DNA from: a virus
DNA length: 64,000 nucleotides
Virus record (IMG/VR): IMGVR_UViG_3300038465_000091
Span: 124,001 to 188,000 of that record
Strand: one strand, 5' to 3'
The number at the start of each line of letters is the position of its first letter. Position 1 is the stretch's first letter. The notes under the pieces were generated by a model. That model had not been told where the DNA came from. It did no database searches and saw nothing but the letters and a program-made list of their open reading frames with translations. Below, piece by piece: positions 1-64,000 of this stretch. The position numbers and the translations under genes are program-made.

Positions 1-5622: not shown

Positions 5623-6201
5623 ATGAAAATCCTAAGCTGTGCCCAAGGCTGTCTTAATGGCCTCGACAGACTTGCTCTCGCCTTTGGCTATCTAGCCGAA
5701 CCACCAACCAACAACTCAATTCAAAGCCAGACTGTTTATGAAGTTCATCGCCTCTCCTGTGATGAGTGTGATTCAATTGAACGTAACGTGGGGGGCAACT
5801 GTGAACGCTGCGAAGAAGGTAAAATCCTTGTTCGTCAAGCAGATAACTCGGCTAAGAAAGATCGAGTCAAATATCCGCACTCCGACGAACCTTCAGTGCG
5901 CGGCGAAGTCTGTCAATACGTACTTTTCAATCCGCAAGATTTCTACTACTATCTGTACAACTATGGCAAAGGCTTCTTAAATCATTTTGATCGGGAGACT
6001 CAACAAAAACTTGTTCGTCGGGGCGTCGTCGGATACTTGTGGGGAGCGACCGTGCTGCTGGATCGTGGTGTTCCTCGGGGGTACATCTGCCTCTCACCGG
6101 ACATCCGCGAGAAAGCCCTAACCTCGAAGCAGTCGATCCTGATTGACGGCGGCTTCATAGAACTGAAAAGCATGAAATATACGCTTGAAGATTATGCCTA
6201 A
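5623..6201 (+). CDS. Capsid-domain fragment protein with zinc-ribbon insert
   Basis: A 192-residue protein. Residues about 45-70 hold CDEC and CERC, a zinc-ribbon pattern. Residues about 105-165 (LFNPQDFYYYL, DRETQQKL, GVVGYLWGAT, then GYICLSPD) align by eye with residues 203-255 of the major capsid protein at 46489-47448 (FNPRDYTDLL, DRETQRKL, GVMGYLWGAT, GCIYILAD). The rest of the capsid fold is absent. It may be a capsid paralogue reduced to one domain, a minor head protein, or a capsid-interfering protein. It starts at ATG 5623 after GAGGAAACG and overlaps the next gene by 8 bases. Confidence 0.65.
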   Translation: MKILSCAQGCLNGLDRLALAFGYLAEPPTNNSIQSQTVYEVHRLSCDECDSIERNVGGNCERCEEGKILVRQADNSAKKDRVKYPHSDEPSVRGEVCQYVLFNPQDFYYYLYNYGKGFLNHFDRETQQKLVRRGVVGYLWGATVLLDRGVPRGYICLSPDIREKALTSKQSILIDGGFIELKSMKYTLEDYA

Positions 6202-6358
6202 GAAGCCGACATTCGGACAGCAGATGGAAGCGATGCTCGTGCTGGGCTGCGTGGTCTGGCTCGTCATCGGGATCGCCAGTGACGTTTTGAATTTCATCAT
6301 GCGTCACTGGACGATTTTCTCGCCTCTTTCCATTCTCCTTGATTTGGTGGTATATTAA
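6194..6358 (+). CDS. Small membrane protein
   Basis: A 54-residue frame from ATG 6194, overlapping the gene before it. A short basic N-terminus (PKKPTFGQQ) is followed by one hydrophobic span (about residues 12-32) and a second hydrophobic C-terminal stretch ending in VVY. It is probably an inner-membrane protein. No homologue is recognised. Confidence 0.5.
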   Translation: MPKKPTFGQQMEAMLVLGCVVWLVIGIASDVLNFIMRHWTIFSPLSILLDLVVY

Positions 6359-6363
6359 ACGAG

Positions 6364-6621
6364 ATGGCAAAAATCAATAAGAAGACCAAGACCTGCGGTA
6401 GCACCACCTGCGTCGGCTGCCTGCCGCCGAAGAAGTTCGTATTCAAGATTGAGGGGAGCTTTGAGCTTCCAGCTTTCTGGACTGCGGACGCCGCCGAAGT
6501 GATACTGACAAAGGCTCTCGATCAGGGGTTGAACCTCATCGTCGAGGGGCGTTGCAGTAATAGCATCGAATACGCCGCTTACGTTTTCGAGGACAAAGAT
6601 GCCGACTCCAGCTTCCGTTGA
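6364..6621 (+). CDS. Small protein of unknown function, possibly leaderless
   Basis: An 85-residue protein. It begins with a Lys-rich segment and the CGSTTCVGC cluster, which with later residues could bind zinc, followed by an alpha/beta core (FVFKIEGSFELP, then a helix and LIVEGRC). GGTATATTAA lies only five bases before the ATG, leaving no room for a ribosome binding site. Function unknown. Confidence 0.6.
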   Translation: MAKINKKTKTCGSTTCVGCLPPKKFVFKIEGSFELPAFWTADAAEVILTKALDQGLNLIVEGRCSNSIEYAAYVFEDKDADSSFR

Positions 6622-6642
6622 GATAATGCAGTACGCATAGTC

Positions 6643-6681
6643 CAAAATTCCTATCGATTCTGATCCATTTTTGGGTATAAT
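6643..6681 (+). promoter_or_regulatory. Promoter with conserved upstream CAAAATTCCTA element
   Basis: CAAAATTCCTATCG at 6643-6656 and GGGTATAAT at 6673-6681. The same pair of elements, at nearly the same distance (32-33 bases), occurs at 7620/7652 and 10190/10222, suggesting a phage-specific promoter class. Confidence 0.5.
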
Positions 6682-6713
6682 AGTCTTTCAGGCTCTTCTA
6701 TAGGGGATACCTT

Positions 6714-7109
6714 ATGCATGGAACTGGCGATGTCTTAGGCGATCTGCTCAAGATCGCGGCAATGAACAAGGCGCAGATCGAGAAGCTCCTTGAACATTGG
6801 CAGATGGTGCAGCAAAAGAACCCCCCATCATCTGGGGAATGGCAAGACGCCTCAAAGCGAATCCACGAATTGGCCGAAATTCAACGACTCGTCACCGATG
6901 CGCTCAAGAACCCTTTTGGGAAGCCCGACTACAAGTTCGTCAACCTCGAAGAGGTCTCCGCTCTTTTCAAGCGTCAGATCGAGCGGCTGGGTTGCACCGA
7001 TGTCAAAATAGCGGCCACTTTGAATCACGACGCTATTGACATCGAAGCTCGCTTTACACCCCCGCCATCCCCAATTGTTATCAGTTTCACGGTTGAACCG
7101 AAGGAGTAA
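6714..7109 (+). CDS. Unknown protein, helical N-terminal half
   Basis: A 131-residue protein with a long helical N-terminal half (about residues 10-75, Lys, Glu and Leu rich, coiled-coil-like) and a C-terminal beta-rich part ending in VISFTVEPKE. TAGGGGA lies 10 bases before the ATG and a clear promoter lies at 6676. No family recognised. Confidence 0.65.
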   Translation: MHGTGDVLGDLLKIAAMNKAQIEKLLEHWQMVQQKNPPSSGEWQDASKRIHELAEIQRLVTDALKNPFGKPDYKFVNLEEVSALFKRQIERLGCTDVKIAATLNHDAIDIEARFTPPPSPIVISFTVEPKE

Positions 7110-7112
7110 CCC

Positions 7113-7325
7113 TTGGTTGAACACCACCACGAACGTTGCCACAGTTGCCATAAGCCGTTCGATCATGAATTGCTGGATTTCTTGTCCTGCGAATTGAATG
7201 AGTGCTACCGCTGCACTATGATCGACGAAAAAGACGCCTTCCGCCGTCTGCGGGAGTTGCGGCGTCGGATAATCGTCGGCAACCTGATGGATAGCGTGCC
7301 GATGGCGACGAAAGCGATCCAATGA
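7113..7325 (+). CDS. Small zinc-finger-like protein
   Basis: A 70-residue protein read from TTG 7113, placed 6 bases after AAGGAG. It contains HHHERCHSCHKPFDHE near the start and a second CELNECYRC cluster, which fits a four-Cys zinc site. The C-terminus is a basic helix (RRLRELRRRI). It overlaps the next gene by ATGA. DNA or RNA binding is plausible but not shown. Confidence 0.55.
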   Translation: MVEHHHERCHSCHKPFDHELLDFLSCELNECYRCTMIDEKDAFRRLRELRRRIIVGNLMDSVPMATKAIQ

Positions 7326-7615
7326 AACCCGATTGGACTCAAATCACCTTCGGCCCGCGTGCTCGCTGGGAACGCCGCGATGGGGCGATTGTGAGATACG
7401 ATGAGTCATCGCCATATCCCAACCCAGCCGTGTCCTCGGCAAAGATGTTCACGGCATGGGAGCCCGATCCTTCCGAGCGGGCGTTATCGATGGAGCGAGG
7501 CCACTGGCGAGTAGCTCAGGACGGGCACAGATTCAAGTTTTCGTTTCCTCGGCGATGGAAGACGGCAGAAGCAGCGATGCGGGCGGTGAACAAAGAATTC
7601 CCCTTTCAAAAATAA
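7322..7615 (+). CDS. Small protein of unknown function
   Basis: A 97-residue protein coupled by ATGA to the zinc-finger gene before it. It has several Trp and Arg residues, opens KPDWTQITFGPRARWERRDG and ends in a helix (KTAEAAMRAVNKEF). No catalytic motif visible. A promoter begins directly behind its stop. Confidence 0.6.
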   Translation: MKPDWTQITFGPRARWERRDGAIVRYDESSPYPNPAVSSAKMFTAWEPDPSERALSMERGHWRVAQDGHRFKFSFPRRWKTAEAAMRAVNKEFPFQK

Positions 7616-7619
7616 TTTT

Positions 7620-7657
7620 CAAATTTCTATCGAAAATCTCGACTTCCATGGTATTAT
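7620..7657 (+). promoter_or_regulatory. Promoter with conserved upstream element, extended -10
   Basis: CAAATTTCTATCG at 7620-7632 and TGGTATTAT ending at 7657. Spacing and sequence match the promoters at 6676 and 10222. It lies just upstream of a short frame, a terminator and the tRNA-Ile. Confidence 0.5.
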
Positions 7658-7664
7658 AGTAGAC

Positions 7665-7754
7665 ATGAAGCAGACACTCCAAACTCGAACTACAACGCAA
7701 CAAATTACAATTACGTGCGTGCGGGTCGGCGTGTCTGGTACTCAGGGTGAGTAA
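7665..7754 (+). CDS. Possible 29-residue leaderless peptide
   Basis: ATG 7665 lies seven bases after TATTAT and opens a 29-codon frame rich in Thr and Gln, ending 26 bases before a terminator. The promoter-peptide-terminator order resembles a leader peptide with attenuation, or a small RNA unit that happens to contain a short frame. No homologue known. Confidence 0.3.
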   Translation: MKQTLQTRTTTQQITITCVRVGVSGTQGE

Positions 7755-7780
7755 CCCCTAGAAAAATCAGAGACTTCCGA

Positions 7781-7806
7781 GCCGCCCACGGGCGGCTTTT
7801 GTATTT
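7781..7806 (+). terminator. Intrinsic terminator
   Basis: GCCGCCC/GGGCGGC hairpin with a two-base loop, followed by TTTTGTATTTT. It ends the short unit from the promoter at 7620 and directly precedes tRNA-Ile. Confidence 0.75.
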
Positions 7807-7883
7807 TGGCGGGTAGCTCAACTGGCTAGAGCACTGAACTGATAATTCAGAGGTTGGGGGTTCAAGTCCCTCTCCGCCAACCA
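7807..7883 (+). tRNA. tRNA-Ile (GAT)
   Basis: A canonical cloverleaf: acceptor TGGCGGG/TCCGCCA, D-arm GCTC/GAGC, anticodon stem CTGAA/TTCAG with loop CTGATAA, T-arm GGGGG, TTCAAGT, CCCTC, A73 and CCA encoded. Confidence 0.9.
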
Positions 7884-7902
7884 AATTTTAGAGGAGGTAG
7901 TC

Positions 7903-8040
7903 ATGGCTGAGACCTTGGAACAAGAGGATTACTCGACGTGGACTTCGTGCCAGATGTACGGGCACAATTACGTGACTGATGAAGATCAGCCGAACTATCA
8001 CTTCTGTACCGACTGTGACGAAGCTTACTTTGACGAGTGA
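7903..8040 (+). CDS. Small acidic zinc-ribbon-like protein
   Basis: A 45-residue protein with a strong GAGGAGG seven bases before ATG 7903. It is acidic and carries one Cys early (TSCQMYGHNY), and a later CTDCDE pair, a possible zinc site including His. It lies between tRNA-Ile and the next tRNA. Function unknown. Confidence 0.6.
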   Translation: MAETLEQEDYSTWTSCQMYGHNYVTDEDQPNYHFCTDCDEAYFDE

Positions 8041-8050
8041 GTTTCGTTGT

Positions 8051-8124
8051 GGACCCGTCTTCCAATGGCAGGATCGGCGACCGATTATCGCTCAATGGTG
8101 GTTCGAATCCATCTGGGTCTACCA
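8051..8124 (+). tRNA. tRNA, anticodon GAT with C33 (Ile-like, atypical)
   Basis: The acceptor is GGACCCG/TGGGTCT with two G-T end pairs; the D-stem is short (TCC/GGA); the anticodon stem GGCGA/TCGCT carries the loop CCGATTA; the T-arm is GGTGG, TTCGAAT, CCATC, with ACCA. Bases 34-36 read GAT, but base 33 is C instead of the near-universal U. It may be poorly active in decoding. Confidence 0.6.
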
Positions 8125-8143
8125 AGTTCAATGTGGCATATCG

Positions 8144-8190
8144 TACCCATACAGGGGCCGATTAGGGGAGTATAAGCCGCCTTATGGGTA
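8144..8190 (+). promoter_or_regulatory. Inverted repeat that includes a start codon
   Basis: TACCCATA (8144-8151) pairs with TATGGGTA (8183-8190). The second arm contains the ATG of the next gene, and the loop holds its AGGGGAG. Folding would hide the start codon, so translation may be controlled by RNA structure. Confidence 0.35.
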
Positions 8191-8357
8191 CAACGGACGA
8201 GCGACCATGCGAGGCGTGCGGAGTCAAGGCGGGTGGGAACCTGCGGATGCATGAGAAGGATTGTGCGTTGATCGCGAGTTATTGTGAAAGGTTTCCCGGG
8301 GGCAAGAACTCGCCGCAGTGGGAACGTAAAGGCCCTCGGATGAATGCGAAACACTAA
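8184..8357 (+). CDS. Small zinc-knuckle-like protein
   Basis: A 57-residue protein with a CEACG pair, followed by MHEKDC, a C2HC-like arrangement typical of compact zinc knuckles, then a basic C-terminus (KGPRMNAKH). AGGGGAG lies 13 bases upstream, longer than usual, and the start sits in a hairpin arm. It lies between two tRNAs. Confidence 0.5.
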   Translation: MGTTDERPCEACGVKAGGNLRMHEKDCALIASYCERFPGGKNSPQWERKGPRMNAKH

Positions 8358-8368
8358 AATTTAGAAAT

Positions 8369-8450
8369 GCTAGCGTGGCACAGTGGCGACTGCAATGGTT
8401 CCGTAAACCATCATACAACACCGGGGGTTCGAGTCCCTTCGCTAGCTCCA
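8369..8450 (+). tRNA. tRNA-Thr (CGT), atypical
   Basis: The acceptor is a perfect GCTAGCG/CGCTAGC; the anticodon stem ATGGT/ACCAT has loop TCCGTAA, giving CGT with C33; the T-arm is GGGGG, TTCGAGT, CCCTT; T73 and CCA are encoded. The D-stem is only three pairs (GCA/TGC) and the variable region is 11 bases. The amino acid is assigned from the anticodon only. Confidence 0.6.
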
Positions 8451-8456
8451 GATTTG

Positions 8457-8531
8457 CAGACGTAACACAATTGGCAGTGTACTTTCTTGGTAAGAAAGAG
8501 GTTGTGGGTTCGACTCCCATCGTCTGCTCCA
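8457..8531 (+). tRNA. tRNA-Thr (GGT)
   Basis: Cloverleaf with acceptor GCAGACG/CGTCTGC, D-stem ACAC/GTGT, anticodon stem CTTTC/GAAAG, loop TTGGTAA (GGT), T-arm GTGGG, TTCGACT, CCCAT, T73 and CCA. All tertiary landmarks are present. Confidence 0.85.
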
Positions 8532-8547
8532 TTTTTAGGAGAACAGC

Positions 8548-8844
8548 ATGTACAACTGTGAGATGTGCAACACGTCGTTCGAGGAAAAGGCGGACTTTCT
8601 CGCCCATCCTCATATCATCCAGAAGAAGCTACCAGTCGGTAGGGTGGAAGTGATGCACAGTTGCGGACACGTGGAAGTAGTCCGCAGTTTCGACGACCCG
8701 ATGTATTCGGAAGAGCGAATCGCAAAGCTCGGGAAGACGAAGGAACAGTTCGTAAAGGAACAGATTGAATGGTACGCGAGCGTGCCCTGTCCCGGCTGCT
8801 ACGTTCCTCGACACGGATATGCGATGAACGGGCCGTGTTGCTAG
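8548..8844 (+). CDS. Zinc-finger-like protein of unknown function
   Basis: A 98-residue protein, ATG 8548 after TTAGGAGA. It opens with YNCEMCNTSF and a following FLAHPH, a C2H2-like finger, and has a second cluster near the end (CPGC, then PCC). The centre holds HSCGHVEVV. It could bind nucleic acid. It is located between tRNA-Thr(GGT) and a pair of identical hairpins that overlap its stop codon. Confidence 0.6.
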   Translation: MYNCEMCNTSFEEKADFLAHPHIIQKKLPVGRVEVMHSCGHVEVVRSFDDPMYSEERIAKLGKTKEQFVKEQIEWYASVPCPGCYVPRHGYAMNGPCC

Positions 8845-8886
8845 GCGGGTAAGCGCCTAAGAAAAGTTTAGGCGGAAAGACGCCTA
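8842..8886 (+). repeat. Tandem hairpins with identical stems
   Basis: TAGGCG, GGTAAG, CGCCTA (8842-8859) and TAGGCG, GAAAGA, CGCCTA (8869-8886). The stem is the same 6 bp, the loops differ. The first hairpin includes the stop codon of the preceding gene. No U-run follows the first, and only a weak one follows the second, so these may be processing or protein-binding sites more than terminators. Confidence 0.5.
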
Positions 8887-8895
8887 CAAAAATTT

Positions 8896-8980
8896 GCTAC
8901 TGTGGCTCAGCGGCGACAGCACCGCACCTGTAATGCGGCGGGGAAACCCCACGGGAGTTCGAGTCTCCCCGGTAGCTCCA
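8896..8980 (+). tRNA. tRNA-Thr (TGT), atypical, with long variable arm
   Basis: The acceptor is GCTACTG/CGGTAGC; the anticodon stem CCGCA/TGCGG has loop CCTGTAA (TGT with C33); the T-arm is GGGAG, TTCGAGT, CTCCC; T73 and CCA are encoded. The variable region contains GGGG, AAA, CCCC, a real extra arm, unusual for Thr. The D-stem is short (GCT/AGC). Confidence 0.6.
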
Positions 8981-9065
8981 AGTTCGATTGATTCGTATGC
9001 CAGAAAGTGACTTATACGTCGCTTTTCAGCTACGGATCGATCTAAAGTGACGTAGAAATCACATT

Positions 9066-9139
9066 TGGGAGATCGTTCAACGGCAGGACGACAGACTTTG
9101 AATCTGTCTATCTAGGTTCGAATCCTAGTCTCCCAGCCA
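9066..9139 (+). tRNA. tRNA-Gln (TTG)
   Basis: Acceptor TGGGAGA/TCTCCCA with the weak first pair and G73 that are typical for tRNA-Gln, D-stem GTTC/GGAC, anticodon stem ACAGA/TCTGT, loop CTTTGAA (TTG), T-arm CTAGG, TTCGAAT, CCTAG, CCA encoded. Confidence 0.9.
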
Positions 9140-9151
9140 GTATTAGCCCTT

Positions 9152-9484
9152 ATGGGCTACAAAAACAAAACGGATCAACTAGCAAGCCAACGACGTTGGT
9201 ACAGCAACCATAAAGTTGAAGAGGTCGAACGAGTTCTTCAACGCCGACGTGATTTATACGACTGGCTCCGCAAATTAAAGAGAACTCTTAAGTGCAATCG
9301 GTGTCCCGAGAGTTTTTGGGTATGTTTGGATTTTCATCATACCGATCCAACTGAGAAGGACATGAGTGTGGCGCAGGCTGTTCGCAACGGTTGGAGCAAG
9401 AAACGCATCTTGGCTGAAATTGCCAAATGCGAGGTTCTTTGCAAGAACTGCCACGCGAAAGAGCACGCCAAAATTGGGAAGTAG
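9152..9484 (+). CDS. HNH endonuclease (probable homing endonuclease)
   Basis: A 110-residue protein with the HNH signature: a CNRC pair, then LDFHHTDP (the His-His strand), and CEVLCKNCHAKEH at the C-terminus with the second Cys pair and the last His. The N-terminus is basic and helical. This size and layout match freestanding phage HNH nucleases. ATG 9152 is five bases after TATTAG and may be leaderless; alternatively tRNA-Gln processing frees the 5' end. Its stop codon TAG is formed by bases 8-10 of the next tRNA, and its last codons are the 5' acceptor strand. Confidence 0.85.
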   Translation: MGYKNKTDQLASQRRWYSNHKVEEVERVLQRRRDLYDWLRKLKRTLKCNRCPESFWVCLDFHHTDPTEKDMSVAQAVRNGWSKKRILAEIAKCEVLCKNCHAKEHAKIGK

Positions 9485-9551
9485 CTCAATTGCGTAGAGC
9501 AACTGCCTTTGAAGCAGAAGGTTGGGGGTTCGAGTCCCTCCTTCCCAGCCA
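9475..9551 (+). tRNA. tRNA-Gln (TTG), second copy
   Basis: Acceptor TGGGAAG/CTTCCCA, G73, CCA; D-arm GCTC/GAGC; anticodon stem ACTGC/GCAGA (first pair A-A mismatch), loop CTTTGAA (TTG); T-arm GGGGG, TTCGAGT, CCCTC. It overlaps the end of the HNH gene by ten bases. Confidence 0.88.
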
Positions 9552-9558
9552 AATTCTC

Positions 9559-10002
9559 ATGACTACCCATTTCATGGGTATGGACATCCTTCACAAATTC
9601 ATTCTGGGCGGTGAAATCTACCTCGCCGCCGCTTCAGGACTCGTTGTCGTTAGTGCGTTGTTCCGTAGCTGGCATCACCTTCGCGGCACATCGAACACCA
9701 TGCCAATGAACCCCGCGAACATCGCTATCGCTATGGCGAAGTCCAATAACGAAAGCCGCATCCACCGCTGGCTAGACGCGTTCGATATTTTCTTGAATGT
9801 CAGTTTTATGAACGGGTCCAACGATGAAACGATGTCCGCGCACGCATGGCGAGCATCCGTCGAAGGTCATCTGTGGGGCAAGGCGATGAACTGGTGGTTA
9901 AGTGGCTTCCAGCCGAACCACGGGTATCAAGCCGCTTGCGGCGATCTCCAGCGGGCGCTGAATCGCATGGCTGTTGAGAAGAAGGCGCTCGGCCTTCAGT
10001 AG
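9559..10002 (+). CDS. Membrane-anchored protein of unknown function
   Basis: A 147-residue protein. I chose ATG 9559, eight bases after the tRNA; ATG 9574 or 9580 are alternatives. One membrane segment lies at about residues 14-35 (GGEIYLAAASGLVVVSALF), followed by a soluble domain with several Trp residues and helices. No family recognised. It ends with TAG directly before a convergent small minus-strand frame. Confidence 0.6.
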   Translation: MTTHFMGMDILHKFILGGEIYLAAASGLVVVSALFRSWHHLRGTSNTMPMNPANIAIAMAKSNNESRIHRWLDAFDIFLNVSFMNGSNDETMSAHAWRASVEGHLWGKAMNWWLSGFQPNHGYQAACGDLQRALNRMAVEKKALGLQ

Positions 10003-10178
10003 TTACGCCGTGCTGGTGCCTGTTCTTTGGTCCTTGCCTGTAAAAATTCCGCAGCTTTAATCAGCAATGCGGGGTCATCCGAGAAGCACCCCATACCCTT
10101 TGTTGTGCCAAACCAGTGCAATTTTGAGCATTTTGTGATAGACTTTTGAATGTGACTGACACTACCATTTTCAGTCAT
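9996..10178 (-). CDS. Possible small minus-strand protein
   Basis: A 60-residue frame that fills an otherwise empty 240-base gap and converges with the preceding gene, overlapping its stop by 7 bases. The composition looks protein-like (KLHWFGTTKG, a PALLIKAAEFLQ helix and a basic tail). There is no clear ribosome binding site. The + strand of the same stretch is also open for 48 codons after the amber stop of the gene before it, so the assignment is uncertain. Confidence 0.3.
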   Translation of the reverse strand: MTENGSVSHIQKSITKCSKLHWFGTTKGMGCFSDDPALLIKAAEFLQARTKEQAPARRNY

Positions 10179-10189
10179 AAATCAAGTTT

Positions 10190-10227
10190 CAAAATTCCTA
10201 GCCAAAACGCAACCCCTTCGGTATAAT
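10190..10227 (+). promoter_or_regulatory. Promoter of the exopolysaccharide operon
   Basis: CAAAATTCCTA at 10190-10200 and CGGTATAAT ending at 10227, the third copy of the two-part promoter seen at 6676 and 7652. A GAGGAGA ribosome binding site and ATG 10245 follow. It is the only clear promoter before the GH16 and synthase genes. Confidence 0.6.
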
Positions 10228-10244
10228 GGGGACGAGGAGAATAC

Positions 10245-10607
10245 ATGGGAACAACTTGTCCATTGAATGATCTCGGGTTACATTTTTGTCAATGTAAGGA
10301 TGAGCCAGTTCGGTCGATCAACTCGAAAGAAGAGTTTACCCGCGCACTGACTCGCCTTGTCCTCACGCTAGCCGCTAAACTCGATCTGACGCCAACCGAT
10401 CTATACGGTGTGGTTGTTCGACTTAGTGACATCGATTCCGAGATCGTCACGAAATTCACCGAAGCACATGCGGGGCAGACTTTTGGTACCGCCGTTGAAG
10501 CGGGGCAGCGTAGCATGGAATTTCGCCGCGAATACCTCACCGCCCTTCTGGAAAATGAATCAAATATCTCAAACGAGGAACAGAACAATGAACTCACTAC
10601 TGACTAA
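10245..10607 (+). CDS. Small protein at the head of the exopolysaccharide operon
   Basis: A 120-residue protein with GAGGAGA seven bases before ATG 10245. CPLNDLGLHFCQC near the start gives three cysteines; the rest is helical with an acidic C-terminus. It overlaps the GH16 gene by 20 bases. No family recognised; a regulator of the operon is possible only by position. Confidence 0.6.
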   Translation: MGTTCPLNDLGLHFCQCKDEPVRSINSKEEFTRALTRLVLTLAAKLDLTPTDLYGVVVRLSDIDSEIVTKFTEAHAGQTFGTAVEAGQRSMEFRREYLTALLENESNISNEEQNNELTTD

Positions 10608-11373
10608 GGTTCGATCTCTTTCCGCTGGCGTGGTTGCCGTAGTTGTTGGTCTCTTCACACCAGCGACCATGCCCGCCCAAACCCCCACACCCACGTTTCA
10701 GGACACTTTTGTCGGCGGAAATTTCGATCCGTCGCTTTGGACCGTGGCCACTGGCCCAGCCGCTGGCGGCGGCGTGTATCTCGCGCAAAACGTGGACTCC
10801 TCCGAGGGACATTTGCGCCTGAAGCTCTCGCAGCGCAGAGAAGGCGCGGTTCTCATCTCCGAGGGCAGTGAAATCATGTCCAAGGGACTCTACGGATACG
10901 GCACCTACACCTACGTGATGCGGATGTCGTCAACCGCCGCCTCGCATAAACTTTCGGGCAAGTCTGTATCGGGTAGTGTGTCGGCTGGGTGGAATTACCT
11001 CCCGGGATCGGAGACCGAGATTGATTTCGAATTTCGTGCGGATAAGCCGAACGGCGTCCAAGTGGGTTGTTTCACGAATCGCGACCCATCGCGACAAGAG
11101 ACCCGCATCCATATCAGTTCGATGAGTAGGAACTCTAACTTAGAGCAAAGCTTCCACACATACACCTTTATATGGACTCCAAAGTCCATCGTTTGGTACG
11201 TAGATGGGAAAAAGTCTTGGCAGACGAACAGCAACGTGCCGACGAAGCCAGCCCAGATTCGCATCAACCACTGGGGCATCGACAATCCGAAGTTCGGCGG
11301 CTCAGCTACCGTGAACGTGGATCGGTACATGTACGTGAAGAGCGTGAGTTTCGCGCCCCTCGCGGGAAAGTAG
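10588..11373 (+). CDS. Secreted GH16 family glycosidase
   Basis: GH16 enzymes cleave beta-glucans, agar-type galactans and related polymers. ATG 10588 follows GAGGAACA. Residues 1-31 form a signal peptide (basic start, hydrophobic GVVAVVVGLF, cut near MPAQ). The catalytic ExDxE core is ETEIDFE, with Glu144, Asp146 and Glu148 as nucleophile, helper and acid/base by family analogy. C-terminal beta strands (YTFIWTPKSIVWYVDG) are typical of the fold. At 261 residues it is a normal size. It should act in the periplasm or outside and may trim the polymer made by the neighbouring synthase. The stop is TAG, and the frame continues downstream into a membrane segment. Confidence 0.85.
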   Translation: MNSLLTKVRSLSAGVVAVVVGLFTPATMPAQTPTPTFQDTFVGGNFDPSLWTVATGPAAGGGVYLAQNVDSSEGHLRLKLSQRREGAVLISEGSEIMSKGLYGYGTYTYVMRMSSTAASHKLSGKSVSGSVSAGWNYLPGSETEIDFEFRADKPNGVQVGCFTNRDPSRQETRIHISSMSRNSNLEQSFHTYTFIWTPKSIVWYVDGKKSWQTNSNVPTKPAQIRINHWGIDNPKFGGSATVNVDRYMYVKSVSFAPLAGK

Positions 11374-11379
11374 GGGACT

Positions 11380-11460
11380 GTGAACATCTACATCTACGTC
11401 GTTGCCCTTTTAGCGGTCATCATTGGCGTGCTTAAAAAGGCATATCGGAAAGAAAGCTGA
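11380..11460 (+). CDS. Small membrane peptide or amber-readthrough extension of GH16
   Basis: A 26-residue frame from GTG 11380 encodes one hydrophobic span (IYIYVVALLAVIIGVL) and a basic tail (KKAYRKES). It is in the same frame as the GH16 gene, only two codons past the GH16 amber stop, so readthrough would add exactly this anchor to the enzyme. Its own start has AGTAGGGGACT upstream, so independent translation is also possible. Its stop overlaps the synthase start. Confidence 0.45.
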   Translation: MNIYIYVVALLAVIIGVLKKAYRKES

Positions 11461-12731
11461 TGCCTATGAAACACTATCTAACGCCCGAGTTCCTGATGGT
11501 CATAACGGTGTTGATGCCCGTGATCTACTTGGTCTTCAGGGCGATCTACATGGCTTTCTCCGAGACCATTCACCCGAAGAAGGCGCAGGTCCAGAAAGAC
11601 GTGAACCACACGCCCTCCGTGGCCGTGGTCATTCCGTGCTACAACGAAGGGAAGGGCGTCTACGACTGCATCAAGCATATCTGGGAGAGCGACTACCCGA
11701 AAGACATGCTCAAGATTTACCCGCAGGACGACGGCTCAGTGGACGACAGTTGGGAGTGGATGCTCAAGGCGGCGAAGGATTTTGATCGGGTGTACCCGGA
11801 AAGAAACGGCGGCGACGTACCGAAAAACAAAGGCAAGACGGACACGTACCTCAGGGCGATGGAACGTGCGGAGCCTTCCGAGATTCTCGTGAACGTGGAT
11901 TCCGACACTCTCGTCGGCACGGACACCATCAGAAAGATGTTGCAATGTTTCGCGGACCAACGTATCGGCGTCGTCGGCGCACCAGCGGGCATCATCAACG
12001 CGAACGACAGCATATTGACCGCGTTGCAGGCGTACAACTGGACATTCTACAACCAATTCCTCGTCAACCTTGAGAGCACCTACAGGGCCAATCAGGTGTG
12101 CGGCGGGTGGAGCCTCGCGGTCAGGCGGCACATCCTCGAAGAGATAGCCCCCGAAATTTTGGGTCGGCACTGGTTCGGCTGCTCCACCAAGGACGGGGAA
12201 GATCGTTTCATCACGCATCTGGCGCTTCTCCGAGGCTGGGACAGCTACGTAGTGCAGAACACGTGCAGCAAGACCCACGCAATGGAGAACTGGACGCGGT
12301 ATTGGGGACAGCAAGTACGATGGCGCAGAAGCACTTACCGAAGCTTCTGGTGGGTGCTGCGGAAACTGTGGTACCACACGGGGCGCATGAACCCTGCGGC
12401 TCTGTGGGCTATTCTCTCGCAGGGCTTCATGTTCTTCGCGCTCGTAATAATCATCGTCCACTTCGCCCTTACGATGCCCTTTGCCCTCCTGAGCCCTGTC
12501 AAGGTAGCTATTTTTCTTGGCATTTCTTCTGCCTTGATGATACTATGGGACAGGAAGATGAACTGGCAAAAACTCAGGAATCCGTTCAAAACCATATTGG
12601 TGATCCCGTGGGCCATCACCAGCATGTTCTATCTCGCCATCGTATGCCTGCTCTCGCTGGATCAGGATGCATGGGGAAACAGGATTAAAACAACGCCAAC
12701 ACCACCGACTTCGAAGGAGTTATCACAATGA
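11460..12731 (+). CDS. Processive GT2 glycosyltransferase (polysaccharide synthase)
   Basis: Such enzymes polymerise and extrude a polysaccharide through the inner membrane, using nucleotide sugars. The 423 residues hold one N-terminal membrane helix (about 11-33), then the family motifs in order: VVIPCYNEG (56-64), QDDGS (89-93), DSD (147-149), GED (246-248, the catalytic base region) and QQVRW (284-288, the QxxRW motif). Three or four membrane helices follow (about 308-400). The set matches hyaluronan synthase, NodC and Alg8 types; the sugar cannot be fixed from sequence. It overlaps the genes before and after (ATG 11460, ATGA at 12728), indicating coupled expression with the membrane-fusion protein. 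Confidence 0.85.
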   Translation: MPMKHYLTPEFLMVITVLMPVIYLVFRAIYMAFSETIHPKKAQVQKDVNHTPSVAVVIPCYNEGKGVYDCIKHIWESDYPKDMLKIYPQDDGSVDDSWEWMLKAAKDFDRVYPERNGGDVPKNKGKTDTYLRAMERAEPSEILVNVDSDTLVGTDTIRKMLQCFADQRIGVVGAPAGIINANDSILTALQAYNWTFYNQFLVNLESTYRANQVCGGWSLAVRRHILEEIAPEILGRHWFGCSTKDGEDRFITHLALLRGWDSYVVQNTCSKTHAMENWTRYWGQQVRWRRSTYRSFWWVLRKLWYHTGRMNPAALWAILSQGFMFFALVIIIVHFALTMPFALLSPVKVAIFLGISSALMILWDRKMNWQKLRNPFKTILVIPWAITSMFYLAIVCLLSLDQDAWGNRIKTTPTPPTSKELSQ

Positions 12732-13780
12732 AGTTTTTCGGGTTCGACAGAATCAATTTGATGCGGAAGGGCGTCTTGTCTGTCTACCGCGTCTTCTCAC
12801 TCGTCACGCTGTACAGCATCCTTTTCTGCATTTTGGCCTATGCGGGTGCCTTGCTGTTCTATTCGGCAAGCACGTCGTGGATCGTGCCATTCATGGTCAC
12901 CAAGTCCGACATTTCCGTGCTCGCGATAGGCGGTCAGTTGGCTACGTCCACTCAGGCCGTCAACGCGCTTCAACTGGACTACGACAAGACCGTCAAGACG
13001 CTGATCGAGGCAAAGGCGCAGGAGAAAAGCCTCGGTGCCCTCAACCGTCAGATTGACCGCACCATCACGGCACAGAAAAAGGTGTGGGCTGGTCCTACCG
13101 TCGAACTGAAGGATTACGAAACGCAAAAGAAAACCAACAACGCGGTCCTGACGCAAGACACCCTCACGGGCAAGGACCTGCGCCGTATCATCCAAAAAGA
13201 CTTGGCAGAAGGGATTATCACGAAGGCGGACGCCGAGACGGAATTGCTTCAGTTGGACTCGTTTGACAACGCCGCCACGGACAGCAAGATCGCCACGACC
13301 CTGCTGAACGATAGCGTCCGCCAGCACCAGATGGTTGACATCAGCGGACTCGATGTTCTGGCGCAGAAGGCCCAACTAGAAGTCCTGATAAGCCAAGTAC
13401 GTGTGGTGGTCGAGACTGCCGAAGAGGAATTGAGTCTTGACCGAGCGTCCATCAAGGTCATTGACGAGGTTGTCAAGACCGCGACGGGCAGCCCGTTCTA
13501 CTCGGTGATTGATGCGGCTAAGCCAGTTTCATTGGCAATCGTGCCGTACAACCTTGACACTCCGCGTTTGCCACAGGGGGCTCAGGTGTTCGACTGCTTC
13601 TTTGGCATGGTGATATGCCGTAAAGCGGGCACGATCAAAGCGGTGTACACGAATGAGCAATTGTTCGAGCACCCCATCCTTCACATCAACATGCGCGGGT
13701 ACATCGTGGCAATCGACGTGGATGACGATGCCGCCAAGTCGAAAACCCTCATCGTGGGACGCAAGCCATTCTTATTCTAG
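12728..13780 (+). CDS. HlyD/Alg44-like inner-membrane fusion protein
   Basis: A 350-residue protein with a single membrane helix at about residues 25-52 and a periplasmic remainder: a long helical coiled-coil (about 75-270, rich in Ala, Gln, Lys, Asp) followed by a short beta-rich C-terminus (PRLPQGAQVFD, then AGTIKAVYTNE). This is the layout of membrane-fusion proteins that bridge an inner-membrane exporter or synthase to an outer-membrane channel, as Alg44 does for alginate. No PilZ domain is seen at the N-terminus. It overlaps the synthase stop and lies 8 bases before the outer-membrane factor. Confidence 0.7.
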   Translation: MKFFGFDRINLMRKGVLSVYRVFSLVTLYSILFCILAYAGALLFYSASTSWIVPFMVTKSDISVLAIGGQLATSTQAVNALQLDYDKTVKTLIEAKAQEKSLGALNRQIDRTITAQKKVWAGPTVELKDYETQKKTNNAVLTQDTLTGKDLRRIIQKDLAEGIITKADAETELLQLDSFDNAATDSKIATTLLNDSVRQHQMVDISGLDVLAQKAQLEVLISQVRVVVETAEEELSLDRASIKVIDEVVKTATGSPFYSVIDAAKPVSLAIVPYNLDTPRLPQGAQVFDCFFGMVICRKAGTIKAVYTNEQLFEHPILHINMRGYIVAIDVDDDAAKSKTLIVGRKPFLF

Positions 13781-13788
13781 GGAGAAAT

Positions 13789-14862
13789 ATGAAAACGCTG
13801 GTTATTATCGCTGCTCTACTCCTCACGGGAGTCTCCCAAGCGCAAATCGCGCTTGACCAGAAGGACCATTGCGATGCTATGATGGAGCAGGCGAGGGGTC
13901 TCGCGGCCCAGCTTCGCATCCCCAGTCTCGTCGTTGGGGGCACCGCACCAGCCGCAGGCACAGCACCCCAGATTTATACGGGCCTGCAAAACAGCCTTGC
14001 CAGCGATAGGAAGGCTGCCGACGCGATCCAACTCGCTATCCGCACGTGTTCGCTGTACAACACCACGGAGGATGCCACGTTGCGGTTGTTTTACGCCGCT
14101 CCCAGCTTGCAGAAAACCGCACTGGATCACCGCGCCATCATCGACAGCATAGCGGAGACCCAGTTGAACACCATAATCGCGGACGCACAGAAAAGGGTCG
14201 AAGCACAAAACTTGCCACGGCCCGCGCTCTACCTGTTGCAATCCTCTCGGGCTAGGCTGGAATTGGACAGGGCATCGTCTGCGGCGACCGCCGTGGCTTT
14301 CTATATTCCCGAGGGAATGAACCCCGCGCCCATCAGCCAGTTGCTCAGCATCAAGCAGCAAGAGGAAATCATCGTACAGAAAGCCACGGAAAAGTATGCC
14401 CGAGCGGCTAATTGGGACGTGCTGTTTGAGGGTGGTATGCATCACCAGCTAACATCCACTAGCACTCCGGGGACGCCCGTCAGCAGTTCGACAGGTGCTT
14501 ATGGCGGAGCGACTCTCACTTGGGGTCTCGGCACCCAAAAGGCCGACAAGCATTTCGACAAGGCTGTGACGGCATACGGCAAGTGGAAAGAGACGCAGGA
14601 AGGCGATGTCATCCGTACCGCCATCGCCCTCAGAAAGACGCTCACGGACAGCATCACCGTGCTCGGGAGCAACCTGAAGATGCTACAAGATCAGGGAGAC
14701 GCAATCGACGCCAATCTCGAACTGGTCAAGGACGCCGACACCAGCGCGTCCCTCGCTTTCAAGATGCAGTTGCAGGCCGACAGATTGCTGCTTAGGGTTG
14801 AAGTCGAGGACACGCAGTTCCGCCTCGATGCCTTGCAGACGTACCTAGCGGACAACTTTTAA
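13789..14862 (+). CDS. TolC-like outer-membrane efflux protein
   Basis: A 357-residue protein with a clear signal peptide (MKTLVIIAALLLTGVSQAQ). The mature part is almost entirely helical with two long helix pairs (about 110-200 and 255-350) flanking a beta-rich GGMHHQLTSTSTPG-type segment (about 215-250), the repeat plan of TolC-family channels. It is shorter than TolC (about 470) but close to some polysaccharide exporters. Order and spacing behind the fusion protein support a role as the outer-membrane pore for the polymer. Family assignment is by architecture. Confidence 0.6.
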   Translation: MKTLVIIAALLLTGVSQAQIALDQKDHCDAMMEQARGLAAQLRIPSLVVGGTAPAAGTAPQIYTGLQNSLASDRKAADAIQLAIRTCSLYNTTEDATLRLFYAAPSLQKTALDHRAIIDSIAETQLNTIIADAQKRVEAQNLPRPALYLLQSSRARLELDRASSAATAVAFYIPEGMNPAPISQLLSIKQQEEIIVQKATEKYARAANWDVLFEGGMHHQLTSTSTPGTPVSSSTGAYGGATLTWGLGTQKADKHFDKAVTAYGKWKETQEGDVIRTAIALRKTLTDSITVLGSNLKMLQDQGDAIDANLELVKDADTSASLAFKMQLQADRLLLRVEVEDTQFRLDALQTYLADNF

Positions 14863-14868
14863 GGGGAT

Positions 14869-16243
14869 ATGATGAAGATCGCGATTGTGGGTAGCGGATA
14901 CGTGGGGCTCGTGGCAGGCGCTTGTTTCGCCGAAATCGGGCACGATGTCGTGCTGGTGGACAACGACCCCAAGAAGTTAGCGGTGCTCAGGGCGGGGCAG
15001 TGCCCCATTCACGAAGAACAATTGCCAGAATTGTTGAAGAAACATTTGGGGCGTAAGCTCACGTTTACTGACAACCTTCATCAGGCGGTGAGCGCAAGCA
15101 AGGCTATTTTCATTGCTGTAGGTACGCCAGACGGTGGTGATGGTAAGGCCGACTTGTCCTATGTCGAAGCTGTAGTCCGATCCATCGCGGGGGCGATTAA
15201 CGACTATAAGGTGATCGTGGAAAAATCCACGGTGCCTGTATTGACAAGTGAAGCCATTCGCCAAACCCTCCTGCTTAACGGAGCGGACCCCACCAAATTT
15301 GACGTAGCGTCGAATCCCGAATTTTTGAAAGAGGGTACGGCGGTCGCCGATTTCCTTCGCCCAGATCGGATTGTGATTGGCACCGACAGTGAGCGAGCCA
15401 TCGGTGTCTTACGGGAAATTTATGCCCCCATGGTCGCCAGTGGCTATCGTTTGATCGAAACCAGCACCAAAAGCGCCGAACTCATCAAGCACGCATCCAA
15501 CGCTTTCCTTGCGATGAAAATCAGTTTCGTCAACGCTGTCGCTTCGGTGTGTGAGCAAGTGGGGGCAGACGTGACGGAAGTTGCCGAGGGCGTTGGCGCG
15601 GATAGTCGTATTGGACCGCAATTCCTCAAGCCGGGTATCGGCTACGGGGGTTCTTGTTTTCCCAAGGACTTGATGGCATTCAAAGCTGTCGCGGAACAGA
15701 ACCATTACAAGATCAGGCTGTTGGAAGAAGTCAGCCATATCAACGGCGATCAACAAAAACGGTTCATGAGCAAAATTCGTGAAGCTCTCTGGACGTTGCG
15801 TGGGAAACGGTTGGCGGTTCTGGGGCCTCGCATTCAAGGGAGGCACGGATGACATCCGTGAATCCCCCGCGATCTCGATCATCCAAACGCTCTTGAAGGA
15901 AGGTTGCCACATCGTGGCGTACGACCCCGCCGCCATGGATAATGCTCGCAAGGCGTTTAATGAGTGCTCGACCACGTGTCCTCATAAATGTGATGGGACT
16001 ATCGAGTACGCAACAGACTCATACGCGGCGGCTCGGAACGCAGACGCTTTGTTGATACTGACGGATTGGCCTGAATTTGTGGAATTGAATTTGGACCAAC
16101 TTGAGTTAAAAAACCCTTTGGTGATCGATGGGCGCAACCTGTACGATCCGAAGGTTATGGCGAATCTTGGGTTTACCTACTACAGCGTAGGTCGCCCCAT
16201 AGTGCGCGGCAAGACACCCGAAAAATTGGCAGCAACCGAATAA
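14869..16243 (+). CDS. ugd: UDP-glucose 6-dehydrogenase, split by a frameshift
   Basis: This enzyme oxidises UDP-glucose to UDP-glucuronate with NAD. The first part has the Rossmann start MKIAIVGSGYVGLVAGACFA, then NPEFLKEGTAV, DRIVIG and the active-site Cys motif GYGGSCFPKD. The C-terminal domain continues in another frame from LAFKGGTDDIRESP and ends at 16243. The switch is at a run of four G (15822-15825): removing one G restores a full-length protein of about 457 residues. This may be a sequencing error, a real mutation or frameshifting. It follows the outer-membrane protein after AAGGGGAT and should supply the synthase with UDP-glucuronate. Confidence 0.85.
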
Positions 16244-16247
16244 CGGG

Positions 16248-16276
16248 TTGTGTCCACCCCACTAACGTGCTATAGT
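16248..16276 (+). promoter_or_regulatory. Promoter before the Asn/Gln/Gly-rich protein
   Basis: TTGTGT, 17 bases, TATAGT. Directly behind are two short hairpin-like repeats around AGTGGTAA (16274 and 16292), which may be an operator. The next ATG is at 16354 after AAGAGAAAAAT. Confidence 0.5.
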
Positions 16277-16353
16277 GGTAATACACCACCAGTGGTAACA
16301 TTTTCATTGTAGCAAGTAACTTGACTTCACCAAGAAAAGGAAAAGAGAAAAAT

Positions 16354-17793
16354 ATGAATTTCAAACGTACGTTGTTTTTGGCAGTAATGGCGATGGCTCT
16401 ATCATGTACGGCTTTCGCGTGGAATTGTTCCGATCCTCTGGCATCGCGTGTTGACGTAGGACCAGTCAATCCGGGCGGCTCCGCAGGCGACGGCGACGGC
16501 CAGTGGTTCCTCGGCACAGGTTCCGAAGGCACCAAGGGTGACTACTACGTCTGCGAAGTTCCCAAGAAGTCCACAGGCGGCGGGTCTTCGACCACGAACA
16601 CGAATTCCAACACCAACAATAACTCCAACCAGCAAGGTCAGCAACAAGGTCAGCAACAGGGCCAACAGCAAGGACAGACCGCGAACGGCGGCTCCTCGTC
16701 CAGCACCGCTACGGGCGGCAACGCCACGGGTGGTAATGCGACAGCCACAGGCGGACAGGGCGGAAGCTCTTCGTCCAAGTCTGGCGTAACCAACAGCGGC
16801 AACTCTTCCGCGACAGGTGGTGCGGGTGGGGCTGGCGGTGCAGGTGGTGCAGGCGGTTCAGTGAGTGGTTCAGGTAACTCCACGAACACGAACAACGTGA
16901 ACACGACCGTGGCTCCCGTTATCACTTCGACGAACAAGCTGAGCAACAGCGGCAACTCGTCCAACACGAACAACAACACCGCGAACGGCGGCACGTCGAA
17001 TGCCAACGGCAACGGCTCGAACAACACGACTTCGGCTTCGTCCAACCAGACGCAATCGAACTCTTCGACCAATGCCAATCAGTCGTCAGCTTCTAACCAA
17101 GCGAACGGCAACGGCAGCAACTCGAATAACACCGTCAACAACTCAGTAGTGGAAGCTCCGAAAATTCCGGTTAACACTGCTTACGCTCCGACAACCATCC
17201 CAACGTCACCCTGTCTCAAGTCTTACAGCGGCGGCGGGCAGGGTTCAAGCTTCGGTTTGAGCTTCGGCGGAAGTAAGTCAGACAAGAACTGCCAACTGCT
17301 TGAGCTTGCACGATCCTTTGATTCCATGAACGAGCGTCTGGCAGGCTGCAAGATTAAGGTTGAAGCTGCCAAGAAGATCGCCAAGGATGCCGATGTCACA
17401 GTGGAAGACTGCATGATGCATGAGATGGTCGCCGTTCCAGTTCCTACGGCGCTATTAGCACCTATTGCTGCACCTGCCCCACAGGTGATCGTGGTTCAAG
17501 TGCCAGCGGTCGCGCCCGCTCCCGTCGCTCCAGTCGTCTCGAATGTCATTTCGTCCTTCCAAGGCTTCTACACGCAATTCAACAACGTGGCGAAGGCGCG
17601 GTTCGACGGAACGATTCTCTTGATGAAGAACAACCTCGATGGTCATCTTCGCCTTCGTTTCAACCCCGCAACTGCGGCGGTCGTTGATAGCATTCAAGCG
17701 TACCTGATTGCTAACGGCATTGACCGTGAGCGCATCGAAGCGCGTGATGACGGCCATGAAAAGGGCGTCGAAGTGCTCTTCATCGCTCAGTAG
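16354..17793 (+). CDS. Secreted low-complexity Asn/Gln/Gly/Ser-rich protein
   Basis: A 479-residue protein with a signal peptide (residues 1-22, ending TAFA). Residues about 75-275 are low complexity: four QQGQ-type units (nt 16628-16680), Gly-Gly-Ala runs and Asn/Ser/Thr stretches, typical of disordered or fibrous surface proteins. A conserved-looking C-terminus (about 400-479) has AKARFDGTILLMKNN and LRLRFNPATAAVV, faintly like an OmpA-type domain. Four cysteines flank the segment near residues 290-350. It closes the operon before a terminator, so it may be a matrix or surface protein that works with the polysaccharide. Not a family I can name. Confidence 0.7.
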   Translation: MNFKRTLFLAVMAMALSCTAFAWNCSDPLASRVDVGPVNPGGSAGDGDGQWFLGTGSEGTKGDYYVCEVPKKSTGGGSSTTNTNSNTNNNSNQQGQQQGQQQGQQQGQTANGGSSSSTATGGNATGGNATATGGQGGSSSSKSGVTNSGNSSATGGAGGAGGAGGAGGSVSGSGNSTNTNNVNTTVAPVITSTNKLSNSGNSSNTNNNTANGGTSNANGNGSNNTTSASSNQTQSNSSTNANQSSASNQANGNGSNSNNTVNNSVVEAPKIPVNTAYAPTTIPTSPCLKSYSGGGQGSSFGLSFGGSKSDKNCQLLELARSFDSMNERLAGCKIKVEAAKKIAKDADVTVEDCMMHEMVAVPVPTALLAPIAAPAPQVIVVQVPAVAPAPVAPVVSNVISSFQGFYTQFNNVAKARFDGTILLMKNNLDGHLRLRFNPATAAVVDSIQAYLIANGIDRERIEARDDGHEKGVEVLFIAQ

Positions 17794-17811
17794 TCCAGCC
17801 CCTCCCCACGA

Positions 17812-17844
17812 CCCCTCGCCGATCCTTGGCGGGGGGTTTTCTTT
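17812..17844 (+). terminator. Intrinsic terminator of the exopolysaccharide operon
   Basis: CCCCTCGCC, 7-base loop, GGCGGGGGG, then TTTTCTTT. It ends the unit that begins at the promoter near 10222. Confidence 0.8.
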
Positions 17845-17854
17845 GTGGTATTAT
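17826..17854 (+). promoter_or_regulatory. Leaderless promoter overlapping the terminator
   Basis: TTGGCG, 17 bases, TATTAT with TGG in front. The ATG follows after only five bases (17860), so the mRNA should start at or next to the start codon. Confidence 0.5.
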
Positions 17855-17859
17855 AGGAT

Positions 17860-18132
17860 ATGCAACGACACGACCTGAAAACATGGCCGAAGCAGTTCCG
17901 TGCCATCCTCGCAGGTAGCAAGCGGTATGAACTTCGAGTCAACGACCGCAACTTTCAAGAAGGCGACGAGTTGATGCTGCTGGAATGGGACCCCAAGGCA
18001 GAGAAGTACACGGGGCGGCACATCCTGACGACCGTGACGTACATGACCCGAGGCGGTGAGTTTGGGCTTCCAGAAAATTTGGTGGTAATGTCGCTTGCGA
18101 TTCAGTATTGGAATACGGGGAATGCTGCGTGA
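17860..18132 (+). CDS. DUF3850 protein (ASCH/PUA-like)
   Basis: A 90-residue protein with the DUF3850 pattern: HDLKTWP at the start, an AILAGSKRYELRVNDRNF segment, then GDELMLLEWDP. The family is a small ASCH/PUA-like RNA-binding fold found often in phages; its role is not established. The start is placed at ATG 17860, five bases after TATTAT, apparently leaderless. It overlaps the endonuclease gene by four bases. Confidence 0.75.
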   Translation: MQRHDLKTWPKQFRAILAGSKRYELRVNDRNFQEGDELMLLEWDPKAEKYTGRHILTTVTYMTRGGEFGLPENLVVMSLAIQYWNTGNAA

Positions 18133-18587
18133 TTCGAAAATGCAAATACGGGCATGAATTGACGCCCGAGAATCTAACTGGAAGAAAGCGGAAACAGTGT
18201 AAACTATGCCGTCGTGCCAGTTGCAAGAAATGGCGTGACGCCCATCTAGACGAACAACACGCTCGAACGTCGGCGTGGAACCGTGCGAATCGTAAAAGGT
18301 GCAACGCCGCCAGTTTGCGTTCCCGACGAAAGAAACGATGCGATTTGACCCCTCAACAGTGGGAACGGACTTTGAGACGCCAGAAGGGTAAATGTGCGAA
18401 TACGGGCTGCCCAAATCCCGCTTCACACGCAGACCATGACCATTTGACGAGGAAATTTCGTGGTGGGCTATGCAATACTTGTAATCTGGCTCTCGGGCAC
18501 CTAAAAGACAGTATTAAACGAATAAGGGGTTTAGCAAACTACCTGCGGAGGCACCTTGCGAAGAACAAAAGCCGGGTTCGTTCTTGA
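18129..18587 (+). CDS. Recombination endonuclease VII-like HNH nuclease
   Basis: Endonuclease VII enzymes cut branched DNA; freestanding relatives also act as homing nucleases. GTG 18129 overlaps the previous stop. The 152-residue product has a zinc pair early (CKYGHE, CKLCRR), a very basic middle, and the signature region CANTGCPNPASHADHDH, then GGLCNTCNLALGHLKDS, which contains the His/Asp metal site and the second Cys pair. The spacing fits the T4 gp49 family catalytic domain. Confidence 0.8.
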   Translation: MIRKCKYGHELTPENLTGRKRKQCKLCRRASCKKWRDAHLDEQHARTSAWNRANRKRCNAASLRSRRKKRCDLTPQQWERTLRRQKGKCANTGCPNPASHADHDHLTRKFRGGLCNTCNLALGHLKDSIKRIRGLANYLRRHLAKNKSRVRS

Positions 18588-18603
18588 AAAACTTTTGCAT
18601 GGC

Positions 18604-19122
18604 ATGAAGTACCGTTATATTCTTTGCTGGTCAGGCAATGAAGCCGACATGGAATGGGGCGGGGCTTATGATTGCGCTTGTTGCATCACCTATATAGGCG
18701 AGGACGCTGCCGTAGCGGGCTGTGGCTGCATCTGTCATCAGCGCATTGAAAAGATTGTCCAAAATCCAGACCTACGGATGTTCTTGCTGGCCCTAAGTAG
18801 CTCCGAGGAAATGCCATTCGTCCCCAAGGATTATCCCGACTGGATGACGTACAATCGCAAGCTCAAGCGGGAGCACGATGTCTGGCGCAAAGAAGGTAGT
18901 CCCAACGCTGGCACCTTTGAAGACATCTCCAAGTGCTGCGAAGCCTGTAAGATGGTTGCTGAGATGGAAGTCCGCTTCCAAGAACACCAGAAAGACCCCA
19001 AGAACCAGTGCGGCAAGCCGTGCCACGTCTGTGACGAGGCTAATGCCGCTCACGCAGTCGAGCTAAAGGAGATCAAACTCATCTCCAAGAAGTTTGCCAG
19101 CAAGAAGAAAAAGAGAGACTAA
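18604..19122 (+). CDS. Cys-rich protein of unknown function
   Basis: A 172-residue protein; ATG 18604 is taken, since upstream starts lie inside the nuclease gene. It has many cysteines in pairs (CACC, CGCICH, CCEAC, CGKPCHVC), suggesting two or more metal sites, and a Lys-rich tail. Its stop overlaps the PP2C start (TAATG). Function unknown. Confidence 0.6.
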   Translation: MKYRYILCWSGNEADMEWGGAYDCACCITYIGEDAAVAGCGCICHQRIEKIVQNPDLRMFLLALSSSEEMPFVPKDYPDWMTYNRKLKREHDVWRKEGSPNAGTFEDISKCCEACKMVAEMEVRFQEHQKDPKNQCGKPCHVCDEANAAHAVELKEIKLISKKFASKKKKRD

Positions 19123-19916
19123 TGAGCAAGCGTAAGAGCAAGCAGGCGGTTAGCCGCCCCATGGTGTTGACGGGTGCCACGAATAAGGGGATGCGGAGCT
19201 ATCAGGAAGACCGACATCTGATGATCTCCGCTGAAGAAGGCTTGATTATGGTCGTCATGGATGGTCATGGCGATGCGGGCTGTGCTCTCCTCTTAGAGAA
19301 GAAATTCTGCGAGGTTTGGGACTCTGTTTTCTCCCCCGAGAAGAGCCCCGACATTCTCTTCAAGGAACTCTTCGATAAGTTCGATATGCTCACTTCATTC
19401 ATGGGCTGCGGGTCCACCATGAGTGTCGCCTTCATCCCGAAAGCTAACACAGGGAAAGAGACTAAAGTTCATGTCGCCATCCTCGGCGACTCCCCGGTGA
19501 TCGTGCAGCAACCAGATGGGACATTCCATGTCAGCCCCGAACATAACGTCCGCACCAACATGGCGGAACGTGCAGCGGCTCAGGCACGCGGCGGCTACTA
19601 CTCCTCGAACGGCTATATTTGCTACGGCCCAGAAGGGCATGGGTTGCAGATGAGTCGAGCTTTCGGCGACCGCGATCTGGGAAAAATCCTTTCCCGCATT
19701 CCCGAGGTCTACACGGTTGAATTGGGTGACTGGGTTCTGGTGGGATCGGACGGACTTCTATCCCCCGGCCACGATGAATCGGGAGTGCAGATGCTTCTTG
19801 ACATCGTGAAGATGATCGAGGAGCAGGATGTCAACGCCGAGGAACTCGTTGATTACGCTGCTAACGTGGTAAAAACAGGGGACAACGTAACGGCGATTTT
19901 GTGGAGGAGATCATGA
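19122..19916 (+). CDS. PP2C-family serine/threonine phosphatase
   Basis: PP2C phosphatases remove phosphate from Ser/Thr using two metal ions. The 264 residues contain the family motifs in order: NKGMRSYQEDR, VVMDGHGDAG (metal Asp), VAILGDSPVIV, SRAFGDRDLG, LVGSDGLLSPG (metal Asp) and GDNVTAILW at the end. All key Asp residues appear intact, so it should be active. Phage PP2C enzymes are uncommon; targets could be host signalling kinases or phage-borne phosphorylation. It is coupled to the gene behind it by ATGA. Confidence 0.9.
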   Translation: MSKRKSKQAVSRPMVLTGATNKGMRSYQEDRHLMISAEEGLIMVVMDGHGDAGCALLLEKKFCEVWDSVFSPEKSPDILFKELFDKFDMLTSFMGCGSTMSVAFIPKANTGKETKVHVAILGDSPVIVQQPDGTFHVSPEHNVRTNMAERAAAQARGGYYSSNGYICYGPEGHGLQMSRAFGDRDLGKILSRIPEVYTVELGDWVLVGSDGLLSPGHDESGVQMLLDIVKMIEEQDVNAEELVDYAANVVKTGDNVTAILWRRS

Positions 19917-20137
19917 GTAAGATTGTAAAACGCGAAATGTTCGATGAGGATATGGACAATATAGTTTTGGAGTGTGGTCATGGTCTCATTGCCCACACAA
20001 TCCCGAACCCAATGGTAATTGCCGCAGGATTTCCAGATGCTTCCGTTCCAAAGGATGCTATCGAAATTTCATGTCCCGTCTGTGAATGCAACCCCAGCGA
20101 GCTTTATAACCCTCATCCAGTCCTTAAATGCAGTTAA
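19913..20137 (+). CDS. Small zinc-binding protein of unknown function
   Basis: A 74-residue protein from ATG 19913, with GGAGGAGAT just upstream and an ATGA overlap with the phosphatase. It has LECGHGLIAH and CPVCEC, a Cys/His set that could bind zinc. It overlaps the helicase start by ten bases. It could serve as a partner for either neighbour; no evidence beyond position. Confidence 0.6.
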   Translation: MSKIVKREMFDEDMDNIVLECGHGLIAHTIPNPMVIAAGFPDASVPKDAIEISCPVCECNPSELYNPHPVLKCS

Positions 20138-22098
20138 ATGAAGAACAGACGCTCGCGGTTGAACACCCGCTCGACGAACCCGCCTGCCTCATCGCAGGCG
20201 CGGGCAGTGGCAAGACCGCTACTATGACCGCCCGAGTCAAATGGCTAATAGCTCATGGCGTCAAGCCCCGCCGTATAGCGGTTATTACGTTCACTAATCG
20301 TGCAGCGGGGGAGCTTGTAGCGCGTATAGGCGTGACCGATCCTCATTCCCCCGATTCTCCGCGTGTTAGCACCATCCACAGCTTGGCCTTATCCGCAATC
20401 CGCAAAAACCCCCTCGGTTTTGGTCTTCAAGAGAGAGTCTCTCCGCTGGATGATTACGATCAGAGTCAGATGATGAAGAAGATCATCGAGCGAGAGAAAA
20501 TTACCGACACAAATCCGTATGCCGTTTTGGAAAAGATTCAGTTTCATCGTGCTCGTGGCGTTGGATTTGTGGTGGACTATACCGAAGAAGTCGCCGAAGA
20601 AGCTGAGCGTATGTACAGTGGGTACCACCTGATGTCGGACACGGATTTGAAGCTTTGGGGATTATACCAAACCGAAAAAACACGAACGAACGTGCTCGAC
20701 TTCGATGACATGATTTTGTTGTGTAATAGGCGGTTTGCAACAGATGAGGATTGGAAACGGCGCATACAAGCGATGTGGGATCATGTGCTTGTCGATGAGG
20801 TTCAAGATATATCGAAGATTCAGTGGCAGTTCATCGAAGGTCTACTCGCACCCGACAACTTTAACCTATTCGTTGTTGGGGATTTGAACCAAAGTATCTA
20901 CTCATTTACCGGGGCGGCACCGTATCTCCTCAAACAATACAGCGAGAACTGGCGAAGTGTAGTTCCTCGCATGTACAAAATCGTCCGCAATCACCGCAGC
21001 GTACCTGAAATCGTTCGATTGGCTAACGTTATTCAATCTAAAATGGGCGAGGGTTCTATTCCGCTAAAAATGGAAAGCTGGCGTGGTGGAAATGGAGAAA
21101 GCGGCAAAATAGAAATCCTCAAAGGGGTCATGGCGTCAGAGATCGCCGCCGATATCGCTGTTGAGATTTTCAAAGACAACGAAAAGTTCCTGCGTGATGA
21201 ACGTACACGTGCCGAAGGTGGGACACCCCGAGAGTCACAAGCGAAACCGATCTCCTATCGAGAAAATTTCATTCTGGTAAGAGCCGCAATCCAGATTCGT
21301 GATATTGAAACTGAGCTAGTAAGGCGCAGAATTCCATACGTCGTGCGAGGAGGTCGGGGCTTACTCCAAACTGAAGAAGTTAGAGATGTACTAGCGTACA
21401 TGCGGTTGGCTACGAACCATAAAGATTTTATGGCTTTCGTTCGAGCCGCTCAGGTGCCTCGACGCGGGTGTGGCGAGGTTGCTTTGGAGAAAATCCGCGC
21501 CATAGCCAATGGTAAATACGACGGTGATCTAATCGCCGCCGCTGAGGGGGATAAAAATGCGAAGATCGCGTCCTTTGGCGGCGTTGTCAGACTCGTCACC
21601 CAATTTAGTGAGAACCCCGTTGCTATGCTTGAACGAACGCTTGCCTTGACCCAGTACACAACTTACATCAGCGACAAGTACAAAAGAGATAGTGGTAAAG
21701 TCAAAACCAAACTTGAGAATCTTGATCGTTTCGGTTCACTCATTGATGGGCTGGTTGCTGACGGCGCGATGACCGCTGAGGACATGATTTTCCAACTCAC
21801 GCTTGATCGTCCGAAAGATGACGATGAGTCGGGAGCCGTCACGATCAGCACAATTCATAGCGCCAAGGGACTAGAGGCCAAAAGAGTCTATGTTAATAAT
21901 GTAACAGAGGGCAGCCTCCCTCACAAATTTTCGTCTGGAAATGAAGAAGAAATTCGCGAAGAGAGGCGTTTGTTTTACGTCGCCTGCACACGAGCACGAG
22001 ATTATCTGATCCTGTGTATTCCTGCCCTGCTTCAGCAGGGTCCCAATGTTACTAACCTTCGGCCATCCCGTTTCTTGATAGAAATCGGCGTTGCCTAG
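20128..22098 (+). CDS. UvrD/Rep-type superfamily 1 DNA helicase
   Basis: An ATP-driven 3'-5' helicase for repair, replication or recombination. The 656 residues show motif I AGAGSGKT (about 23-30), motif Ia ITFTNRAAGEL, motif II VDEVQD, motif III near GDLNQSIYSF, motif IV/V region TISTIHSAKGLEA and motif VI FYVACTRARDYL. The motif order and length match UvrD-like enzymes. The start at ATG 20128 is weakly spaced but overlaps the upstream gene. All ATPase residues appear intact. Confidence 0.92.
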   Translation: MQLNEEQTLAVEHPLDEPACLIAGAGSGKTATMTARVKWLIAHGVKPRRIAVITFTNRAAGELVARIGVTDPHSPDSPRVSTIHSLALSAIRKNPLGFGLQERVSPLDDYDQSQMMKKIIEREKITDTNPYAVLEKIQFHRARGVGFVVDYTEEVAEEAERMYSGYHLMSDTDLKLWGLYQTEKTRTNVLDFDDMILLCNRRFATDEDWKRRIQAMWDHVLVDEVQDISKIQWQFIEGLLAPDNFNLFVVGDLNQSIYSFTGAAPYLLKQYSENWRSVVPRMYKIVRNHRSVPEIVRLANVIQSKMGEGSIPLKMESWRGGNGESGKIEILKGVMASEIAADIAVEIFKDNEKFLRDERTRAEGGTPRESQAKPISYRENFILVRAAIQIRDIETELVRRRIPYVVRGGRGLLQTEEVRDVLAYMRLATNHKDFMAFVRAAQVPRRGCGEVALEKIRAIANGKYDGDLIAAAEGDKNAKIASFGGVVRLVTQFSENPVAMLERTLALTQYTTYISDKYKRDSGKVKTKLENLDRFGSLIDGLVADGAMTAEDMIFQLTLDRPKDDDESGAVTISTIHSAKGLEAKRVYVNNVTEGSLPHKFSSGNEEEIREERRLFYVACTRARDYLILCIPALLQQGPNVTNLRPSRFLIEIGVA

Positions 22099-22105
22099 CT
22101 TTTTG

Positions 22106-22146
22106 AGTGTACTTTTTAGCCGAAATCAGTGTACACTAGGTAGAAT
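22106..22146 (+). promoter_or_regulatory. Possible promoter/operator with repeated AGTGTAC
   Basis: AGTGTAC at 22106-22112 and AGTGTACACT at 22128-22137 form both a direct and an inverted repeat; TAGAAT lies at 22141. The next gene starts at 22164 behind TGGAGGCGAG. Operator use is only inferred. Confidence 0.35.
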
Positions 22147-22163
22147 AGCCGCTGGAGGCGAGA

Positions 22164-22427
22164 ATGAGACAGGCTGAGAATAAACAAAAAACCGCCCAGA
22201 TTGAACGACTAAAGCGCAATGCGAAACCAAATGTCAGTCCCGCTGAATTTGCTGGCACCCAGATGGCGAATTTTCTGGAGTTGCTCTCCAAGCAATCCTA
22301 CATACCCGAGTGGTATCGTCGCGATGCCAAGAAACTCTACGAACGGTGGGACTCCATCTGCTCATTCCGCCTGAACAACCCTATCGTGGCGTCGGAACTG
22401 GAAAAGGAACTTTTCCCCAATGGCTAA
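22164..22427 (+). CDS. Small helical protein of unknown function
   Basis: An 87-residue protein with a strong GGAGGCGAG before ATG 22164. The N-terminal third is basic and Gln-rich (RQAENKQKTAQIERLKRN), the rest is helical with YIPEWYRRDAKKLYERW. It overlaps the next gene by 8 bases. No family recognised. Confidence 0.6.
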   Translation: MRQAENKQKTAQIERLKRNAKPNVSPAEFAGTQMANFLELLSKQSYIPEWYRRDAKKLYERWDSICSFRLNNPIVASELEKELFPNG

Positions 22428-22623
22428 GGATTACACGCAAGCCGAGCAGGTCATGGACACCGAACGGTGGACGACCGAGTTTTACATGGACACGCCAGAC
22501 GGTAGAATGAGCGTGAGAATGCCGAATTTTCTATCGAACGTCGAGCAGCAACGCCGCATGAAAGTGATTGAGGGCGCACTCAATGGAAGCGAAAGTACCA
22601 AACCGAAGTCTCTATATGGTTAG
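22420..22623 (+). CDS. Small protein of unknown function
   Basis: A 67-residue protein overlapping both neighbours. The centre (TTEFYMDTPDGRMSVRMPNF) looks like two beta strands joined by a turn; the end is a helix. No ribosome binding site other than within the preceding gene, so translational coupling is likely. Confidence 0.5.
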   Translation: MAKDYTQAEQVMDTERWTTEFYMDTPDGRMSVRMPNFLSNVEQQRRMKVIEGALNGSESTKPKSLYG

Positions 22624-23044
22624 AGAATTCATCGCCGCCCTACTACTCTCGGTGGTCGCTCAGGCCACACCCACTGTCCAGCATGTTCAGGAACGGGAAC
22701 CCGATTGGGGGTTCGTCCTTCGTGTGGAGGAGTACAAAGCGGTAGCCAACACCAACTACGGCGACACCAACGGTAGAGACCCCTTTCTCCCAGCTTGTGC
22801 CCATACGGTCGATCCGAGACCGGCAAACACACCGAGTCCAACGCTGAGCGATGGTGCTAACGTGGCGGTGAGCTTCATAATAGGTACGGACGGTCGAGTA
22901 TATAGCGTGTTCACGTTAAACGACGCCGACAACAGCCCTAATGCCCAAATCGTGATTAGAACGGTGGAAAGATGGAGATTTCATCCCGGCACATGCAACG
23001 AAGTGCCCGTTGATTCAGAGGGTTTGGTGCTGTTTAAGCGGTAA
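22616..23044 (+). CDS. Exported protein with TonB C-terminal-like domain
   Basis: A 142-residue protein. ATG 22616 gives a signal peptide (MVREFIAALLLSVVAQA, then TPTV); ATG 22583 is an alternative. Residues about 70-140 match the TonB-C pattern: VAVSFIIGTDGRVYSVFTL and VERWRFHPGT. TonB-C domains contact outer-membrane receptors. Without the usual inner-membrane anchor and Pro-rich linker, this copy would be a free periplasmic domain, which could interfere with host TonB-dependent transport or with entry of other phages. That role is inference. Confidence 0.65.
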   Translation: MVREFIAALLLSVVAQATPTVQHVQEREPDWGFVLRVEEYKAVANTNYGDTNGRDPFLPACAHTVDPRPANTPSPTLSDGANVAVSFIIGTDGRVYSVFTLNDADNSPNAQIVIRTVERWRFHPGTCNEVPVDSEGLVLFKR

Positions 23045-23045
23045 C

Positions 23046-23336
23046 CTAATTGTCAAAGTAGAAGTCCCACCCAGTCAGAGCGCCTTTTATGTCTTCGTCA
23101 TACTGATCGTCGTAGGGCATCCTGACGTGCCTTTTGGGGTTTTCCAGCAGATCGGCTTTAAGGGCAGCTTCATACTTACGCCAAGCAGTATTGCAAGCGA
23201 TCAAGTATTTGCCGCTCGCTGTCTCAAGGCTTTTCCAGAATTCTTCATCCAGATGTTGCTGCTTCCTACCCTCAGGTTCTACGGGATTGACCACGGCAAG
23301 AGCGGTGGATGGGGTTTGTGCTTTTTTCTTCGCCAT
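23046..23336 (-). CDS. Small minus-strand protein of unknown function
   Basis: A 96-residue protein that starts MAKKKAQTPSTALAVV and continues with a helical, acidic C-terminal half containing several Trp and Tyr residues. It converges on the TonB-C gene, ending one base after it, and diverges from the gene at 23375. The ATG follows a TATTAA box after eight bases (leaderless). The rich composition and exact fit into the gap support it as real. Function unknown. Confidence 0.6.
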   Translation of the reverse strand: MAKKKAQTPSTALAVVNPVEPEGRKQQHLDEEFWKSLETASGKYLIACNTAWRKYEAALKADLLENPKRHVRMPYDDQYDEDIKGALTGWDFYFDN

Positions 23337-23340
23337 GCTA

Positions 23341-23370
23341 CTGTTTAATACCCAAACCGCAGTATTTATA
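23341..23370. promoter_or_regulatory. Divergent promoter pair with repeated 16-base element
   Basis: On the minus strand TTTGGGTATTAAACAG (23356-23341) lies before the gene ending at 23046; the same 16 bases occur on the + strand at 47527-47542. On the + strand CAGTATTTATA (23360-23370) lies four bases before ATG 23375. Both directions appear leaderless. Confidence 0.5.
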
Positions 23371-23374
23371 GTAC

Positions 23375-24151
23375 ATGAATAACAATTTTAAGGGCTCTCC
23401 CTTCTGGCAAGAAGTTCGCACTGGTCTCTTTGTGATACGCGATTACGAGTGGCGTAAAGCACTCCTGACACTCCCCGAAATGCTCGATACGGAGTTGGTC
23501 GTCAGGGGACTTCAGACCAATCAGCAGATACTTAGTTCGGGCTTTACTGGACATGCAATTATCCGTGGCCTTCCCGTCGATACCACCCCCAACGCCGATA
23601 TTCTCGCCGCCGCATTGATGCCTGACGGCTACTACAATCAAGAAGCGTTGTTCCTCCAATGGATGTACCACTACTACATTCTCGAAGGCGTGGGCGATGG
23701 CTTCCGCGAGACCCCGCTCGCACAGTGGTCAAAAGGGATGCTCCAAATGATCGAACAAACGCTACATTTCATGGTGTTTGTTTCGGCGGTGATGTGCTTG
23801 CTTGAGGATGGTGTAATCAAGGGAGCCCCGACCAAAGATGGTATGGCCGCTCTTTTGCCGATGGTGCAGTTAAAGATCGAAAAAATCACAGAGACTCTTT
23901 TATCTAAGACCGCCGACTACGGCGAAAGCTTCCGCCGCCACGGGCTACAGGGCACCGTTCCTCGCATCTGGGATAAAATGGCCCGCTACGCCCAACTGAG
24001 TGCTCTAGGCAGAACGGCAAACTACGAACCGAAGGCGGATGCGATCAAGGATTTGCTGGGCTATTGTGTAATTGCATGGAGCCTCGTTTTGGAAGTTTCT
24101 CTTCCCGAAGATTTGCCAGTGGCTCCTACTACTGGTACAATACAAGCATGA
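23375..24151 (+). CDS. Protein with DUF1599-like C-terminal domain
   Basis: A 258-residue protein. The C-terminal half (about residues 165-245: LLSKTADYGESFRRHG, then a DKMARYAQLS helix and LLGYCVIAWSL) resembles DUF1599, the nucleotide-modification-associated domain 1 found in phages with modified DNA or nucleotide metabolism. The N-terminal half is unassigned. It appears leaderless and overlaps the following gene by ATGA. The family call is by motif pattern only. Confidence 0.5.
   Translation: MNNNFKGSPFWQEVRTGLFVIRDYEWRKALLTLPEMLDTELVVRGLQTNQQILSSGFTGHAIIRGLPVDTTPNADILAAALMPDGYYNQEALFLQWMYHYYILEGVGDGFRETPLAQWSKGMLQMIEQTLHFMVFVSAVMCLLEDGVIKGAPTKDGMAALLPMVQLKIEKITETLLSKTADYGESFRRHGLQGTVPRIWDKMARYAQLSALGRTANYEPKADAIKDLLGYCVIAWSLVLEVSLPEDLPVAPTTGTIQA
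24113..24141 (+). promoter_or_regulatory. Internal leaderless promoter
   Basis: TTGCCA, 17 bases, TACAAT preceded by TGG, then six bases to ATG 24148. It lies inside the end of the preceding gene. Confidence 0.45.
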
Positions 24152-24453
24152 GAAAACTCACAAAGAAACGAGACACATTGCTTCGCCAAGCCGCAGCCGC
24201 ACTTCGCAAATCCCTCGATCCCGATCTCAAGATCGTTGCCAAACACCTGAAAGGCGGGCTTGAAGCCGTCAACTATCTTTTCGAGGCGACCGACGCCGCC
24301 CGCAAGAAGGTCCCCACACAATTCGAGATCGAACCCATCACCATTACCAGCACCAACAAGAAAACAACGGGCGACCTTTTGGCCGCAAGGTGGTTGATCG
24401 CTATTGTTTCGGAGCACGCCAGATATGTCATCGAAAATCAAGCTGCCATCTGA
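24148..24453 (+). CDS. Small basic helical protein
   Basis: A 101-residue protein, Lys/Arg/Ala-rich in the first half (RKLTKKRDTLLRQAAAALRK) with a central helix and a beta-like ITITSTNKK turn. It overlaps both neighbours. No family recognised; nucleic-acid binding is possible from composition. Confidence 0.55.
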   Translation: MRKLTKKRDTLLRQAAAALRKSLDPDLKIVAKHLKGGLEAVNYLFEATDAARKKVPTQFEIEPITITSTNKKTTGDLLAARWLIAIVSEHARYVIENQAAI

Positions 24454-24796
24454 GGAATTTCTCCCACCAGTCACGAAGTACTGCGATACAGTGGGACATC
24501 TCATGTCGGAACTCAGGAGTAGGTTCCCGCTTGATGAACACCACGAGTCGGGCTTGGCTCGGTCGCTCGGTGTTTTCTTGGGGTATTGCTATGGAAAAGT
24601 GGTAGCGGACCTAGAAGCCATCAAACCCTCCCCTGTTTTGACTCGCGAAGAGTGGGATGTAGCCTCGGAGGAAATAAAACGAGTACATCTGCGCTGGCAA
24701 TCGAATTTGAAATACATTAAGCAGAGGAACCGCCACTACGTTGAGATGGTCGGTTATCGGGGACTATCGAATGACAATGCCGAACTGGAGACGTAA
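24425..24796 (+). CDS. Helical protein of unknown function
   Basis: A 123-residue, mostly helical protein from ATG 24425, overlapping the genes on both sides by about 26-29 bases. Charged helices dominate (EEWDVASEEIKRVHLRWQ). No motif recognised. Confidence 0.55.
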   Translation: MSSKIKLPSEEFLPPVTKYCDTVGHLMSELRSRFPLDEHHESGLARSLGVFLGYCYGKVVADLEAIKPSPVLTREEWDVASEEIKRVHLRWQSNLKYIKQRNRHYVEMVGYRGLSNDNAELET

Positions 24797-25160
24797 GTAC
24801 AGGATGGGGCTGGTGCTCCATGATGGCTACTTCTGCTACGGCTGGAAACACGGTTGGATTCCGTGGGCACCCGAGTGGTTTAAGCACGCCGTCGTTCACG
24901 TGTGGAATTCCATCTACTGCATGAGGCAGGGGCACGATACCACGCTGGTTGATCTGTACAAGGCGCTTCTAGCAGAAGGCGAAGACCCCGAACCGCCCAA
25001 CTGCTCTCGTTGTCTCACCGAACTCCCCGTTGACGGAAAGTACGTTACCCCTGTGAAGGAGCCTTGGTGGAAGAAACCGCCGACGAAGGAAGAGATTGCC
25101 GAGTGGAAAGAACTAGCTGAACAGCCCGATCCCCCAGAAGACTTTCCTGATCCCAGTTAA
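24771..25160 (+). CDS. Small Trp-rich protein with one CxxC pair
   Basis: A 129-residue protein. ATG 24771 is taken since the longer frame from 24741 runs in the preceding gene. The first half is rich in Trp and Tyr; CSRCL lies near residue 83; the C-terminus is Pro/Glu-rich. No family recognised. It ends 40 bases before a convergent broken kinase gene. Confidence 0.55.
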   Translation: MTMPNWRRKYRMGLVLHDGYFCYGWKHGWIPWAPEWFKHAVVHVWNSIYCMRQGHDTTLVDLYKALLAEGEDPEPPNCSRCLTELPVDGKYVTPVKEPWWKKPPTKEEIAEWKELAEQPDPPEDFPDPS

Positions 25161-25202
25161 CCTCTAACCAAAAATTTCCGATTAGGTCACGAACGGTCAC
25201 GT

Positions 25203-25678
25203 CTAGAGCCCGAGCGTCCGCCTCTGTCCGCTGCGTACGAGATTCAGGATCGTAACTTCTGGCCGTGGGTGGATGAAAACATTATAGGTGTCAAAGGAAG
25301 GTTCGATATCTTGAATAACCGCCTTGAGGTTCTGGTAGTACGGGTGGTTTTGGCAATAGAGAAGACACTGAGCAATCGGTGAATCGCTGACAGCTACCTC
25401 GACACCATGTCGTTTAAGTCGCAACACCCGCTCATAGGTCTCTCCGACCATGAGAATCTGGTTGTCGAGAAGTTGTGGCGGGACCGTGTTGGGTACGCCG
25501 CCGTAGATGAGGTCGCGGCTCGGTTCGTATAGCAAATCTGCCCTAACCCCCGCTTTTTCAGCCTATACGCCAGATAGTAGCTAAAAGTGGTTTTACCCGC
25601 CCCGTCCGCCGCACAGGTTGAAAAGTACCATTCGCCGATCCCTCTAATTATTGATACTGGATTCTTAAGCAGGGGCAC
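25203..25678 (-). pseudogene. Broken P-loop kinase/ATPase (AAA_28 or NadR-like)
   Basis: Two minus-strand frames together make one P-loop protein. The first holds WYFSTCAADGAGKTTFSYY (Walker A GADGAGKTT-like) up to LKKRG; the second continues YEPSRDLIYGG, DNQILMVGETYERV and VAVSDSPIAQCLLY, the DSP motif of small phage nucleotide kinases. They are joined by a frame change at a run of five C on the + strand (25547-25551); one extra base would restore the frame. The start is also odd: GAGGG precedes an ATG (25619) in the wrong frame, while the correct frame has only GTG 25678. Two defects point to decay more than to a single error. Confidence 0.6.
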
Positions 25679-25686
25679 CCACTTTT

Positions 25687-26715
25687 ATGGTCACTTTTAC
25701 CCAAGGAATGACATTAGGGCCGAGCAATCTCAGCATCTTAGTACGGGATGCAACTGGGGCTCTAGTTGACCCCGTTCTCATCAACTATACCATCTTTCAC
25801 GTTACCGACCAACTCCCGTTGAAAATTACGCAGGCGTATGAATGGGATTTGCACCAACCGCAAAATATGACGGGTGGACCTCCGTTGCCGAACGAAGACG
25901 TGCAGTTGGCTGGACCTCCTCAACAGGTTCCTACTCGTGTGTCGCAGGGGGCTTACTATGTAAACCAATTTATTCCGACCACGTGGAAGGGCGTCTACCG
26001 TTTGGTGTGGAACATTCAGATGTACTCTTCTGAATGTCCAGTGGACACCATAGTTGAGGTATTCGTAGTTCAAAGCATCGACCCGCTTAATCCGAGTTTT
26101 GAAGCACCCTCGGTGATCGTCGCCGTTCCAGACTCCATCGCCAATTCAGGGATGACCACTCCCGCCATGTTCGCCAAGGCTGTAATGTACGTTCGTGAGC
26201 TTCTGTCGGATACGAACCCCGACCGTAACTACCATTTCCGCCCACCGACACCGGGCCGCGTGGTCGCTGGGTATAACACTCGCGTAGGCTACATTTGGTT
26301 GGATGCGTCGATCCTGATGCATCTGGATATGAGTATCAGCATGTTGAATCTCTACAACCCAATGAATCTCTACAACTGGACGCTGGACACCATTCCGAGA
26401 GATTGGGGTCGCATTGCCGCACTCGGAGCAGCCGCGTTTTGCCTTAAGCAGGAAGGCAATCGCTGGGCAGCCGATCAATTCAGCTATTCGTTGAATGGTG
26501 TGAGCTTGGACATCAACAAGGCCGACTTGTATAGTGGCTTGGGCGAAACGTACATGCAGCAATTTAATACCATGGCACCGCTTGTGACGGCAAATCGTCC
26601 GATGAGTGTGGGATTAAGACAACAAAGATGGCTTTTGGGAGCTTTAATCCCTTTCCCGTTTATTTGGCCGCAACTTGTTCAGATGTTTCACATTATTCAT
26701 CATTTGGTGCGATAA
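25687..26715 (+). CDS. Virion structural protein (neck or connector candidate)
   Basis: A 342-residue protein that opens the late region. The N-terminal part (1-135) is beta-rich (LSILVRDATGALVDPVLINY, Ig-like), the C-terminal part helical with a LGAAAFCLKQEGNRWAADQF segment. The mix of an Ig-like N-domain and a helical C-domain occurs in phage neck and connector proteins, but no exact family can be named. Its neighbours are all late genes. Confidence 0.5.
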   Translation: MVTFTQGMTLGPSNLSILVRDATGALVDPVLINYTIFHVTDQLPLKITQAYEWDLHQPQNMTGGPPLPNEDVQLAGPPQQVPTRVSQGAYYVNQFIPTTWKGVYRLVWNIQMYSSECPVDTIVEVFVVQSIDPLNPSFEAPSVIVAVPDSIANSGMTTPAMFAKAVMYVRELLSDTNPDRNYHFRPPTPGRVVAGYNTRVGYIWLDASILMHLDMSISMLNLYNPMNLYNWTLDTIPRDWGRIAALGAAAFCLKQEGNRWAADQFSYSLNGVSLDINKADLYSGLGETYMQQFNTMAPLVTANRPMSVGLRQQRWLLGALIPFPFIWPQLVQMFHIIHHLVR

Positions 26716-26743
26716 CTTAGCGGCTTACATTTTCCGACTTCTT

Positions 26744-26758
26744 CAGTATTAGATAGAG
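26744..26758 (+). promoter_or_regulatory. CAGTATTAG promoter-like motif
   Basis: CTTACA at 26724 region, 17 bases, TATTAG. The motif CAGTATTAGATAG closely repeats those at 4381, 5558 and 9138. It precedes a freestanding GIY-YIG gene. Confidence 0.4.
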
Positions 26759-26766
26759 AGGTCGAA

Positions 26767-27495
26767 ATGTTCATCTACCTAATCGTCAACCACATCACAG
26801 GCAAATATTACGTCGGACAGCACAAGGGTGATGACCTACAGCATTACCTTCAACAGAAATTTTATGAGGCGGAACGCCACTTAAAAGGCCGATCTTACCT
26901 TTATCATTCCATCCGCAAGCATGGGCGAGAGGCTTTCACTATCCACGCCCTCCTATCCGACATTCAAACTCGACCCGAGCTTGACGCCTATGAACGAGAC
27001 TTCATCGCCTTCCTCAGAAGTCAGGACTCAGAATATGGCTACAATATTTGCCGTGGTGGTGAAGGATTTACTGGACCGCACACAGAAGAGACAAAAAGGA
27101 AGAACACTGAAAACTCCTTAGCAACGTGGCAGGACCCAGTAATCCGAGCGCGAAGGGTGAAGAACCAAAAACAAGTGCGTGACGCTCGTGGCGGCTCTTT
27201 TCTTACAGCGGAATCGGTCACGAAAATCAAAGCCGCCCGTGCTGTTCAAGACGAAACTCCACGAATTGCGGGCTGTCAAAAGTACGCAGAGGAACACAAA
27301 GAGGAAATGTCCACACGCCTGTCCCACGAAGCCCACGTGCTGGGCGGCAAGGCTGGATCACGTGAAGCCAAACAACGAGCCGCTAGAATTAGTGTGCAGA
27401 ATGGCAGCTACGCTAAGGCTCAACATCAGCGTTGGCACGTCAACCGTGGGCGAACGAACTCATTCTGCGCGTTTTGCCGCCCGTCAGCCGACTAG
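26767..27495 (+). CDS. GIY-YIG homing endonuclease
   Basis: A 242-residue freestanding nuclease. The GIY-YIG domain lies at the N-terminus: YLIVNHITGKYYVGQ (GIY and YVG strands), then a helix with HSIRKHGREAF and an E in AYERDFI; GYNICRGGEG closes it. A basic C-terminal half with Lys/Arg helices should bind DNA (NUMOD-like, THTEETKRKN at its start). It interrupts the run of virion genes, as mobile homing genes do. It has its own promoter-like motif and a GAGAGG ribosome binding site. Confidence 0.85.
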   Translation: MFIYLIVNHITGKYYVGQHKGDDLQHYLQQKFYEAERHLKGRSYLYHSIRKHGREAFTIHALLSDIQTRPELDAYERDFIAFLRSQDSEYGYNICRGGEGFTGPHTEETKRKNTENSLATWQDPVIRARRVKNQKQVRDARGGSFLTAESVTKIKAARAVQDETPRIAGCQKYAEEHKEEMSTRLSHEAHVLGGKAGSREAKQRAARISVQNGSYAKAQHQRWHVNRGRTNSFCAFCRPSAD

Positions 27496-27521
27496 CGATT
27501 TATTACTTAGGGAAGGAAGGT

Positions 27522-27629
27522 ATGAAACCCATTTGGTTCAAAAAAGAATGGATATGCCCAAAGTGCCGAGTCAAGGCTATATGGATTCACAATCATTGGG
27601 TGTGTGATTGTAAGGGACAAACATGGTAA
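27522..27629 (+). CDS. 35-residue zinc-ribbon peptide
   Basis: A short frame with GGAAGG before ATG 27522, containing CPKC and, 14 residues later, CDC. The four-Cys pattern is a minimal zinc ribbon. It overlaps the start of the next virion gene, which suggests coupling. Confidence 0.5.
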   Translation: MKPIWFKKEWICPKCRVKAIWIHNHWVCDCKGQTW

Positions 27630-28960
27630 CTAATCTGTTGGTGATGAATTCGAGCTACGTCGGCAGCCGTGACCTCTGGTGGGTTGAGGACCCAGAAGCA
27701 AAGAAAGGTTACAATGTCTACCGAGCTTTTGACCATCCAAGCAACTGGCATAAAATCAACCCCTATCCATGGGTGGGGCACTTCTATCGAGATCAGTCGG
27801 CTCTCGAAGATGTTCTTTACACCGTAGAAGATAAAGACTGGCTCGAACGCGGTAACGGTCTTGGTCGCTGGGGCTTCCGCATTCCAGACTTCCCGTACTC
27901 CGATGTGGTGCAGGGCCGCCCCGTGCTGGCGAACAGCCCATACGGTGTTAACGGCTCCATCATCGTCACCGTCATTTTAGACGGACAACCTTTCTTACCC
28001 ATCAAGGTCTCGGGGCTCGACAAGAGCATCTGGCTGCAAATGGACAACACTGTGCCTCTGGGCGGTGCCGTGAGTGCCTACCCCATAAAATCAAACGGAA
28101 CGGTGTGGCAAGCCGACTATTCCGGCGTGCAGAAATTCCAAGTCCAGTACAAGAAGCTCCACAACTTTGTCGAGATTTACGAGTCGATGGTCAGAACCTT
28201 CTATACGGTCGTGCCCGTGGGAACGGATGGTGAACTCCACAAGCCGGGAGCGAAAGACACGATGATCGTCAACACGATGGAGGTTGATAAGATCACATGG
28301 GAATATCAGGAGATGATCCGCCGCAACCAGTGGATTTTTGAGGAAGTGGGCGAGCCCGCGTACCTGATGTTCAAGAAGACTCGCGGGAAACTTTGCGGTT
28401 GCTCCGATACGGGGCTGGGCCAAGCTCGCAGTACATGTCCCTCCTGCTTTGGCGTTGGTATCGTGGGCGGCTATTACGGTCCATACGATTTCATTTTTGT
28501 TGACCCCGACACTGCCTTGAGCGTGGAACTTAACGAAGGCGGCAGGAAAGTGACTCGTGGTTCTCAAAGTTACCTCGGTCCTACGCCCATCATTCAGGCT
28601 GGCGACTTGATTATTCGCCGTAACGCCGAGCGTCTAGTGATAGGGCCAGTGGTCTATAAGCAACCTCGCGGTGTCCTTCTTCAGCAGGATTTCACCGCAA
28701 CCTTGATAGATGAGGGGGATACGCGGTACTTGATCCCGATCAATACAGGCTTGCCTACGATCCACAATCCAGTTGTTCGCCCCAATCCAAACGACGGCGA
28801 GTCGGGACCGTTTGTCGGAGGTAAGGGGCCTTCTGGCGGACCAAATCCCACGGGCAGTGGGGAGCCCATTTTCGATCCCCGCACGGTTCCCGGCAAGGAT
28901 TGGGAGAATCGAAACATACCAATCGGTCGTTCCGTTACTTTTGGCAAAATCCAAACGTAA
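27623..28960 (+). CDS. Virion structural protein with internal zinc ribbon
   Basis: A 445-residue protein, beta-rich, with an internal CGCSDTGLGQARSTCPSC motif (about residues 255-275) followed by GGYYGPYDFIFVDPD. I recall comparable cysteine inserts in head-tail joining proteins of large phages, but cannot name the family. The Gly/Pro/Asn-rich region at about 390-420 may be a flexible linker. Late-gene position supports a virion role. Confidence 0.55.
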   Translation: MVTNLLVMNSSYVGSRDLWWVEDPEAKKGYNVYRAFDHPSNWHKINPYPWVGHFYRDQSALEDVLYTVEDKDWLERGNGLGRWGFRIPDFPYSDVVQGRPVLANSPYGVNGSIIVTVILDGQPFLPIKVSGLDKSIWLQMDNTVPLGGAVSAYPIKSNGTVWQADYSGVQKFQVQYKKLHNFVEIYESMVRTFYTVVPVGTDGELHKPGAKDTMIVNTMEVDKITWEYQEMIRRNQWIFEEVGEPAYLMFKKTRGKLCGCSDTGLGQARSTCPSCFGVGIVGGYYGPYDFIFVDPDTALSVELNEGGRKVTRGSQSYLGPTPIIQAGDLIIRRNAERLVIGPVVYKQPRGVLLQQDFTATLIDEGDTRYLIPINTGLPTIHNPVVRPNPNDGESGPFVGGKGPSGGPNPTGSGEPIFDPRTVPGKDWENRNIPIGRSVTFGKIQT

Positions 28961-28991
28961 ACCAACTTTCGGAGACCTATTTAGAGGACGT

Positions 28992-29861
28992 ATGCGCGTA
29001 GTCCAAGACGATTTATGGCTGTGTAGCGACTGCCTTTTTGCGGCGGTCAACGACGATTATAGCGGATTGGACTATTACTACAGTCCTGAAGACGCTGAAA
29101 AAAGAATGCAGGAAATTCAGGCTGGGTTGCAGGAGTTAGGACCGAATCTCGTCTACAACGCCGATTCCGAGACGGGGGAAGGCGTAGATGAATTTTCTTC
29201 TCGCCGATGCGATTGCTGCGGATCGAATTTGGCTGGGAGTAGGGAAAGATTTGCTATTCTCGGCCCCGACGAAGACTTTGAGGTAGGCGAGCAAGAAGCT
29301 CCCGTACCGACTCACACCGAACCAAAGGCAGGTAACACTATGGATGCACAGACACTAGCAAGCGCGGTCAGCAAGACCGCTCGTATTCTGACTGAAGAAG
29401 ACCTGCCAAACGGGAATCCCGAACTTCAGAAGATGGTCGGCGATCCCGACGACTTCCGCACTTCCACTTTTGCCCAGTTCGCTCCGAATCCGGGCAACCT
29501 CCTCCTACCCAATCCCCTATCGCCAGTTGAAGGCGACGAGGTTTTCTTCGCCTACATGATGCCGGGCGCGATCTTCCAAGCGCACGATGGCAGCCAATGG
29601 TGGATTCTGGGCTACGACTACCGTGGTCAGGTTGAGATCGAGAATCGCTGGTATCCGCGTATTCATGCTCAGGTGAGCGTTTATGACGTTCGTCGTTCCA
29701 TCGACCAGTGGGTCGAGCCTATTCAGCAGACGGTTCCACCGCCTCCTCCGGGCGTCAACTACGACGCACAGCCAGTTGTCATTGTCGATAACGAGGACTT
29801 CGGTGCCGTGGACGATCTGGCTACAGGCCATCCGAATCGTGGCGGCTCGGGCGGTTGGTAA
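28992..29861 (+). CDS. Virion-region protein with two Cys clusters
   Basis: A 289-residue protein. ATG 28992 is preferred over an upstream frame because AGAGGACG precedes it and the longer form runs inside the previous gene. Cys pairs LCSDC and RCDCCGS in the first 80 residues suggest a zinc site; the second half is beta-rich with many aromatic residues (WWILGYDYRG) and a PPPPPG linker near residue 250. Function unknown; its position argues for a head or neck role. Confidence 0.5.
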   Translation: MRVVQDDLWLCSDCLFAAVNDDYSGLDYYYSPEDAEKRMQEIQAGLQELGPNLVYNADSETGEGVDEFSSRRCDCCGSNLAGSRERFAILGPDEDFEVGEQEAPVPTHTEPKAGNTMDAQTLASAVSKTARILTEEDLPNGNPELQKMVGDPDDFRTSTFAQFAPNPGNLLLPNPLSPVEGDEVFFAYMMPGAIFQAHDGSQWWILGYDYRGQVEIENRWYPRIHAQVSVYDVRRSIDQWVEPIQQTVPPPPPGVNYDAQPVVIVDNEDFGAVDDLATGHPNRGGSGGW

Positions 29862-29894
29862 AACGGACTTTCTGTTGCAATAACAGAGGGTCAG

Positions 29895-30617
29895 ATGGTC
29901 GTATATCGCAGAACCAATACGAAAAACGGTAAGGTCTACATTGGAAAGACTACGCGAACCGCAGAAGAGCGGTGGATTGACCTACTCGCCGAAGTAAAGC
30001 GAGGAAGCACCAACCCTGTCCATAATGCTATCCGCAAGTACGGCTCCGAGGTTTTTACGACCGAGATTCTGCACGTCGCGAAAACCTTCGAAGAACTGAA
30101 TGCGATGGAAACCTTCTTCATCATTCTGCACCAATCTCACAAACCTGAAAACGGTTATAACCTAACTTTAGGTGGCGATGGTGCGGCACCGGGGGAATTG
30201 AATCCTATGTGGGGGAAGACGCACACGGATGAAGTGAAGGCTGTGCTGCGAGCACTTCGGTTAGGCACTATCAATAGCCCTGAGTCGAACGAAAAACGTC
30301 GTCAATCCGAATCAGGTGAGAAAAATCCCGCTTATGGGAAAGTCTACATGAACGACAGGGCGGTAGAGGGTCGTAGAAAAGGCGGGTTTTCTCACCTCGG
30401 CAAGAAACGTAGTGCCGCGACTCGGGCAAAAATGAGTCAGTCAGCGAAAGGTAAAAAGTTTAGTACGGAACACTGCTTACATATCAGTCAGGCGAAGTTC
30501 GGTCAGGGCCTCGGTCGAAAGCACACGCCTGAAGCAATTGAGTGTATGCGTGAAATTAAGCGCCAATGGTGGGCGCATCGAAAAGGGGGTATGGACTTAA
30601 GTCCTTTGTTATCATAG
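29895..30617 (+). CDS. GIY-YIG homing endonuclease with NUMOD-type tail
   Basis: A 240-residue nuclease: VVYRRTNTKNGKVYIGKT (GIY/YIG strands), Arg in RWIDLL, HNAIRKYG, and the Glu in AMETFFI, ending at GYNLTLGGDG. The C-terminal half carries NUMOD3-like repeats (NPMWGKTH, NPAYGKVY, LGRKHTPEA) for DNA contact. It is a close paralogue of the gene at 48239. Its 3' end overlaps the next virion gene by 52 bases, as if inserted across its start. Confidence 0.88.
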   Translation: MVVYRRTNTKNGKVYIGKTTRTAEERWIDLLAEVKRGSTNPVHNAIRKYGSEVFTTEILHVAKTFEELNAMETFFIILHQSHKPENGYNLTLGGDGAAPGELNPMWGKTHTDEVKAVLRALRLGTINSPESNEKRRQSESGEKNPAYGKVYMNDRAVEGRRKGGFSHLGKKRSAATRAKMSQSAKGKKFSTEHCLHISQAKFGQGLGRKHTPEAIECMREIKRQWWAHRKGGMDLSPLLS

Positions 30618-32392
30618 ATTTAACGGGGGCCAATTTAGTTGCGTATCTGCAACGACTCATCCGTCCAATTGTTGAGAAGAACCCGAGGTTTCGCAATGCT
30701 CTGGGCAACGTGACTTTCCCCGCCAATAGCAATCCAACCACAGCCTTGCGTTGGAAAGACCTCCAAGTAATCGTCAAGAATGTTAGCGGGAGTGGCAATC
30801 GTTTATCCCCAGATTATTATATGTGTACCCAGCGCGGTCGAGCCATCCTTTGTAAGGTAGCCGACAAGGAAGGTCTTTTTGTCGAATGGACAAAAGAGAT
30901 TGACCCCACCCAAACAACTCCCGATGCGGGCGTCTACTACATGAACATTGACTACGTAAGCGAGGAGACACGCGACGTTGGTCTGACGGTTCAAAAGTAC
31001 AAGTGGGTCGAAGGTAAGGGTCAAGCTGGAGGCGCGGTCGGCTCCGTTGTCACATTTCGTCCTAACATCATTGACCCGAGTACGGGTAAACCCGTAGACC
31101 TGAACACGCTGATAGCGACAGACCCATCAGTGGGCACTCCCGTGGTCTTTAACGCCATGAACTCATCGTTTGGCGGTACGATGAGCCTCGTCACCCCGTG
31201 TGCTAAACTTTGGCTCACTTTTTCGAATGGCACCGCACTCGTTCCCAACACCGATTATTGGTATGAGCGGTCAGTCACCGAACTGATTTGCCAATCCACT
31301 GTTGGCGGGGCAGAGGTTCTTGGTATCTCGGGTGCGTATGTGACTGCTACTTTCACCGACCAGAATGGTTACCAGCTTCGCCCAGAAATCGATTATCGTT
31401 TTTATGGCAGTCCCCAGTTTATCCAGCTTTCCACTCAGTCGCCGCCGGGGAGCACCATCACAGTAAACATGTTAGCGAAACTCAATCCGTACACGACATC
31501 GCCGACCAACCCAGAGAACGTCATCAACATCGGGATGTTGCCGAGCCAGAGTTTGGCAACGAATCAAGTATTCATCCACACAACGTCGGGCGACTACACC
31601 AACCCTACCGTGAACTCCGATGGTACGATCACGCTCCCAGTCCTACTTCAGCCCGGGGAGTGGTATCGATACGACATTCGCATCAACGCAGGCCAATTCA
31701 AAGCTATCGCCAAGAAGTGGGAAATCAACAGTTTAGTGATCGTTGACCCCGCCACGATTGAATGGGCGAAGCCCGATCCGAATCAACAAGGCAAATGGGA
31801 GCCCGTATCCGCAGCTTGGGTAGCGTCCGCTGATCCGAGCCAACTGGTGGGGGTCGTTCAGACCTCGGCTGGTAAGCCGCTGCTAGACCAGAGCGGTAAT
31901 CGGAGCTATGTTTTTCCCGGATTGTGGTTGGCATTTGGTGACATAGTTGTCGTCGGCGATCAGGCGGCAATCATAATAAGTCCCTCACTTACAGAGACTT
32001 ACCAAGTATACGGCTCGAAAGAGAACCTGACTTTCACGTTGGAAATCAAGTCCAATGATCTCCAGACCTCCTCCGATCTGACCGAGATGATTAAGCAACA
32101 CCTCCTCATCACAAGTCGCAAGAACGTGGAGGCAGACGGATTGACGATTTTCGAGATGACTCACGATTTTATAGGTGAGTCTCGTGACCCATCGGGCACG
32201 GCGTCGAACTACATTTTCAACGTGACTGTGACAGCTTCCGCAGACTGGAAGCTGTACAAGCCACTAGTGACGCGGCTGGTCAGTTTCGAAATTACCAATA
32301 GACCTGTGACAGGCAACTTCGCGGGAAACCTTCAAGCTACATCAAGAATGGCGGTATACGGCACGACGATGTTTATTCCAGCGTACAGCTAG
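30566..32392 (+). CDS. Large beta-rich virion protein
   Basis: A 608-residue protein placed between a homing endonuclease and the tail genes. The start at ATG 30566 lies within the endonuclease; the real start could be near codon 12-14 (FVIIDLTG), but no better start codon is seen. It has repeated beta segments (TVNMLAKLNPYTT, GDYTNPTVNSDGTITLP) and a final YGTTMFIPAYS. It could be a neck, tail-completion or baseplate-type protein; no named family is recognised. Confidence 0.5.
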   Translation: MVGASKRGYGLKSFVIIDLTGANLVAYLQRLIRPIVEKNPRFRNALGNVTFPANSNPTTALRWKDLQVIVKNVSGSGNRLSPDYYMCTQRGRAILCKVADKEGLFVEWTKEIDPTQTTPDAGVYYMNIDYVSEETRDVGLTVQKYKWVEGKGQAGGAVGSVVTFRPNIIDPSTGKPVDLNTLIATDPSVGTPVVFNAMNSSFGGTMSLVTPCAKLWLTFSNGTALVPNTDYWYERSVTELICQSTVGGAEVLGISGAYVTATFTDQNGYQLRPEIDYRFYGSPQFIQLSTQSPPGSTITVNMLAKLNPYTTSPTNPENVINIGMLPSQSLATNQVFIHTTSGDYTNPTVNSDGTITLPVLLQPGEWYRYDIRINAGQFKAIAKKWEINSLVIVDPATIEWAKPDPNQQGKWEPVSAAWVASADPSQLVGVVQTSAGKPLLDQSGNRSYVFPGLWLAFGDIVVVGDQAAIIISPSLTETYQVYGSKENLTFTLEIKSNDLQTSSDLTEMIKQHLLITSRKNVEADGLTIFEMTHDFIGESRDPSGTASNYIFNVTVTASADWKLYKPLVTRLVSFEITNRPVTGNFAGNLQATSRMAVYGTTMFIPAYS

Positions 32393-32462
32393 TTGCGGAT
32401 AACGGTGAATGACATTTAGGACTTTAGAAGCCACAATCAGAGACGTTTTCTGGGGGTTTTCA

Positions 32463-32801
32463 ATGACTTATGAATTCAAATGCCATGACTGTAACCTTGT
32501 TCTGGAGCATCTTTGCCCGATAGGGGAGCAGCCGAGCTACAAGAAATGTCCGAAGTGTGGCAAGCGGTGCGAGCAAACAATTTTCGCGCCAGCGGTTCAA
32601 ACTGGCGGAATGAGCAACTCTTCTCTGGATGTCGCAATTGGGCGTGATGCCGAGAAACGGTGGGATCGCATCCACAAGCGACAAGAAGTTCGCGACAAGG
32701 TTCGCAAGGAAAGCGGTAAACCCGCACTGACGAAAGTTGGACAGGACGAGTACAAAGCTCACAATAGGCCACTCGATTTTGTTCCGACAAATGGAAAGTA
32801 A
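32463..32801 (+). CDS. FmdB-type zinc-ribbon protein
   Basis: A 112-residue protein. ATG 32463 is taken because the zinc ribbon starts directly behind it: YEFKCHDCN, then KKCPKCGKRC, the FmdB/CxxC-CxxC layout. The remaining part is a charged helix (KRWDRIHKRQEVRDKVRKES). FmdB-like proteins of this sort occur in virion gene clusters and may be chaperones or small structural proteins; the role is unknown. Confidence 0.65.
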   Translation: MTYEFKCHDCNLVLEHLCPIGEQPSYKKCPKCGKRCEQTIFAPAVQTGGMSNSSLDVAIGRDAEKRWDRIHKRQEVRDKVRKESGKPALTKVGQDEYKAHNRPLDFVPTNGK

Positions 32802-32879
32802 GGGCTGAAAATCTTAGATTTACGAGAGAAATCGACTTCCAGTTTCCTAGATTGAAGTCAATTTTAAGAGGGAAAACCC

Positions 32880-35800
32880 ATGGCACTGTTCACATCCTAC
32901 GCACCACCGGGCGTCTACACGCAAGTAATTCTGCAAACCAACTCGGCCCCCACGCTGGGGACTGCCCGTATTCCCGTAATCATCGGTGAAGGTCAACAGT
33001 TTTTCAGTAACAACAACGTTGAGTTGTTCCGTGGTTCCTCCTCAGTTCAGGATGACCAGTCGGTCAGTGAAAACATCTCGAACCAAGTCACAGGGTTGAC
33101 TCGCACTTTCAACACGAGCTTCTATCCAGTCACAGACGGTACTGGCAAGGGCGTGATCTCAAACAACCCCACTGACGTTCAAGTCGAATCGATTGACCAG
33201 AGTGGCAACGTTGTTCCCGTAACAGTGATCTCACTGAACGGTGCAACGGGCGTATTCACAACGCAACTCATCATCCCCACGGGCTTCGAGCTTCTCATCA
33301 CCTACTTCTTCAAGCGCGGTGACACGTTCATCGGCATCGGTGGTGTGACTCCGTACAACGTCCCAGAAAACCTTCTGTCACAGATTCCGAGCACGGCATC
33401 CCTGACAGTGGACGACAGCGGCGGCTCACCTCCGGGAACTCAGTCGGTTGTGTTGGGTCTCTCGACTCCCGGTCAGACGGGTAATCTCGTCACCCTCCAG
33501 TTCGTTGCAGGTGCAGCGGTTCCAGATGCTCAGGCGGTTGGCGGTGCAGGCACAGACGCCATCTCGATCAACATCACAGGTCCGAGCGCAACACGTACCC
33601 TCGCTGATCTCGTCAGCCTCGTCAACGCTGGTATTCCAACGCTCGACGGCGGATACCTGACGGTCACAACGACCACGGGCGCACTCAATGCTCCCCTGAC
33701 GGTAAGCTCTGGTGCACAGCCTTTCACGGGCGGCAGCGGCGGCAACAGTAACACGGTATTCAAAGTCGCCCACACCCCAATCGTAGACGGCACCAACGGT
33801 GGTGTGGTCACGACTGACGTGACGAAGGTGATCGTTCAGGTGAACGGCAACCCAGTCACAGTCGCATCGTTGAACGGTGCGGCAGGAACCTTCACGTTGG
33901 CTTCGCCTGTTTCCGCGCCAGTCGCGTTGGGCGGAACTACAACGTCCTTCACGATTCAATACTACTTCAACTCGTGGCAGAATACGTATGACTTGCTTCC
34001 CGGTCAGAACATTGCTTCGATCACTCAGGTCGGTCTCGGCCCTAATCGTGCAGACTTTGTTCAAGGAACGGATTACGTCCTCGGCAGCATCACTGCTCCC
34101 GATGGTTCCACAGTCCAGACCATCAATTGGGGTGCTTCGGTATCCTCAGCAATCGGACAGTCGGCTGCTGGTGAACTCGCCAACTTCACTCCCGCTGAAG
34201 TCACTACCGCACTAAGGGACGACCAAGTTTACCTCCAACCACTGACTGGCGCTGTAAATGGCAAGAACGTGGTCTTCTCGCTCCCAGATGTGCCGACTGA
34301 CGGAAGCGGTCTCTCTATTGCGACCGATAACCCCGCATTGGTTCAGGTCTACGTCGGCTCCGATCCTCTGGAAGCTTTCCTCAACGGCGCTGTACGTGTG
34401 GCTCAACTCTCTGGTGCAAACCAGCTTGTGACCCTGTACAACCCGCCAGCGTCGGGCAGCCTCGTGTACGCCTCGTACTATCGCAGCCAGTTGGCTGACC
34501 ATCAGTACAGCATCACGGTCGTCAACCCGGGCTACGCAGGCAACGGCACATTCATCATCACCGATGAGCTTGGCCGCGTTGCCCCCCTCGTGGAATTCAA
34601 CTTGGCTGCCAGCACCGTTGCTCAGAACGGGCCGTTCCAAGACACGGGTGTTGTTTACCCGAATGACTTCTCCGATGCACAGGCTCAGGCAGGCGCAGCG
34701 GTTGACGAAACAGTCACACTGACCTTCAACAACGACGGCAACACCACTATCGTCCTCGCCATCCAAGCAAGGCTGGCATTGACGTTCGGCGCTGGTACGC
34801 TGACGTTCCATGCGACGACTCCGGGCATCGGCGGCAACCTTGTCCAAATCGTGATTGACGCTACGGATTTGAACGCCGACCCAGTATCGATCAATGGTGA
34901 CATCGTTACCATCTACTCAAGCTGGGCAGGAACGGCATTGTCCCTCGCTCAGATCGCAGCCTTGTTCCCATCTGGCGAAACGATTGATGGTGGGCAGATT
35001 CTCTGCACCGCGTCGGGTACGACTTCAGGCAACGCCGCGACAACGGGTGCCACGAACCTGTCTGGTGGTGCAAACGCAATTACCACCCCCGTCACGCACA
35101 GCTATACGGTCTCTTCGACCAACTCGAAGGGTTCGGGCTCGCTGAACAACATCGGCTACCTTGACCAGACTTACGAGGACCTTGCAACTGGGTTCCGTGT
35201 GACGATTGTCAATCCCACCGACCACGCGGACTACGGTGTGCCGAACATTCCATCGGCTTACAACTTCGAACCCGGCGACAAACTCATCTTCAACGTGTAC
35301 GCCGATGCAACGGGTGCCAACGCAGCCGTCCGCAATGCGGGCACGCCGGGTATCGCTCCCGCACAGGCGAACAACCTGATCGCAATTCAAGGTCTCGACA
35401 CCACGGTCATCTCGAACTTCGGTTCGACCGCTGGCGACTCCGTGATTGTCAGCACATTCAACAAGTCGGGCAACAACCCCAACATCGGCGAGTTCTACTA
35501 TGTGTCGTTCACAACCGCAAAACAGGCGGCTGATTACGCGATCCATCTTTACACCGATCCAAAGGTTGCTTACGCGAACTATGGTCAGCCGAGCACAGTC
35601 AACCGCGTCTCTCTCGCCATCCAGTTGATGGCCGCTAACGGCGTGCAGACCTTCGGCGTCATCCAAGTCCCAGTGGTCCCGGGCACCAATCAGGGAACCT
35701 CGCAAGACTTCATGAACGCAATCCAAACTCTCACCATAGCCCTGCCCGGTTACACTACAAAGGCAAACATCATTTGCCCTCTGAGCACCGATCCTACAGT

Positions 35801-36542
35801 GCACCAGTTCTTGAGCCGTCAGTTGACGACTCAGGCGAACGTTCGTCAGAAGGGCGAGGCTATCGGCTTCGTCGGCTACGATCAGTTCCAGACACCCGCC
35901 ACGATGCGTGCAAACGCTCGTGGTTTGGCAAACAAGCGCATGATTGCAATCGGTGCCCCAGTCGCAGGTATCCTCATCACTGACCCGAACACGGGTGTGG
36001 CGGTGGAATACGCGGTAAGCGGCGAATTCATGGCAGCCGCCATGATGGGCTTGAACGCAAACCCCTCGAACGACGTGGCTCAGTCTCTCACGTTCCAGAA
36101 CTTGGTGGGCTTCAGCCGCTTGCTTGTGACCTACGACGACCCGACAATGGACTCGATGGCTGCGGATGGTCTGACCGACCTGTTGAACAACAACGGCGCT
36201 CTGCTCATCCGCCACTACAAGACCACTGACCCATCGAACCCGCTCACCAGCGAGCCGACAGTTACCACGATTACGGATTACGTTTCGCAGATATTCCGTA
36301 CAGACCTCAACCAATTCATCGGTCGCAAGCTGCTCGACTCGCTTGTTACCGACATTCAGGTGGTCTGCAACGCCCGCCTGTCGTCCTTGGTGAACCAGCA
36401 GATCATCAGCGGTTATCAGAACTTGTCGGTTGTGCAAGACTCGACCGATCCGACACAGGCCGACGTTACCGTCACCTTCAAGCCGATGTTCTGCTTGTTG
36501 TATGTACAGGTCACATTCATCGTCCAGACGCAATTGAGCTAA
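32880..36542 (+). CDS. Tail sheath protein (very large)
   Basis: The sheath is the contracting outer tail layer of myoviruses. The 1220-residue protein opens YAPPGVYTQVILQTN, typical of sheath N-termini, and its last 400 residues hold the sheath core (FGVIQVPVVPGT, then YAVSGEFMAAAMMGLNA, and RHYKTTDPS, with a C-terminal helix and beta strand). It is nearly twice the length of T4 gp18 (about 660). The extra middle contains repeated beta modules with a VxSLNGAxGxFT pattern (two copies near residues 110 and 320). GAGGGAAAACCC precedes ATG 32880. Its identity implies a contractile tail. Confidence 0.8.
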   Translation: MALFTSYAPPGVYTQVILQTNSAPTLGTARIPVIIGEGQQFFSNNNVELFRGSSSVQDDQSVSENISNQVTGLTRTFNTSFYPVTDGTGKGVISNNPTDVQVESIDQSGNVVPVTVISLNGATGVFTTQLIIPTGFELLITYFFKRGDTFIGIGGVTPYNVPENLLSQIPSTASLTVDDSGGSPPGTQSVVLGLSTPGQTGNLVTLQFVAGAAVPDAQAVGGAGTDAISINITGPSATRTLADLVSLVNAGIPTLDGGYLTVTTTTGALNAPLTVSSGAQPFTGGSGGNSNTVFKVAHTPIVDGTNGGVVTTDVTKVIVQVNGNPVTVASLNGAAGTFTLASPVSAPVALGGTTTSFTIQYYFNSWQNTYDLLPGQNIASITQVGLGPNRADFVQGTDYVLGSITAPDGSTVQTINWGASVSSAIGQSAAGELANFTPAEVTTALRDDQVYLQPLTGAVNGKNVVFSLPDVPTDGSGLSIATDNPALVQVYVGSDPLEAFLNGAVRVAQLSGANQLVTLYNPPASGSLVYASYYRSQLADHQYSITVVNPGYAGNGTFIITDELGRVAPLVEFNLAASTVAQNGPFQDTGVVYPNDFSDAQAQAGAAVDETVTLTFNNDGNTTIVLAIQARLALTFGAGTLTFHATTPGIGGNLVQIVIDATDLNADPVSINGDIVTIYSSWAGTALSLAQIAALFPSGETIDGGQILCTASGTTSGNAATTGATNLSGGANAITTPVTHSYTVSSTNSKGSGSLNNIGYLDQTYEDLATGFRVTIVNPTDHADYGVPNIPSAYNFEPGDKLIFNVYADATGANAAVRNAGTPGIAPAQANNLIAIQGLDTTVISNFGSTAGDSVIVSTFNKSGNNPNIGEFYYVSFTTAKQAADYAIHLYTDPKVAYANYGQPSTVNRVSLAIQLMAANGVQTFGVIQVPVVPGTNQGTSQDFMNAIQTLTIALPGYTTKANIICPLSTDPTVHQFLSRQLTTQANVRQKGEAIGFVGYDQFQTPATMRANARGLANKRMIAIGAPVAGILITDPNTGVAVEYAVSGEFMAAAMMGLNANPSNDVAQSLTFQNLVGFSRLLVTYDDPTMDSMAADGLTDLLNNNGALLIRHYKTTDPSNPLTSEPTVTTITDYVSQIFRTDLNQFIGRKLLDSLVTDIQVVCNARLSSLVNQQIISGYQNLSVVQDSTDPTQADVTVTFKPMFCLLYVQVTFIVQTQLS

Positions 36543-36558
36543 ACCGAGGGGTTAAGGA

Positions 36559-36993
36559 ATGCTGATAACACCACAGGTAACGCAGGCGAACGGGATCATT
36601 AAGTTGAAGCTTGTTGCCACGTTCGTCGGTGACCTGACTGATGCGAGCGACAAGGCGAATATCGCGGCTTTTGGCGATCCGCAAGTCAACATGGCGGGGT
36701 CGTTTCAAGACCCGCTCAATCCTGCCTTCACGTTTTTGTTTCCCGCCACTGATGTAATAGTGGGAATCACGACGCAGATGAGCACGAAGACGACACGTTT
36801 CATGCTGGCTTTGCCGAATGGACAGAATCCAAACCAGCCCGCCCCGATTCAGGGTGAGTTGGATTGCATCACGACGAACCCGAGTGAGGCGTGCGAGGCG
36901 TATTACACGGTCATGTGCCAGCGCATCACACAATCAATGTTGATCCTCCGACAGAAAATGTTGGTGCCACAGCTTCAAAACCAGACGATTTAA
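36559..36993 (+). CDS. Small virion protein downstream of the sheath
   Basis: A 144-residue protein with a mixed beta/alpha layout (IIKLKLVATFVGDL; a hydrophobic FTFLFPATDVIVGI stretch; a C-terminal helix). Its position directly behind the sheath would fit a tube, tube-initiator or chaperone role, but no family motif is recognised. GGGGTTAAGGA precedes the ATG at 9 bases. Confidence 0.5.
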   Translation: MLITPQVTQANGIIKLKLVATFVGDLTDASDKANIAAFGDPQVNMAGSFQDPLNPAFTFLFPATDVIVGITTQMSTKTTRFMLALPNGQNPNQPAPIQGELDCITTNPSEACEAYYTVMCQRITQSMLILRQKMLVPQLQNQTI

Positions 36994-37001
36994 GAGGAAC
37001 G

Positions 37002-38453
37002 ATGAGCAAGTTGATGGAGCAACGCAAAGCGGCACGAACAAAGAAGTCAACGGTTCTTTTGTCCATCGATACGGCTAAGGATGCAGTCAATATCGGTAAG
37101 TCGCTGTTGAACGCAACCCAAGCTGAGGGTCAAAATGATCCGCAACTGGAACAAGCTGTAAGGCACTTGGAAGGGCTGTTAGCTAGTCAGCCAGATCAAA
37201 TGCAGTCAGAAGGGGCAGTGAACGTCGAAGATTATTTCGACGATACTATTTTGCCTGAAGTAGCACGTCAAGCCAAAAACGAGGTAGATATGATCGCACA
37301 AAAACGCAGGGAAGCACGTCCCGCACAAGGAACTCAGCAACAGCCAGCTTTGGCATCGGATGAGAAATCCGCAGCCACGGGCACCGATGCTTTCGTGACC
37401 GACCGCGACGAATCGGGTAACCCCAAGACCCCCGAAAAGGCCGAAGTTCCCCGTCTCGCAGCCAAGAAGAAAGAAGCACAGCCCGAAGCTGTGCCCCCAG
37501 TCCCTCCCGTCGCAGCCCCAGCCGTTGGTGGGGGTGGTGGTTCGCTCGACGCCCTCTTCGCCAAGCTGCCGTCTGACTTCCTCGCCGATCTGGTGAAGAA
37601 GCTGACCAGCCTCGAAGGTTTTGAACAGGACAAGGACGTACAGGCAGCCGTTGAGAATTTGGCTGGAAAACTCCAGCAACGTCCTGTTGAAGCGGCTCCC
37701 GTTCCCGGTGCTCCTGCCGCTGCTCCGACCGCCTCCGTAAAGAAGGGCGGCGACTTTGGCGGTAAGCAAGCTCCTCCGTTCGGTAAGAAAGACGATGACA
37801 AAAAGGACGACAAGAAAGCATCCGTTGCCCGTCTTGGTTTGAATTTTGTCGCAGCCGAAAAGGTTGCCGTAGCCCCTCCGGGTCGCGAAGATCAGGTGAA
37901 GGCACTCAAGAAAGAAGACGTAGATAACCCCTACGCCGTGGCATGGGCCAGCTACAACAAAGGCGACAAGCAGGGCGCTCTTCGGGCCGCTCATGCGGTG
38001 ATCGCGAAGTTCGCTGCCGCTGGTTTCTTCACGTGGGATCAGGCAACTGGCGACGTAACTGAGTCTGGCGGACGCACTCCAGAAGTTCAAGAAGCACACA
38101 GCAAGATTGATGAAGCTCCCGCCCATCTGGAACGTCCTGATACGACGCTCCCGATCAAATTAGCAGGCGAGATGACGGCTCAAAAAGCTGTAAAGGAGGC
38201 GGAAAGGCTAGGCAACGAGCTTAAAAAGACCTACCTTGACGCCAAATCAATCTGTACGGTGAACGATAGCCGTCCAGTACGTGAGTTTGTAGAGAGTATC
38301 TTCCGTGCGGGCGACATGGCTGATGAGGCGGTTAAGACCCTCAACAAGCAAGTCATGCAGGAAGAATCCGAAGAAGCGGCTGCAAAAGTCCGTGAGAAGA
38401 GCAATAAGAAGTCCGCTCTCAACGATTTAACGTTGGCAGCTTCGGCTGAGTAA
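37002..38453 (+). CDS. Acidic/Ala-Lys-rich virion protein (internal or core-type)
   Basis: A 483-residue low-complexity protein: charged helices at both ends and a Pro/Ala/Lys-rich middle (about 150-310). Two features stand out: the TDAFVTDRDESGNPK segment (about residue 127), nearly repeated in the protein at 62499, and GREDQVKALKKEDVDNPYAV (about 295), a pattern known from several phage structural proteins. GAGGAACG lies before ATG 37002. It may be a head-core or injected protein. Confidence 0.55.
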   Translation: MSKLMEQRKAARTKKSTVLLSIDTAKDAVNIGKSLLNATQAEGQNDPQLEQAVRHLEGLLASQPDQMQSEGAVNVEDYFDDTILPEVARQAKNEVDMIAQKRREARPAQGTQQQPALASDEKSAATGTDAFVTDRDESGNPKTPEKAEVPRLAAKKKEAQPEAVPPVPPVAAPAVGGGGGSLDALFAKLPSDFLADLVKKLTSLEGFEQDKDVQAAVENLAGKLQQRPVEAAPVPGAPAAAPTASVKKGGDFGGKQAPPFGKKDDDKKDDKKASVARLGLNFVAAEKVAVAPPGREDQVKALKKEDVDNPYAVAWASYNKGDKQGALRAAHAVIAKFAAAGFFTWDQATGDVTESGGRTPEVQEAHSKIDEAPAHLERPDTTLPIKLAGEMTAQKAVKEAERLGNELKKTYLDAKSICTVNDSRPVREFVESIFRAGDMADEAVKTLNKQVMQEESEEAAAKVREKSNKKSALNDLTLAASAE

Positions 38454-38456
38454 AGA

Positions 38457-38675
38457 TTGCGAGCATCCAGAAATCCCCCAAACCGGGCAACCGCAGAGGG
38501 GTCAGTACGGGATGAGCGGCAAATTGAATAGCCGCTTGTAAGCACCGAGGTGAATGCTCGGCTCGCAAAGATTCGGGGAACGAAAAACGCCGGGTCATCG
38601 TGTGGTGAATTTCACTGCCTTAGGTCCGTTAAGGTTACGAGCGATGAATTGGAACGAAGGTAGTAACGTTCCCCG
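38457..38675 (+). ncRNA. Large structured RNA candidate (RNA2)
   Basis: Between two late genes lies a 290-base gap with two folded domains. Domain 1 is closed by TTGCGAGC/GCTCGCAA (38457-38464/38561-38568) and contains AGCGGC/GCCGCT with a 10-base loop and CCGAG/CTCGG. Domain 2 is closed by a perfect 9-bp stem CGGGGAACG/CGTTCCCCG (38574-38582/38667-38675) with inner TCATCG/CGATGA and CCTTA/TAAGG. The segment 38607-38638 resembles the reverse complement of a universally conserved part of 23S rRNA (helices 69-71). It shares GTAAGCACCG with RNA1. Function unknown. It may also act as leader of the tube gene. Confidence 0.6.
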
Positions 38676-38745
38676 AGTAGTAATTTCAGTTTTCTGGATT
38701 TCGCAACTGTAGTGTAGAAACCCCTTTTATAGGTGGGAGGCAAAC

Positions 38746-39411
38746 ATGTCCGAAGGTGGATACGTATATCGACAGGGTACATCACCCAACACTGAGACTG
38801 TAATCTCGTCTCGGTTCAAAATCTTTACAGATGCCGTTGATGTCGGCAAGTTCGTAAAGCTGGGCGTAACCTCGTCCTTCACTTACTCAGAATCGAAGAC
38901 TGTCGATGCGGTTCGCGGCCTCGGCTACGGCGATCAGGTTGCGGAACTCGTTCCCGGCGTGACTCAGCCGCTCAGCATTTCGATCACCCGTACTTGTCTG
39001 TATCTGGCGAACCTCATGCAGGTTGTCGGCTACAAGGCAGGCGTGAGCGGTGCAGTCCGCTCTCTCAAGCACCACCGCTGGCCGTTCGACATCAAGCAGG
39101 AGATTGTATTCTCCCAGCTTGCTACCGAAGACCCGAACGTTGGTCAGGCAACTCTGGCTGACATCCCGAATGAAGGTGGTCTGAACAACCTTGGCAACCC
39201 CGGGCTGCTCGCAATCGCGACAGTGTACGAGGGCTGCTGGATGGAGTCTTACAACACGGCGTTCACGGTTGACACCGCCGCCGTCACCGAAGATTGCACC
39301 ATCACTGTCACCGACATTTTCGATGTCGCTGGCTCTGTCTACGGCGAGTTCCTTGACGCAGGTCTCAACACTGGGGATGCCACTGGACGTTCACTCCTCT
39401 ACAGCACCTAA
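38746..39411 (+). CDS. Tail tube protein candidate
   Basis: A 221-residue protein with a strong GGGAGGCAAAC before ATG 38746. It is beta-rich with a RVGKFVK-type N-terminal arm (SRFKIFTDAVDVGKFVK), a central LSISITRTCLYL strand-helix and a long C-terminal DCTITVTDIFDVAG strand, the pattern of myovirus tail tubes. It is clearly expressed late and highly conserved-looking. The sheath lies 2.2 kb upstream. The name is inference from size, order and beta content. Confidence 0.55.
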   Translation: MSEGGYVYRQGTSPNTETVISSRFKIFTDAVDVGKFVKLGVTSSFTYSESKTVDAVRGLGYGDQVAELVPGVTQPLSISITRTCLYLANLMQVVGYKAGVSGAVRSLKHHRWPFDIKQEIVFSQLATEDPNVGQATLADIPNEGGLNNLGNPGLLAIATVYEGCWMESYNTAFTVDTAAVTEDCTITVTDIFDVAGSVYGEFLDAGLNTGDATGRSLLYST

Positions 39412-39467
39412 CGAAACTAGGCTGAGGCGGGTACTGGTTATCCGCCTCTTCCTCTTGAGGACCGTGA

Positions 39468-41159
39468 ATGACGCCTAGAAACCCACTCCTACAAAAAAGA
39501 GCACTCGACGAAACCATGGTCATGTGGAACGACCCTGATTACGCCGAAAATCAACACCACTCCGATCCCAGCTACACCACTCAAAACGGCAAGGATTACG
39601 CGGGACGCGGCACCACTGAGAATGAAGAGGGTGCGCTTAAAGATGGCATCCCCGCAGGTCTCCTGTCGGTTGAACTCGGCAAAGAAGCCGCAGGCAGTAC
39701 GGACCCCGTTGACTTGTTAAGGCGAGCGGCGGATACCCTGCAAGGATATTGCGCCGAGGTCAATGGCGACATGAACGATAGCTTGGCGACGGAGATAGAG
39801 GAGTATCTCGCCCAACAGTCTCAACCCAAGCAAGCCGATACGGGCAACCCTCACGTCACTACGATGCCAAGTGCGCCAGCCCCAGTCGATCCCGATAACG
39901 CAACGTTCTTTAAGGAAAGTGAACCGAGTTCGCCGTTCACTGACGCTGAAGAAAAAATTAACGCCGCAGCCGCAGGTAGTGGTTTCCACTATGTGGGTCG
40001 CGTTACAGACGGGACTACACTGTGGTACAGGGGGAAAGACGAACGTTTGTCGTTTGACCCTAAGACTGGAAACGTCACGCACCTGAGGGACGGGAAAGTT
40101 GTATCGGAATGCCCCATTAACCAACTCGGACGTATTAAGTCTGCCGCCGATAGCTTTCATGCGGCCCTGAAGAAGGGACTTAAGCAGGGCGCAATCCGCC
40201 CATCTCCCCACACTGTGTTTGAAAACAAAGTTGACAATGCCACGGGGAAACAGCCCATCGCACCCACGGAACCTTCCGATGATGAGGTGATGAAAGCTCA
40301 AAAAACCCTCGAAAACGCTGGGGTTGGCGATCAAATTGGTGTCAACGCTTCGAAGACCGTCGAGGTTAAGGAGCTTGGAACCAAGATGAGCGGCTTCACT
40401 GGCGGCGGGCCGTTTAGCTGCATGGATTGCGTGCATCGTACTCCGCACTCTAAGAACGCCAAGGGCGAAGAAGTTGATTCGTGCAAGCATCCCGATGTGA
40501 TGGCCGATCCCGAGCTTGCAGATCGCAAACTCCCTGACGGAACTATCGAAGTTGACGCTGATGATTGCTGCCGTTTTGTAAGGCCGACGAAGAAAGAATC
40601 CGAGAAGGAAGCGGCGGTCACCAAGACCTACGGCACTGGCACACCTCCGGGCGGAACGCCCAATGATCCGAGTATCGACGATGAAGACGCGGACGAAGGG
40701 AAGACCTCTAGCCAAAAGCGAGCGGATGTTGATATTCACGAAACGCCGAAGTTCCTCCCGCCTCGCGATGACATTCGTCGGCACCTCGACAAGGATGTGC
40801 AGGATGAAATCACCGATGAGGTGATGGAAGGCGTGAAAGACGCATCGGAAGAGGGCGAATACTACTTGGATAAAGTTCGTGACATGAAGAACGAGGCCAA
40901 GGAAGCGTTCATGCAGGATGGTTCCATGCAACAAGAGGCTCAGGATGCGGGTATGAGCATGGAAGACCTGTGGAAAGAAATCGGTGGGGAGTTCACCGAG
41001 AACTACTATATTTCGGCCTACTCCAAGCAGGGGTCGATTGCGGTTGAAGAGGGGTTTAAGTGCCCTAACTGCAAGAGCCTGAAGGGGAAACCAGTCGAAG
41101 ATGGTTTGGACGACACGGTAAGCTTGCGAGAGTGTTTAACTTGCGGGAGCTTTTACTAA
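39468..41159 (+). CDS. Virion-region protein with multiple Cys clusters
   Basis: A 563-residue acidic protein. Notable are CMDCVHRTPHSKN with a later CKHPD and CCRF (about residues 320-370), and a C-terminal zinc ribbon CPNCKSLKG...LTCGSFY (about 537-563). The middle is charged and probably disordered. The same style (disordered acidic chain plus zinc ribbons) is seen in the 42090 and 56553 genes. No enzyme motif. It may belong to the head interior. Confidence 0.55.
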   Translation: MTPRNPLLQKRALDETMVMWNDPDYAENQHHSDPSYTTQNGKDYAGRGTTENEEGALKDGIPAGLLSVELGKEAAGSTDPVDLLRRAADTLQGYCAEVNGDMNDSLATEIEEYLAQQSQPKQADTGNPHVTTMPSAPAPVDPDNATFFKESEPSSPFTDAEEKINAAAAGSGFHYVGRVTDGTTLWYRGKDERLSFDPKTGNVTHLRDGKVVSECPINQLGRIKSAADSFHAALKKGLKQGAIRPSPHTVFENKVDNATGKQPIAPTEPSDDEVMKAQKTLENAGVGDQIGVNASKTVEVKELGTKMSGFTGGGPFSCMDCVHRTPHSKNAKGEEVDSCKHPDVMADPELADRKLPDGTIEVDADDCCRFVRPTKKESEKEAAVTKTYGTGTPPGGTPNDPSIDDEDADEGKTSSQKRADVDIHETPKFLPPRDDIRRHLDKDVQDEITDEVMEGVKDASEEGEYYLDKVRDMKNEAKEAFMQDGSMQQEAQDAGMSMEDLWKEIGGEFTENYYISAYSKQGSIAVEEGFKCPNCKSLKGKPVEDGLDDTVSLRECLTCGSFY

Positions 41160-41187
41160 CTACAGCCCTCTTTAGATAGGGAACCCT

Positions 41188-42090
41188 ATGCCTTTTACGA
41201 AGATAGCTAACGCTGCGTTACAAGAACCAGTCATCGCACCCGAGGACTGGATCAAGCTGCATGGAAAGCACGTGTTCGGGCAGAAGTCCGCCTCGGGCTC
41301 CGCAGCCGCCGCTACCTTCAGGAAGTCCGCTGACACCTCGAAATACCTCTTGTCCCACTGCACCATTATGGCAAGTGTGATGGTCGAGGCCGACCCTTAC
41401 GATTACCTAATCAAGCCAGAATGCAGTCACCTCGTCAACAACAACGATGACGCATGGACGAACGAAGTTCTGAAGCTCAGCCACAGCAGCTTTGTTGGTG
41501 CTTTCAACTTCGTGGAACATTTCCAGAATTCCAAGTATGCGAAGGGTCACATTCTCGACGCCATTCTTCGCAAGATCAAGTTGAACGGCGATGGCTCTGT
41601 GTGGGTCTATTTCTGCGATATCCTTGTCGCCACGGACCTCGGACACGAGAAGCTGATTGACGACATCCGCAGCGAAAAGGTCAAGTACCTGAGTATGGGC
41701 TGCGTGACCGACCTCGTAATTTGCAGCTATTGCGGTGCTCGCGTCACCGATCAAAATACCTACTGCAACCATCTGTCGTATCAAAAGGGCATGTTCCTGA
41801 CCGACGACGATGGCATTGCACGTCGTGTCGCCGAGCTTTGTGGGCACAAGACAATGGAAAACGGCGGCGTGAAGTTTGTGGAAGCTTCGTGGGTTGCTAC
41901 ACCAGCATTCCCCGGGGCTGCAAAACGTAACACGGTCTCCGAAGAGTGGGAAGGACCCCGCACCAAGTACACCAAATCGTCCACCGCTGGGAAGATGGCA
42001 AAAATTGCCAGTGTGAATGATGAATTCGAAACCCTTAATCTAGGTGATGCGTTAATGAACGCGAATTTGCACGGAAGGTTGACTCGGTAA
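41188..42090 (+). CDS. Capsid maturation protease candidate
   Basis: A 300-residue protein in the usual place before the scaffold-like gene. A candidate His is in LSHSSFVGAF, and a candidate Ser in YLSMGC; between them is VWVYFCDILVATDLGHEKL. The CSYCGARVTDQNTYC segment (about residue 178) is a zinc site seen in some prohead proteases of large phages. The C-terminal FAAPGNA-type cleavage remnant cannot be judged. The protease assignment rests on gene order and this motif pair. Confidence 0.5.
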   Translation: MPFTKIANAALQEPVIAPEDWIKLHGKHVFGQKSASGSAAAATFRKSADTSKYLLSHCTIMASVMVEADPYDYLIKPECSHLVNNNDDAWTNEVLKLSHSSFVGAFNFVEHFQNSKYAKGHILDAILRKIKLNGDGSVWVYFCDILVATDLGHEKLIDDIRSEKVKYLSMGCVTDLVICSYCGARVTDQNTYCNHLSYQKGMFLTDDDGIARRVAELCGHKTMENGGVKFVEASWVATPAFPGAAKRNTVSEEWEGPRTKYTKSSTAGKMAKIASVNDEFETLNLGDALMNANLHGRLTR

Positions 42091-44549
42091 TGGCCGATCA
42101 GAAGACAACGCACTACAATGGCTACACTCTGAGTTACGCCAGTCAGCATGAGTCAGTGATTATTAAGTTGGACGGCAAGAAAGTTAAAACAGCACCAAAC
42201 CTAGAAAAGGCGAAGGCGTGGGTGAATCAAGCGCCGGGAAGCTTTAGTAAGGGCGAGAAAAAGGCTGGTACGCTAATGGCAAAAGAAATAGTTCATTGCA
42301 CAAAGTGCGGCAACATGATCGAGTCGCTCAAGCCTGAAAAATGTGAGCATTGTGGTGGCAAAGCAAAAGTTAAGAAGGGCTCTATGAAATCAAAACTAGC
42401 AGCAGCAAAAGCGGCACTTGACCGCAAGCAGGCCGATTTGGACGCTATTGACGACCAGATCATGGGTCTGGACTCTGGTATCCCAATGGATGCCCCATCT
42501 ACCCCCGAATTTGACCTCCTCACTGCGAAGCGCGAAGAGCTTGAAGAAGAGATTCGCACGATGCGCGAAGGCGTTCAGTTTATCTCCGAGTGGGAAAAAT
42601 TGAAGGGCGGACAGTGGTCGGAAGGTATCAAATCCCAGTTGGACGGCCTCGACTCAGAAATCGCCAATATAGCTGGCAGCGAGGGTGCCGTTGAGTCGGG
42701 TATGGATATGGGAGCCCCGATGGGCGATCCCCTAGCCGCCCCGCCAGTTCCCGAAGCCCCAGTAGCACCAATGGGAGACGTGGCCCCTGAAGCCGCCCCA
42801 GCACCAGAAGTGGCACCCGATGCCGCCGCACCAGAAACACCCGCACCTGCCTTGGAACCTCCGATGGCGAGCGCAAAATCCGCAGTAAATAAGAAAAATA
42901 ACTATCAAACCTCTCAAAAGAGGGGCAATATTGCCTCTCCCCAGATGAAAAAGGAAGGCTCCAACATGGCAAATCCTACAGCTACCAAGCCCTCGAACTT
43001 GAAAGAGAAGCTTGCTGAACTGAAAACGAAGCGCGAGACGATCAAGAGGGAAGCACAGGTTCGCACCGCTGCGGCGTATACAATCGCCAACACGATGCTG
43101 CCGGGTGCCCCCGTCGAAAAGCGTCAGGCATTCGCCTCTTCGCTACTCCAAGGTAACGACACCAAAGCCCTCGTTGCTGCCCTCCGTCAAACCGCGATCA
43201 ACGCCCACTACTCCAAGGTCGCCGAACAATTCAAGGAAGTCCACAAAGTCGAACTCAATGATCTCCTCGAAGACCCGTCCGTTCTGAAGTCCGAGCGTTC
43301 GGCTGTCGAAAAGGAAATCAAGGGTGACGCGAAGTCGGCTACCTCGAAGAAGGCCGATGACCGCAAGGACGCAGGTCCGCAGACCGAGACGTACAACGAC
43401 GGTCGTGGTTGCGGCGGCGGGACTCACTCTGAGCCGAAGGAAATGGAAGCCTCGAAAGCTGGCGACCGTCCCGACGCTGGCGAGAAGCCCGGTCAGACCG
43501 TGAACCTCAGCGACGGCAAATCTGCCGCCGCAAAGAAGTCAACATGCAAGGACGGCGAGAAATGCGCGGGTTGCGAGAACTGCAAGTCCGCCGCCAAGAA
43601 AGCCGCCGAGAAGAAATGCGACAAGTGCAAGGGTGAATGTAAGTGCGCTTCCAAGGTCGTTGCCAAGGCAAAGAAGGCCGACGAGCCGCCGATGGACGCC
43701 CCCGCACCAGATGCAGGCGCACCGCCGATGGAAGACGAAATGGGCGATGCAGGTGCTCCGTTGGATGAAGTTCCTCCGATGGACGGTATGGAAGGTGAAG
43801 CTCCAGTCGATGACGCTGGCGCGATCCTTACCGACGAGAAGAAGATGGTCGTTCAGGAGGAAATCGACACCGTTAAGGATGCCGTTCAAGCTCTTGAGCA
43901 GGAACTTCTTGAAGAGAACGAAGAAGAGATTCCGCTTGCTCTTGAAGAAGGCGAACCCTCCGAAGAAGAGCTTGACCTTTCGTCCGTGTTCGATCAGGGC
44001 GAGATGGAAGACAAAGCCGCTTCGCTTGCCAACGAAGGTGAAGATCACACCGCTGGCGACGACGGCGATGGTAACTTCTTCGCCCCAACATCTGCCGCAG
44101 GCATGGAATCAGTGCTTGACGACAGCGGTATGCAGGTAGCCAGTATCGAGAGCTATTTCGATATGCAGGGCTCCGATGCCGACCCACTGTACAGCTTGAT
44201 CGCATCTGAAACCAAGGAAGCAGCATCCGTCGCTGGTTTTGACGTGCTTGAGTCCTTCACTGGTGAAGTGGCGAACAAGATGAAGCAGGACACCACTGGC
44301 GAAGCCCGCGACAACGAAGGCGACCACGACGAAGACCTCTTCGTCGAAGCAATGAAGGACATCAAGCCTGAGGAACAGGGTGCAAAGCGTACCCCGCAGG
44401 ATGCACGTCCCGAGTTGCAGGCTCCGAAGTCCGCAGCCGCAAAGACCGCAGCCAAGGCTCCCACAGGCAGCATCAAGCGTGTCCGCCCTGTCGTAGCCTC
44501 ACCGAAAGCCGTTGACATCGCTACCGCGTTGTTCGGCTCCGAAGAGTAA
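42090..44549 (+). CDS. Acidic scaffold/core-like protein with zinc clusters and possible internal start
   Basis: An 819-residue protein that overlaps the preceding stop. Residues 65-105 hold a zinc ribbon (CTKCGNMIES, CEHCGGK), 105-180 a coiled coil, 200-260 a Pro/Ala linker, and 480-530 a dense Cys cluster (CAGCENCK, CDKCKGECKC). The C-terminal third is very acidic and helical, as in scaffolding cores. ATG 42966 within the frame has AAAAAGGAAGG 7-17 bases upstream and would give a 527-residue inner protein starting MANPTATKPS, like the nested scaffolds of other phages. Confidence 0.6.
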   Translation: MADQKTTHYNGYTLSYASQHESVIIKLDGKKVKTAPNLEKAKAWVNQAPGSFSKGEKKAGTLMAKEIVHCTKCGNMIESLKPEKCEHCGGKAKVKKGSMKSKLAAAKAALDRKQADLDAIDDQIMGLDSGIPMDAPSTPEFDLLTAKREELEEEIRTMREGVQFISEWEKLKGGQWSEGIKSQLDGLDSEIANIAGSEGAVESGMDMGAPMGDPLAAPPVPEAPVAPMGDVAPEAAPAPEVAPDAAAPETPAPALEPPMASAKSAVNKKNNYQTSQKRGNIASPQMKKEGSNMANPTATKPSNLKEKLAELKTKRETIKREAQVRTAAAYTIANTMLPGAPVEKRQAFASSLLQGNDTKALVAALRQTAINAHYSKVAEQFKEVHKVELNDLLEDPSVLKSERSAVEKEIKGDAKSATSKKADDRKDAGPQTETYNDGRGCGGGTHSEPKEMEASKAGDRPDAGEKPGQTVNLSDGKSAAAKKSTCKDGEKCAGCENCKSAAKKAAEKKCDKCKGECKCASKVVAKAKKADEPPMDAPAPDAGAPPMEDEMGDAGAPLDEVPPMDGMEGEAPVDDAGAILTDEKKMVVQEEIDTVKDAVQALEQELLEENEEEIPLALEEGEPSEEELDLSSVFDQGEMEDKAASLANEGEDHTAGDDGDGNFFAPTSAAGMESVLDDSGMQVASIESYFDMQGSDADPLYSLIASETKEAASVAGFDVLESFTGEVANKMKQDTTGEARDNEGDHDEDLFVEAMKDIKPEEQGAKRTPQDARPELQAPKSAAAKTAAKAPTGSIKRVRPVVASPKAVDIATALFGSEE

Positions 44550-44575
44550 TCACGAGCTAAACCGTAACACCCAAC

Positions 44576-44607
44576 AGGGGTCGCCAAAAGCGGCCCCTTC
44601 ATTTTTT
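44576..44607 (+). terminator. Intrinsic terminator after the scaffold-like gene
   Basis: AGGGGTCGC, CAAAA, GCGGCCCCT followed by TCATTTTTT. It also covers the end of a convergent small gene. Confidence 0.8.
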
Positions 44608-44760
44608 GGGGGCGTAGATGGTACCCAGATAGCCGAGCAAAACCCATTTCATTTTCTTCTCGTCGTATTCGTCGGATCGGAGTTCCATCTTCGGACAAAT
44701 CAAACCTATCGTGTGTGCAACCTTCATCTGCCCGCAATTGGCGCACCGTGGTTCAGTCAT
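44599..44760 (-). CDS. Small minus-strand zinc-ribbon protein
   Basis: A 53-residue protein, MTEPRCANCGQMKVAH, then ICPKME and a C-terminal LLGYLGTIYAPKK. The CxxC and later Cys/His suggest a half zinc ribbon. TATAAT lies six bases before the ATG on the minus strand, with GGGAAG in between, so it is either leaderless or has a minimal leader. It converges on the terminator of the scaffold-like gene. Confidence 0.6.
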   Translation of the reverse strand: MTEPRCANCGQMKVAHTIGLICPKMELRSDEYDEKKMKWVLLGYLGTIYAPKK

Positions 44761-44795
44761 CTTCCCATTATATCACTACTACCCGAATCTTTTAT

Positions 44796-45320
44796 ATGAC
44801 GCCTCCAGCCAAAATTCTAGCAGTGCAACTCTCTACTCCTGAGCTTAACGTACAGCCTACGGGCGGGGTGGAGCAAATTGGATACAGATGCATTTTGGCC
44901 GTTGGTTCCATTTTAGCTAAGGTCCAAACCACGGTCCTGTTTGGCAGTGATCTGTTTGGCATCGGACGGATGAGCAATTTCTCTGAGGAAACCATATTCC
45001 CACGTTTTGTGAATTCATTCAAGGACAAACCTTGGAAATGGGCGCAGTTGAATGCGATTCCCAACCCCCCTATTCCGTATCCCCAATATCTAGCCGCCCC
45101 GCAGCCTCCAGTAGCGACTGGAATCTGCACGGTGCTGAACGCGGGTTGGGATGCCATGTACGGATACTGGGTTGAATTCAAGGGGAATTACTTCCTGCAT
45201 TTCCCGCTGTTCAAGGACTGGGCGAACATCGTCATTCGCGACGGCCCAGACTATAAGGGGTTCCAACGCTCTGCGTATTCGGGCTCGGGGTCGGGTTCAT
45301 CAGGCAATCGCAATTGCTAA
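44796..45320 (+). CDS. Small virion-region protein of unknown function
   Basis: A 174-residue protein from ATG 44796; an upstream frame start is rejected because it lies in the divergent gene. It is rich in aromatic and Pro residues (NAIPNPPIPYPQYL), ends in a Gly/Ser tail (SGSGSGSSG) and has no Cys cluster. It may be a decoration or minor head protein. It ends four bases into the minus-strand HNH gene. Confidence 0.5.
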   Translation: MTPPAKILAVQLSTPELNVQPTGGVEQIGYRCILAVGSILAKVQTTVLFGSDLFGIGRMSNFSEETIFPRFVNSFKDKPWKWAQLNAIPNPPIPYPQYLAAPQPPVATGICTVLNAGWDAMYGYWVEFKGNYFLHFPLFKDWANIVIRDGPDYKGFQRSAYSGSGSGSSGNRNC

Positions 45321-45766
45321 ATCGGCGGTTCCATGTTGACCACTGCGTTGAGTAGGTCCTGAGATATTACGGTGTCTTTCTTTCGTTTCTTTTTAGGTAC
45401 GAATGGCGTGTAGGGGACCCACAGACTACCAATTTTGACCTGCCATTGCCCATCCACTTGACGACGCTCTTGTCGAGGTTCCGCCCATTTTCGCTTGATC
45501 CAATTGCAGTTGGCGCACAGAAGTTGGTACTTTTTTGTAAACTCGGGGTCTGAAAGCATTTTGTGGTATTTCCATCCCCCCATCCTTCGGGGCAGCGGGT
45601 CACCATCGCTTTGAATTATCTGTAGACAACGAATATCGGTACAACCCCGGCTTTTGTTCTCATTGATCCATTGACAATCGGGGGACTGACACTGCCCGCC
45701 TAAGCGTCGTATCGCCTCTTCTCTATTCCCCGCACAACGGTATTCCATAAAGCCATGATACCACAA
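45317..45766 (-). CDS. HNH-type endonuclease on the minus strand
   Basis: A 149-residue protein. CQSPDCQW and LLCANCNWIKR form the two Cys pairs of an HNH zinc frame; RCLQIIQSDGDP lies at the position of the HH strand, though the first His is not obvious, which may mean altered activity. The C-terminal half is basic. It stands alone in reverse orientation between two virion genes, a typical place for a homing nuclease. Confidence 0.65.
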   Translation of the reverse strand: MWYHGFMEYRCAGNREEAIRRLGGQCQSPDCQWINENKSRGCTDIRCLQIIQSDGDPLPRRMGGWKYHKMLSDPEFTKKYQLLCANCNWIKRKWAEPRQERRQVDGQWQVKIGSLWVPYTPFVPKKKRKKDTVISQDLLNAVVNMEPPI

Positions 45767-45902
45767 AAATCGCTAATGAACGAGTTTTCTTGATACCAAA
45801 CCCTTATTACGAACGCACTTTTCTATAGTCCTTCGCCCCCAAAAGGCCGGATTGGAATTGGGCAATCTGTTTCAAATTTGCTTCACAATTCTGGAGAACT
45901 AA

Positions 45903-46472
45903 ATGAGCGTAAAGCTTCATTATCTGGGTCAGAACGATTCCGTTAACTGCACCCCAGCTTTGTTCCTCACTGGCGATCCGGGAACTGACCAACAGACGTT
46001 AGCTGCTGGCGGGTATGTGGGCGGTGTGATTGTTGCCATCACTGGCGCGAGCACAAACGCAGCGTATCCAGTCCAGTCGGCGAACCAACCTGCTTTCGGC
46101 CTCATCGGTAATATCGTTCCGTGCGACACGGACGCTACGACCTATGGCTCGACGAATGGCGGCGTTCCCTTCGCGACACTACTCAATAACGGCGGCGAAT
46201 TCGCTGGCGCTATTGGTCCTTCCGGTTCCAAGAAAGCCCCCGTTGTCCGTGCCATGTGGCAGGGAATGGTGGGTAACTCGGACGGGAAGTGCTACGACAC
46301 GGCGGCAACATTCGTCCTCGGTGCATACCTGTACTGCGGCGGCTCAGCCCACACGAACGTCGGACAGTACACCGATGCGGCACACAGCAATGCGTCCGCG
46401 ATCAAAGTCGGCATCTGCACCCACGTTCCCACCACGACCGAAGCTTGGCTCGGCGTAGCGTCGTTACTGTAA
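45903..46472 (+). CDS. Capsid decoration or minor head protein candidate
   Basis: A 189-residue protein, 16 bases before the major capsid gene. It is beta-rich, low in charge, and high in Gly, Ala and Thr (LAAGGYVGGVIVAITGA; AYLYCGGSAHT), like many head decoration proteins placed before capsid genes. CTGGAGAACTAA precedes the ATG. The 130 bases upstream of the gene hold no frame; they contain only AT-rich sequence and a possible promoter (TATAGT at 45822). Confidence 0.55.
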   Translation: MSVKLHYLGQNDSVNCTPALFLTGDPGTDQQTLAAGGYVGGVIVAITGASTNAAYPVQSANQPAFGLIGNIVPCDTDATTYGSTNGGVPFATLLNNGGEFAGAIGPSGSKKAPVVRAMWQGMVGNSDGKCYDTAATFVLGAYLYCGGSAHTNVGQYTDAAHSNASAIKVGICTHVPTTTEAWLGVASLL

Positions 46473-46488
46473 AGGAGAATGAACTAAC

Positions 46489-47448
46489 ATGGCAAATCTT
46501 TCTCGTACACAACAGCAGACGGCTATGCTTGGACAGTTGCTCAAGACCGCAGGTGGTCGTCAAAAATTAGCGGCGTCGTTGGGACCGTCCCTCCGTCGTC
46601 GTCGTGACTATATGAGCATTGCTCGTAAGGCTCTTATGGTCGAAACTCTTCCCGATGGCGCACTCCCCATCTACGACAAGGAATTCGATGTTAGCGCGAT
46701 GACTGTGGGCTCGACCCCCGGCTCGTCTTTCGTTGAAGCCTTTGTGGTCGGTGAAGAAGGCGGCGACATTGTGCGTGTGACCAAGCCAAAGCGTGTCACG
46801 GTTCCGACGTTTGAAATCGTGTCCAACCCCATGATCCCGATCACCCAGATCAAGGAACGTCGTTTCGATCTCGTTGCTCGCTCACTCAACCTCGCAAAGG
46901 CTGAAGTAGGCGCGGCAGAAGATGGTTACGTGTTCAATCTGTTTGACGGTGTTGCGGCGGGCGCAGTCGGCCATGCACCAAACGATCCGGTTTACAACCC
47001 CGACATTCCAATCAACGCCCCCATCGACATCAACTCGCTGGCGGATGGATTTGGTCAGGTTGCACGCCACGATCTGTCGGTTGCTTTCATCTTCTTCAAT
47101 CCTCGCGATTACACGGATTTGTTGAAGTGGACGCAGCAAAACATCGACCGTGAAACACAGCGCAAGCTGTTGAAGACGGGCGTCATGGGCTATCTCTGGG
47201 GCGCAACGCTCCTCCAGTCTCGTAAGGTCGGCTACGGCTGCATCTATATTCTGGCGGACGCTGAGTTCCTCGGCGTAATCCCAGAACGTATTCCGTTGAC
47301 CGTGATGAGTGCCGACCGTCCTGATTTGAGGCAAATCGGATTCTCGATATTTGAGAATTTGGGCTTCCTCGTCTTCAATCCTTCAGGCGTTCAGCGGTTG
47401 ACCGTTAACGGTCGCTTCAACGCGGCTGCCAACTTCGGCGAGAACTAA
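46489..47448 (+). CDS. Major capsid protein (HK97-like)
   Basis: A 319-residue protein. The N-terminal arm (1-50) is basic and helical (RTQQQTAMLGQLLKTAG; RRRRDYMSIARKAL). The core includes FVVGEEGGDIVRVTKPKR, then IKERRFDLVARSLNLAKAE (spine-helix-like), FFNPRDYTDLLKW, DRETQRKL and GYLWGATLL, and an FLVFNPSGVQRLTV end. Order (protease, scaffold, decoration, capsid) and a strong terminator behind it support the call. GGAGAATGAACTAAC precedes the ATG. A fragment of its core is repeated in the gene at 5623. Confidence 0.75.
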   Translation: MANLSRTQQQTAMLGQLLKTAGGRQKLAASLGPSLRRRRDYMSIARKALMVETLPDGALPIYDKEFDVSAMTVGSTPGSSFVEAFVVGEEGGDIVRVTKPKRVTVPTFEIVSNPMIPITQIKERRFDLVARSLNLAKAEVGAAEDGYVFNLFDGVAAGAVGHAPNDPVYNPDIPINAPIDINSLADGFGQVARHDLSVAFIFFNPRDYTDLLKWTQQNIDRETQRKLLKTGVMGYLWGATLLQSRKVGYGCIYILADAEFLGVIPERIPLTVMSADRPDLRQIGFSIFENLGFLVFNPSGVQRLTVNGRFNAAANFGEN

Positions 47449-47474
47449 CCTTCTCGTTGTTTTGGTACAACTTA

Positions 47475-47501
47475 GGGGCACGGGAAACCGTGCCCCTTTT
47501 T
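47475..47501 (+). terminator. Strong intrinsic terminator after the capsid gene
   Basis: GGGGCACGG, GAAA tetraloop, CCGTGCCCC followed by TTTTTCTTTTT. The perfect 9-bp stem suggests near-complete termination, as expected after a highly expressed capsid gene. Confidence 0.9.
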
Positions 47502-47526
47502 CTTTTTCCCCAATATCCTTCTCTCT

Positions 47527-47542
47527 TTTGGGTATTAAACAG
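47527..47542 (+). promoter_or_regulatory. Promoter element TTTGGGTATTAAACAG
   Basis: The same 16 bases occur on the minus strand at 23356-23341, both times right before a gene. Here ATG 47556 follows after CTAGGGGTAAAGA, which contains a ribosome binding site. Confidence 0.5.
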
Positions 47543-47555
47543 CTAGGGGTAAAGA

Positions 47556-48026
47556 ATGCAAAAAATTTATGTAGCCAAGTCCCCGATCAATTTTGTTCAA
47601 TTTAGCTTCCGAGTTAACGCGGGGGATATTCTCGTTCACGATACCGTCAATCAAAAGCTGACCGTGTTTCGCAATGGACAGATCGTCAAGACCCTGAAGC
47701 AATCTTCGCTAGGCATGAGTGCTCTCCTCAAGGACCATGCCGAGGAGGTGGTCACTAAGCCGACGCCCCAACCGATTGATCCCGCAGAGTGCCAGCGAAT
47801 GCTGAAGCTCTCGTTGCCAAAACTCAAGCCTGACCTACCAAAAACTCCATCAACACCGCAAAAACCGACACAGGAAGAGATTAAACAGAAGCGGAAGAAA
47901 GCCCAACCGACTGAAGTCTCTACCGATGACCCCGTGTTCCGCGAGCGGATGGGTCTCAAAGACGGTGAGGACCTCGAAGACCCGAAGGTGCGTAAGCGTC
48001 TCGGCCTCAAAGATAAGACGTTCTAA
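47556..48026 (+). CDS. Virion-region protein with Pro/Lys-rich linker
   Basis: A 156-residue protein with a beta-rich N-domain (SFRVNAGDILVHDTVNQKL, SH3-like) and a Pro/Lys/Thr-rich linker at about 70-125. The C-terminus has two short repeats: FRERMGLKDGEDL and VRKRLGLKDK. No family recognised; it begins a new transcription unit behind the capsid terminator. Confidence 0.5.
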   Translation: MQKIYVAKSPINFVQFSFRVNAGDILVHDTVNQKLTVFRNGQIVKTLKQSSLGMSALLKDHAEEVVTKPTPQPIDPAECQRMLKLSLPKLKPDLPKTPSTPQKPTQEEIKQKRKKAQPTEVSTDDPVFRERMGLKDGEDLEDPKVRKRLGLKDKTF

Positions 48027-48200
48027 ATGCCAAACCGTAATAAGCCTACCAGCCTACAGACTGAGCCCGCATACCCAGACCATGAAACAGTGTGCTTCTG
48101 TATGGGTGCCCCCGATTTAACCTGTCATTCCGCATCAAGTCGTTGCCTCATTGAGGAGCCGCACCTGATCGTGGGATGTGGAGAATTTGACCATGAATGA
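48027..48200 (+). CDS. Small Cys/His-rich protein
   Basis: A 57-residue protein that begins directly after the stop of the gene before it. CFCMGAPDLTCH and CLIEEPH/GCGEFDHE give four or more Cys and His residues for a zinc site. It overlaps the beginning of the longest frame of the next nuclease gene (ATGA). Confidence 0.5.
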   Translation: MPNRNKPTSLQTEPAYPDHETVCFCMGAPDLTCHSASSRCLIEEPHLIVGCGEFDHE

Positions 48201-48238
48201 AGTTATTCATCTACCTAACCATTAGGTGGGGGCGTCTT

Positions 48239-49135
48239 GTGATTGTCTACCGCATAACCAACAAAATAAACGGCAAGGTTTATATCGGCAAGACCGTTAA
48301 GCCGCTTACCAGACGTTGGCAACACCACAAAAGAGATGCTCGTGGTGAGAGTCAAGTGTACTTTCATCGCGCTATCCGCAAACACGGTCCGGAATCTTTT
48401 ATAGTTGAGCCTGTCTATGTAGCCAAAACTGAGAAAGAGTTGGCTGCGATGGAGACGTTCTTCATTGTCCTGCATCAGTCTTACAAACCAGAAAATGGCT
48501 ACAACGGAACTCTTGGTGGGGATGGTATCGGACTTCTCACGGACGAAACCCGTCAACGGATGCGTGATGCTAAAACTCCAGAAATTAGGCGTCGTATGAG
48601 TGAGCGGATGATGGGTGTTCCTCTCTCCATAGAGCATTGTAGGCGCATCGGGGATTCGAAACGTGGTGAAAAAAACCCGCATTGGGGCAAACCACGTAGT
48701 GAAGAAACCCGTCGCAGGATTGGGAAGGCTCAATTAGGAAAGAAACTATCCCCCGAGCACCGCGAAAAAATAGGTAAAGCGCACCAAGGAAAGGCACTGT
48801 CAGAAGAACATCGTCTTGCCTTGAGTGAGGCCCATAAAGGGTTGGTGTTCTCCGATGAACACCGCAAAAATCTTAGTCAAGCTCTCTCGGGGGAGCGAAA
48901 CGTTGGGTACGGCACGAAGTGGGTATCCAAAGATTCCGAAACAATCAGGATTCCTTCCCATCTTCTCGATTCTTATGTAGAACAGGGCTGGACGGCGGGA
49001 AGGGCGTCTTTGTTGGGCAAGAAACCACCTAAAGAACGGATTGAGAAGGTGTTGGCGTACTGGACTCCCGAACGTCGAGCACAGCGGTCGGAGGACTATA
49101 CTATGCGACGGGAGAATCAAACACAATGTTCGTAA
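48239..49135 (+). CDS. GIY-YIG homing endonuclease with repeated NUMOD3 motifs
   Basis: I chose GTG 48239 because TAGGTGGGGG precedes it and the GIY domain begins at once (VYRITNKINGKVYIGKT); ATG 48197 is the alternative. The 298-residue protein has HRAIRKHG, AMETFFI and GYNGTLGGDG, then five or more NUMOD3-type repeats (NPHWGKPRSEETRRRIG, GKKLSPEHREKIG, GKALSEEHRLALS) for DNA binding. It is paralogous to the gene at 29895. Its 3' end overlaps the next gene by ten bases. Confidence 0.88.
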   Translation: MIVYRITNKINGKVYIGKTVKPLTRRWQHHKRDARGESQVYFHRAIRKHGPESFIVEPVYVAKTEKELAAMETFFIVLHQSYKPENGYNGTLGGDGIGLLTDETRQRMRDAKTPEIRRRMSERMMGVPLSIEHCRRIGDSKRGEKNPHWGKPRSEETRRRIGKAQLGKKLSPEHREKIGKAHQGKALSEEHRLALSEAHKGLVFSDEHRKNLSQALSGERNVGYGTKWVSKDSETIRIPSHLLDSYVEQGWTAGRASLLGKKPPKERIEKVLAYWTPERRAQRSEDYTMRRENQTQCS

Positions 49136-50145
49136 CGATTCCCCTGTCAAAACTGCAACAAAAGTTCGGGGTAAAAACAGCCATCAGTCTTCCCGACTTG
49201 GTGCGTCAAACCAACAGTTTTTCTAAACGCTATAGGCCCGGGTGTACCCCGACTCTCCTTGATTCAAACCCCAAAGCCTTGTTTCTTCACTACAACGTGA
49301 AGTGCAACAAAGAAGATTCCGACCCGGCGGGACACGATGTGCGTGTTCAATTTGACACGACAAAGGTGCAGGAATCTAGCCAAGCGAAAGACCTCGACGT
49401 GCAAATTAGCTGCTCCTGCCCTGCGTTTTTGTATTGGGGTGCCCAGTGGAACCTCCACCAGCGAGATGGGCTGCTAGGGACGCCCAGACCGCAGCTACAG
49501 GCACCTACAGAGCGGCTTGACCTGCGGGGCAACTTCGTTATCTGCAAACACGTCCATTCGGTGTTCGAGCGCATCCTGCCGAGCGTGCAGCACAACATCG
49601 TGAAGATATTGCGTGAGCGGACGATGCAAGAGAAGAAGGACGAACTGGACAAGACGCCCGAGCGCCTCCAAGAGAAACAGGAGGAGATGAAGAAAAAGAA
49701 GGAACTGGAGAAGATCAGGAAGGTTAAGGACAAGGAGGTTCAGGACAAGCTGTACGAAGCCCTCCGCGAGCAAGAGGAAGCCCGCCTGATGCATGAAGAG
49801 GACTTGGAGGATCAGGTAGAGCCCGTGGTCGAGCGCGACAAGCCAGCGACCGCGCCTGCCGAGGAAAAGCCGAAGCCTGCTCCAGTGCCCGCACCAGCAC
49901 CAAAGCCTGCCCCGAATGGAGAAGAAGAGGCGATTCAGAACCTTTATCAGAACGAGCAGGAGAGTATTGAAGAGAAGCACCGTAAGGGCGAGCCTCATTT
50001 GCATCAAGGGCTGCCATACGAAGAAACAGAGGCAAAACCCGTGAAGGAAAAGAAGTCACCTGAGTACATGGAAAAACTTCGAAAGGTCTGGAAGTACGTT
50101 AAGGACCGCGCAAAAGAACTGGCTCTAAGCGAAGAGGGAAAGTAA
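49126..50145 (+). CDS. SWIM-like zinc-finger protein with coiled coil
   Basis: A 339-residue protein. ISCSCPAFLYWGAQWNL with a later FVICKHVHSVF fits the CxC...CxH SWIM finger (about residues 88-145), a DNA- or protein-binding module. A long charged coiled coil (about 165-235, Lys/Glu) and a Pro/Ala linker (245-265) follow. In phages of this type, SWIM-like proteins occur in late clusters; the role is not known. It overlaps the nuclease gene by ten bases. Confidence 0.65.
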   Translation: MFVTIPLSKLQQKFGVKTAISLPDLVRQTNSFSKRYRPGCTPTLLDSNPKALFLHYNVKCNKEDSDPAGHDVRVQFDTTKVQESSQAKDLDVQISCSCPAFLYWGAQWNLHQRDGLLGTPRPQLQAPTERLDLRGNFVICKHVHSVFERILPSVQHNIVKILRERTMQEKKDELDKTPERLQEKQEEMKKKKELEKIRKVKDKEVQDKLYEALREQEEARLMHEEDLEDQVEPVVERDKPATAPAEEKPKPAPVPAPAPKPAPNGEEEAIQNLYQNEQESIEEKHRKGEPHLHQGLPYEETEAKPVKEKKSPEYMEKLRKVWKYVKDRAKELALSEEGK

Positions 50146-50285
50146 TGTCTACGCCTTGGACTCGCGGCGATGTGCTCGATCTGCACATCTTCATCCTGCT
50201 GTTGATCTGGTTCACACTGGACCGAAGCAACATCTATTTCACAGATGTGATCGCATTTGCAAAGAGGCTGTTCAAGAGGAAGTAA
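50145..50285 (+). CDS. Small membrane protein
   Basis: A 46-residue frame at ATG 50145, overlapping the preceding stop (TAATG) and ending with the same kind of overlap into the next gene. One hydrophobic span (LHIFILLLIWFTL) and a basic C-terminus (KRLFKRK). Possibly a membrane-active small protein; the function is unknown. Confidence 0.5.
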   Translation: MSTPWTRGDVLDLHIFILLLIWFTLDRSNIYFTDVIAFAKRLFKRK

Positions 50286-51085
50286 TGCAAATCGTAACGG
50301 CATTCACGAATGGGGCGTACCCGAACAGAGTTCAGCTTGTGGTATCGCCGCCGTTTGTCGGCCCGTTTACACAGCCCGGACCTCTTGGTGCGTTCAACCC
50401 CGTTCGTGATCTGAGCATTTACGCGGATGGGGCGCTTCAGACCATCTCATCCTTCAGTTTCGATACGAATAACAGTCGGTACCTGATCTACTTGATTCAA
50501 GCTATCGATCCTCAGAGTTTTGTTCAGGTCGTCCACCACGTGCCTAATCCCCCCTTCATGGACTTGGTAGCTGGCAGTATCCCCGACTCCTTTGTGCTAC
50601 TAGAAGACGGCTCCATACTTCTTCTTGAGGATGGCGGGGTGGTTGAACTGGAATCGTCGGTCAGCGAATTGCCCAACGTGCCCGGATTTGCGCTGGTTGC
50701 TACCTTCATTCCAGCGGGAGACATCGTATCACCTGAAATGGCATTGACCCCCGTCCCGTCAACTGCCATCTTCGCTGGCGGTACAATAACGCCAAACGTC
50801 ATTGACCTGTTGTGGCTGACGGCGGGTGTGGCACAAGTCATTATAACGGGCACTAATGGGCTCGATACGGGGTTCTTGGGACCTTCGGGCGTCTATTTTT
50901 TAGACCTCACGGGCTCTGGCTCTGGGTGGGGTGTAAGTTGGGGGAATTTTTGGGGAGGGGGAACGCAAGGACCGGGTACCATCATTCTGACGATGACGGG
51001 GTACGATGCCGTGGGAAACCCGATTTTGGTGGGCTCGCCGCCAATCCTTTTGACGGTTACCGCAACTATAACCATAACCACGTAG
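50285..51085 (+). CDS. Virion protein before the tail fibre
   Basis: A 266-residue beta-rich protein (ATG 50285, after AGAGGAAG). It contains two short near-repeats, FVLLEDGSILLLEDGGVVELE, and Ig-like strands at the end (IILTMTGYDAVGNP; LLTVTATITITT). The Gly/Ser/Trp-rich GSGSGWGVSWGNFWGGG segment (about 220) is a likely loop. It may be a baseplate or fibre-attachment protein. It ends with TAG. Confidence 0.5.
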   Translation: MQIVTAFTNGAYPNRVQLVVSPPFVGPFTQPGPLGAFNPVRDLSIYADGALQTISSFSFDTNNSRYLIYLIQAIDPQSFVQVVHHVPNPPFMDLVAGSIPDSFVLLEDGSILLLEDGGVVELESSVSELPNVPGFALVATFIPAGDIVSPEMALTPVPSTAIFAGGTITPNVIDLLWLTAGVAQVIITGTNGLDTGFLGPSGVYFLDLTGSGSGWGVSWGNFWGGGTQGPGTIILTMTGYDAVGNPILVGSPPILLTVTATITITT

Positions 51086-51139
51086 AGGGACTACAAATCC
51101 GTTATATAGGTGCCGATTAGAGCGGTTGGGAGAAAACAG

Positions 51140-51187
51140 ATGGCTAACGAATTTTACACCTACCTGTGGGAGCATCATAATGCCTAA
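51140..51187 (+). CDS. 15-residue peptide, possible endonuclease remnant
   Basis: ATG 51140 behind GGGAGAAAACAG opens 15 codons that read MANEFYTYLW then stop soon. From memory, xxFYTYLWLR-type starts are common in phage GIY-YIG nucleases, so this may be the left-over start of a lost homing gene, now a short leader overlapping the fibre start at 51180. Confidence 0.3.
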   Translation: MANEFYTYLWEHHNA

Positions 51188-54100
51188 TGGAAAAATCAGT
51201 CAGCTTGCCTCAGGCATCCCCGCCCAAGGTGGAGACCTGCTCCTCATAACACGCATTGGCTCGCCCAATCAAAGCCTTTCCGTGTCGGCGGCGAGTGTCG
51301 CGGCTCTGGGCGGTGGATCGTTCACCAATCTTGCGACTGGCACCAACACCGCAGCCACATTTACGATAGGCAACGGAGCATCACTCACGTTTTCGGGTAT
51401 CACATCCCCAGTCATTACGCAATTAGCTACGGCGTCAGCTTACGCCATCCTCGGTGCATCAGCAGTCACGAACTCGGACGGTGCAAGCACCATAATCAGC
51501 GGCGGGAACATCGGCTCCTTCCCGACCAACACAATCACGCCGGGAAGCCCGCCATGGACTCTTTCGGGTGCAGCAGTGATTACGGCAGTTGCTCAAAACC
51601 AGACAGACTTGGCTACAGCAATCGCAACTTACCAAGCGATGGGGCCGGGAACCGCCCTTGGTGTGGCTCTCGACGGCCTAACCCTCACCCCCGGCGTTTA
51701 CAGCGGCGGCACTTTCACCATCAGCGGCGGAACACTAACTCTCAACGGCGCGGGCGTTTACGTTTTCCTCGCCTCAACTACGATTGGCTTGACGAGTGCT
51801 TCAACAATCATTCTGGCAGGTGGTGCAACAGCCGCGAACGTTGTTTTCGTTTGTGGCAGTTCATTCACCGCAGCCGCCAACGCTGGCACCGTGTTCAACG
51901 GCAACATTCTCGCACATACCTCCATTACAGTTGATGGCGGTATTTACAACGGTCGGTTACTTGCCAATATCGGAGCAGTCACCATTTCTACCGCTACCAC
52001 CATCGCTACACCAGTGGGCTCTTCTCTTGGCATAATCAATGCGAATGAAATTTTCGGCGTGGTTGTTAGCGGGATAGCCCCAACCGCAGGACAAGTTCTC
52101 ACAGCAACAAGTGCCACAACAGCGAATTGGCAAACTCCCAGCGGGGGCGGCGGTTCGGGAACAGTGACCTCAGGCACCGTGGGACAAATCGCTATTTATG
52201 CAGCCAGCGGCACTACGGTTAGCGGCTTTTCCAATGGCGTGTTTTACCCCGAGACGTATGGCGCGGTTGGCAACGGTATCCACGATGACACTACAGCCAT
52301 CCAAGCAGCAATCACAGCCGCTTCAGCGAGCGGTGGAACAGTTCAGTTTGGTGTCAAGACCTACCTTATCACTGCTACGCTTGTAATCACCTCCTCTAAT
52401 GTCGGCATGGCGGGATTGACCGCAGGTACTCCCGTTGGGGGAGGCGCTAGTGGAACCATAATCACTTGCAACAGCGCAACTGTCGATATGGTAAATGTCG
52501 GCAACGGCGGCACACAGGTTCACAGCAATCTTCTAAAAGACTTCTGCCTTGCACGATCCGTCACTCCCACCACTGGAAACGGACTCATACTGAACAGCGT
52601 GATCGATGCCAAGCTGGAAAACCTCTGGGTCTTCGACAGCATCTTCTGCTTCTATCACCAGAATGCCCAGCTTTGCACGTACACTAATTGCTTAGCTGAA
52701 TGGACGGCCCTCAGCAACGGCATCACGGGATACGGCTTTAAGATGGTGGGAACAAACACTACGGGGTTCTTCTCTACGCGAATGACGGACTGTATTGCCA
52801 TCAACAAAGCGTCCTCAGGAACTTTCCATGGAATGCACGTAAGCACTTCGGGGGCTGGAGTATCCGATCTTTTCACCGAGGGTTTCGAGACGGCCTCATG
52901 CACGTATGGAGTGTACATCGACGGAGCTTCATCTAACTTCAACGAAGATATTCATTTCTTAAGAACCATCCACGACGCTTCAACTGTGAGTGCTTTTTAT
53001 ATCACAGGTTTGAACGGGCACGACGCTTACGTAGAAATAAACGGCGGGTACACAGCTAATCTTGGGTCGGCACCCGCTATCGACATCGAGAACAGTTCTG
53101 GAGTTGTAGTTAACAATGTCAATTTCATCGGGCTCAACGCCGGTACTGGTCCGTGCGTCCTAATAAATGGTTCTAGCTCAAAAGGTAATATCGTTCAGTC
53201 GAACGTGATGTACTGTAGCTCTACGTCGCAGACCGTGATTAGCCTTACGGGGAGTGCCGCGAATAACAACGTCAGCAGCAACATCATAGTTGGAGCCGTG
53301 CACAGCTTCGCCGTTGGTATCGGTCTGGCTTCGTCGTCATACAACACGGTTGACGGAAACACGTTGTCAGGTACGGGCACAGTAGGAATTTCATTGGACA
53401 CTGGCAGTGGGCACAACGGTGGAGTCAACGTAGTCGATCCCACATCTATCACAACCCCTCTATTGGATCATGGCACGGGGAATTTCGTTACGATCACTGG
53501 AGGCGGCGGTTCGGGAACGGTCACTCACACGGGTTCGTTGACTTCAAATGCCATCATTCTTGGCAATGGCTCTGCGGATATTAAACCGGGGGTAGTTCTT
53601 CCCGGCAGCGTGACGGTCTATTATGACGGTACGGGAAATTTCAGCGTGCCGGGAGGTGGAGGGGGAAGTCCGGGCTCCCTATTTGCTAAAACGTGGTTTA
53701 CAACGGGGCTGGCGGGGCAGAGAGCAATAAATACTGTCTATCAGAACACCACGGGGCAACCCATCATAGTGTTTGGGTGGATGGTGGGAAATAACAACGA
53801 TCTTCAAGCCGTGACCGATGCATCTCCCACCCCGTCTACAGTAGTGTTAGACCAGTATGCCCAGTCGGGATTTGGCACCAATTTCTTTTTCATGGTGTCT
53901 AACAACGATTACTACGAACTCATCTGCGTTGGTGGTACTTCTGTAGCTTGGGTAGAGTTGGAGATTATCACAGGGAGCGTTACATTTTCAGGAGAATTGT
54001 CGGGCAGTCGTTCGCTAAGTACGGTTTACCAAAACACCAGCGGCGGAGCAATGCTGGTGCTGGTCGATCTTTCAAGCGTCGGTGGTGGTACAACCATCCA

Positions 54101-54608
54101 AGGTATAAGTGACGCTGGCGCTTCCCCCACAAACGTTGTTTGGCAGTCCGATGGGGTCTCCACGGGAAGCCAGACGATCTGGATGATGATTCCGAACAAT
54201 CATTACTACGAAGTGACTTGCTCGGGGGCGTCTGTTGGACATTGGAATGAGTATTCTCTGCCATTCAATGCTTCCAAGTCCATTGATTATTCGATTGCTC
54301 CAGTGCTGAGAAGTCTTCAAGCCATCGCGGGTTCCGCCCCATCAACCACAGGCGTTCAGATAGCGAGTGTGGGCAAAGATATGTTTGTATCGGTGTCATC
54401 CCTGCCTTCAACGACGGGAAATTTGATTATAAACTCCAGTTATTGTTCCCCTCCGGGAACTACTCCGTATGATACCACCACTATGTCGAACACCAATTCG
54501 CAACGTAGTGCGGGGGCACTGTTTGTATCACTTGGGGAATTCTATACCGCTCGACAAAACAGTGGTTCGCCCACGTTGGCTCACTGGTGGGAATATACAC
54601 TCGGGTAA
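51180..54608 (+). CDS. Tail fibre with ice-binding-like and pectate-lyase domains
   Basis: A 1142-residue host-contact protein. ATG 51180 is preferred to 51126. Residues about 80-275 match DUF3494 ice-binding-like domains: ASAYAILGASAVTNSDG, LGVALDGLTLTPGVYSGG, GTVFNGNILAHTSITV and NGRLLANIGAVTI. Residues about 350-760 begin with FYPETYGAVGNGIHDDT, the pectate-lyase-3 start, and form a right-handed beta-helix, as in depolymerase spikes. Two copies of a 96-residue module with xxNTVYQNT and YYEL/WNEYSLPF follow at about 849-1040. The chain ends in HWWEYTLG. Family relations are from memory of the domain patterns. Confidence 0.75.
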   Translation: MPNGKISQLASGIPAQGGDLLLITRIGSPNQSLSVSAASVAALGGGSFTNLATGTNTAATFTIGNGASLTFSGITSPVITQLATASAYAILGASAVTNSDGASTIISGGNIGSFPTNTITPGSPPWTLSGAAVITAVAQNQTDLATAIATYQAMGPGTALGVALDGLTLTPGVYSGGTFTISGGTLTLNGAGVYVFLASTTIGLTSASTIILAGGATAANVVFVCGSSFTAAANAGTVFNGNILAHTSITVDGGIYNGRLLANIGAVTISTATTIATPVGSSLGIINANEIFGVVVSGIAPTAGQVLTATSATTANWQTPSGGGGSGTVTSGTVGQIAIYAASGTTVSGFSNGVFYPETYGAVGNGIHDDTTAIQAAITAASASGGTVQFGVKTYLITATLVITSSNVGMAGLTAGTPVGGGASGTIITCNSATVDMVNVGNGGTQVHSNLLKDFCLARSVTPTTGNGLILNSVIDAKLENLWVFDSIFCFYHQNAQLCTYTNCLAEWTALSNGITGYGFKMVGTNTTGFFSTRMTDCIAINKASSGTFHGMHVSTSGAGVSDLFTEGFETASCTYGVYIDGASSNFNEDIHFLRTIHDASTVSAFYITGLNGHDAYVEINGGYTANLGSAPAIDIENSSGVVVNNVNFIGLNAGTGPCVLINGSSSKGNIVQSNVMYCSSTSQTVISLTGSAANNNVSSNIIVGAVHSFAVGIGLASSSYNTVDGNTLSGTGTVGISLDTGSGHNGGVNVVDPTSITTPLLDHGTGNFVTITGGGGSGTVTHTGSLTSNAIILGNGSADIKPGVVLPGSVTVYYDGTGNFSVPGGGGGSPGSLFAKTWFTTGLAGQRAINTVYQNTTGQPIIVFGWMVGNNNDLQAVTDASPTPSTVVLDQYAQSGFGTNFFFMVSNNDYYELICVGGTSVAWVELEIITGSVTFSGELSGSRSLSTVYQNTSGGAMLVLVDLSSVGGGTTIQGISDAGASPTNVVWQSDGVSTGSQTIWMMIPNNHYYEVTCSGASVGHWNEYSLPFNASKSIDYSIAPVLRSLQAIAGSAPSTTGVQIASVGKDMFVSVSSLPSTTGNLIINSSYCSPPGTTPYDTTTMSNTNSQRSAGALFVSLGEFYTARQNSGSPTLAHWWEYTLG

Positions 54609-54632
54609 GACCGTTAAGTAGGAGAAAAACAA

Positions 54633-55295
54633 ATGTCCGTTTCGTTTGGTCCTAAAATCCCGCAACTTTTCGTCAGCGCAGCCCTCGGTGATAACTACTA
54701 CACTGCGGGTGAGGCAATGCTTCGTAGTTTTCAAGCATTGATTCAGCCGAATGTCATCGGCGTCGGGCTGAACACACCGCCCGGCTCACCTGCCAACGGG
54801 GACTCCTACGTTGTTGGGACTGCTCCCACGGGTTTGTGGACAGGCCAAGCCAACAGTATCGCCTATTGGACTACGGATGATCCCACCAACATACCGGGCT
54901 ACTGGATGTTCTTTGTCCCTAAATCGGGATGGATTGTAGGGAGCGCAGGTCAAATCTATATCTTTGGCACATCGTGGGGGCTCATCTCCTCAGGAGTAGC
55001 GATCAATAATCAGACAGTCAACTACGTCGCCGCCTTGTCCGACAACAACAACATGACGGACATGAACATGGCTACACCCGGCACGTTCACGGTTCCACCG
55101 AACTCCAGCGTGGCTTTTCCGATTGGCGCGGTTCTGACCGTGGTTCAAGCGGGGATAGGTCAAATCACGTTTGTACAGGGCGCTGGTGTGACCATTAACA
55201 CCCCCGCATCGCTGGCAACCCGTACTCAGTTTTCAACAATTGCTGTGACTCAAACCGCCGCAAATGTTTGGCTGGCTAGTGGAGACCTCGCCTAA
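54633..55295 (+). CDS. Fibre-associated protein with DUF2793-like domain
   Basis: A 220-residue protein. PPGSPANGDSYVVGTAPTG, then SIAYWTTDD and GYWMFFVPKSGW (about 45-105) fit the DUF2793 pattern found in tail fibre and receptor-binding proteins. The C-terminal half is beta-rich (SVAFPIGAVLTVVQAG; GVTINTPASLATRT), like phage tail-tip domains. AGTAGGAG precedes the ATG. It lies between two fibre genes with shared modules. Confidence 0.65.
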   Translation: MSVSFGPKIPQLFVSAALGDNYYTAGEAMLRSFQALIQPNVIGVGLNTPPGSPANGDSYVVGTAPTGLWTGQANSIAYWTTDDPTNIPGYWMFFVPKSGWIVGSAGQIYIFGTSWGLISSGVAINNQTVNYVAALSDNNNMTDMNMATPGTFTVPPNSSVAFPIGAVLTVVQAGIGQITFVQGAGVTINTPASLATRTQFSTIAVTQTAANVWLASGDLA

Positions 55296-56219
55296 ATGAA
55301 TACGACGTTCAAACTATTTCCACACCGCCACAAATGGTTCTCCAAGTATAATTACATTCCGAGTCCGGGAGGTCGTGTTCTTAACACGGTTTATCAGAAC
55401 ACAAATGTGAAATCCCTCATCGTTATAGGAGCCGTTAGCGGAATCATGACTATCTTAAGTGATAGCTCTCCGACTCCAACCACTACAATTCTTCAAGGAC
55501 ATGGGTTTCTGAATCAATGGTTTCCCTTCACTGTCATCGTTCCTCCGGGTGACTACTATGAGATCGTGGGAACGCCTCCTAATTTGCAACTAGAAGCCGA
55601 GCTAACGGTCAACGGCAGCCCTGTCGTGTTTTCAGGTGATCTCGGTCCAGCAGGCGCAAACACTCGCGCAATGAACACCGTTTATCAAAACACGGCAAGC
55701 AAGGCAAAACTGATCGTGGCGAACATCGGCTCTTCCACTAGCGGTACCATTGGCTTGATCTGTGACGCTTCACCGACTCCAACGACAATAATCGGCGATT
55801 CCGTCATGTCCAACGGCAGCACATATCAGTTTCCGATGGTCATGATGGTGCCTCAAGGATACTATTACCAAGTAACGGGGTCAGCGACAGTTTCGAACTG
55901 GAATGAGTATACGCTTCCTTTTGGAGCAACGCAGTCGATTGATCTTGTCGGGAGCCGATCCTACGACACGCCCTACTCCGCAGGCGTGAAGGATATGTGG
56001 ATCACCGCTTCAGGTAATGTGACGGGTGCGGGTCAAGTCTCTTCTTCTGGCGCTGGTCAACCGGATCCAGTCGGGCAAACCGCATGGTCAACTTGGCTGG
56101 GACTGGATGCCATGTCTTGGGCACTCGTCCAGCCAAATGACGTGTATGTTCAGACAGCAGTTCAGACAGCAGGAGTGGACGGGACGTTAACACACTGGTT
56201 CGAGTACGTTTTGGGTTAA
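55296..56219 (+). CDS. Fibre protein made of two NTVYQNT modules
   Basis: A 307-residue protein starting right behind the gene before it. It contains two copies of the module also present at the end of the large fibre: RVLNTVYQNT and RAMNTVYQNT, each followed by a strand, SPTPTT, a YYEIV or YYYQVT strand and, in the second copy, WNEYTLPF. The end, THWFEYVLG, resembles the fibre end HWWEYTLG. It is probably a second receptor-binding protein or fibre subunit. Confidence 0.65.
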   Translation: MNTTFKLFPHRHKWFSKYNYIPSPGGRVLNTVYQNTNVKSLIVIGAVSGIMTILSDSSPTPTTTILQGHGFLNQWFPFTVIVPPGDYYEIVGTPPNLQLEAELTVNGSPVVFSGDLGPAGANTRAMNTVYQNTASKAKLIVANIGSSTSGTIGLICDASPTPTTIIGDSVMSNGSTYQFPMVMMVPQGYYYQVTGSATVSNWNEYTLPFGATQSIDLVGSRSYDTPYSAGVKDMWITASGNVTGAGQVSSSGAGQPDPVGQTAWSTWLGLDAMSWALVQPNDVYVQTAVQTAGVDGTLTHWFEYVLG

Positions 56220-56306
56220 GAGAGCTTTATTTATCAGTAGTTTACTGGATTATTTGACTTTAGTATTCAAAGATAGGGGACGATTTCCCTCCATGGAGAA
56301 TCAAAA

Positions 56307-56543
56307 ATGTCGAAAAAGATAGCAGCACAAGATGCCACAGCAATGAACAGCCTGTATGCTGGCGAACTCGGTCGCCTCGGCCTCAAGGTCGCACAGAAGG
56401 ACGCAAAGGACTCAGCCGCAGGGCAGTCTCACGACCCTCAGGCTTTCGCCGACCACCAAAATTATATGGATATCCTCGAATCGGTTCTGAAGGAAGACGA
56501 AAAGACGGACGGCGAAGCCGCTAACGACCCGATCACCGACTAA
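56307..56543 (+). CDS. Small acidic protein
   Basis: A 78-residue acidic helical protein (ATG 56307 after CATGGAGAATC). It lies 9 bases before the giant gene and may be its partner or chaperone. The 87-base gap upstream has TTTACT, 17 bases, TATTCA (56239-56267) as a possible promoter. No family recognised. Confidence 0.55.
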   Translation: MSKKIAAQDATAMNSLYAGELGRLGLKVAQKDAKDSAAGQSHDPQAFADHQNYMDILESVLKEDEKTDGEAANDPITD

Positions 56544-56552
56544 GGAGGAAAG

Positions 56553-59500
56553 ATGAAGCTGGACGCCACACAAGCGGCGGCTGCCAAGCTTTCCCACCTA
56601 ATCGAGCCCGGGCGAACCGTCTATTCCACAGACGGCCACGCCTATAGGGTCTTGTCAAAGATCGCCGCTGGCGGCTCCTTGAGCTTCCGACTTGCGAACC
56701 TTCAGGGACAGCCGGTTCCAATCCCCGCAGACTTCTCCCCGATTGACGGGGCTCGGATGCGTTTCGCGTCCTTCCTGAAGTTCGCATTCAACAAAGACCT
56801 CACTGCGATTGTCAACTCACTGATTGAACAGGCGGGGCTCCCCACTGACCCAGCGATGAACTGGGCTGGGTGGTTTCAAAAGGTCTATGGCGAAATCCTA
56901 GCATCTGTTACCCCCAACTTTGATCTCCAAGACGAGATCATGTACAACACCGTCATTAAGCTCCTGATGATGCGTAAGGACAAGGACGGAAAAACACTTC
57001 TGGAAAACGCTGCCGACAAAATTTCAGGTTTGTCCAGCGGCATTAACAAGATAAAGCGTCAACTTCGTGATCCGAACTTGACTCCAGACGAAAAGAAGAC
57101 GCTAGAGAATCGACTCCACTGGCAGGAAAAAGTTAAGGCTGATCCTGTGGAGAAACAAGTCAGCAGCCTCCTGAAGAAAACTTTCGAGTATTACGCACGA
57201 CATCATGCTCGTGTGGATGCGAAAAATTACGCCTATTCGGTGCATACCCCCAGCCATCGCCTCGAAACGGAAAATATCGAAGACGTTGCTATCGAACAAC
57301 CCACACCATCTGGAGAGGGAACGTATAATATCCTTGATACCGAGGAACACGGCGTGGCTCCGGGCGTCGGACTGGGCGAGTCCGAACGCGACATCATGCA
57401 GTTCATCGATCAATTCCAAGAGTGGGTGAGGGGCAAGGAGACCCCGAAATCCGCTCCTAACTATGCCGAATTGCTCAGGATTTACTGGGATCAGGCACAG
57501 CGAATTGACGATGTTAAGATCAGCGATCTGACTCAAGAGTGGATTCGCCGCACAGGTTTGAGCTTTGACTCCCTGAAGCAGTATCGGGATAAGCTCGGCA
57601 TCCTGATTCGAGATTTCGTCTACGAGAACAAAGTCCAACTGGGCAACTCCTACAAGTTCGTGGACTTGCTAAAGCACATGTTCCCGCCGCCAAAGCAAAA
57701 AGCACGTCCCGCCAAGGCTTCGTCCGACCACCATCACGACCGAACCGAATGCAGAAAGTGCGGCAATGTCCAGACTTGCCGTTGCCCTGCGACCAAGGTC
57801 ACGTCCTATGTGGCTTCCTGCGACAACTGCAAGACGGCGGATGGTTTGGAAGCACGAGTGCTTGATCCGAACTGTCCTGAATACAAAAAATACGCCGATG
57901 ATTTGATCCGTCGCTTCGGTCAGACATCGCAGGTCTCCGAGATGCTGGGACAATTCGAAGATGAGCATTTCCCCACTTGTGTACACTGCCAGCAATACAA
58001 TCAGGATTGGCGGGCAGGTAAGGTATCAGCGGCAAAACCCAAGTGCCCCCATTGTGGCTCTGACGATTACGGCTTGATGCCCACGGACTTCGAGACCGCC
58101 AAGTGCAATGGTTGCGGCAAGAACTGGAATCATGGCATCGTCAAGGGTATCAATGATCCGAAGGAAGCTGCTCGCACGGCGGATGATGAAGGAGGGGGTA
58201 AAACGTGCGAAAATTGTGGGAGTTATTACGGTGGGTATACATGTCTTAATTGTGGGCGAAAAAAGAAGCTGGAAGAAGAGGTAGATCGTACCAGCAAGGA
58301 ACTCAAGAAGTTCCCCAAGGGACCAACAGGCATGACGCCCGACGATGTGAAGGCTACTCCCGAATGGCAGGCGGCTAAACGTAATTACGGTCAAGCCTTC
58401 GCCAAGCTGCGAGAGTTCAATTCCAAAAAGTGTGCTGCCGATGATCCGACTCGTGACACCCTTGACGAGACGCTGAAGTATGACAACCCAGACAAGGACA
58501 CCAAGGGGTTCCACGACCCCGCCGACCTCGGTCAATGCGCCTGTGAGTGGGATGAATGTCCGCTGGGTCACCAAGCGGGTGGGTGCCAGAATCCCGCAGC
58601 CCACATGCTTGAAATCTATGGATACAAAACCCGCTACTGCCAGCCATGCACCGACGCAACTATCGAGTACATCCGATTGGAACAAGGCACTGGCGATCCC
58701 GATGACACGGTTAAGATTCTGTCCTCCGCACATACTGCTGGTGCCCCGTACTGCGACGGTTGTGATCGTCTGAAGGCAAACTGCATCTGCGAAGGCTGCG
58801 AGTGCCCAGAAAATAAAAACGCAGGCAAGTGGGGCGATAAAATCAAGAAGATGGAAGCTCGACGTGGCGAGTTCATCGAGAAAACTCTTAAGAATGCCGT
58901 AGGGCCAACGGAAGAGGATGATCTTGAGATGGCTAGGCGTGGTCCGATTCAATACGAGGAACTACCCGAAATGGAAACCCGAATTCGCCCACGAGAAGAA
59001 CAGTCGAAATTTCCGACTCCTCGACCTACTACACGGCGTAAGGAGGGGATGCTCGGTCATGATTTTGTGGATGCCGATCAGCAAGCGATTCGCCCCGACA
59101 TTACGCCGGGTGACACTGGGCGCTTACCTCATGGACGCACGCAGGGATCAGTTAAAGAATCTGCGGAACTTGCTGGTCGCGGCGGGGATAAAGATGACGT
59201 GCGCGGTGCGGGCGATCTGTGGCGTGAAGAGTTTTACCAAAGCGGCAATGCGCCCCCAAAGATTGCGACATCAGGTAAATGGAAAGTTCTTCTGCGGGAT
59301 TCCAAGGGGAATCAGCGTGAGCAGGAGGTTTCAGGCGTAAATTACGGCTCTGCCGAACGTGCTGTGAGAAAATATATGAAGAATGGTGAAAGGGTTGTGT
59401 CGATGACTATCGCAAGCAAGACGGCTGCCCCCGCTCCTGCGGCACCCGCACAGGCACAAGCACCAGCGCCCGCCCCAGCACCAGCAGCCACTCCCGCCCC

Positions 59501-62456
59501 TCCAGCGCAAGCGCCAAGCGCGAACACGGTAGTTGCCCCACCGCCCGGAACGCCGATTGCTCTTCCCTCGGGACAAGGAGAAGATACACCGGAAAAAAGA
59601 ACAGTTCCGCCAGAAATCCCGAACAGGAAGTACCACATGACAAGTAAAAATTCCGCACTTAAAACCGAACAGAATACGCCAGAGATGGAAGCTCAGGTAG
59701 CTCAACTGGCACAAACGAACCCGCTCACGGAGATTCACGAGAACTGCAACCCGTACTTCGAGCACGGGCAATGGTGGGTTGTCTGCGGGCCGTGCGGAGC
59801 CACTTGGTCGGTCGTTGATGTGGGTCAGTTCATCGGAGATGAGGGCGACATCGACCTTGAAGAGATTGATAACGGTGACGGTTCTTGTGCGGAGAATTTC
59901 CACGAGTCTGCCGATCACAGCAGCCCACGTCAGGGCTTCATCTATCAGGCGGAAATGTGGTGCCCGACTTGTGCGAAGGAGATCGCCGCCGACATTCAGA
60001 AGAACTACCCTAAGCAGGTCCCCGCCGATCCAACGGATGAGTATTCTTATGATTCCGACAGCTACCCGAAGGGACCGTTCTTCGAGGAAGAATCAGACGC
60101 TCCTGAGCACTGCGCGGGCTGCCACATTTTCCTTGAGAACCCTCTGACCACGCATGGTCAGGAGTACATGCAGTCGATGGTTGACGAAGCTCTGGCGAAG
60201 GGACGCGGCGAAGAGCCGCACATCAAGGAATGGATGGACTTTTACGGCTATCATCCTGACACTGAGGGAGCCGAAGACGAACATGAGGCGTCCGCCGCTT
60301 CCGACAGAATCAATGCGATGCCGCAGCGTGGCAAGCCAAAGACTCCCGAAGAGTTGGGGCTGGTTGAGAAATCCGATACGGAACTCCGTCTTGAGGGGAT
60401 TCCTCCGCGTCCTAAGAAAACCGCCGATGGCGCTTCGTTGCTTGAACCAGAAGTTAGCTTCGAAGATAAACCAGACCCCTTGCTCGACAACAGTAATAAT
60501 TTGCAAAACTACAGCTATGCACCGCAGAAAGACACAACAGATAGTAGGGACACGGCCACGCTGGACGACAACATCGAAATTTTGAAACGTTACGGCTATG
60601 CCCTTTTCAGTGGTGGAAAATCGGGTGGGAAACAATTCTGGAAAAGTCCCATTGGAACTGTAGTTATCATGTCCACCAGCGGTGAGTGGATGTTTGGTGC
60701 GGACGGTACCAGAGGAACGACCAGCACGGATTTAGACAGTAAGCTTTTGAAATACCACCACAAAATGGTCCCAAAAGCGGGGGCGTCCAAAACCGCCGAA
60801 ATTGATATGGGTCAGCTTGAGAGCGTGCAGGATCGAAAAGATCGCCTGAGCAAGCCCGACAAGAGTCCGATGTACGGCGTGACACTTCTTCGCGAACTTT
60901 CAGCCCCCGGCATTCCAAAGGGTGAAGTGATCGTGTTCGGTTATTACTACCCAGATGGGCAATGGGGCAAGCAGCAGCTTCAATGGTGGACAACGATGGC
61001 GAAGACCGAGTATGATAGCACCGTCACTCAGGTCAAACGTCGCAGTCGCGGTACGAATCAGGAAAAGTCAACGGCCCTGTACGAGTCGTTGAAAGGACGT
61101 GGTACGGCGGTTGAGCCGGGTACGTCGTCTGACGCTATCATCGAGCAATTCAAGACGCAGAAGGAATCATCCATGGAAAACAAACAGGCTGCAATCGCAC
61201 AACCCACGTCTGGCGAGGACGAAGGCTATTACGTCAAGGTCACCTACACTAAGGGCGGTATTGATCTGAGCCCGACTGAGAATCTTCTAAGGGAAGTCGC
61301 CGAGGAGCAAATGCAGGATGAAAGCGGCAACTCGACTTATGAGTTCGCCCACAACATTGAGCTTGACGACATCTGGGAAATGATGGAGGATTTCTTCACC
61401 AATGGCTGGGAGAAAGTAAATCCCGAGGATATTGGTGCGCTAACTGACGGAGAAATCTTCTCCGATCCCAACGGCAACGTCTACTGGCATGAGCGGTATC
61501 AGATCGAAAGCATGACCGATGAACTGAAGGCAGGCAACACGGTGTTCATGCAGTACGGCGGCAATCTGTTCGATGAGGAAGATGAAGAAACGCCTGCTCC
61601 CGATCCGAACCAGATGAACCTCCCACTCCAGTCTTCCAAGAAGGAAGCCACGGGCGAGATGAGTCAGTCCGAGGCTGATGACCGTGAGGCATGGCCGATG
61701 CACCACGCTATCGCTGACGCTCTGGGCGGCACGGTCAAGGCTTTTGACCAGTATCAAGGTCCGTACGTTCTTGTGGGCTCTGAGGCTCGCGGACAGGGCA
61801 CCTATGCTCCCGCAATCCCGATGAAGGGTACCGTGCGCCTCTGGGTACAGGCGGACGAGGGTAGTGACGGGGCATTCCTGACCGTCTACAACGAAGACAA
61901 CGATAAAGTTAGCGAGCCGTTCCATTGGGAAGACATGGAAGGCGCGGTCAATGCCGCCATGAGCGTAATGGGCGATGAGCCCGAGACAATCGAAGCCTCC
62001 ACCAAGCAGGCGGAACTTGACATCCCCAAACCGGACAGTTGGGGGTGTACTTGTTCAGATAAAGGAGCACGCGGACAACACAAGTCCAATTGTCCTAAGG
62101 CTCCGAAGCAACGTGGCGAGTACCACGGCGCGAGTAAGCAAGCAGCGCCCGGCGACGGTGGACTACAACGCGACGTGCAGAACCAGTACGAGAACCACCC
62201 CCTGATCGAAATGCTGTGGGGTTCCCTGAAACGTGACCCAGCGAACAAAGATCGCGTCCAGACGGCATGGGGCACCAAGACGAAGCAGGGTTTGGTGCTC
62301 AGTGTAGCTCGCGCCATGAAGGAAAGCCCCGTCTCGGGTAAAGAAAGCAGTCAGAAATGCAAATGCGGCAAACCGACAGCTAAAGGCGATCACCGCTGCG
62401 AGGACTGCCGCTCAAAACAGCATTCCGAGGCAGAAAAAGCGACTGGCGTAGAATAA
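56553..62456 (+). CDS. Giant multi-zinc-cluster protein (1967 residues)
   Basis: The largest gene of the window, with AAGGAGGAAAG before ATG 56553. Residues 1-390 are mainly helical and include FDLQDEIMYNTVIKLL and EWIRRTGLSFDSLKQY, faintly like sigma-factor helices (weak inference). After that come about a dozen Cys/His clusters, such as CRKCGNVQTCRC, CPHCGSDDYG, CENCGSYYGGYTCLNC, CDGCDRLKANCICEGC, CGPCGATW, CPTCAKEI, CAGCH and CKCGKPTAKGDHRCEDC, separated by acidic or Pro/Ala linkers. Several linkers contain SKTA or KKTA sites, which would suit a polyprotein cut by a protease or a chain of once separate genes. No enzyme domain is recognised. Possibly an internal virion protein. Confidence 0.65.
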   Translation: MKLDATQAAAAKLSHLIEPGRTVYSTDGHAYRVLSKIAAGGSLSFRLANLQGQPVPIPADFSPIDGARMRFASFLKFAFNKDLTAIVNSLIEQAGLPTDPAMNWAGWFQKVYGEILASVTPNFDLQDEIMYNTVIKLLMMRKDKDGKTLLENAADKISGLSSGINKIKRQLRDPNLTPDEKKTLENRLHWQEKVKADPVEKQVSSLLKKTFEYYARHHARVDAKNYAYSVHTPSHRLETENIEDVAIEQPTPSGEGTYNILDTEEHGVAPGVGLGESERDIMQFIDQFQEWVRGKETPKSAPNYAELLRIYWDQAQRIDDVKISDLTQEWIRRTGLSFDSLKQYRDKLGILIRDFVYENKVQLGNSYKFVDLLKHMFPPPKQKARPAKASSDHHHDRTECRKCGNVQTCRCPATKVTSYVASCDNCKTADGLEARVLDPNCPEYKKYADDLIRRFGQTSQVSEMLGQFEDEHFPTCVHCQQYNQDWRAGKVSAAKPKCPHCGSDDYGLMPTDFETAKCNGCGKNWNHGIVKGINDPKEAARTADDEGGGKTCENCGSYYGGYTCLNCGRKKKLEEEVDRTSKELKKFPKGPTGMTPDDVKATPEWQAAKRNYGQAFAKLREFNSKKCAADDPTRDTLDETLKYDNPDKDTKGFHDPADLGQCACEWDECPLGHQAGGCQNPAAHMLEIYGYKTRYCQPCTDATIEYIRLEQGTGDPDDTVKILSSAHTAGAPYCDGCDRLKANCICEGCECPENKNAGKWGDKIKKMEARRGEFIEKTLKNAVGPTEEDDLEMARRGPIQYEELPEMETRIRPREEQSKFPTPRPTTRRKEGMLGHDFVDADQQAIRPDITPGDTGRLPHGRTQGSVKESAELAGRGGDKDDVRGAGDLWREEFYQSGNAPPKIATSGKWKVLLRDSKGNQREQEVSGVNYGSAERAVRKYMKNGERVVSMTIASKTAAPAPAAPAQAQAPAPAPAPAATPAPPAQAPSANTVVAPPPGTPIALPSGQGEDTPEKRTVPPEIPNRKYHMTSKNSALKTEQNTPEMEAQVAQLAQTNPLTEIHENCNPYFEHGQWWVVCGPCGATWSVVDVGQFIGDEGDIDLEEIDNGDGSCAENFHESADHSSPRQGFIYQAEMWCPTCAKEIAADIQKNYPKQVPADPTDEYSYDSDSYPKGPFFEEESDAPEHCAGCHIFLENPLTTHGQEYMQSMVDEALAKGRGEEPHIKEWMDFYGYHPDTEGAEDEHEASAASDRINAMPQRGKPKTPEELGLVEKSDTELRLEGIPPRPKKTADGASLLEPEVSFEDKPDPLLDNSNNLQNYSYAPQKDTTDSRDTATLDDNIEILKRYGYALFSGGKSGGKQFWKSPIGTVVIMSTSGEWMFGADGTRGTTSTDLDSKLLKYHHKMVPKAGASKTAEIDMGQLESVQDRKDRLSKPDKSPMYGVTLLRELSAPGIPKGEVIVFGYYYPDGQWGKQQLQWWTTMAKTEYDSTVTQVKRRSRGTNQEKSTALYESLKGRGTAVEPGTSSDAIIEQFKTQKESSMENKQAAIAQPTSGEDEGYYVKVTYTKGGIDLSPTENLLREVAEEQMQDESGNSTYEFAHNIELDDIWEMMEDFFTNGWEKVNPEDIGALTDGEIFSDPNGNVYWHERYQIESMTDELKAGNTVFMQYGGNLFDEEDEETPAPDPNQMNLPLQSSKKEATGEMSQSEADDREAWPMHHAIADALGGTVKAFDQYQGPYVLVGSEARGQGTYAPAIPMKGTVRLWVQADEGSDGAFLTVYNEDNDKVSEPFHWEDMEGAVNAAMSVMGDEPETIEASTKQAELDIPKPDSWGCTCSDKGARGQHKSNCPKAPKQRGEYHGASKQAAPGDGGLQRDVQNQYENHPLIEMLWGSLKRDPANKDRVQTAWGTKTKQGLVLSVARAMKESPVSGKESSQKCKCGKPTAKGDHRCEDCRSKQHSEAEKATGVE

Positions 62457-62498
62457 CCAGTAAAATCCAACTTTTTGACTCATTAACAGGAGTACACC

Positions 62499-63653
62499 AT
62501 GGCAAACAAAGTGAAGAAGGCAAATCGTGAGACCGTCCGTAAGGCTATCGTAGCCCGTCGCGAAGCTCGCAAGCAGGAAAAAGCCGCGAATTATGCAAAA
62601 ATGCGCGAATGCGCGAAGTCTCCAGCGAAGTTCGCCAAGGCCCTTGACGAGCTTGTAGCGAAGACCGCACGTCAAGCCTACAGCATGGACGCCCTCCGCG
62701 AAAATCTCGGATTGGTGAAATTTGCCAAGGAAGTTCCCGCCAAGGTCCGCATCGCCGCCGCTAAGAATTACGGCAAGAAGTTTGTCCGTATCGCCGAAGA
62801 GCAGCCAGACATTCTGGCTGACGCCCTCCAGCAAGCCTACAAGGGCTTGGATGAGCAGGCAGCGGCCATGGAAATCGCCGCCGAAGCTCTGGGTATCGAT
62901 CTGGGTGCCTCGCCTGCTGAGAAGGCATTCACCGACGAAGGCAAGCACGAACTTGAGCTTGGCGAAGACAAGGGCGAAGAGAAAGCGACAGAAGAAGGTC
63001 CTGATTTCGGAGCCGAAGAAGAGACCGAAGCGGAAGAAGGGGCCGATAAATTTGTATCGGATTCTGAAGCGGAGGCCGAACCTTTGCCCGAGGAAGATAA
63101 AGAAGCCAGTGGTTCCGACGCTTTTAGCACCGACCGCGACGAAGGTGGGTCGCCGAAAGCACCACAAAAGACTCAGAGCCCACAGGCTCAGGGCGAAGCG
63201 GCAAAGCAGTCGGCAGCGCAAGGCGCTGGCAAATTCGTAAAGGAAATCCCGCAGGCTCAGGGAAAGACAGCGGTCACCGAAGCAAAGCATTGTCCCGAGT
63301 GTAAATACCCGGGGAGAACGGTTGAACCTGAGACTGGCAAATGCCGTCATTGCAAAAAGAAAGTGATGGAGCCGTTCGACAAGAAGGCCGCAATGGGCAA
63401 GAAAGATTTCATCGCCTTGGCGGATGCAATCAAGAACATGAGCGTTGGACCTGATGAGAAGCGAAATATCGCTGAAGGTCTGTGCGAGACGTTTCGCGCA
63501 TCCAACCCACGTTTCATGAAAGATCGTTTCATGGACTACGTTATGGGCCTCGGCGGTTCGAGTGGCGGTAAGGTGAAGCCGCAAGGAACGCCACGCCCGC
63601 GCAAGGGCGTCATTGATCCGTATGCTAGTGCTGGTGGGCATCCTTTGGAGTAA
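62499..63653 (+). CDS. Virion-region protein with helical N-domain, acidic middle and zinc ribbon
   Basis: A 384-residue protein. The N-terminal 130 residues are basic-to-neutral helices (RRYARKQ-like REARKQEKAANYAKM), the middle is very acidic (about 140-205), followed by the SGSDAFSTDRDEGG segment shared with the gene at 37002, a zinc ribbon CPECKYPGR...CRHCKKK (about 265-285) and a helical end with a basic PRPRKG tail. CAGGAGTACACC precedes the ATG. It shares the style of the scaffold-like and giant proteins. Confidence 0.55.
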   Translation: MANKVKKANRETVRKAIVARREARKQEKAANYAKMRECAKSPAKFAKALDELVAKTARQAYSMDALRENLGLVKFAKEVPAKVRIAAAKNYGKKFVRIAEEQPDILADALQQAYKGLDEQAAAMEIAAEALGIDLGASPAEKAFTDEGKHELELGEDKGEEKATEEGPDFGAEEETEAEEGADKFVSDSEAEAEPLPEEDKEASGSDAFSTDRDEGGSPKAPQKTQSPQAQGEAAKQSAAQGAGKFVKEIPQAQGKTAVTEAKHCPECKYPGRTVEPETGKCRHCKKKVMEPFDKKAAMGKKDFIALADAIKNMSVGPDEKRNIAEGLCETFRASNPRFMKDRFMDYVMGLGGSSGGKVKPQGTPRPRKGVIDPYASAGGHPLE

Positions 63654-63662
63654 TCATGTTTT

Positions 63663-64000
63663 ATGACCTCCAAGAAAAACGCTAAGTCGTCTCCCGCGCC
63701 ATCTGAACCGCTTCCCACCCCGACTAGTCCCGCACCTGTGGCGGTCGAAGAAAAGCTCGGGCTTCCGCACAGAATCATCAAGTTCATTGCCGCCGCATTC
63801 TCCGAAAAGGGGGAGCCTAGCAGCGCCCGCATTCTTAGTGGTTGGTTGAGTGTGTCCAGTATGGCGTTGATTTGGTTTATGGTGCGGCACATTTTCTACA
63901 CCGATAACCCAGAAAAGCTCATAACGTGGGTTGGCGGGATGCCAGCGATTATCTATGCTCTGGCGGCGTTTGCCATTAGCCCGTTTGGTCTGGCGAAGAT
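63663..64000 (+). CDS. Membrane protein, holin-like candidate (3' end outside window)
   Basis: The frame from ATG 63663 runs open to the right edge (112 codons visible). After a Pro-rich N-terminus (SSPAPSEPLPTPTSPAP) come two hydrophobic segments: SVSSMALIWFMVRHIF and MPAIIYALAAFAISPFG. The GEPSSARILSGW motif before the first helix is known to me from phage membrane proteins of holin-like type. It begins 10 bases after the preceding stop. Whether it takes part in lysis cannot be told from sequence. Confidence 0.5.
   Translation, partial: MTSKKNAKSSPAPSEPLPTPTSPAPVAVEEKLGLPHRIIKFIAAAFSEKGEPSSARILSGWLSVSSMALIWFMVRHIFYTDNPEKLITWVGGMPAIIYALAAFAISPFGLAK

Follow-up and report, generated by a model that had tools for sequence, protein, structure and literature searches.

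A recurrent phage-carried gene cassette for the predicted synthesis, export and trimming of a polysaccharide in large phages

Phages that strip or modify the surface sugars of their hosts are well known. The locus described here raises the question of whether a phage can also bring the means to make a whole polymer and pass it through the cell envelope; our search of the open-access literature gave no relevant report of a phage-coded exopolysaccharide export set. The stretch that we analyzed (the window, 64,000 nucleotides) comprises bases 124001–188000 of a virus record of 223,506 bases (223.5 kb), from a large soil phage akin to an Acidobacteriota jumbo myovirus. Its nearest cultured relative is Tunturiibacter phage Tunturi_5 (tail sheath 44% identity over the full length, connector 46%), a 309-kb myovirus infecting an acidobacterium (PMC11924767). 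A first-pass annotation, made from the letters of the window, had proposed that one promoter-to-terminator unit encodes a GH16 glycosidase, a GT2 synthase, two export proteins, a UDP-glucose dehydrogenase and a secreted low-complexity protein, and that the infected cell makes a glucuronate-containing polymer. We found the five proteins and the dehydrogenase domains at the positions given for them, and a phage-carried set for synthesis (GT2), export (adaptor and outer-membrane protein) and trimming (GH16) that recurs in phages and is homologous to bacterial operons. We read this set, with a probability of about 0.78, as an accessory polysaccharide cassette: a tripartite synthase–export machine, acquired by phages more than once, with a benefit at the cell surface.

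Gene content of the cassette

The features of the locus are listed here by window position and strand.

10199–10227, + strand: promoter-like site TAGCCA-17-TATAAT (consensus scan, 10/12 positions; likeness to the consensus, not function)
10245–10607, + strand: small operon protein, 120 aa (g0), with a homologue inside a bacterial copy
10588–11373, + strand: secreted GH16 endo-beta-glycanase, lichenase/ExoK-like (PF00722, EIDFE motif)
11460–12731, + strand: processive GT2 polysaccharide synthase, HAS/NodC-like (PF13641, PDB profile search, motifs)
12728–13780, + strand: EmrA-like periplasmic adaptor, inner-membrane-anchored (AlphaFold2 model, Foldseek)
13789–14862, + strand: TolC-fold outer-membrane factor, OMF (AlphaFold2 model, Foldseek)
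14869–15852, + strand: UDP-glucose 6-dehydrogenase, N-terminal and central domains (PF03721, PF00984)
15779–16243, + strand: UDP-glucose 6-dehydrogenase, UDP-binding domain, in the +1 frame of the same broken gene (PF03720)
16354–17793, + strand: secreted low-complexity protein, a neighbor from the phage backbone (orthologues in relatives)
17810–17838, + strand: intrinsic-terminator-like hairpin (13-pair stem followed by a T-rich tail; strong in the consensus scan)

The core set of g0, GH16, GT2, adaptor and OMF genes spans window 10245–14862, and the adaptor start overlaps the GT2 stop in an ATGA. The small ORF was overlooked in the first-pass annotation and at first seemed an orphan. We assign it to the operon because a homologue lies inside a bacterial copy, where a 105-aa protein of the Acidobacteriaceae locus L127 (39% identity over 82 aa, E = 4e-17) sits between GH16 and GT2; a counterpart in L170 is 97% identical.

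The synthase carries a GT2 domain (PF13641, E = 1.9e-16), and its DD, DSD, GED and QxxRW motifs, the last three of which had been noted before, are invariant in 21 homologues. A profile search of the PDB with the GT2 placed hyaluronan synthases at the top, viral ones included (E 5e-37 to 1e-32). The protein is 423 aa long, has three hydrophobic segments by hydropathy, lacks a c-di-GMP-binding C-terminal extension and resembles HAS/NodC more closely than cellulose synthases. It has the features of the processive inner-membrane GT2 of synthase-dependent exopolysaccharide systems and, judged by its sequence, is related to class I hyaluronan synthases. PHROG 841 is a weak match. Among the NCBIfam models, NodC-type synthases outscore the others, yet far under their cut-offs, and the product is therefore not readable from the sequence.

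The glycosidase assignment is borne out by a GH16 domain (PF00722, E = 1.7e-20) with an intact catalytic motif, EIDFE, at residues 144–148, which places the enzyme in the EXDXE group (lichenase/ExoK/XTH-like). The motif is kept in G010, L122, L127 and L130, and all GH16 genes that we examined in this operon family have it. The protein begins with a hydrophobic segment, its closest PDB matches are 1,3-1,4-beta-glucanases, and its nearest NCBIfam models are BglS and ExoK, both far under cut-off. The GH16 family as a whole acts on many substrates.

Of the UDP-glucose dehydrogenase, all of the domains are present (PF03721, E = 6e-61; PF00984, E = 3e-36; PF03720, E = 2.8e-30), but they do not form one intact three-domain reading frame: a +1 frameshift of one base near 15824 splits the gene. 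We considered a sequencing error as the cause and rejected it, since the same frame break occurs at the same base in a second contig (L100; G001), although a shared systematic error may lie behind both. The gene may be dead, or it may need programmed frameshifting. Among 27 related records searched, the dehydrogenase occurs in one, G001, which is near-identical to this phage, and no dehydrogenase lies between the OMF and low-complexity genes in G006, G010 or G012. A dehydrogenase in a phage is by itself ordinary, because tblastn against named phages returned many relatives, the best at 40–48% identity. The glucuronate-containing polymer of the first-pass annotation is accordingly not supported, as the dehydrogenase was seen in this phage type only, is missing from these sister operons and is split.

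The single transcription unit would open with the promoter-like site and close on the terminator-like hairpin, but it is doubtful at the 3′ end, because a separate promoter-like TATAGT precedes the low-complexity gene near 16271 (noticed by eye; not among the consensus scan sites) and this gene persists in phages that lack the operon. Orthologues occur in G004 and G011, both without the GT2, adaptor and OMF genes (hereafter the trio), as well as in G006, G010 and G012. The low-complexity protein is thus best seen as a neighboring phage gene and not as a member of the system.

Predicted folds of the export proteins and comparison with known systems

The adaptor and OMF gave no meaningful match in Pfam, PHROG, NCBIfam or PDB sequences; sequence profiles of the HlyD families did not match the adaptor, and no TolC or outer-membrane efflux family of Pfam, NCBIfam or the PDB sequences matched the OMF. 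We therefore looked at structure, building AlphaFold2 models on homologue alignments (adaptor n = 20, OMF n = 22). The adaptor model (pLDDT 84.6) joins a long helical hairpin to a C-terminal beta domain behind a membrane anchor, as in HlyD/EmrA adaptors, and in Foldseek it matched EmrA (4tko, E = 3.5e-6), EmrAB-TolC (8zal) and MacA (3fpp); the matches are few, three at E ≤ 0.001, with TM-scores of about 0.3. The OMF model (pLDDT 90.9, pTM 0.78) has the two strand pairs inserted between long helices that mark a TolC protomer, and 38 structures matched it at E ≤ 0.001 (TolC, OprJ and SilC; best 2.7e-10). Coiled coils match loosely in fold searches. Because the single-chain TM-scores are modest (0.35–0.47 for the OMF to TolC), the models support the fold class and not the detailed geometry. 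At that level, an EmrA-like adaptor and a TolC-fold OMF are supported by prediction, so that dedicated periplasmic and outer-membrane export parts are present by predicted fold. A search of predicted viral structures for a TolC-like fold gave no match at E ≤ 0.001. The labels that the first-pass annotation gave to the two export proteins hence survive by fold and not by sequence; it had counted a lack of family hits for the synthase and export genes against its proposal, and the GT2 does match its families, whereas the export proteins match by fold only.

Like the Alg8/Alg44/AlgE, Bcs and PNAG Pga systems, the cassette combines a processive inner-membrane GT2 with periplasmic and outer-membrane export parts and an associated glycanase; unlike them, it has a predicted TolC-fold OMF and an EmrA-like adaptor, and it is carried by a phage. 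The earlier likening to Alg8/Alg44/AlgE in particular has to be given up: we found no PilZ domain in the adaptors (20 proteins, none with a Pfam match) and no AlgE-type or TPR-barrel porin in the OMF (no notable Pfam match, and a TolC-like model). Rhizobial BgsA/BgsB likewise pairs a GT2 synthase with a HlyD-like membrane-fusion partner (PMC9495663) and differs, by its description, from the present set, which has a HAS/NodC-like GT2 without the c-di-GMP extension, its own TolC-like protein and a GH16. The predicted adaptor and OMF folds recall the EmrAB-TolC and MacAB-TolC efflux pumps, but here a polysaccharide synthase takes the place of the transporter as the inner-membrane engine, and there is no sequence similarity. 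Chlorovirus hyaluronan synthesis (PMC5408694) also relies on viral genes for a class I HAS-like GT2 and for a UDP-glucose dehydrogenase; chloroviruses differ in having algal hosts, no envelope-spanning export proteins and genes that do not form one operon. The analogy with chloroviruses is reasonable for the synthase, whose best PDB matches are hyaluronan synthases, but not for the glucuronate part. Finally, phage O-antigen conversion and glycosyltransferase cargo (GtrB-like) may alter the host surface too, by a single modifying transferase and not a whole polymer synthesis and export set.

Occurrence in other phages and in bacteria

Relatives of the phage were gathered by querying virus contigs with its putative capsid gene (window 46489–47448), which returned 80 related loci, several of them in records of 155–463 kb. 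The window GT2 alone, used as a query against viral contigs, found nothing; in tblastn against named phages it matched distant transferases only, and the adaptor, OMF and GH16 had no matches. The complete trio, in order, is present in G000 (this record), G010 (463 kb), G012 (332 kb), G035 (99.7 kb), G036 (111.5 kb) and L106 (a 20-kb contig), so that the gene order, whose presence in other phages had been proposed as a check, occurs in five virus contigs besides this one; G001, G006 and G886 carry part of it (OMF, or GT2 and adaptor pieces) at contig ends. The core order is kept across phages at 24–40% protein identity. The surroundings vary: GH16 lies upstream of the trio in G010, a 209-aa secreted protein with no GH16 motif and no Pfam match takes its place in G012, and G035 has a weak dehydrogenase-like gene between adaptor and OMF.

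Comparison of the closest records showed allelic variation at this site. G886 is 100% identical to this record over 24.1 kb, up to window 10100, and keeps g0 at 97%; past g0 it has diverged (protein identity 38.5% for GH16, 59% for GT2 and 65% for the start of the adaptor). This apparent allele swap rests on one metagenome contig, and two strains joined during assembly could give the same pattern. The record G006, which has a putative capsid protein 98% identical to that of the window, starts within an OMF that shares 40% identity with the window OMF and 56% with the G010 one; the low-complexity gene follows directly. G004 (capsid 99%) has no trio, and other genes occupy the gap; G011 also lacks the trio and has a dehydrogenase fragment. 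Since close relatives carry a diverged allele, a third allele or none, we regard the cassette as an exchangeable module on a stable backbone, and because it is absent from these closely related records and was not found in the syntenic region of Tunturi_5, as dispensable.

We then scanned bacteria with the adaptor as query, using one genome per species, and obtained 17 loci, mostly from Acidobacteriaceae and Sulfotelmatobacter, with others from Paraburkholderia, Ralstonia and Diaphorobacter. The OMF is present at 17/17 and the GT2 at 16/17, the remaining locus being cut by a contig end. A GH16 gene lies ahead of the trio in L122 and L127, and L130 has a GH16-like protein with EIDIE and no Pfam match. 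Nucleotide-sugar dehydrogenases adjoin the trio in the three Burkholderiales loci (Paraburkholderia, Ralstonia and Diaphorobacter). With the centre genomes included, the trio occurs in 10/300 genomes of the Granulicella family, 2/297 of its phylum and 1/274 of the Ralstonia class. It is a rare bacterial export system, and an apparently undescribed one, as its adaptor and OMF belong to no Pfam or NCBIfam family.

In a tree of the joined GT2, adaptor and OMF proteins, the phage copies lie dispersed between those of bacteria, and G036 joins the bacterial locus L127 with full support. Phages as one clade were rejected by AU tests, both for the joined proteins (p = 1.2e-6) and for the GT2 alone (p = 5e-11). 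The trees include long branches, that of the window copy among them, and have to be read with caution. Their simplest reading, with this reservation, is repeated transfer from bacteria to phages: on more than one occasion the cassette would have been taken up from bacterial operons of Acidobacteriota type, and it would now occupy a variable site of this jumbo-phage lineage, where alleles are exchanged.

Candidate polymers and roles

We infer that the cassette is expressed during infection and that its polymer is exported. The GT2 would draw on nucleotide sugars of the host, polymerize them on the cytoplasmic side and pass the resulting chain through the inner membrane. From there the EmrA-like adaptor would lead it across the periplasm to the TolC-like OMF, and the secreted GH16 would cut or trim the beta-linked chain. 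Several large phages would be equipped to make a whole polymer and export it.

Two other accounts would deprive the locus of a role in infection. The trio is bacterial in kind, which might point to a misassembly joining phage to host DNA, the event that the first-pass annotation had named as fatal to its proposal. This is very improbable: a second assembly, G001, continues from the OMF into the phage genes beyond it (99.96% over 9 kb), and the cassettes of G000, G010 and G012 are flanked by the same conserved phage genes (the upstream gene at 81–86% protein identity, a PP2C-like phosphatase downstream), so a host chimera is excluded. The cassette could instead be recently acquired bacterial DNA that is decaying as cargo, as the dehydrogenase frameshift, the absence of the cassette from close relatives and the long branch of the window copy would allow; we consider this unlikely, because the GT2, adaptor, OMF and GH16 genes are intact, their catalytic motifs are kept in diverged phage copies, and their order outlasts that divergence.

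For a functional cassette, the identity of the polymer can be narrowed only tentatively. One credible candidate, at somewhat below even odds, is a beta-glucan, of mixed linkage or not, which a system like rhizobial BgsA/BgsB would make and the GH16 would trim or release. The nearest relatives of the GH16, 1,3-1,4-beta-glucanases and ExoK, point to such a product, as does BgsB, a HlyD-like protein that shares a bicistronic operon with its partner, the GT2 synthase BgsA (PMC9495663); the affinity of the GT2 to HAS/NodC over cellulose synthases, its missing c-di-GMP-binding extension (423 aa) and the breadth of GH16 substrates speak against it. A hyaluronan-like polymer, in which the GT2 alternates glucuronate, supplied through the phage dehydrogenase, with N-acetylhexosamine as in chloroviruses, seems to us rather improbable. 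It would suit the solved hyaluronan synthases that best match the GT2, the dehydrogenase domains directly downstream of the cassette, and the dehydrogenase genes near the trio in the Burkholderiales loci and, weakly, in G035. However, the phage dehydrogenase is frameshifted in both assemblies and absent from 26/27 related records and from the G006, G010 and G012 operons, the NodC-type scores leave the product unreadable, and GH16 enzymes of lichenase type cut beta-glucans.

The preferred reading, a phage-borne synthase–export cassette, extends to the cell surface because very close phages carry different versions of it or none. Allele exchange and dispensability would best fit a role in controlling the infected-cell surface, for example, by excluding other phages; the likeliest benefit is that an altered or coated surface shields infected cells and debris from other phages or from the progeny of the phage itself. 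Chlorovirus-infected cells become coated with hyaluronan that inhibits the attachment of other viruses, with a benefit that is still unclear (PMC5408694). More speculatively, Acidobacteriota phages might possess a self-contained polysaccharide factory that spans the envelope and whose alleles can be exchanged, with infected cells displaying a phage-specified coat. If this were true, allele switching among near-identical phages would parallel, on the viral side, the switching of capsules or O-antigens and decide which other phages can adsorb, and the exchange, if real, would offer a natural experiment on the purpose of viral polymers.

Variable cargo at the cassette site

The site of the polysaccharide cassette is a cargo hotspot in the phage lineage, because two related virus records, G004 and G011, carry other genes at the same position:

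L150 (G004), 1546-3068: radical-SAM-looking gene with CxxxCxxC, assigned by eye
L151 (G011), 4734-5542: apparent fusion of the start of the radical-SAM-looking gene to a nucleotide-sugar dehydrogenase fragment

Within the window, a one-base shift in a GGGGCC context divides the UDP-glucose dehydrogenase gene (14869-16243), and a second contig has the identical shift; the split gene may be a recent pseudogene or a case of programmed +1 frameshifting. Among bacterial copies of the adaptor, that of G050 is broken by an in-frame TGA (L132:10001-11019) and that of L129 is split, suggesting that the adaptor turns over in bacteria too.

Neighboring phage genes

The low-complexity secreted protein (16354-17793) has a strongly conserved middle block and, by eye, an OmpA-like-looking C-terminus in G004, G006, and G010-G012. 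It matched PHROG 20531 (E=3e-20), which may be a compositional effect. A PP2C-like gene, adjoining a UvrD-like one, is conserved in the phage lineage, and several putative homing-endonuclease ORFs break up the structural gene region (all labels by eye):

19122-19916: PP2C-like protein phosphatase
20128-22098: UvrD-like helicase
26767-27495, 29895-30617, 48197-49135: GIY-YIG-looking homing-endonuclease ORFs

tRNA genes and TAG usage

A tRNA gene cluster (5024-9551) includes a candidate ordinary suppressor and a candidate frameshift-suppressor, respectively:

5385-5460: tRNA with amber-type anticodon cta, called tRNA-Pyl
5464-5543: tRNA with predicted four-base anticodon ctag

TAG ends 8 of the 31 long plus-strand ORFs in the window and is thus still in use as a stop.
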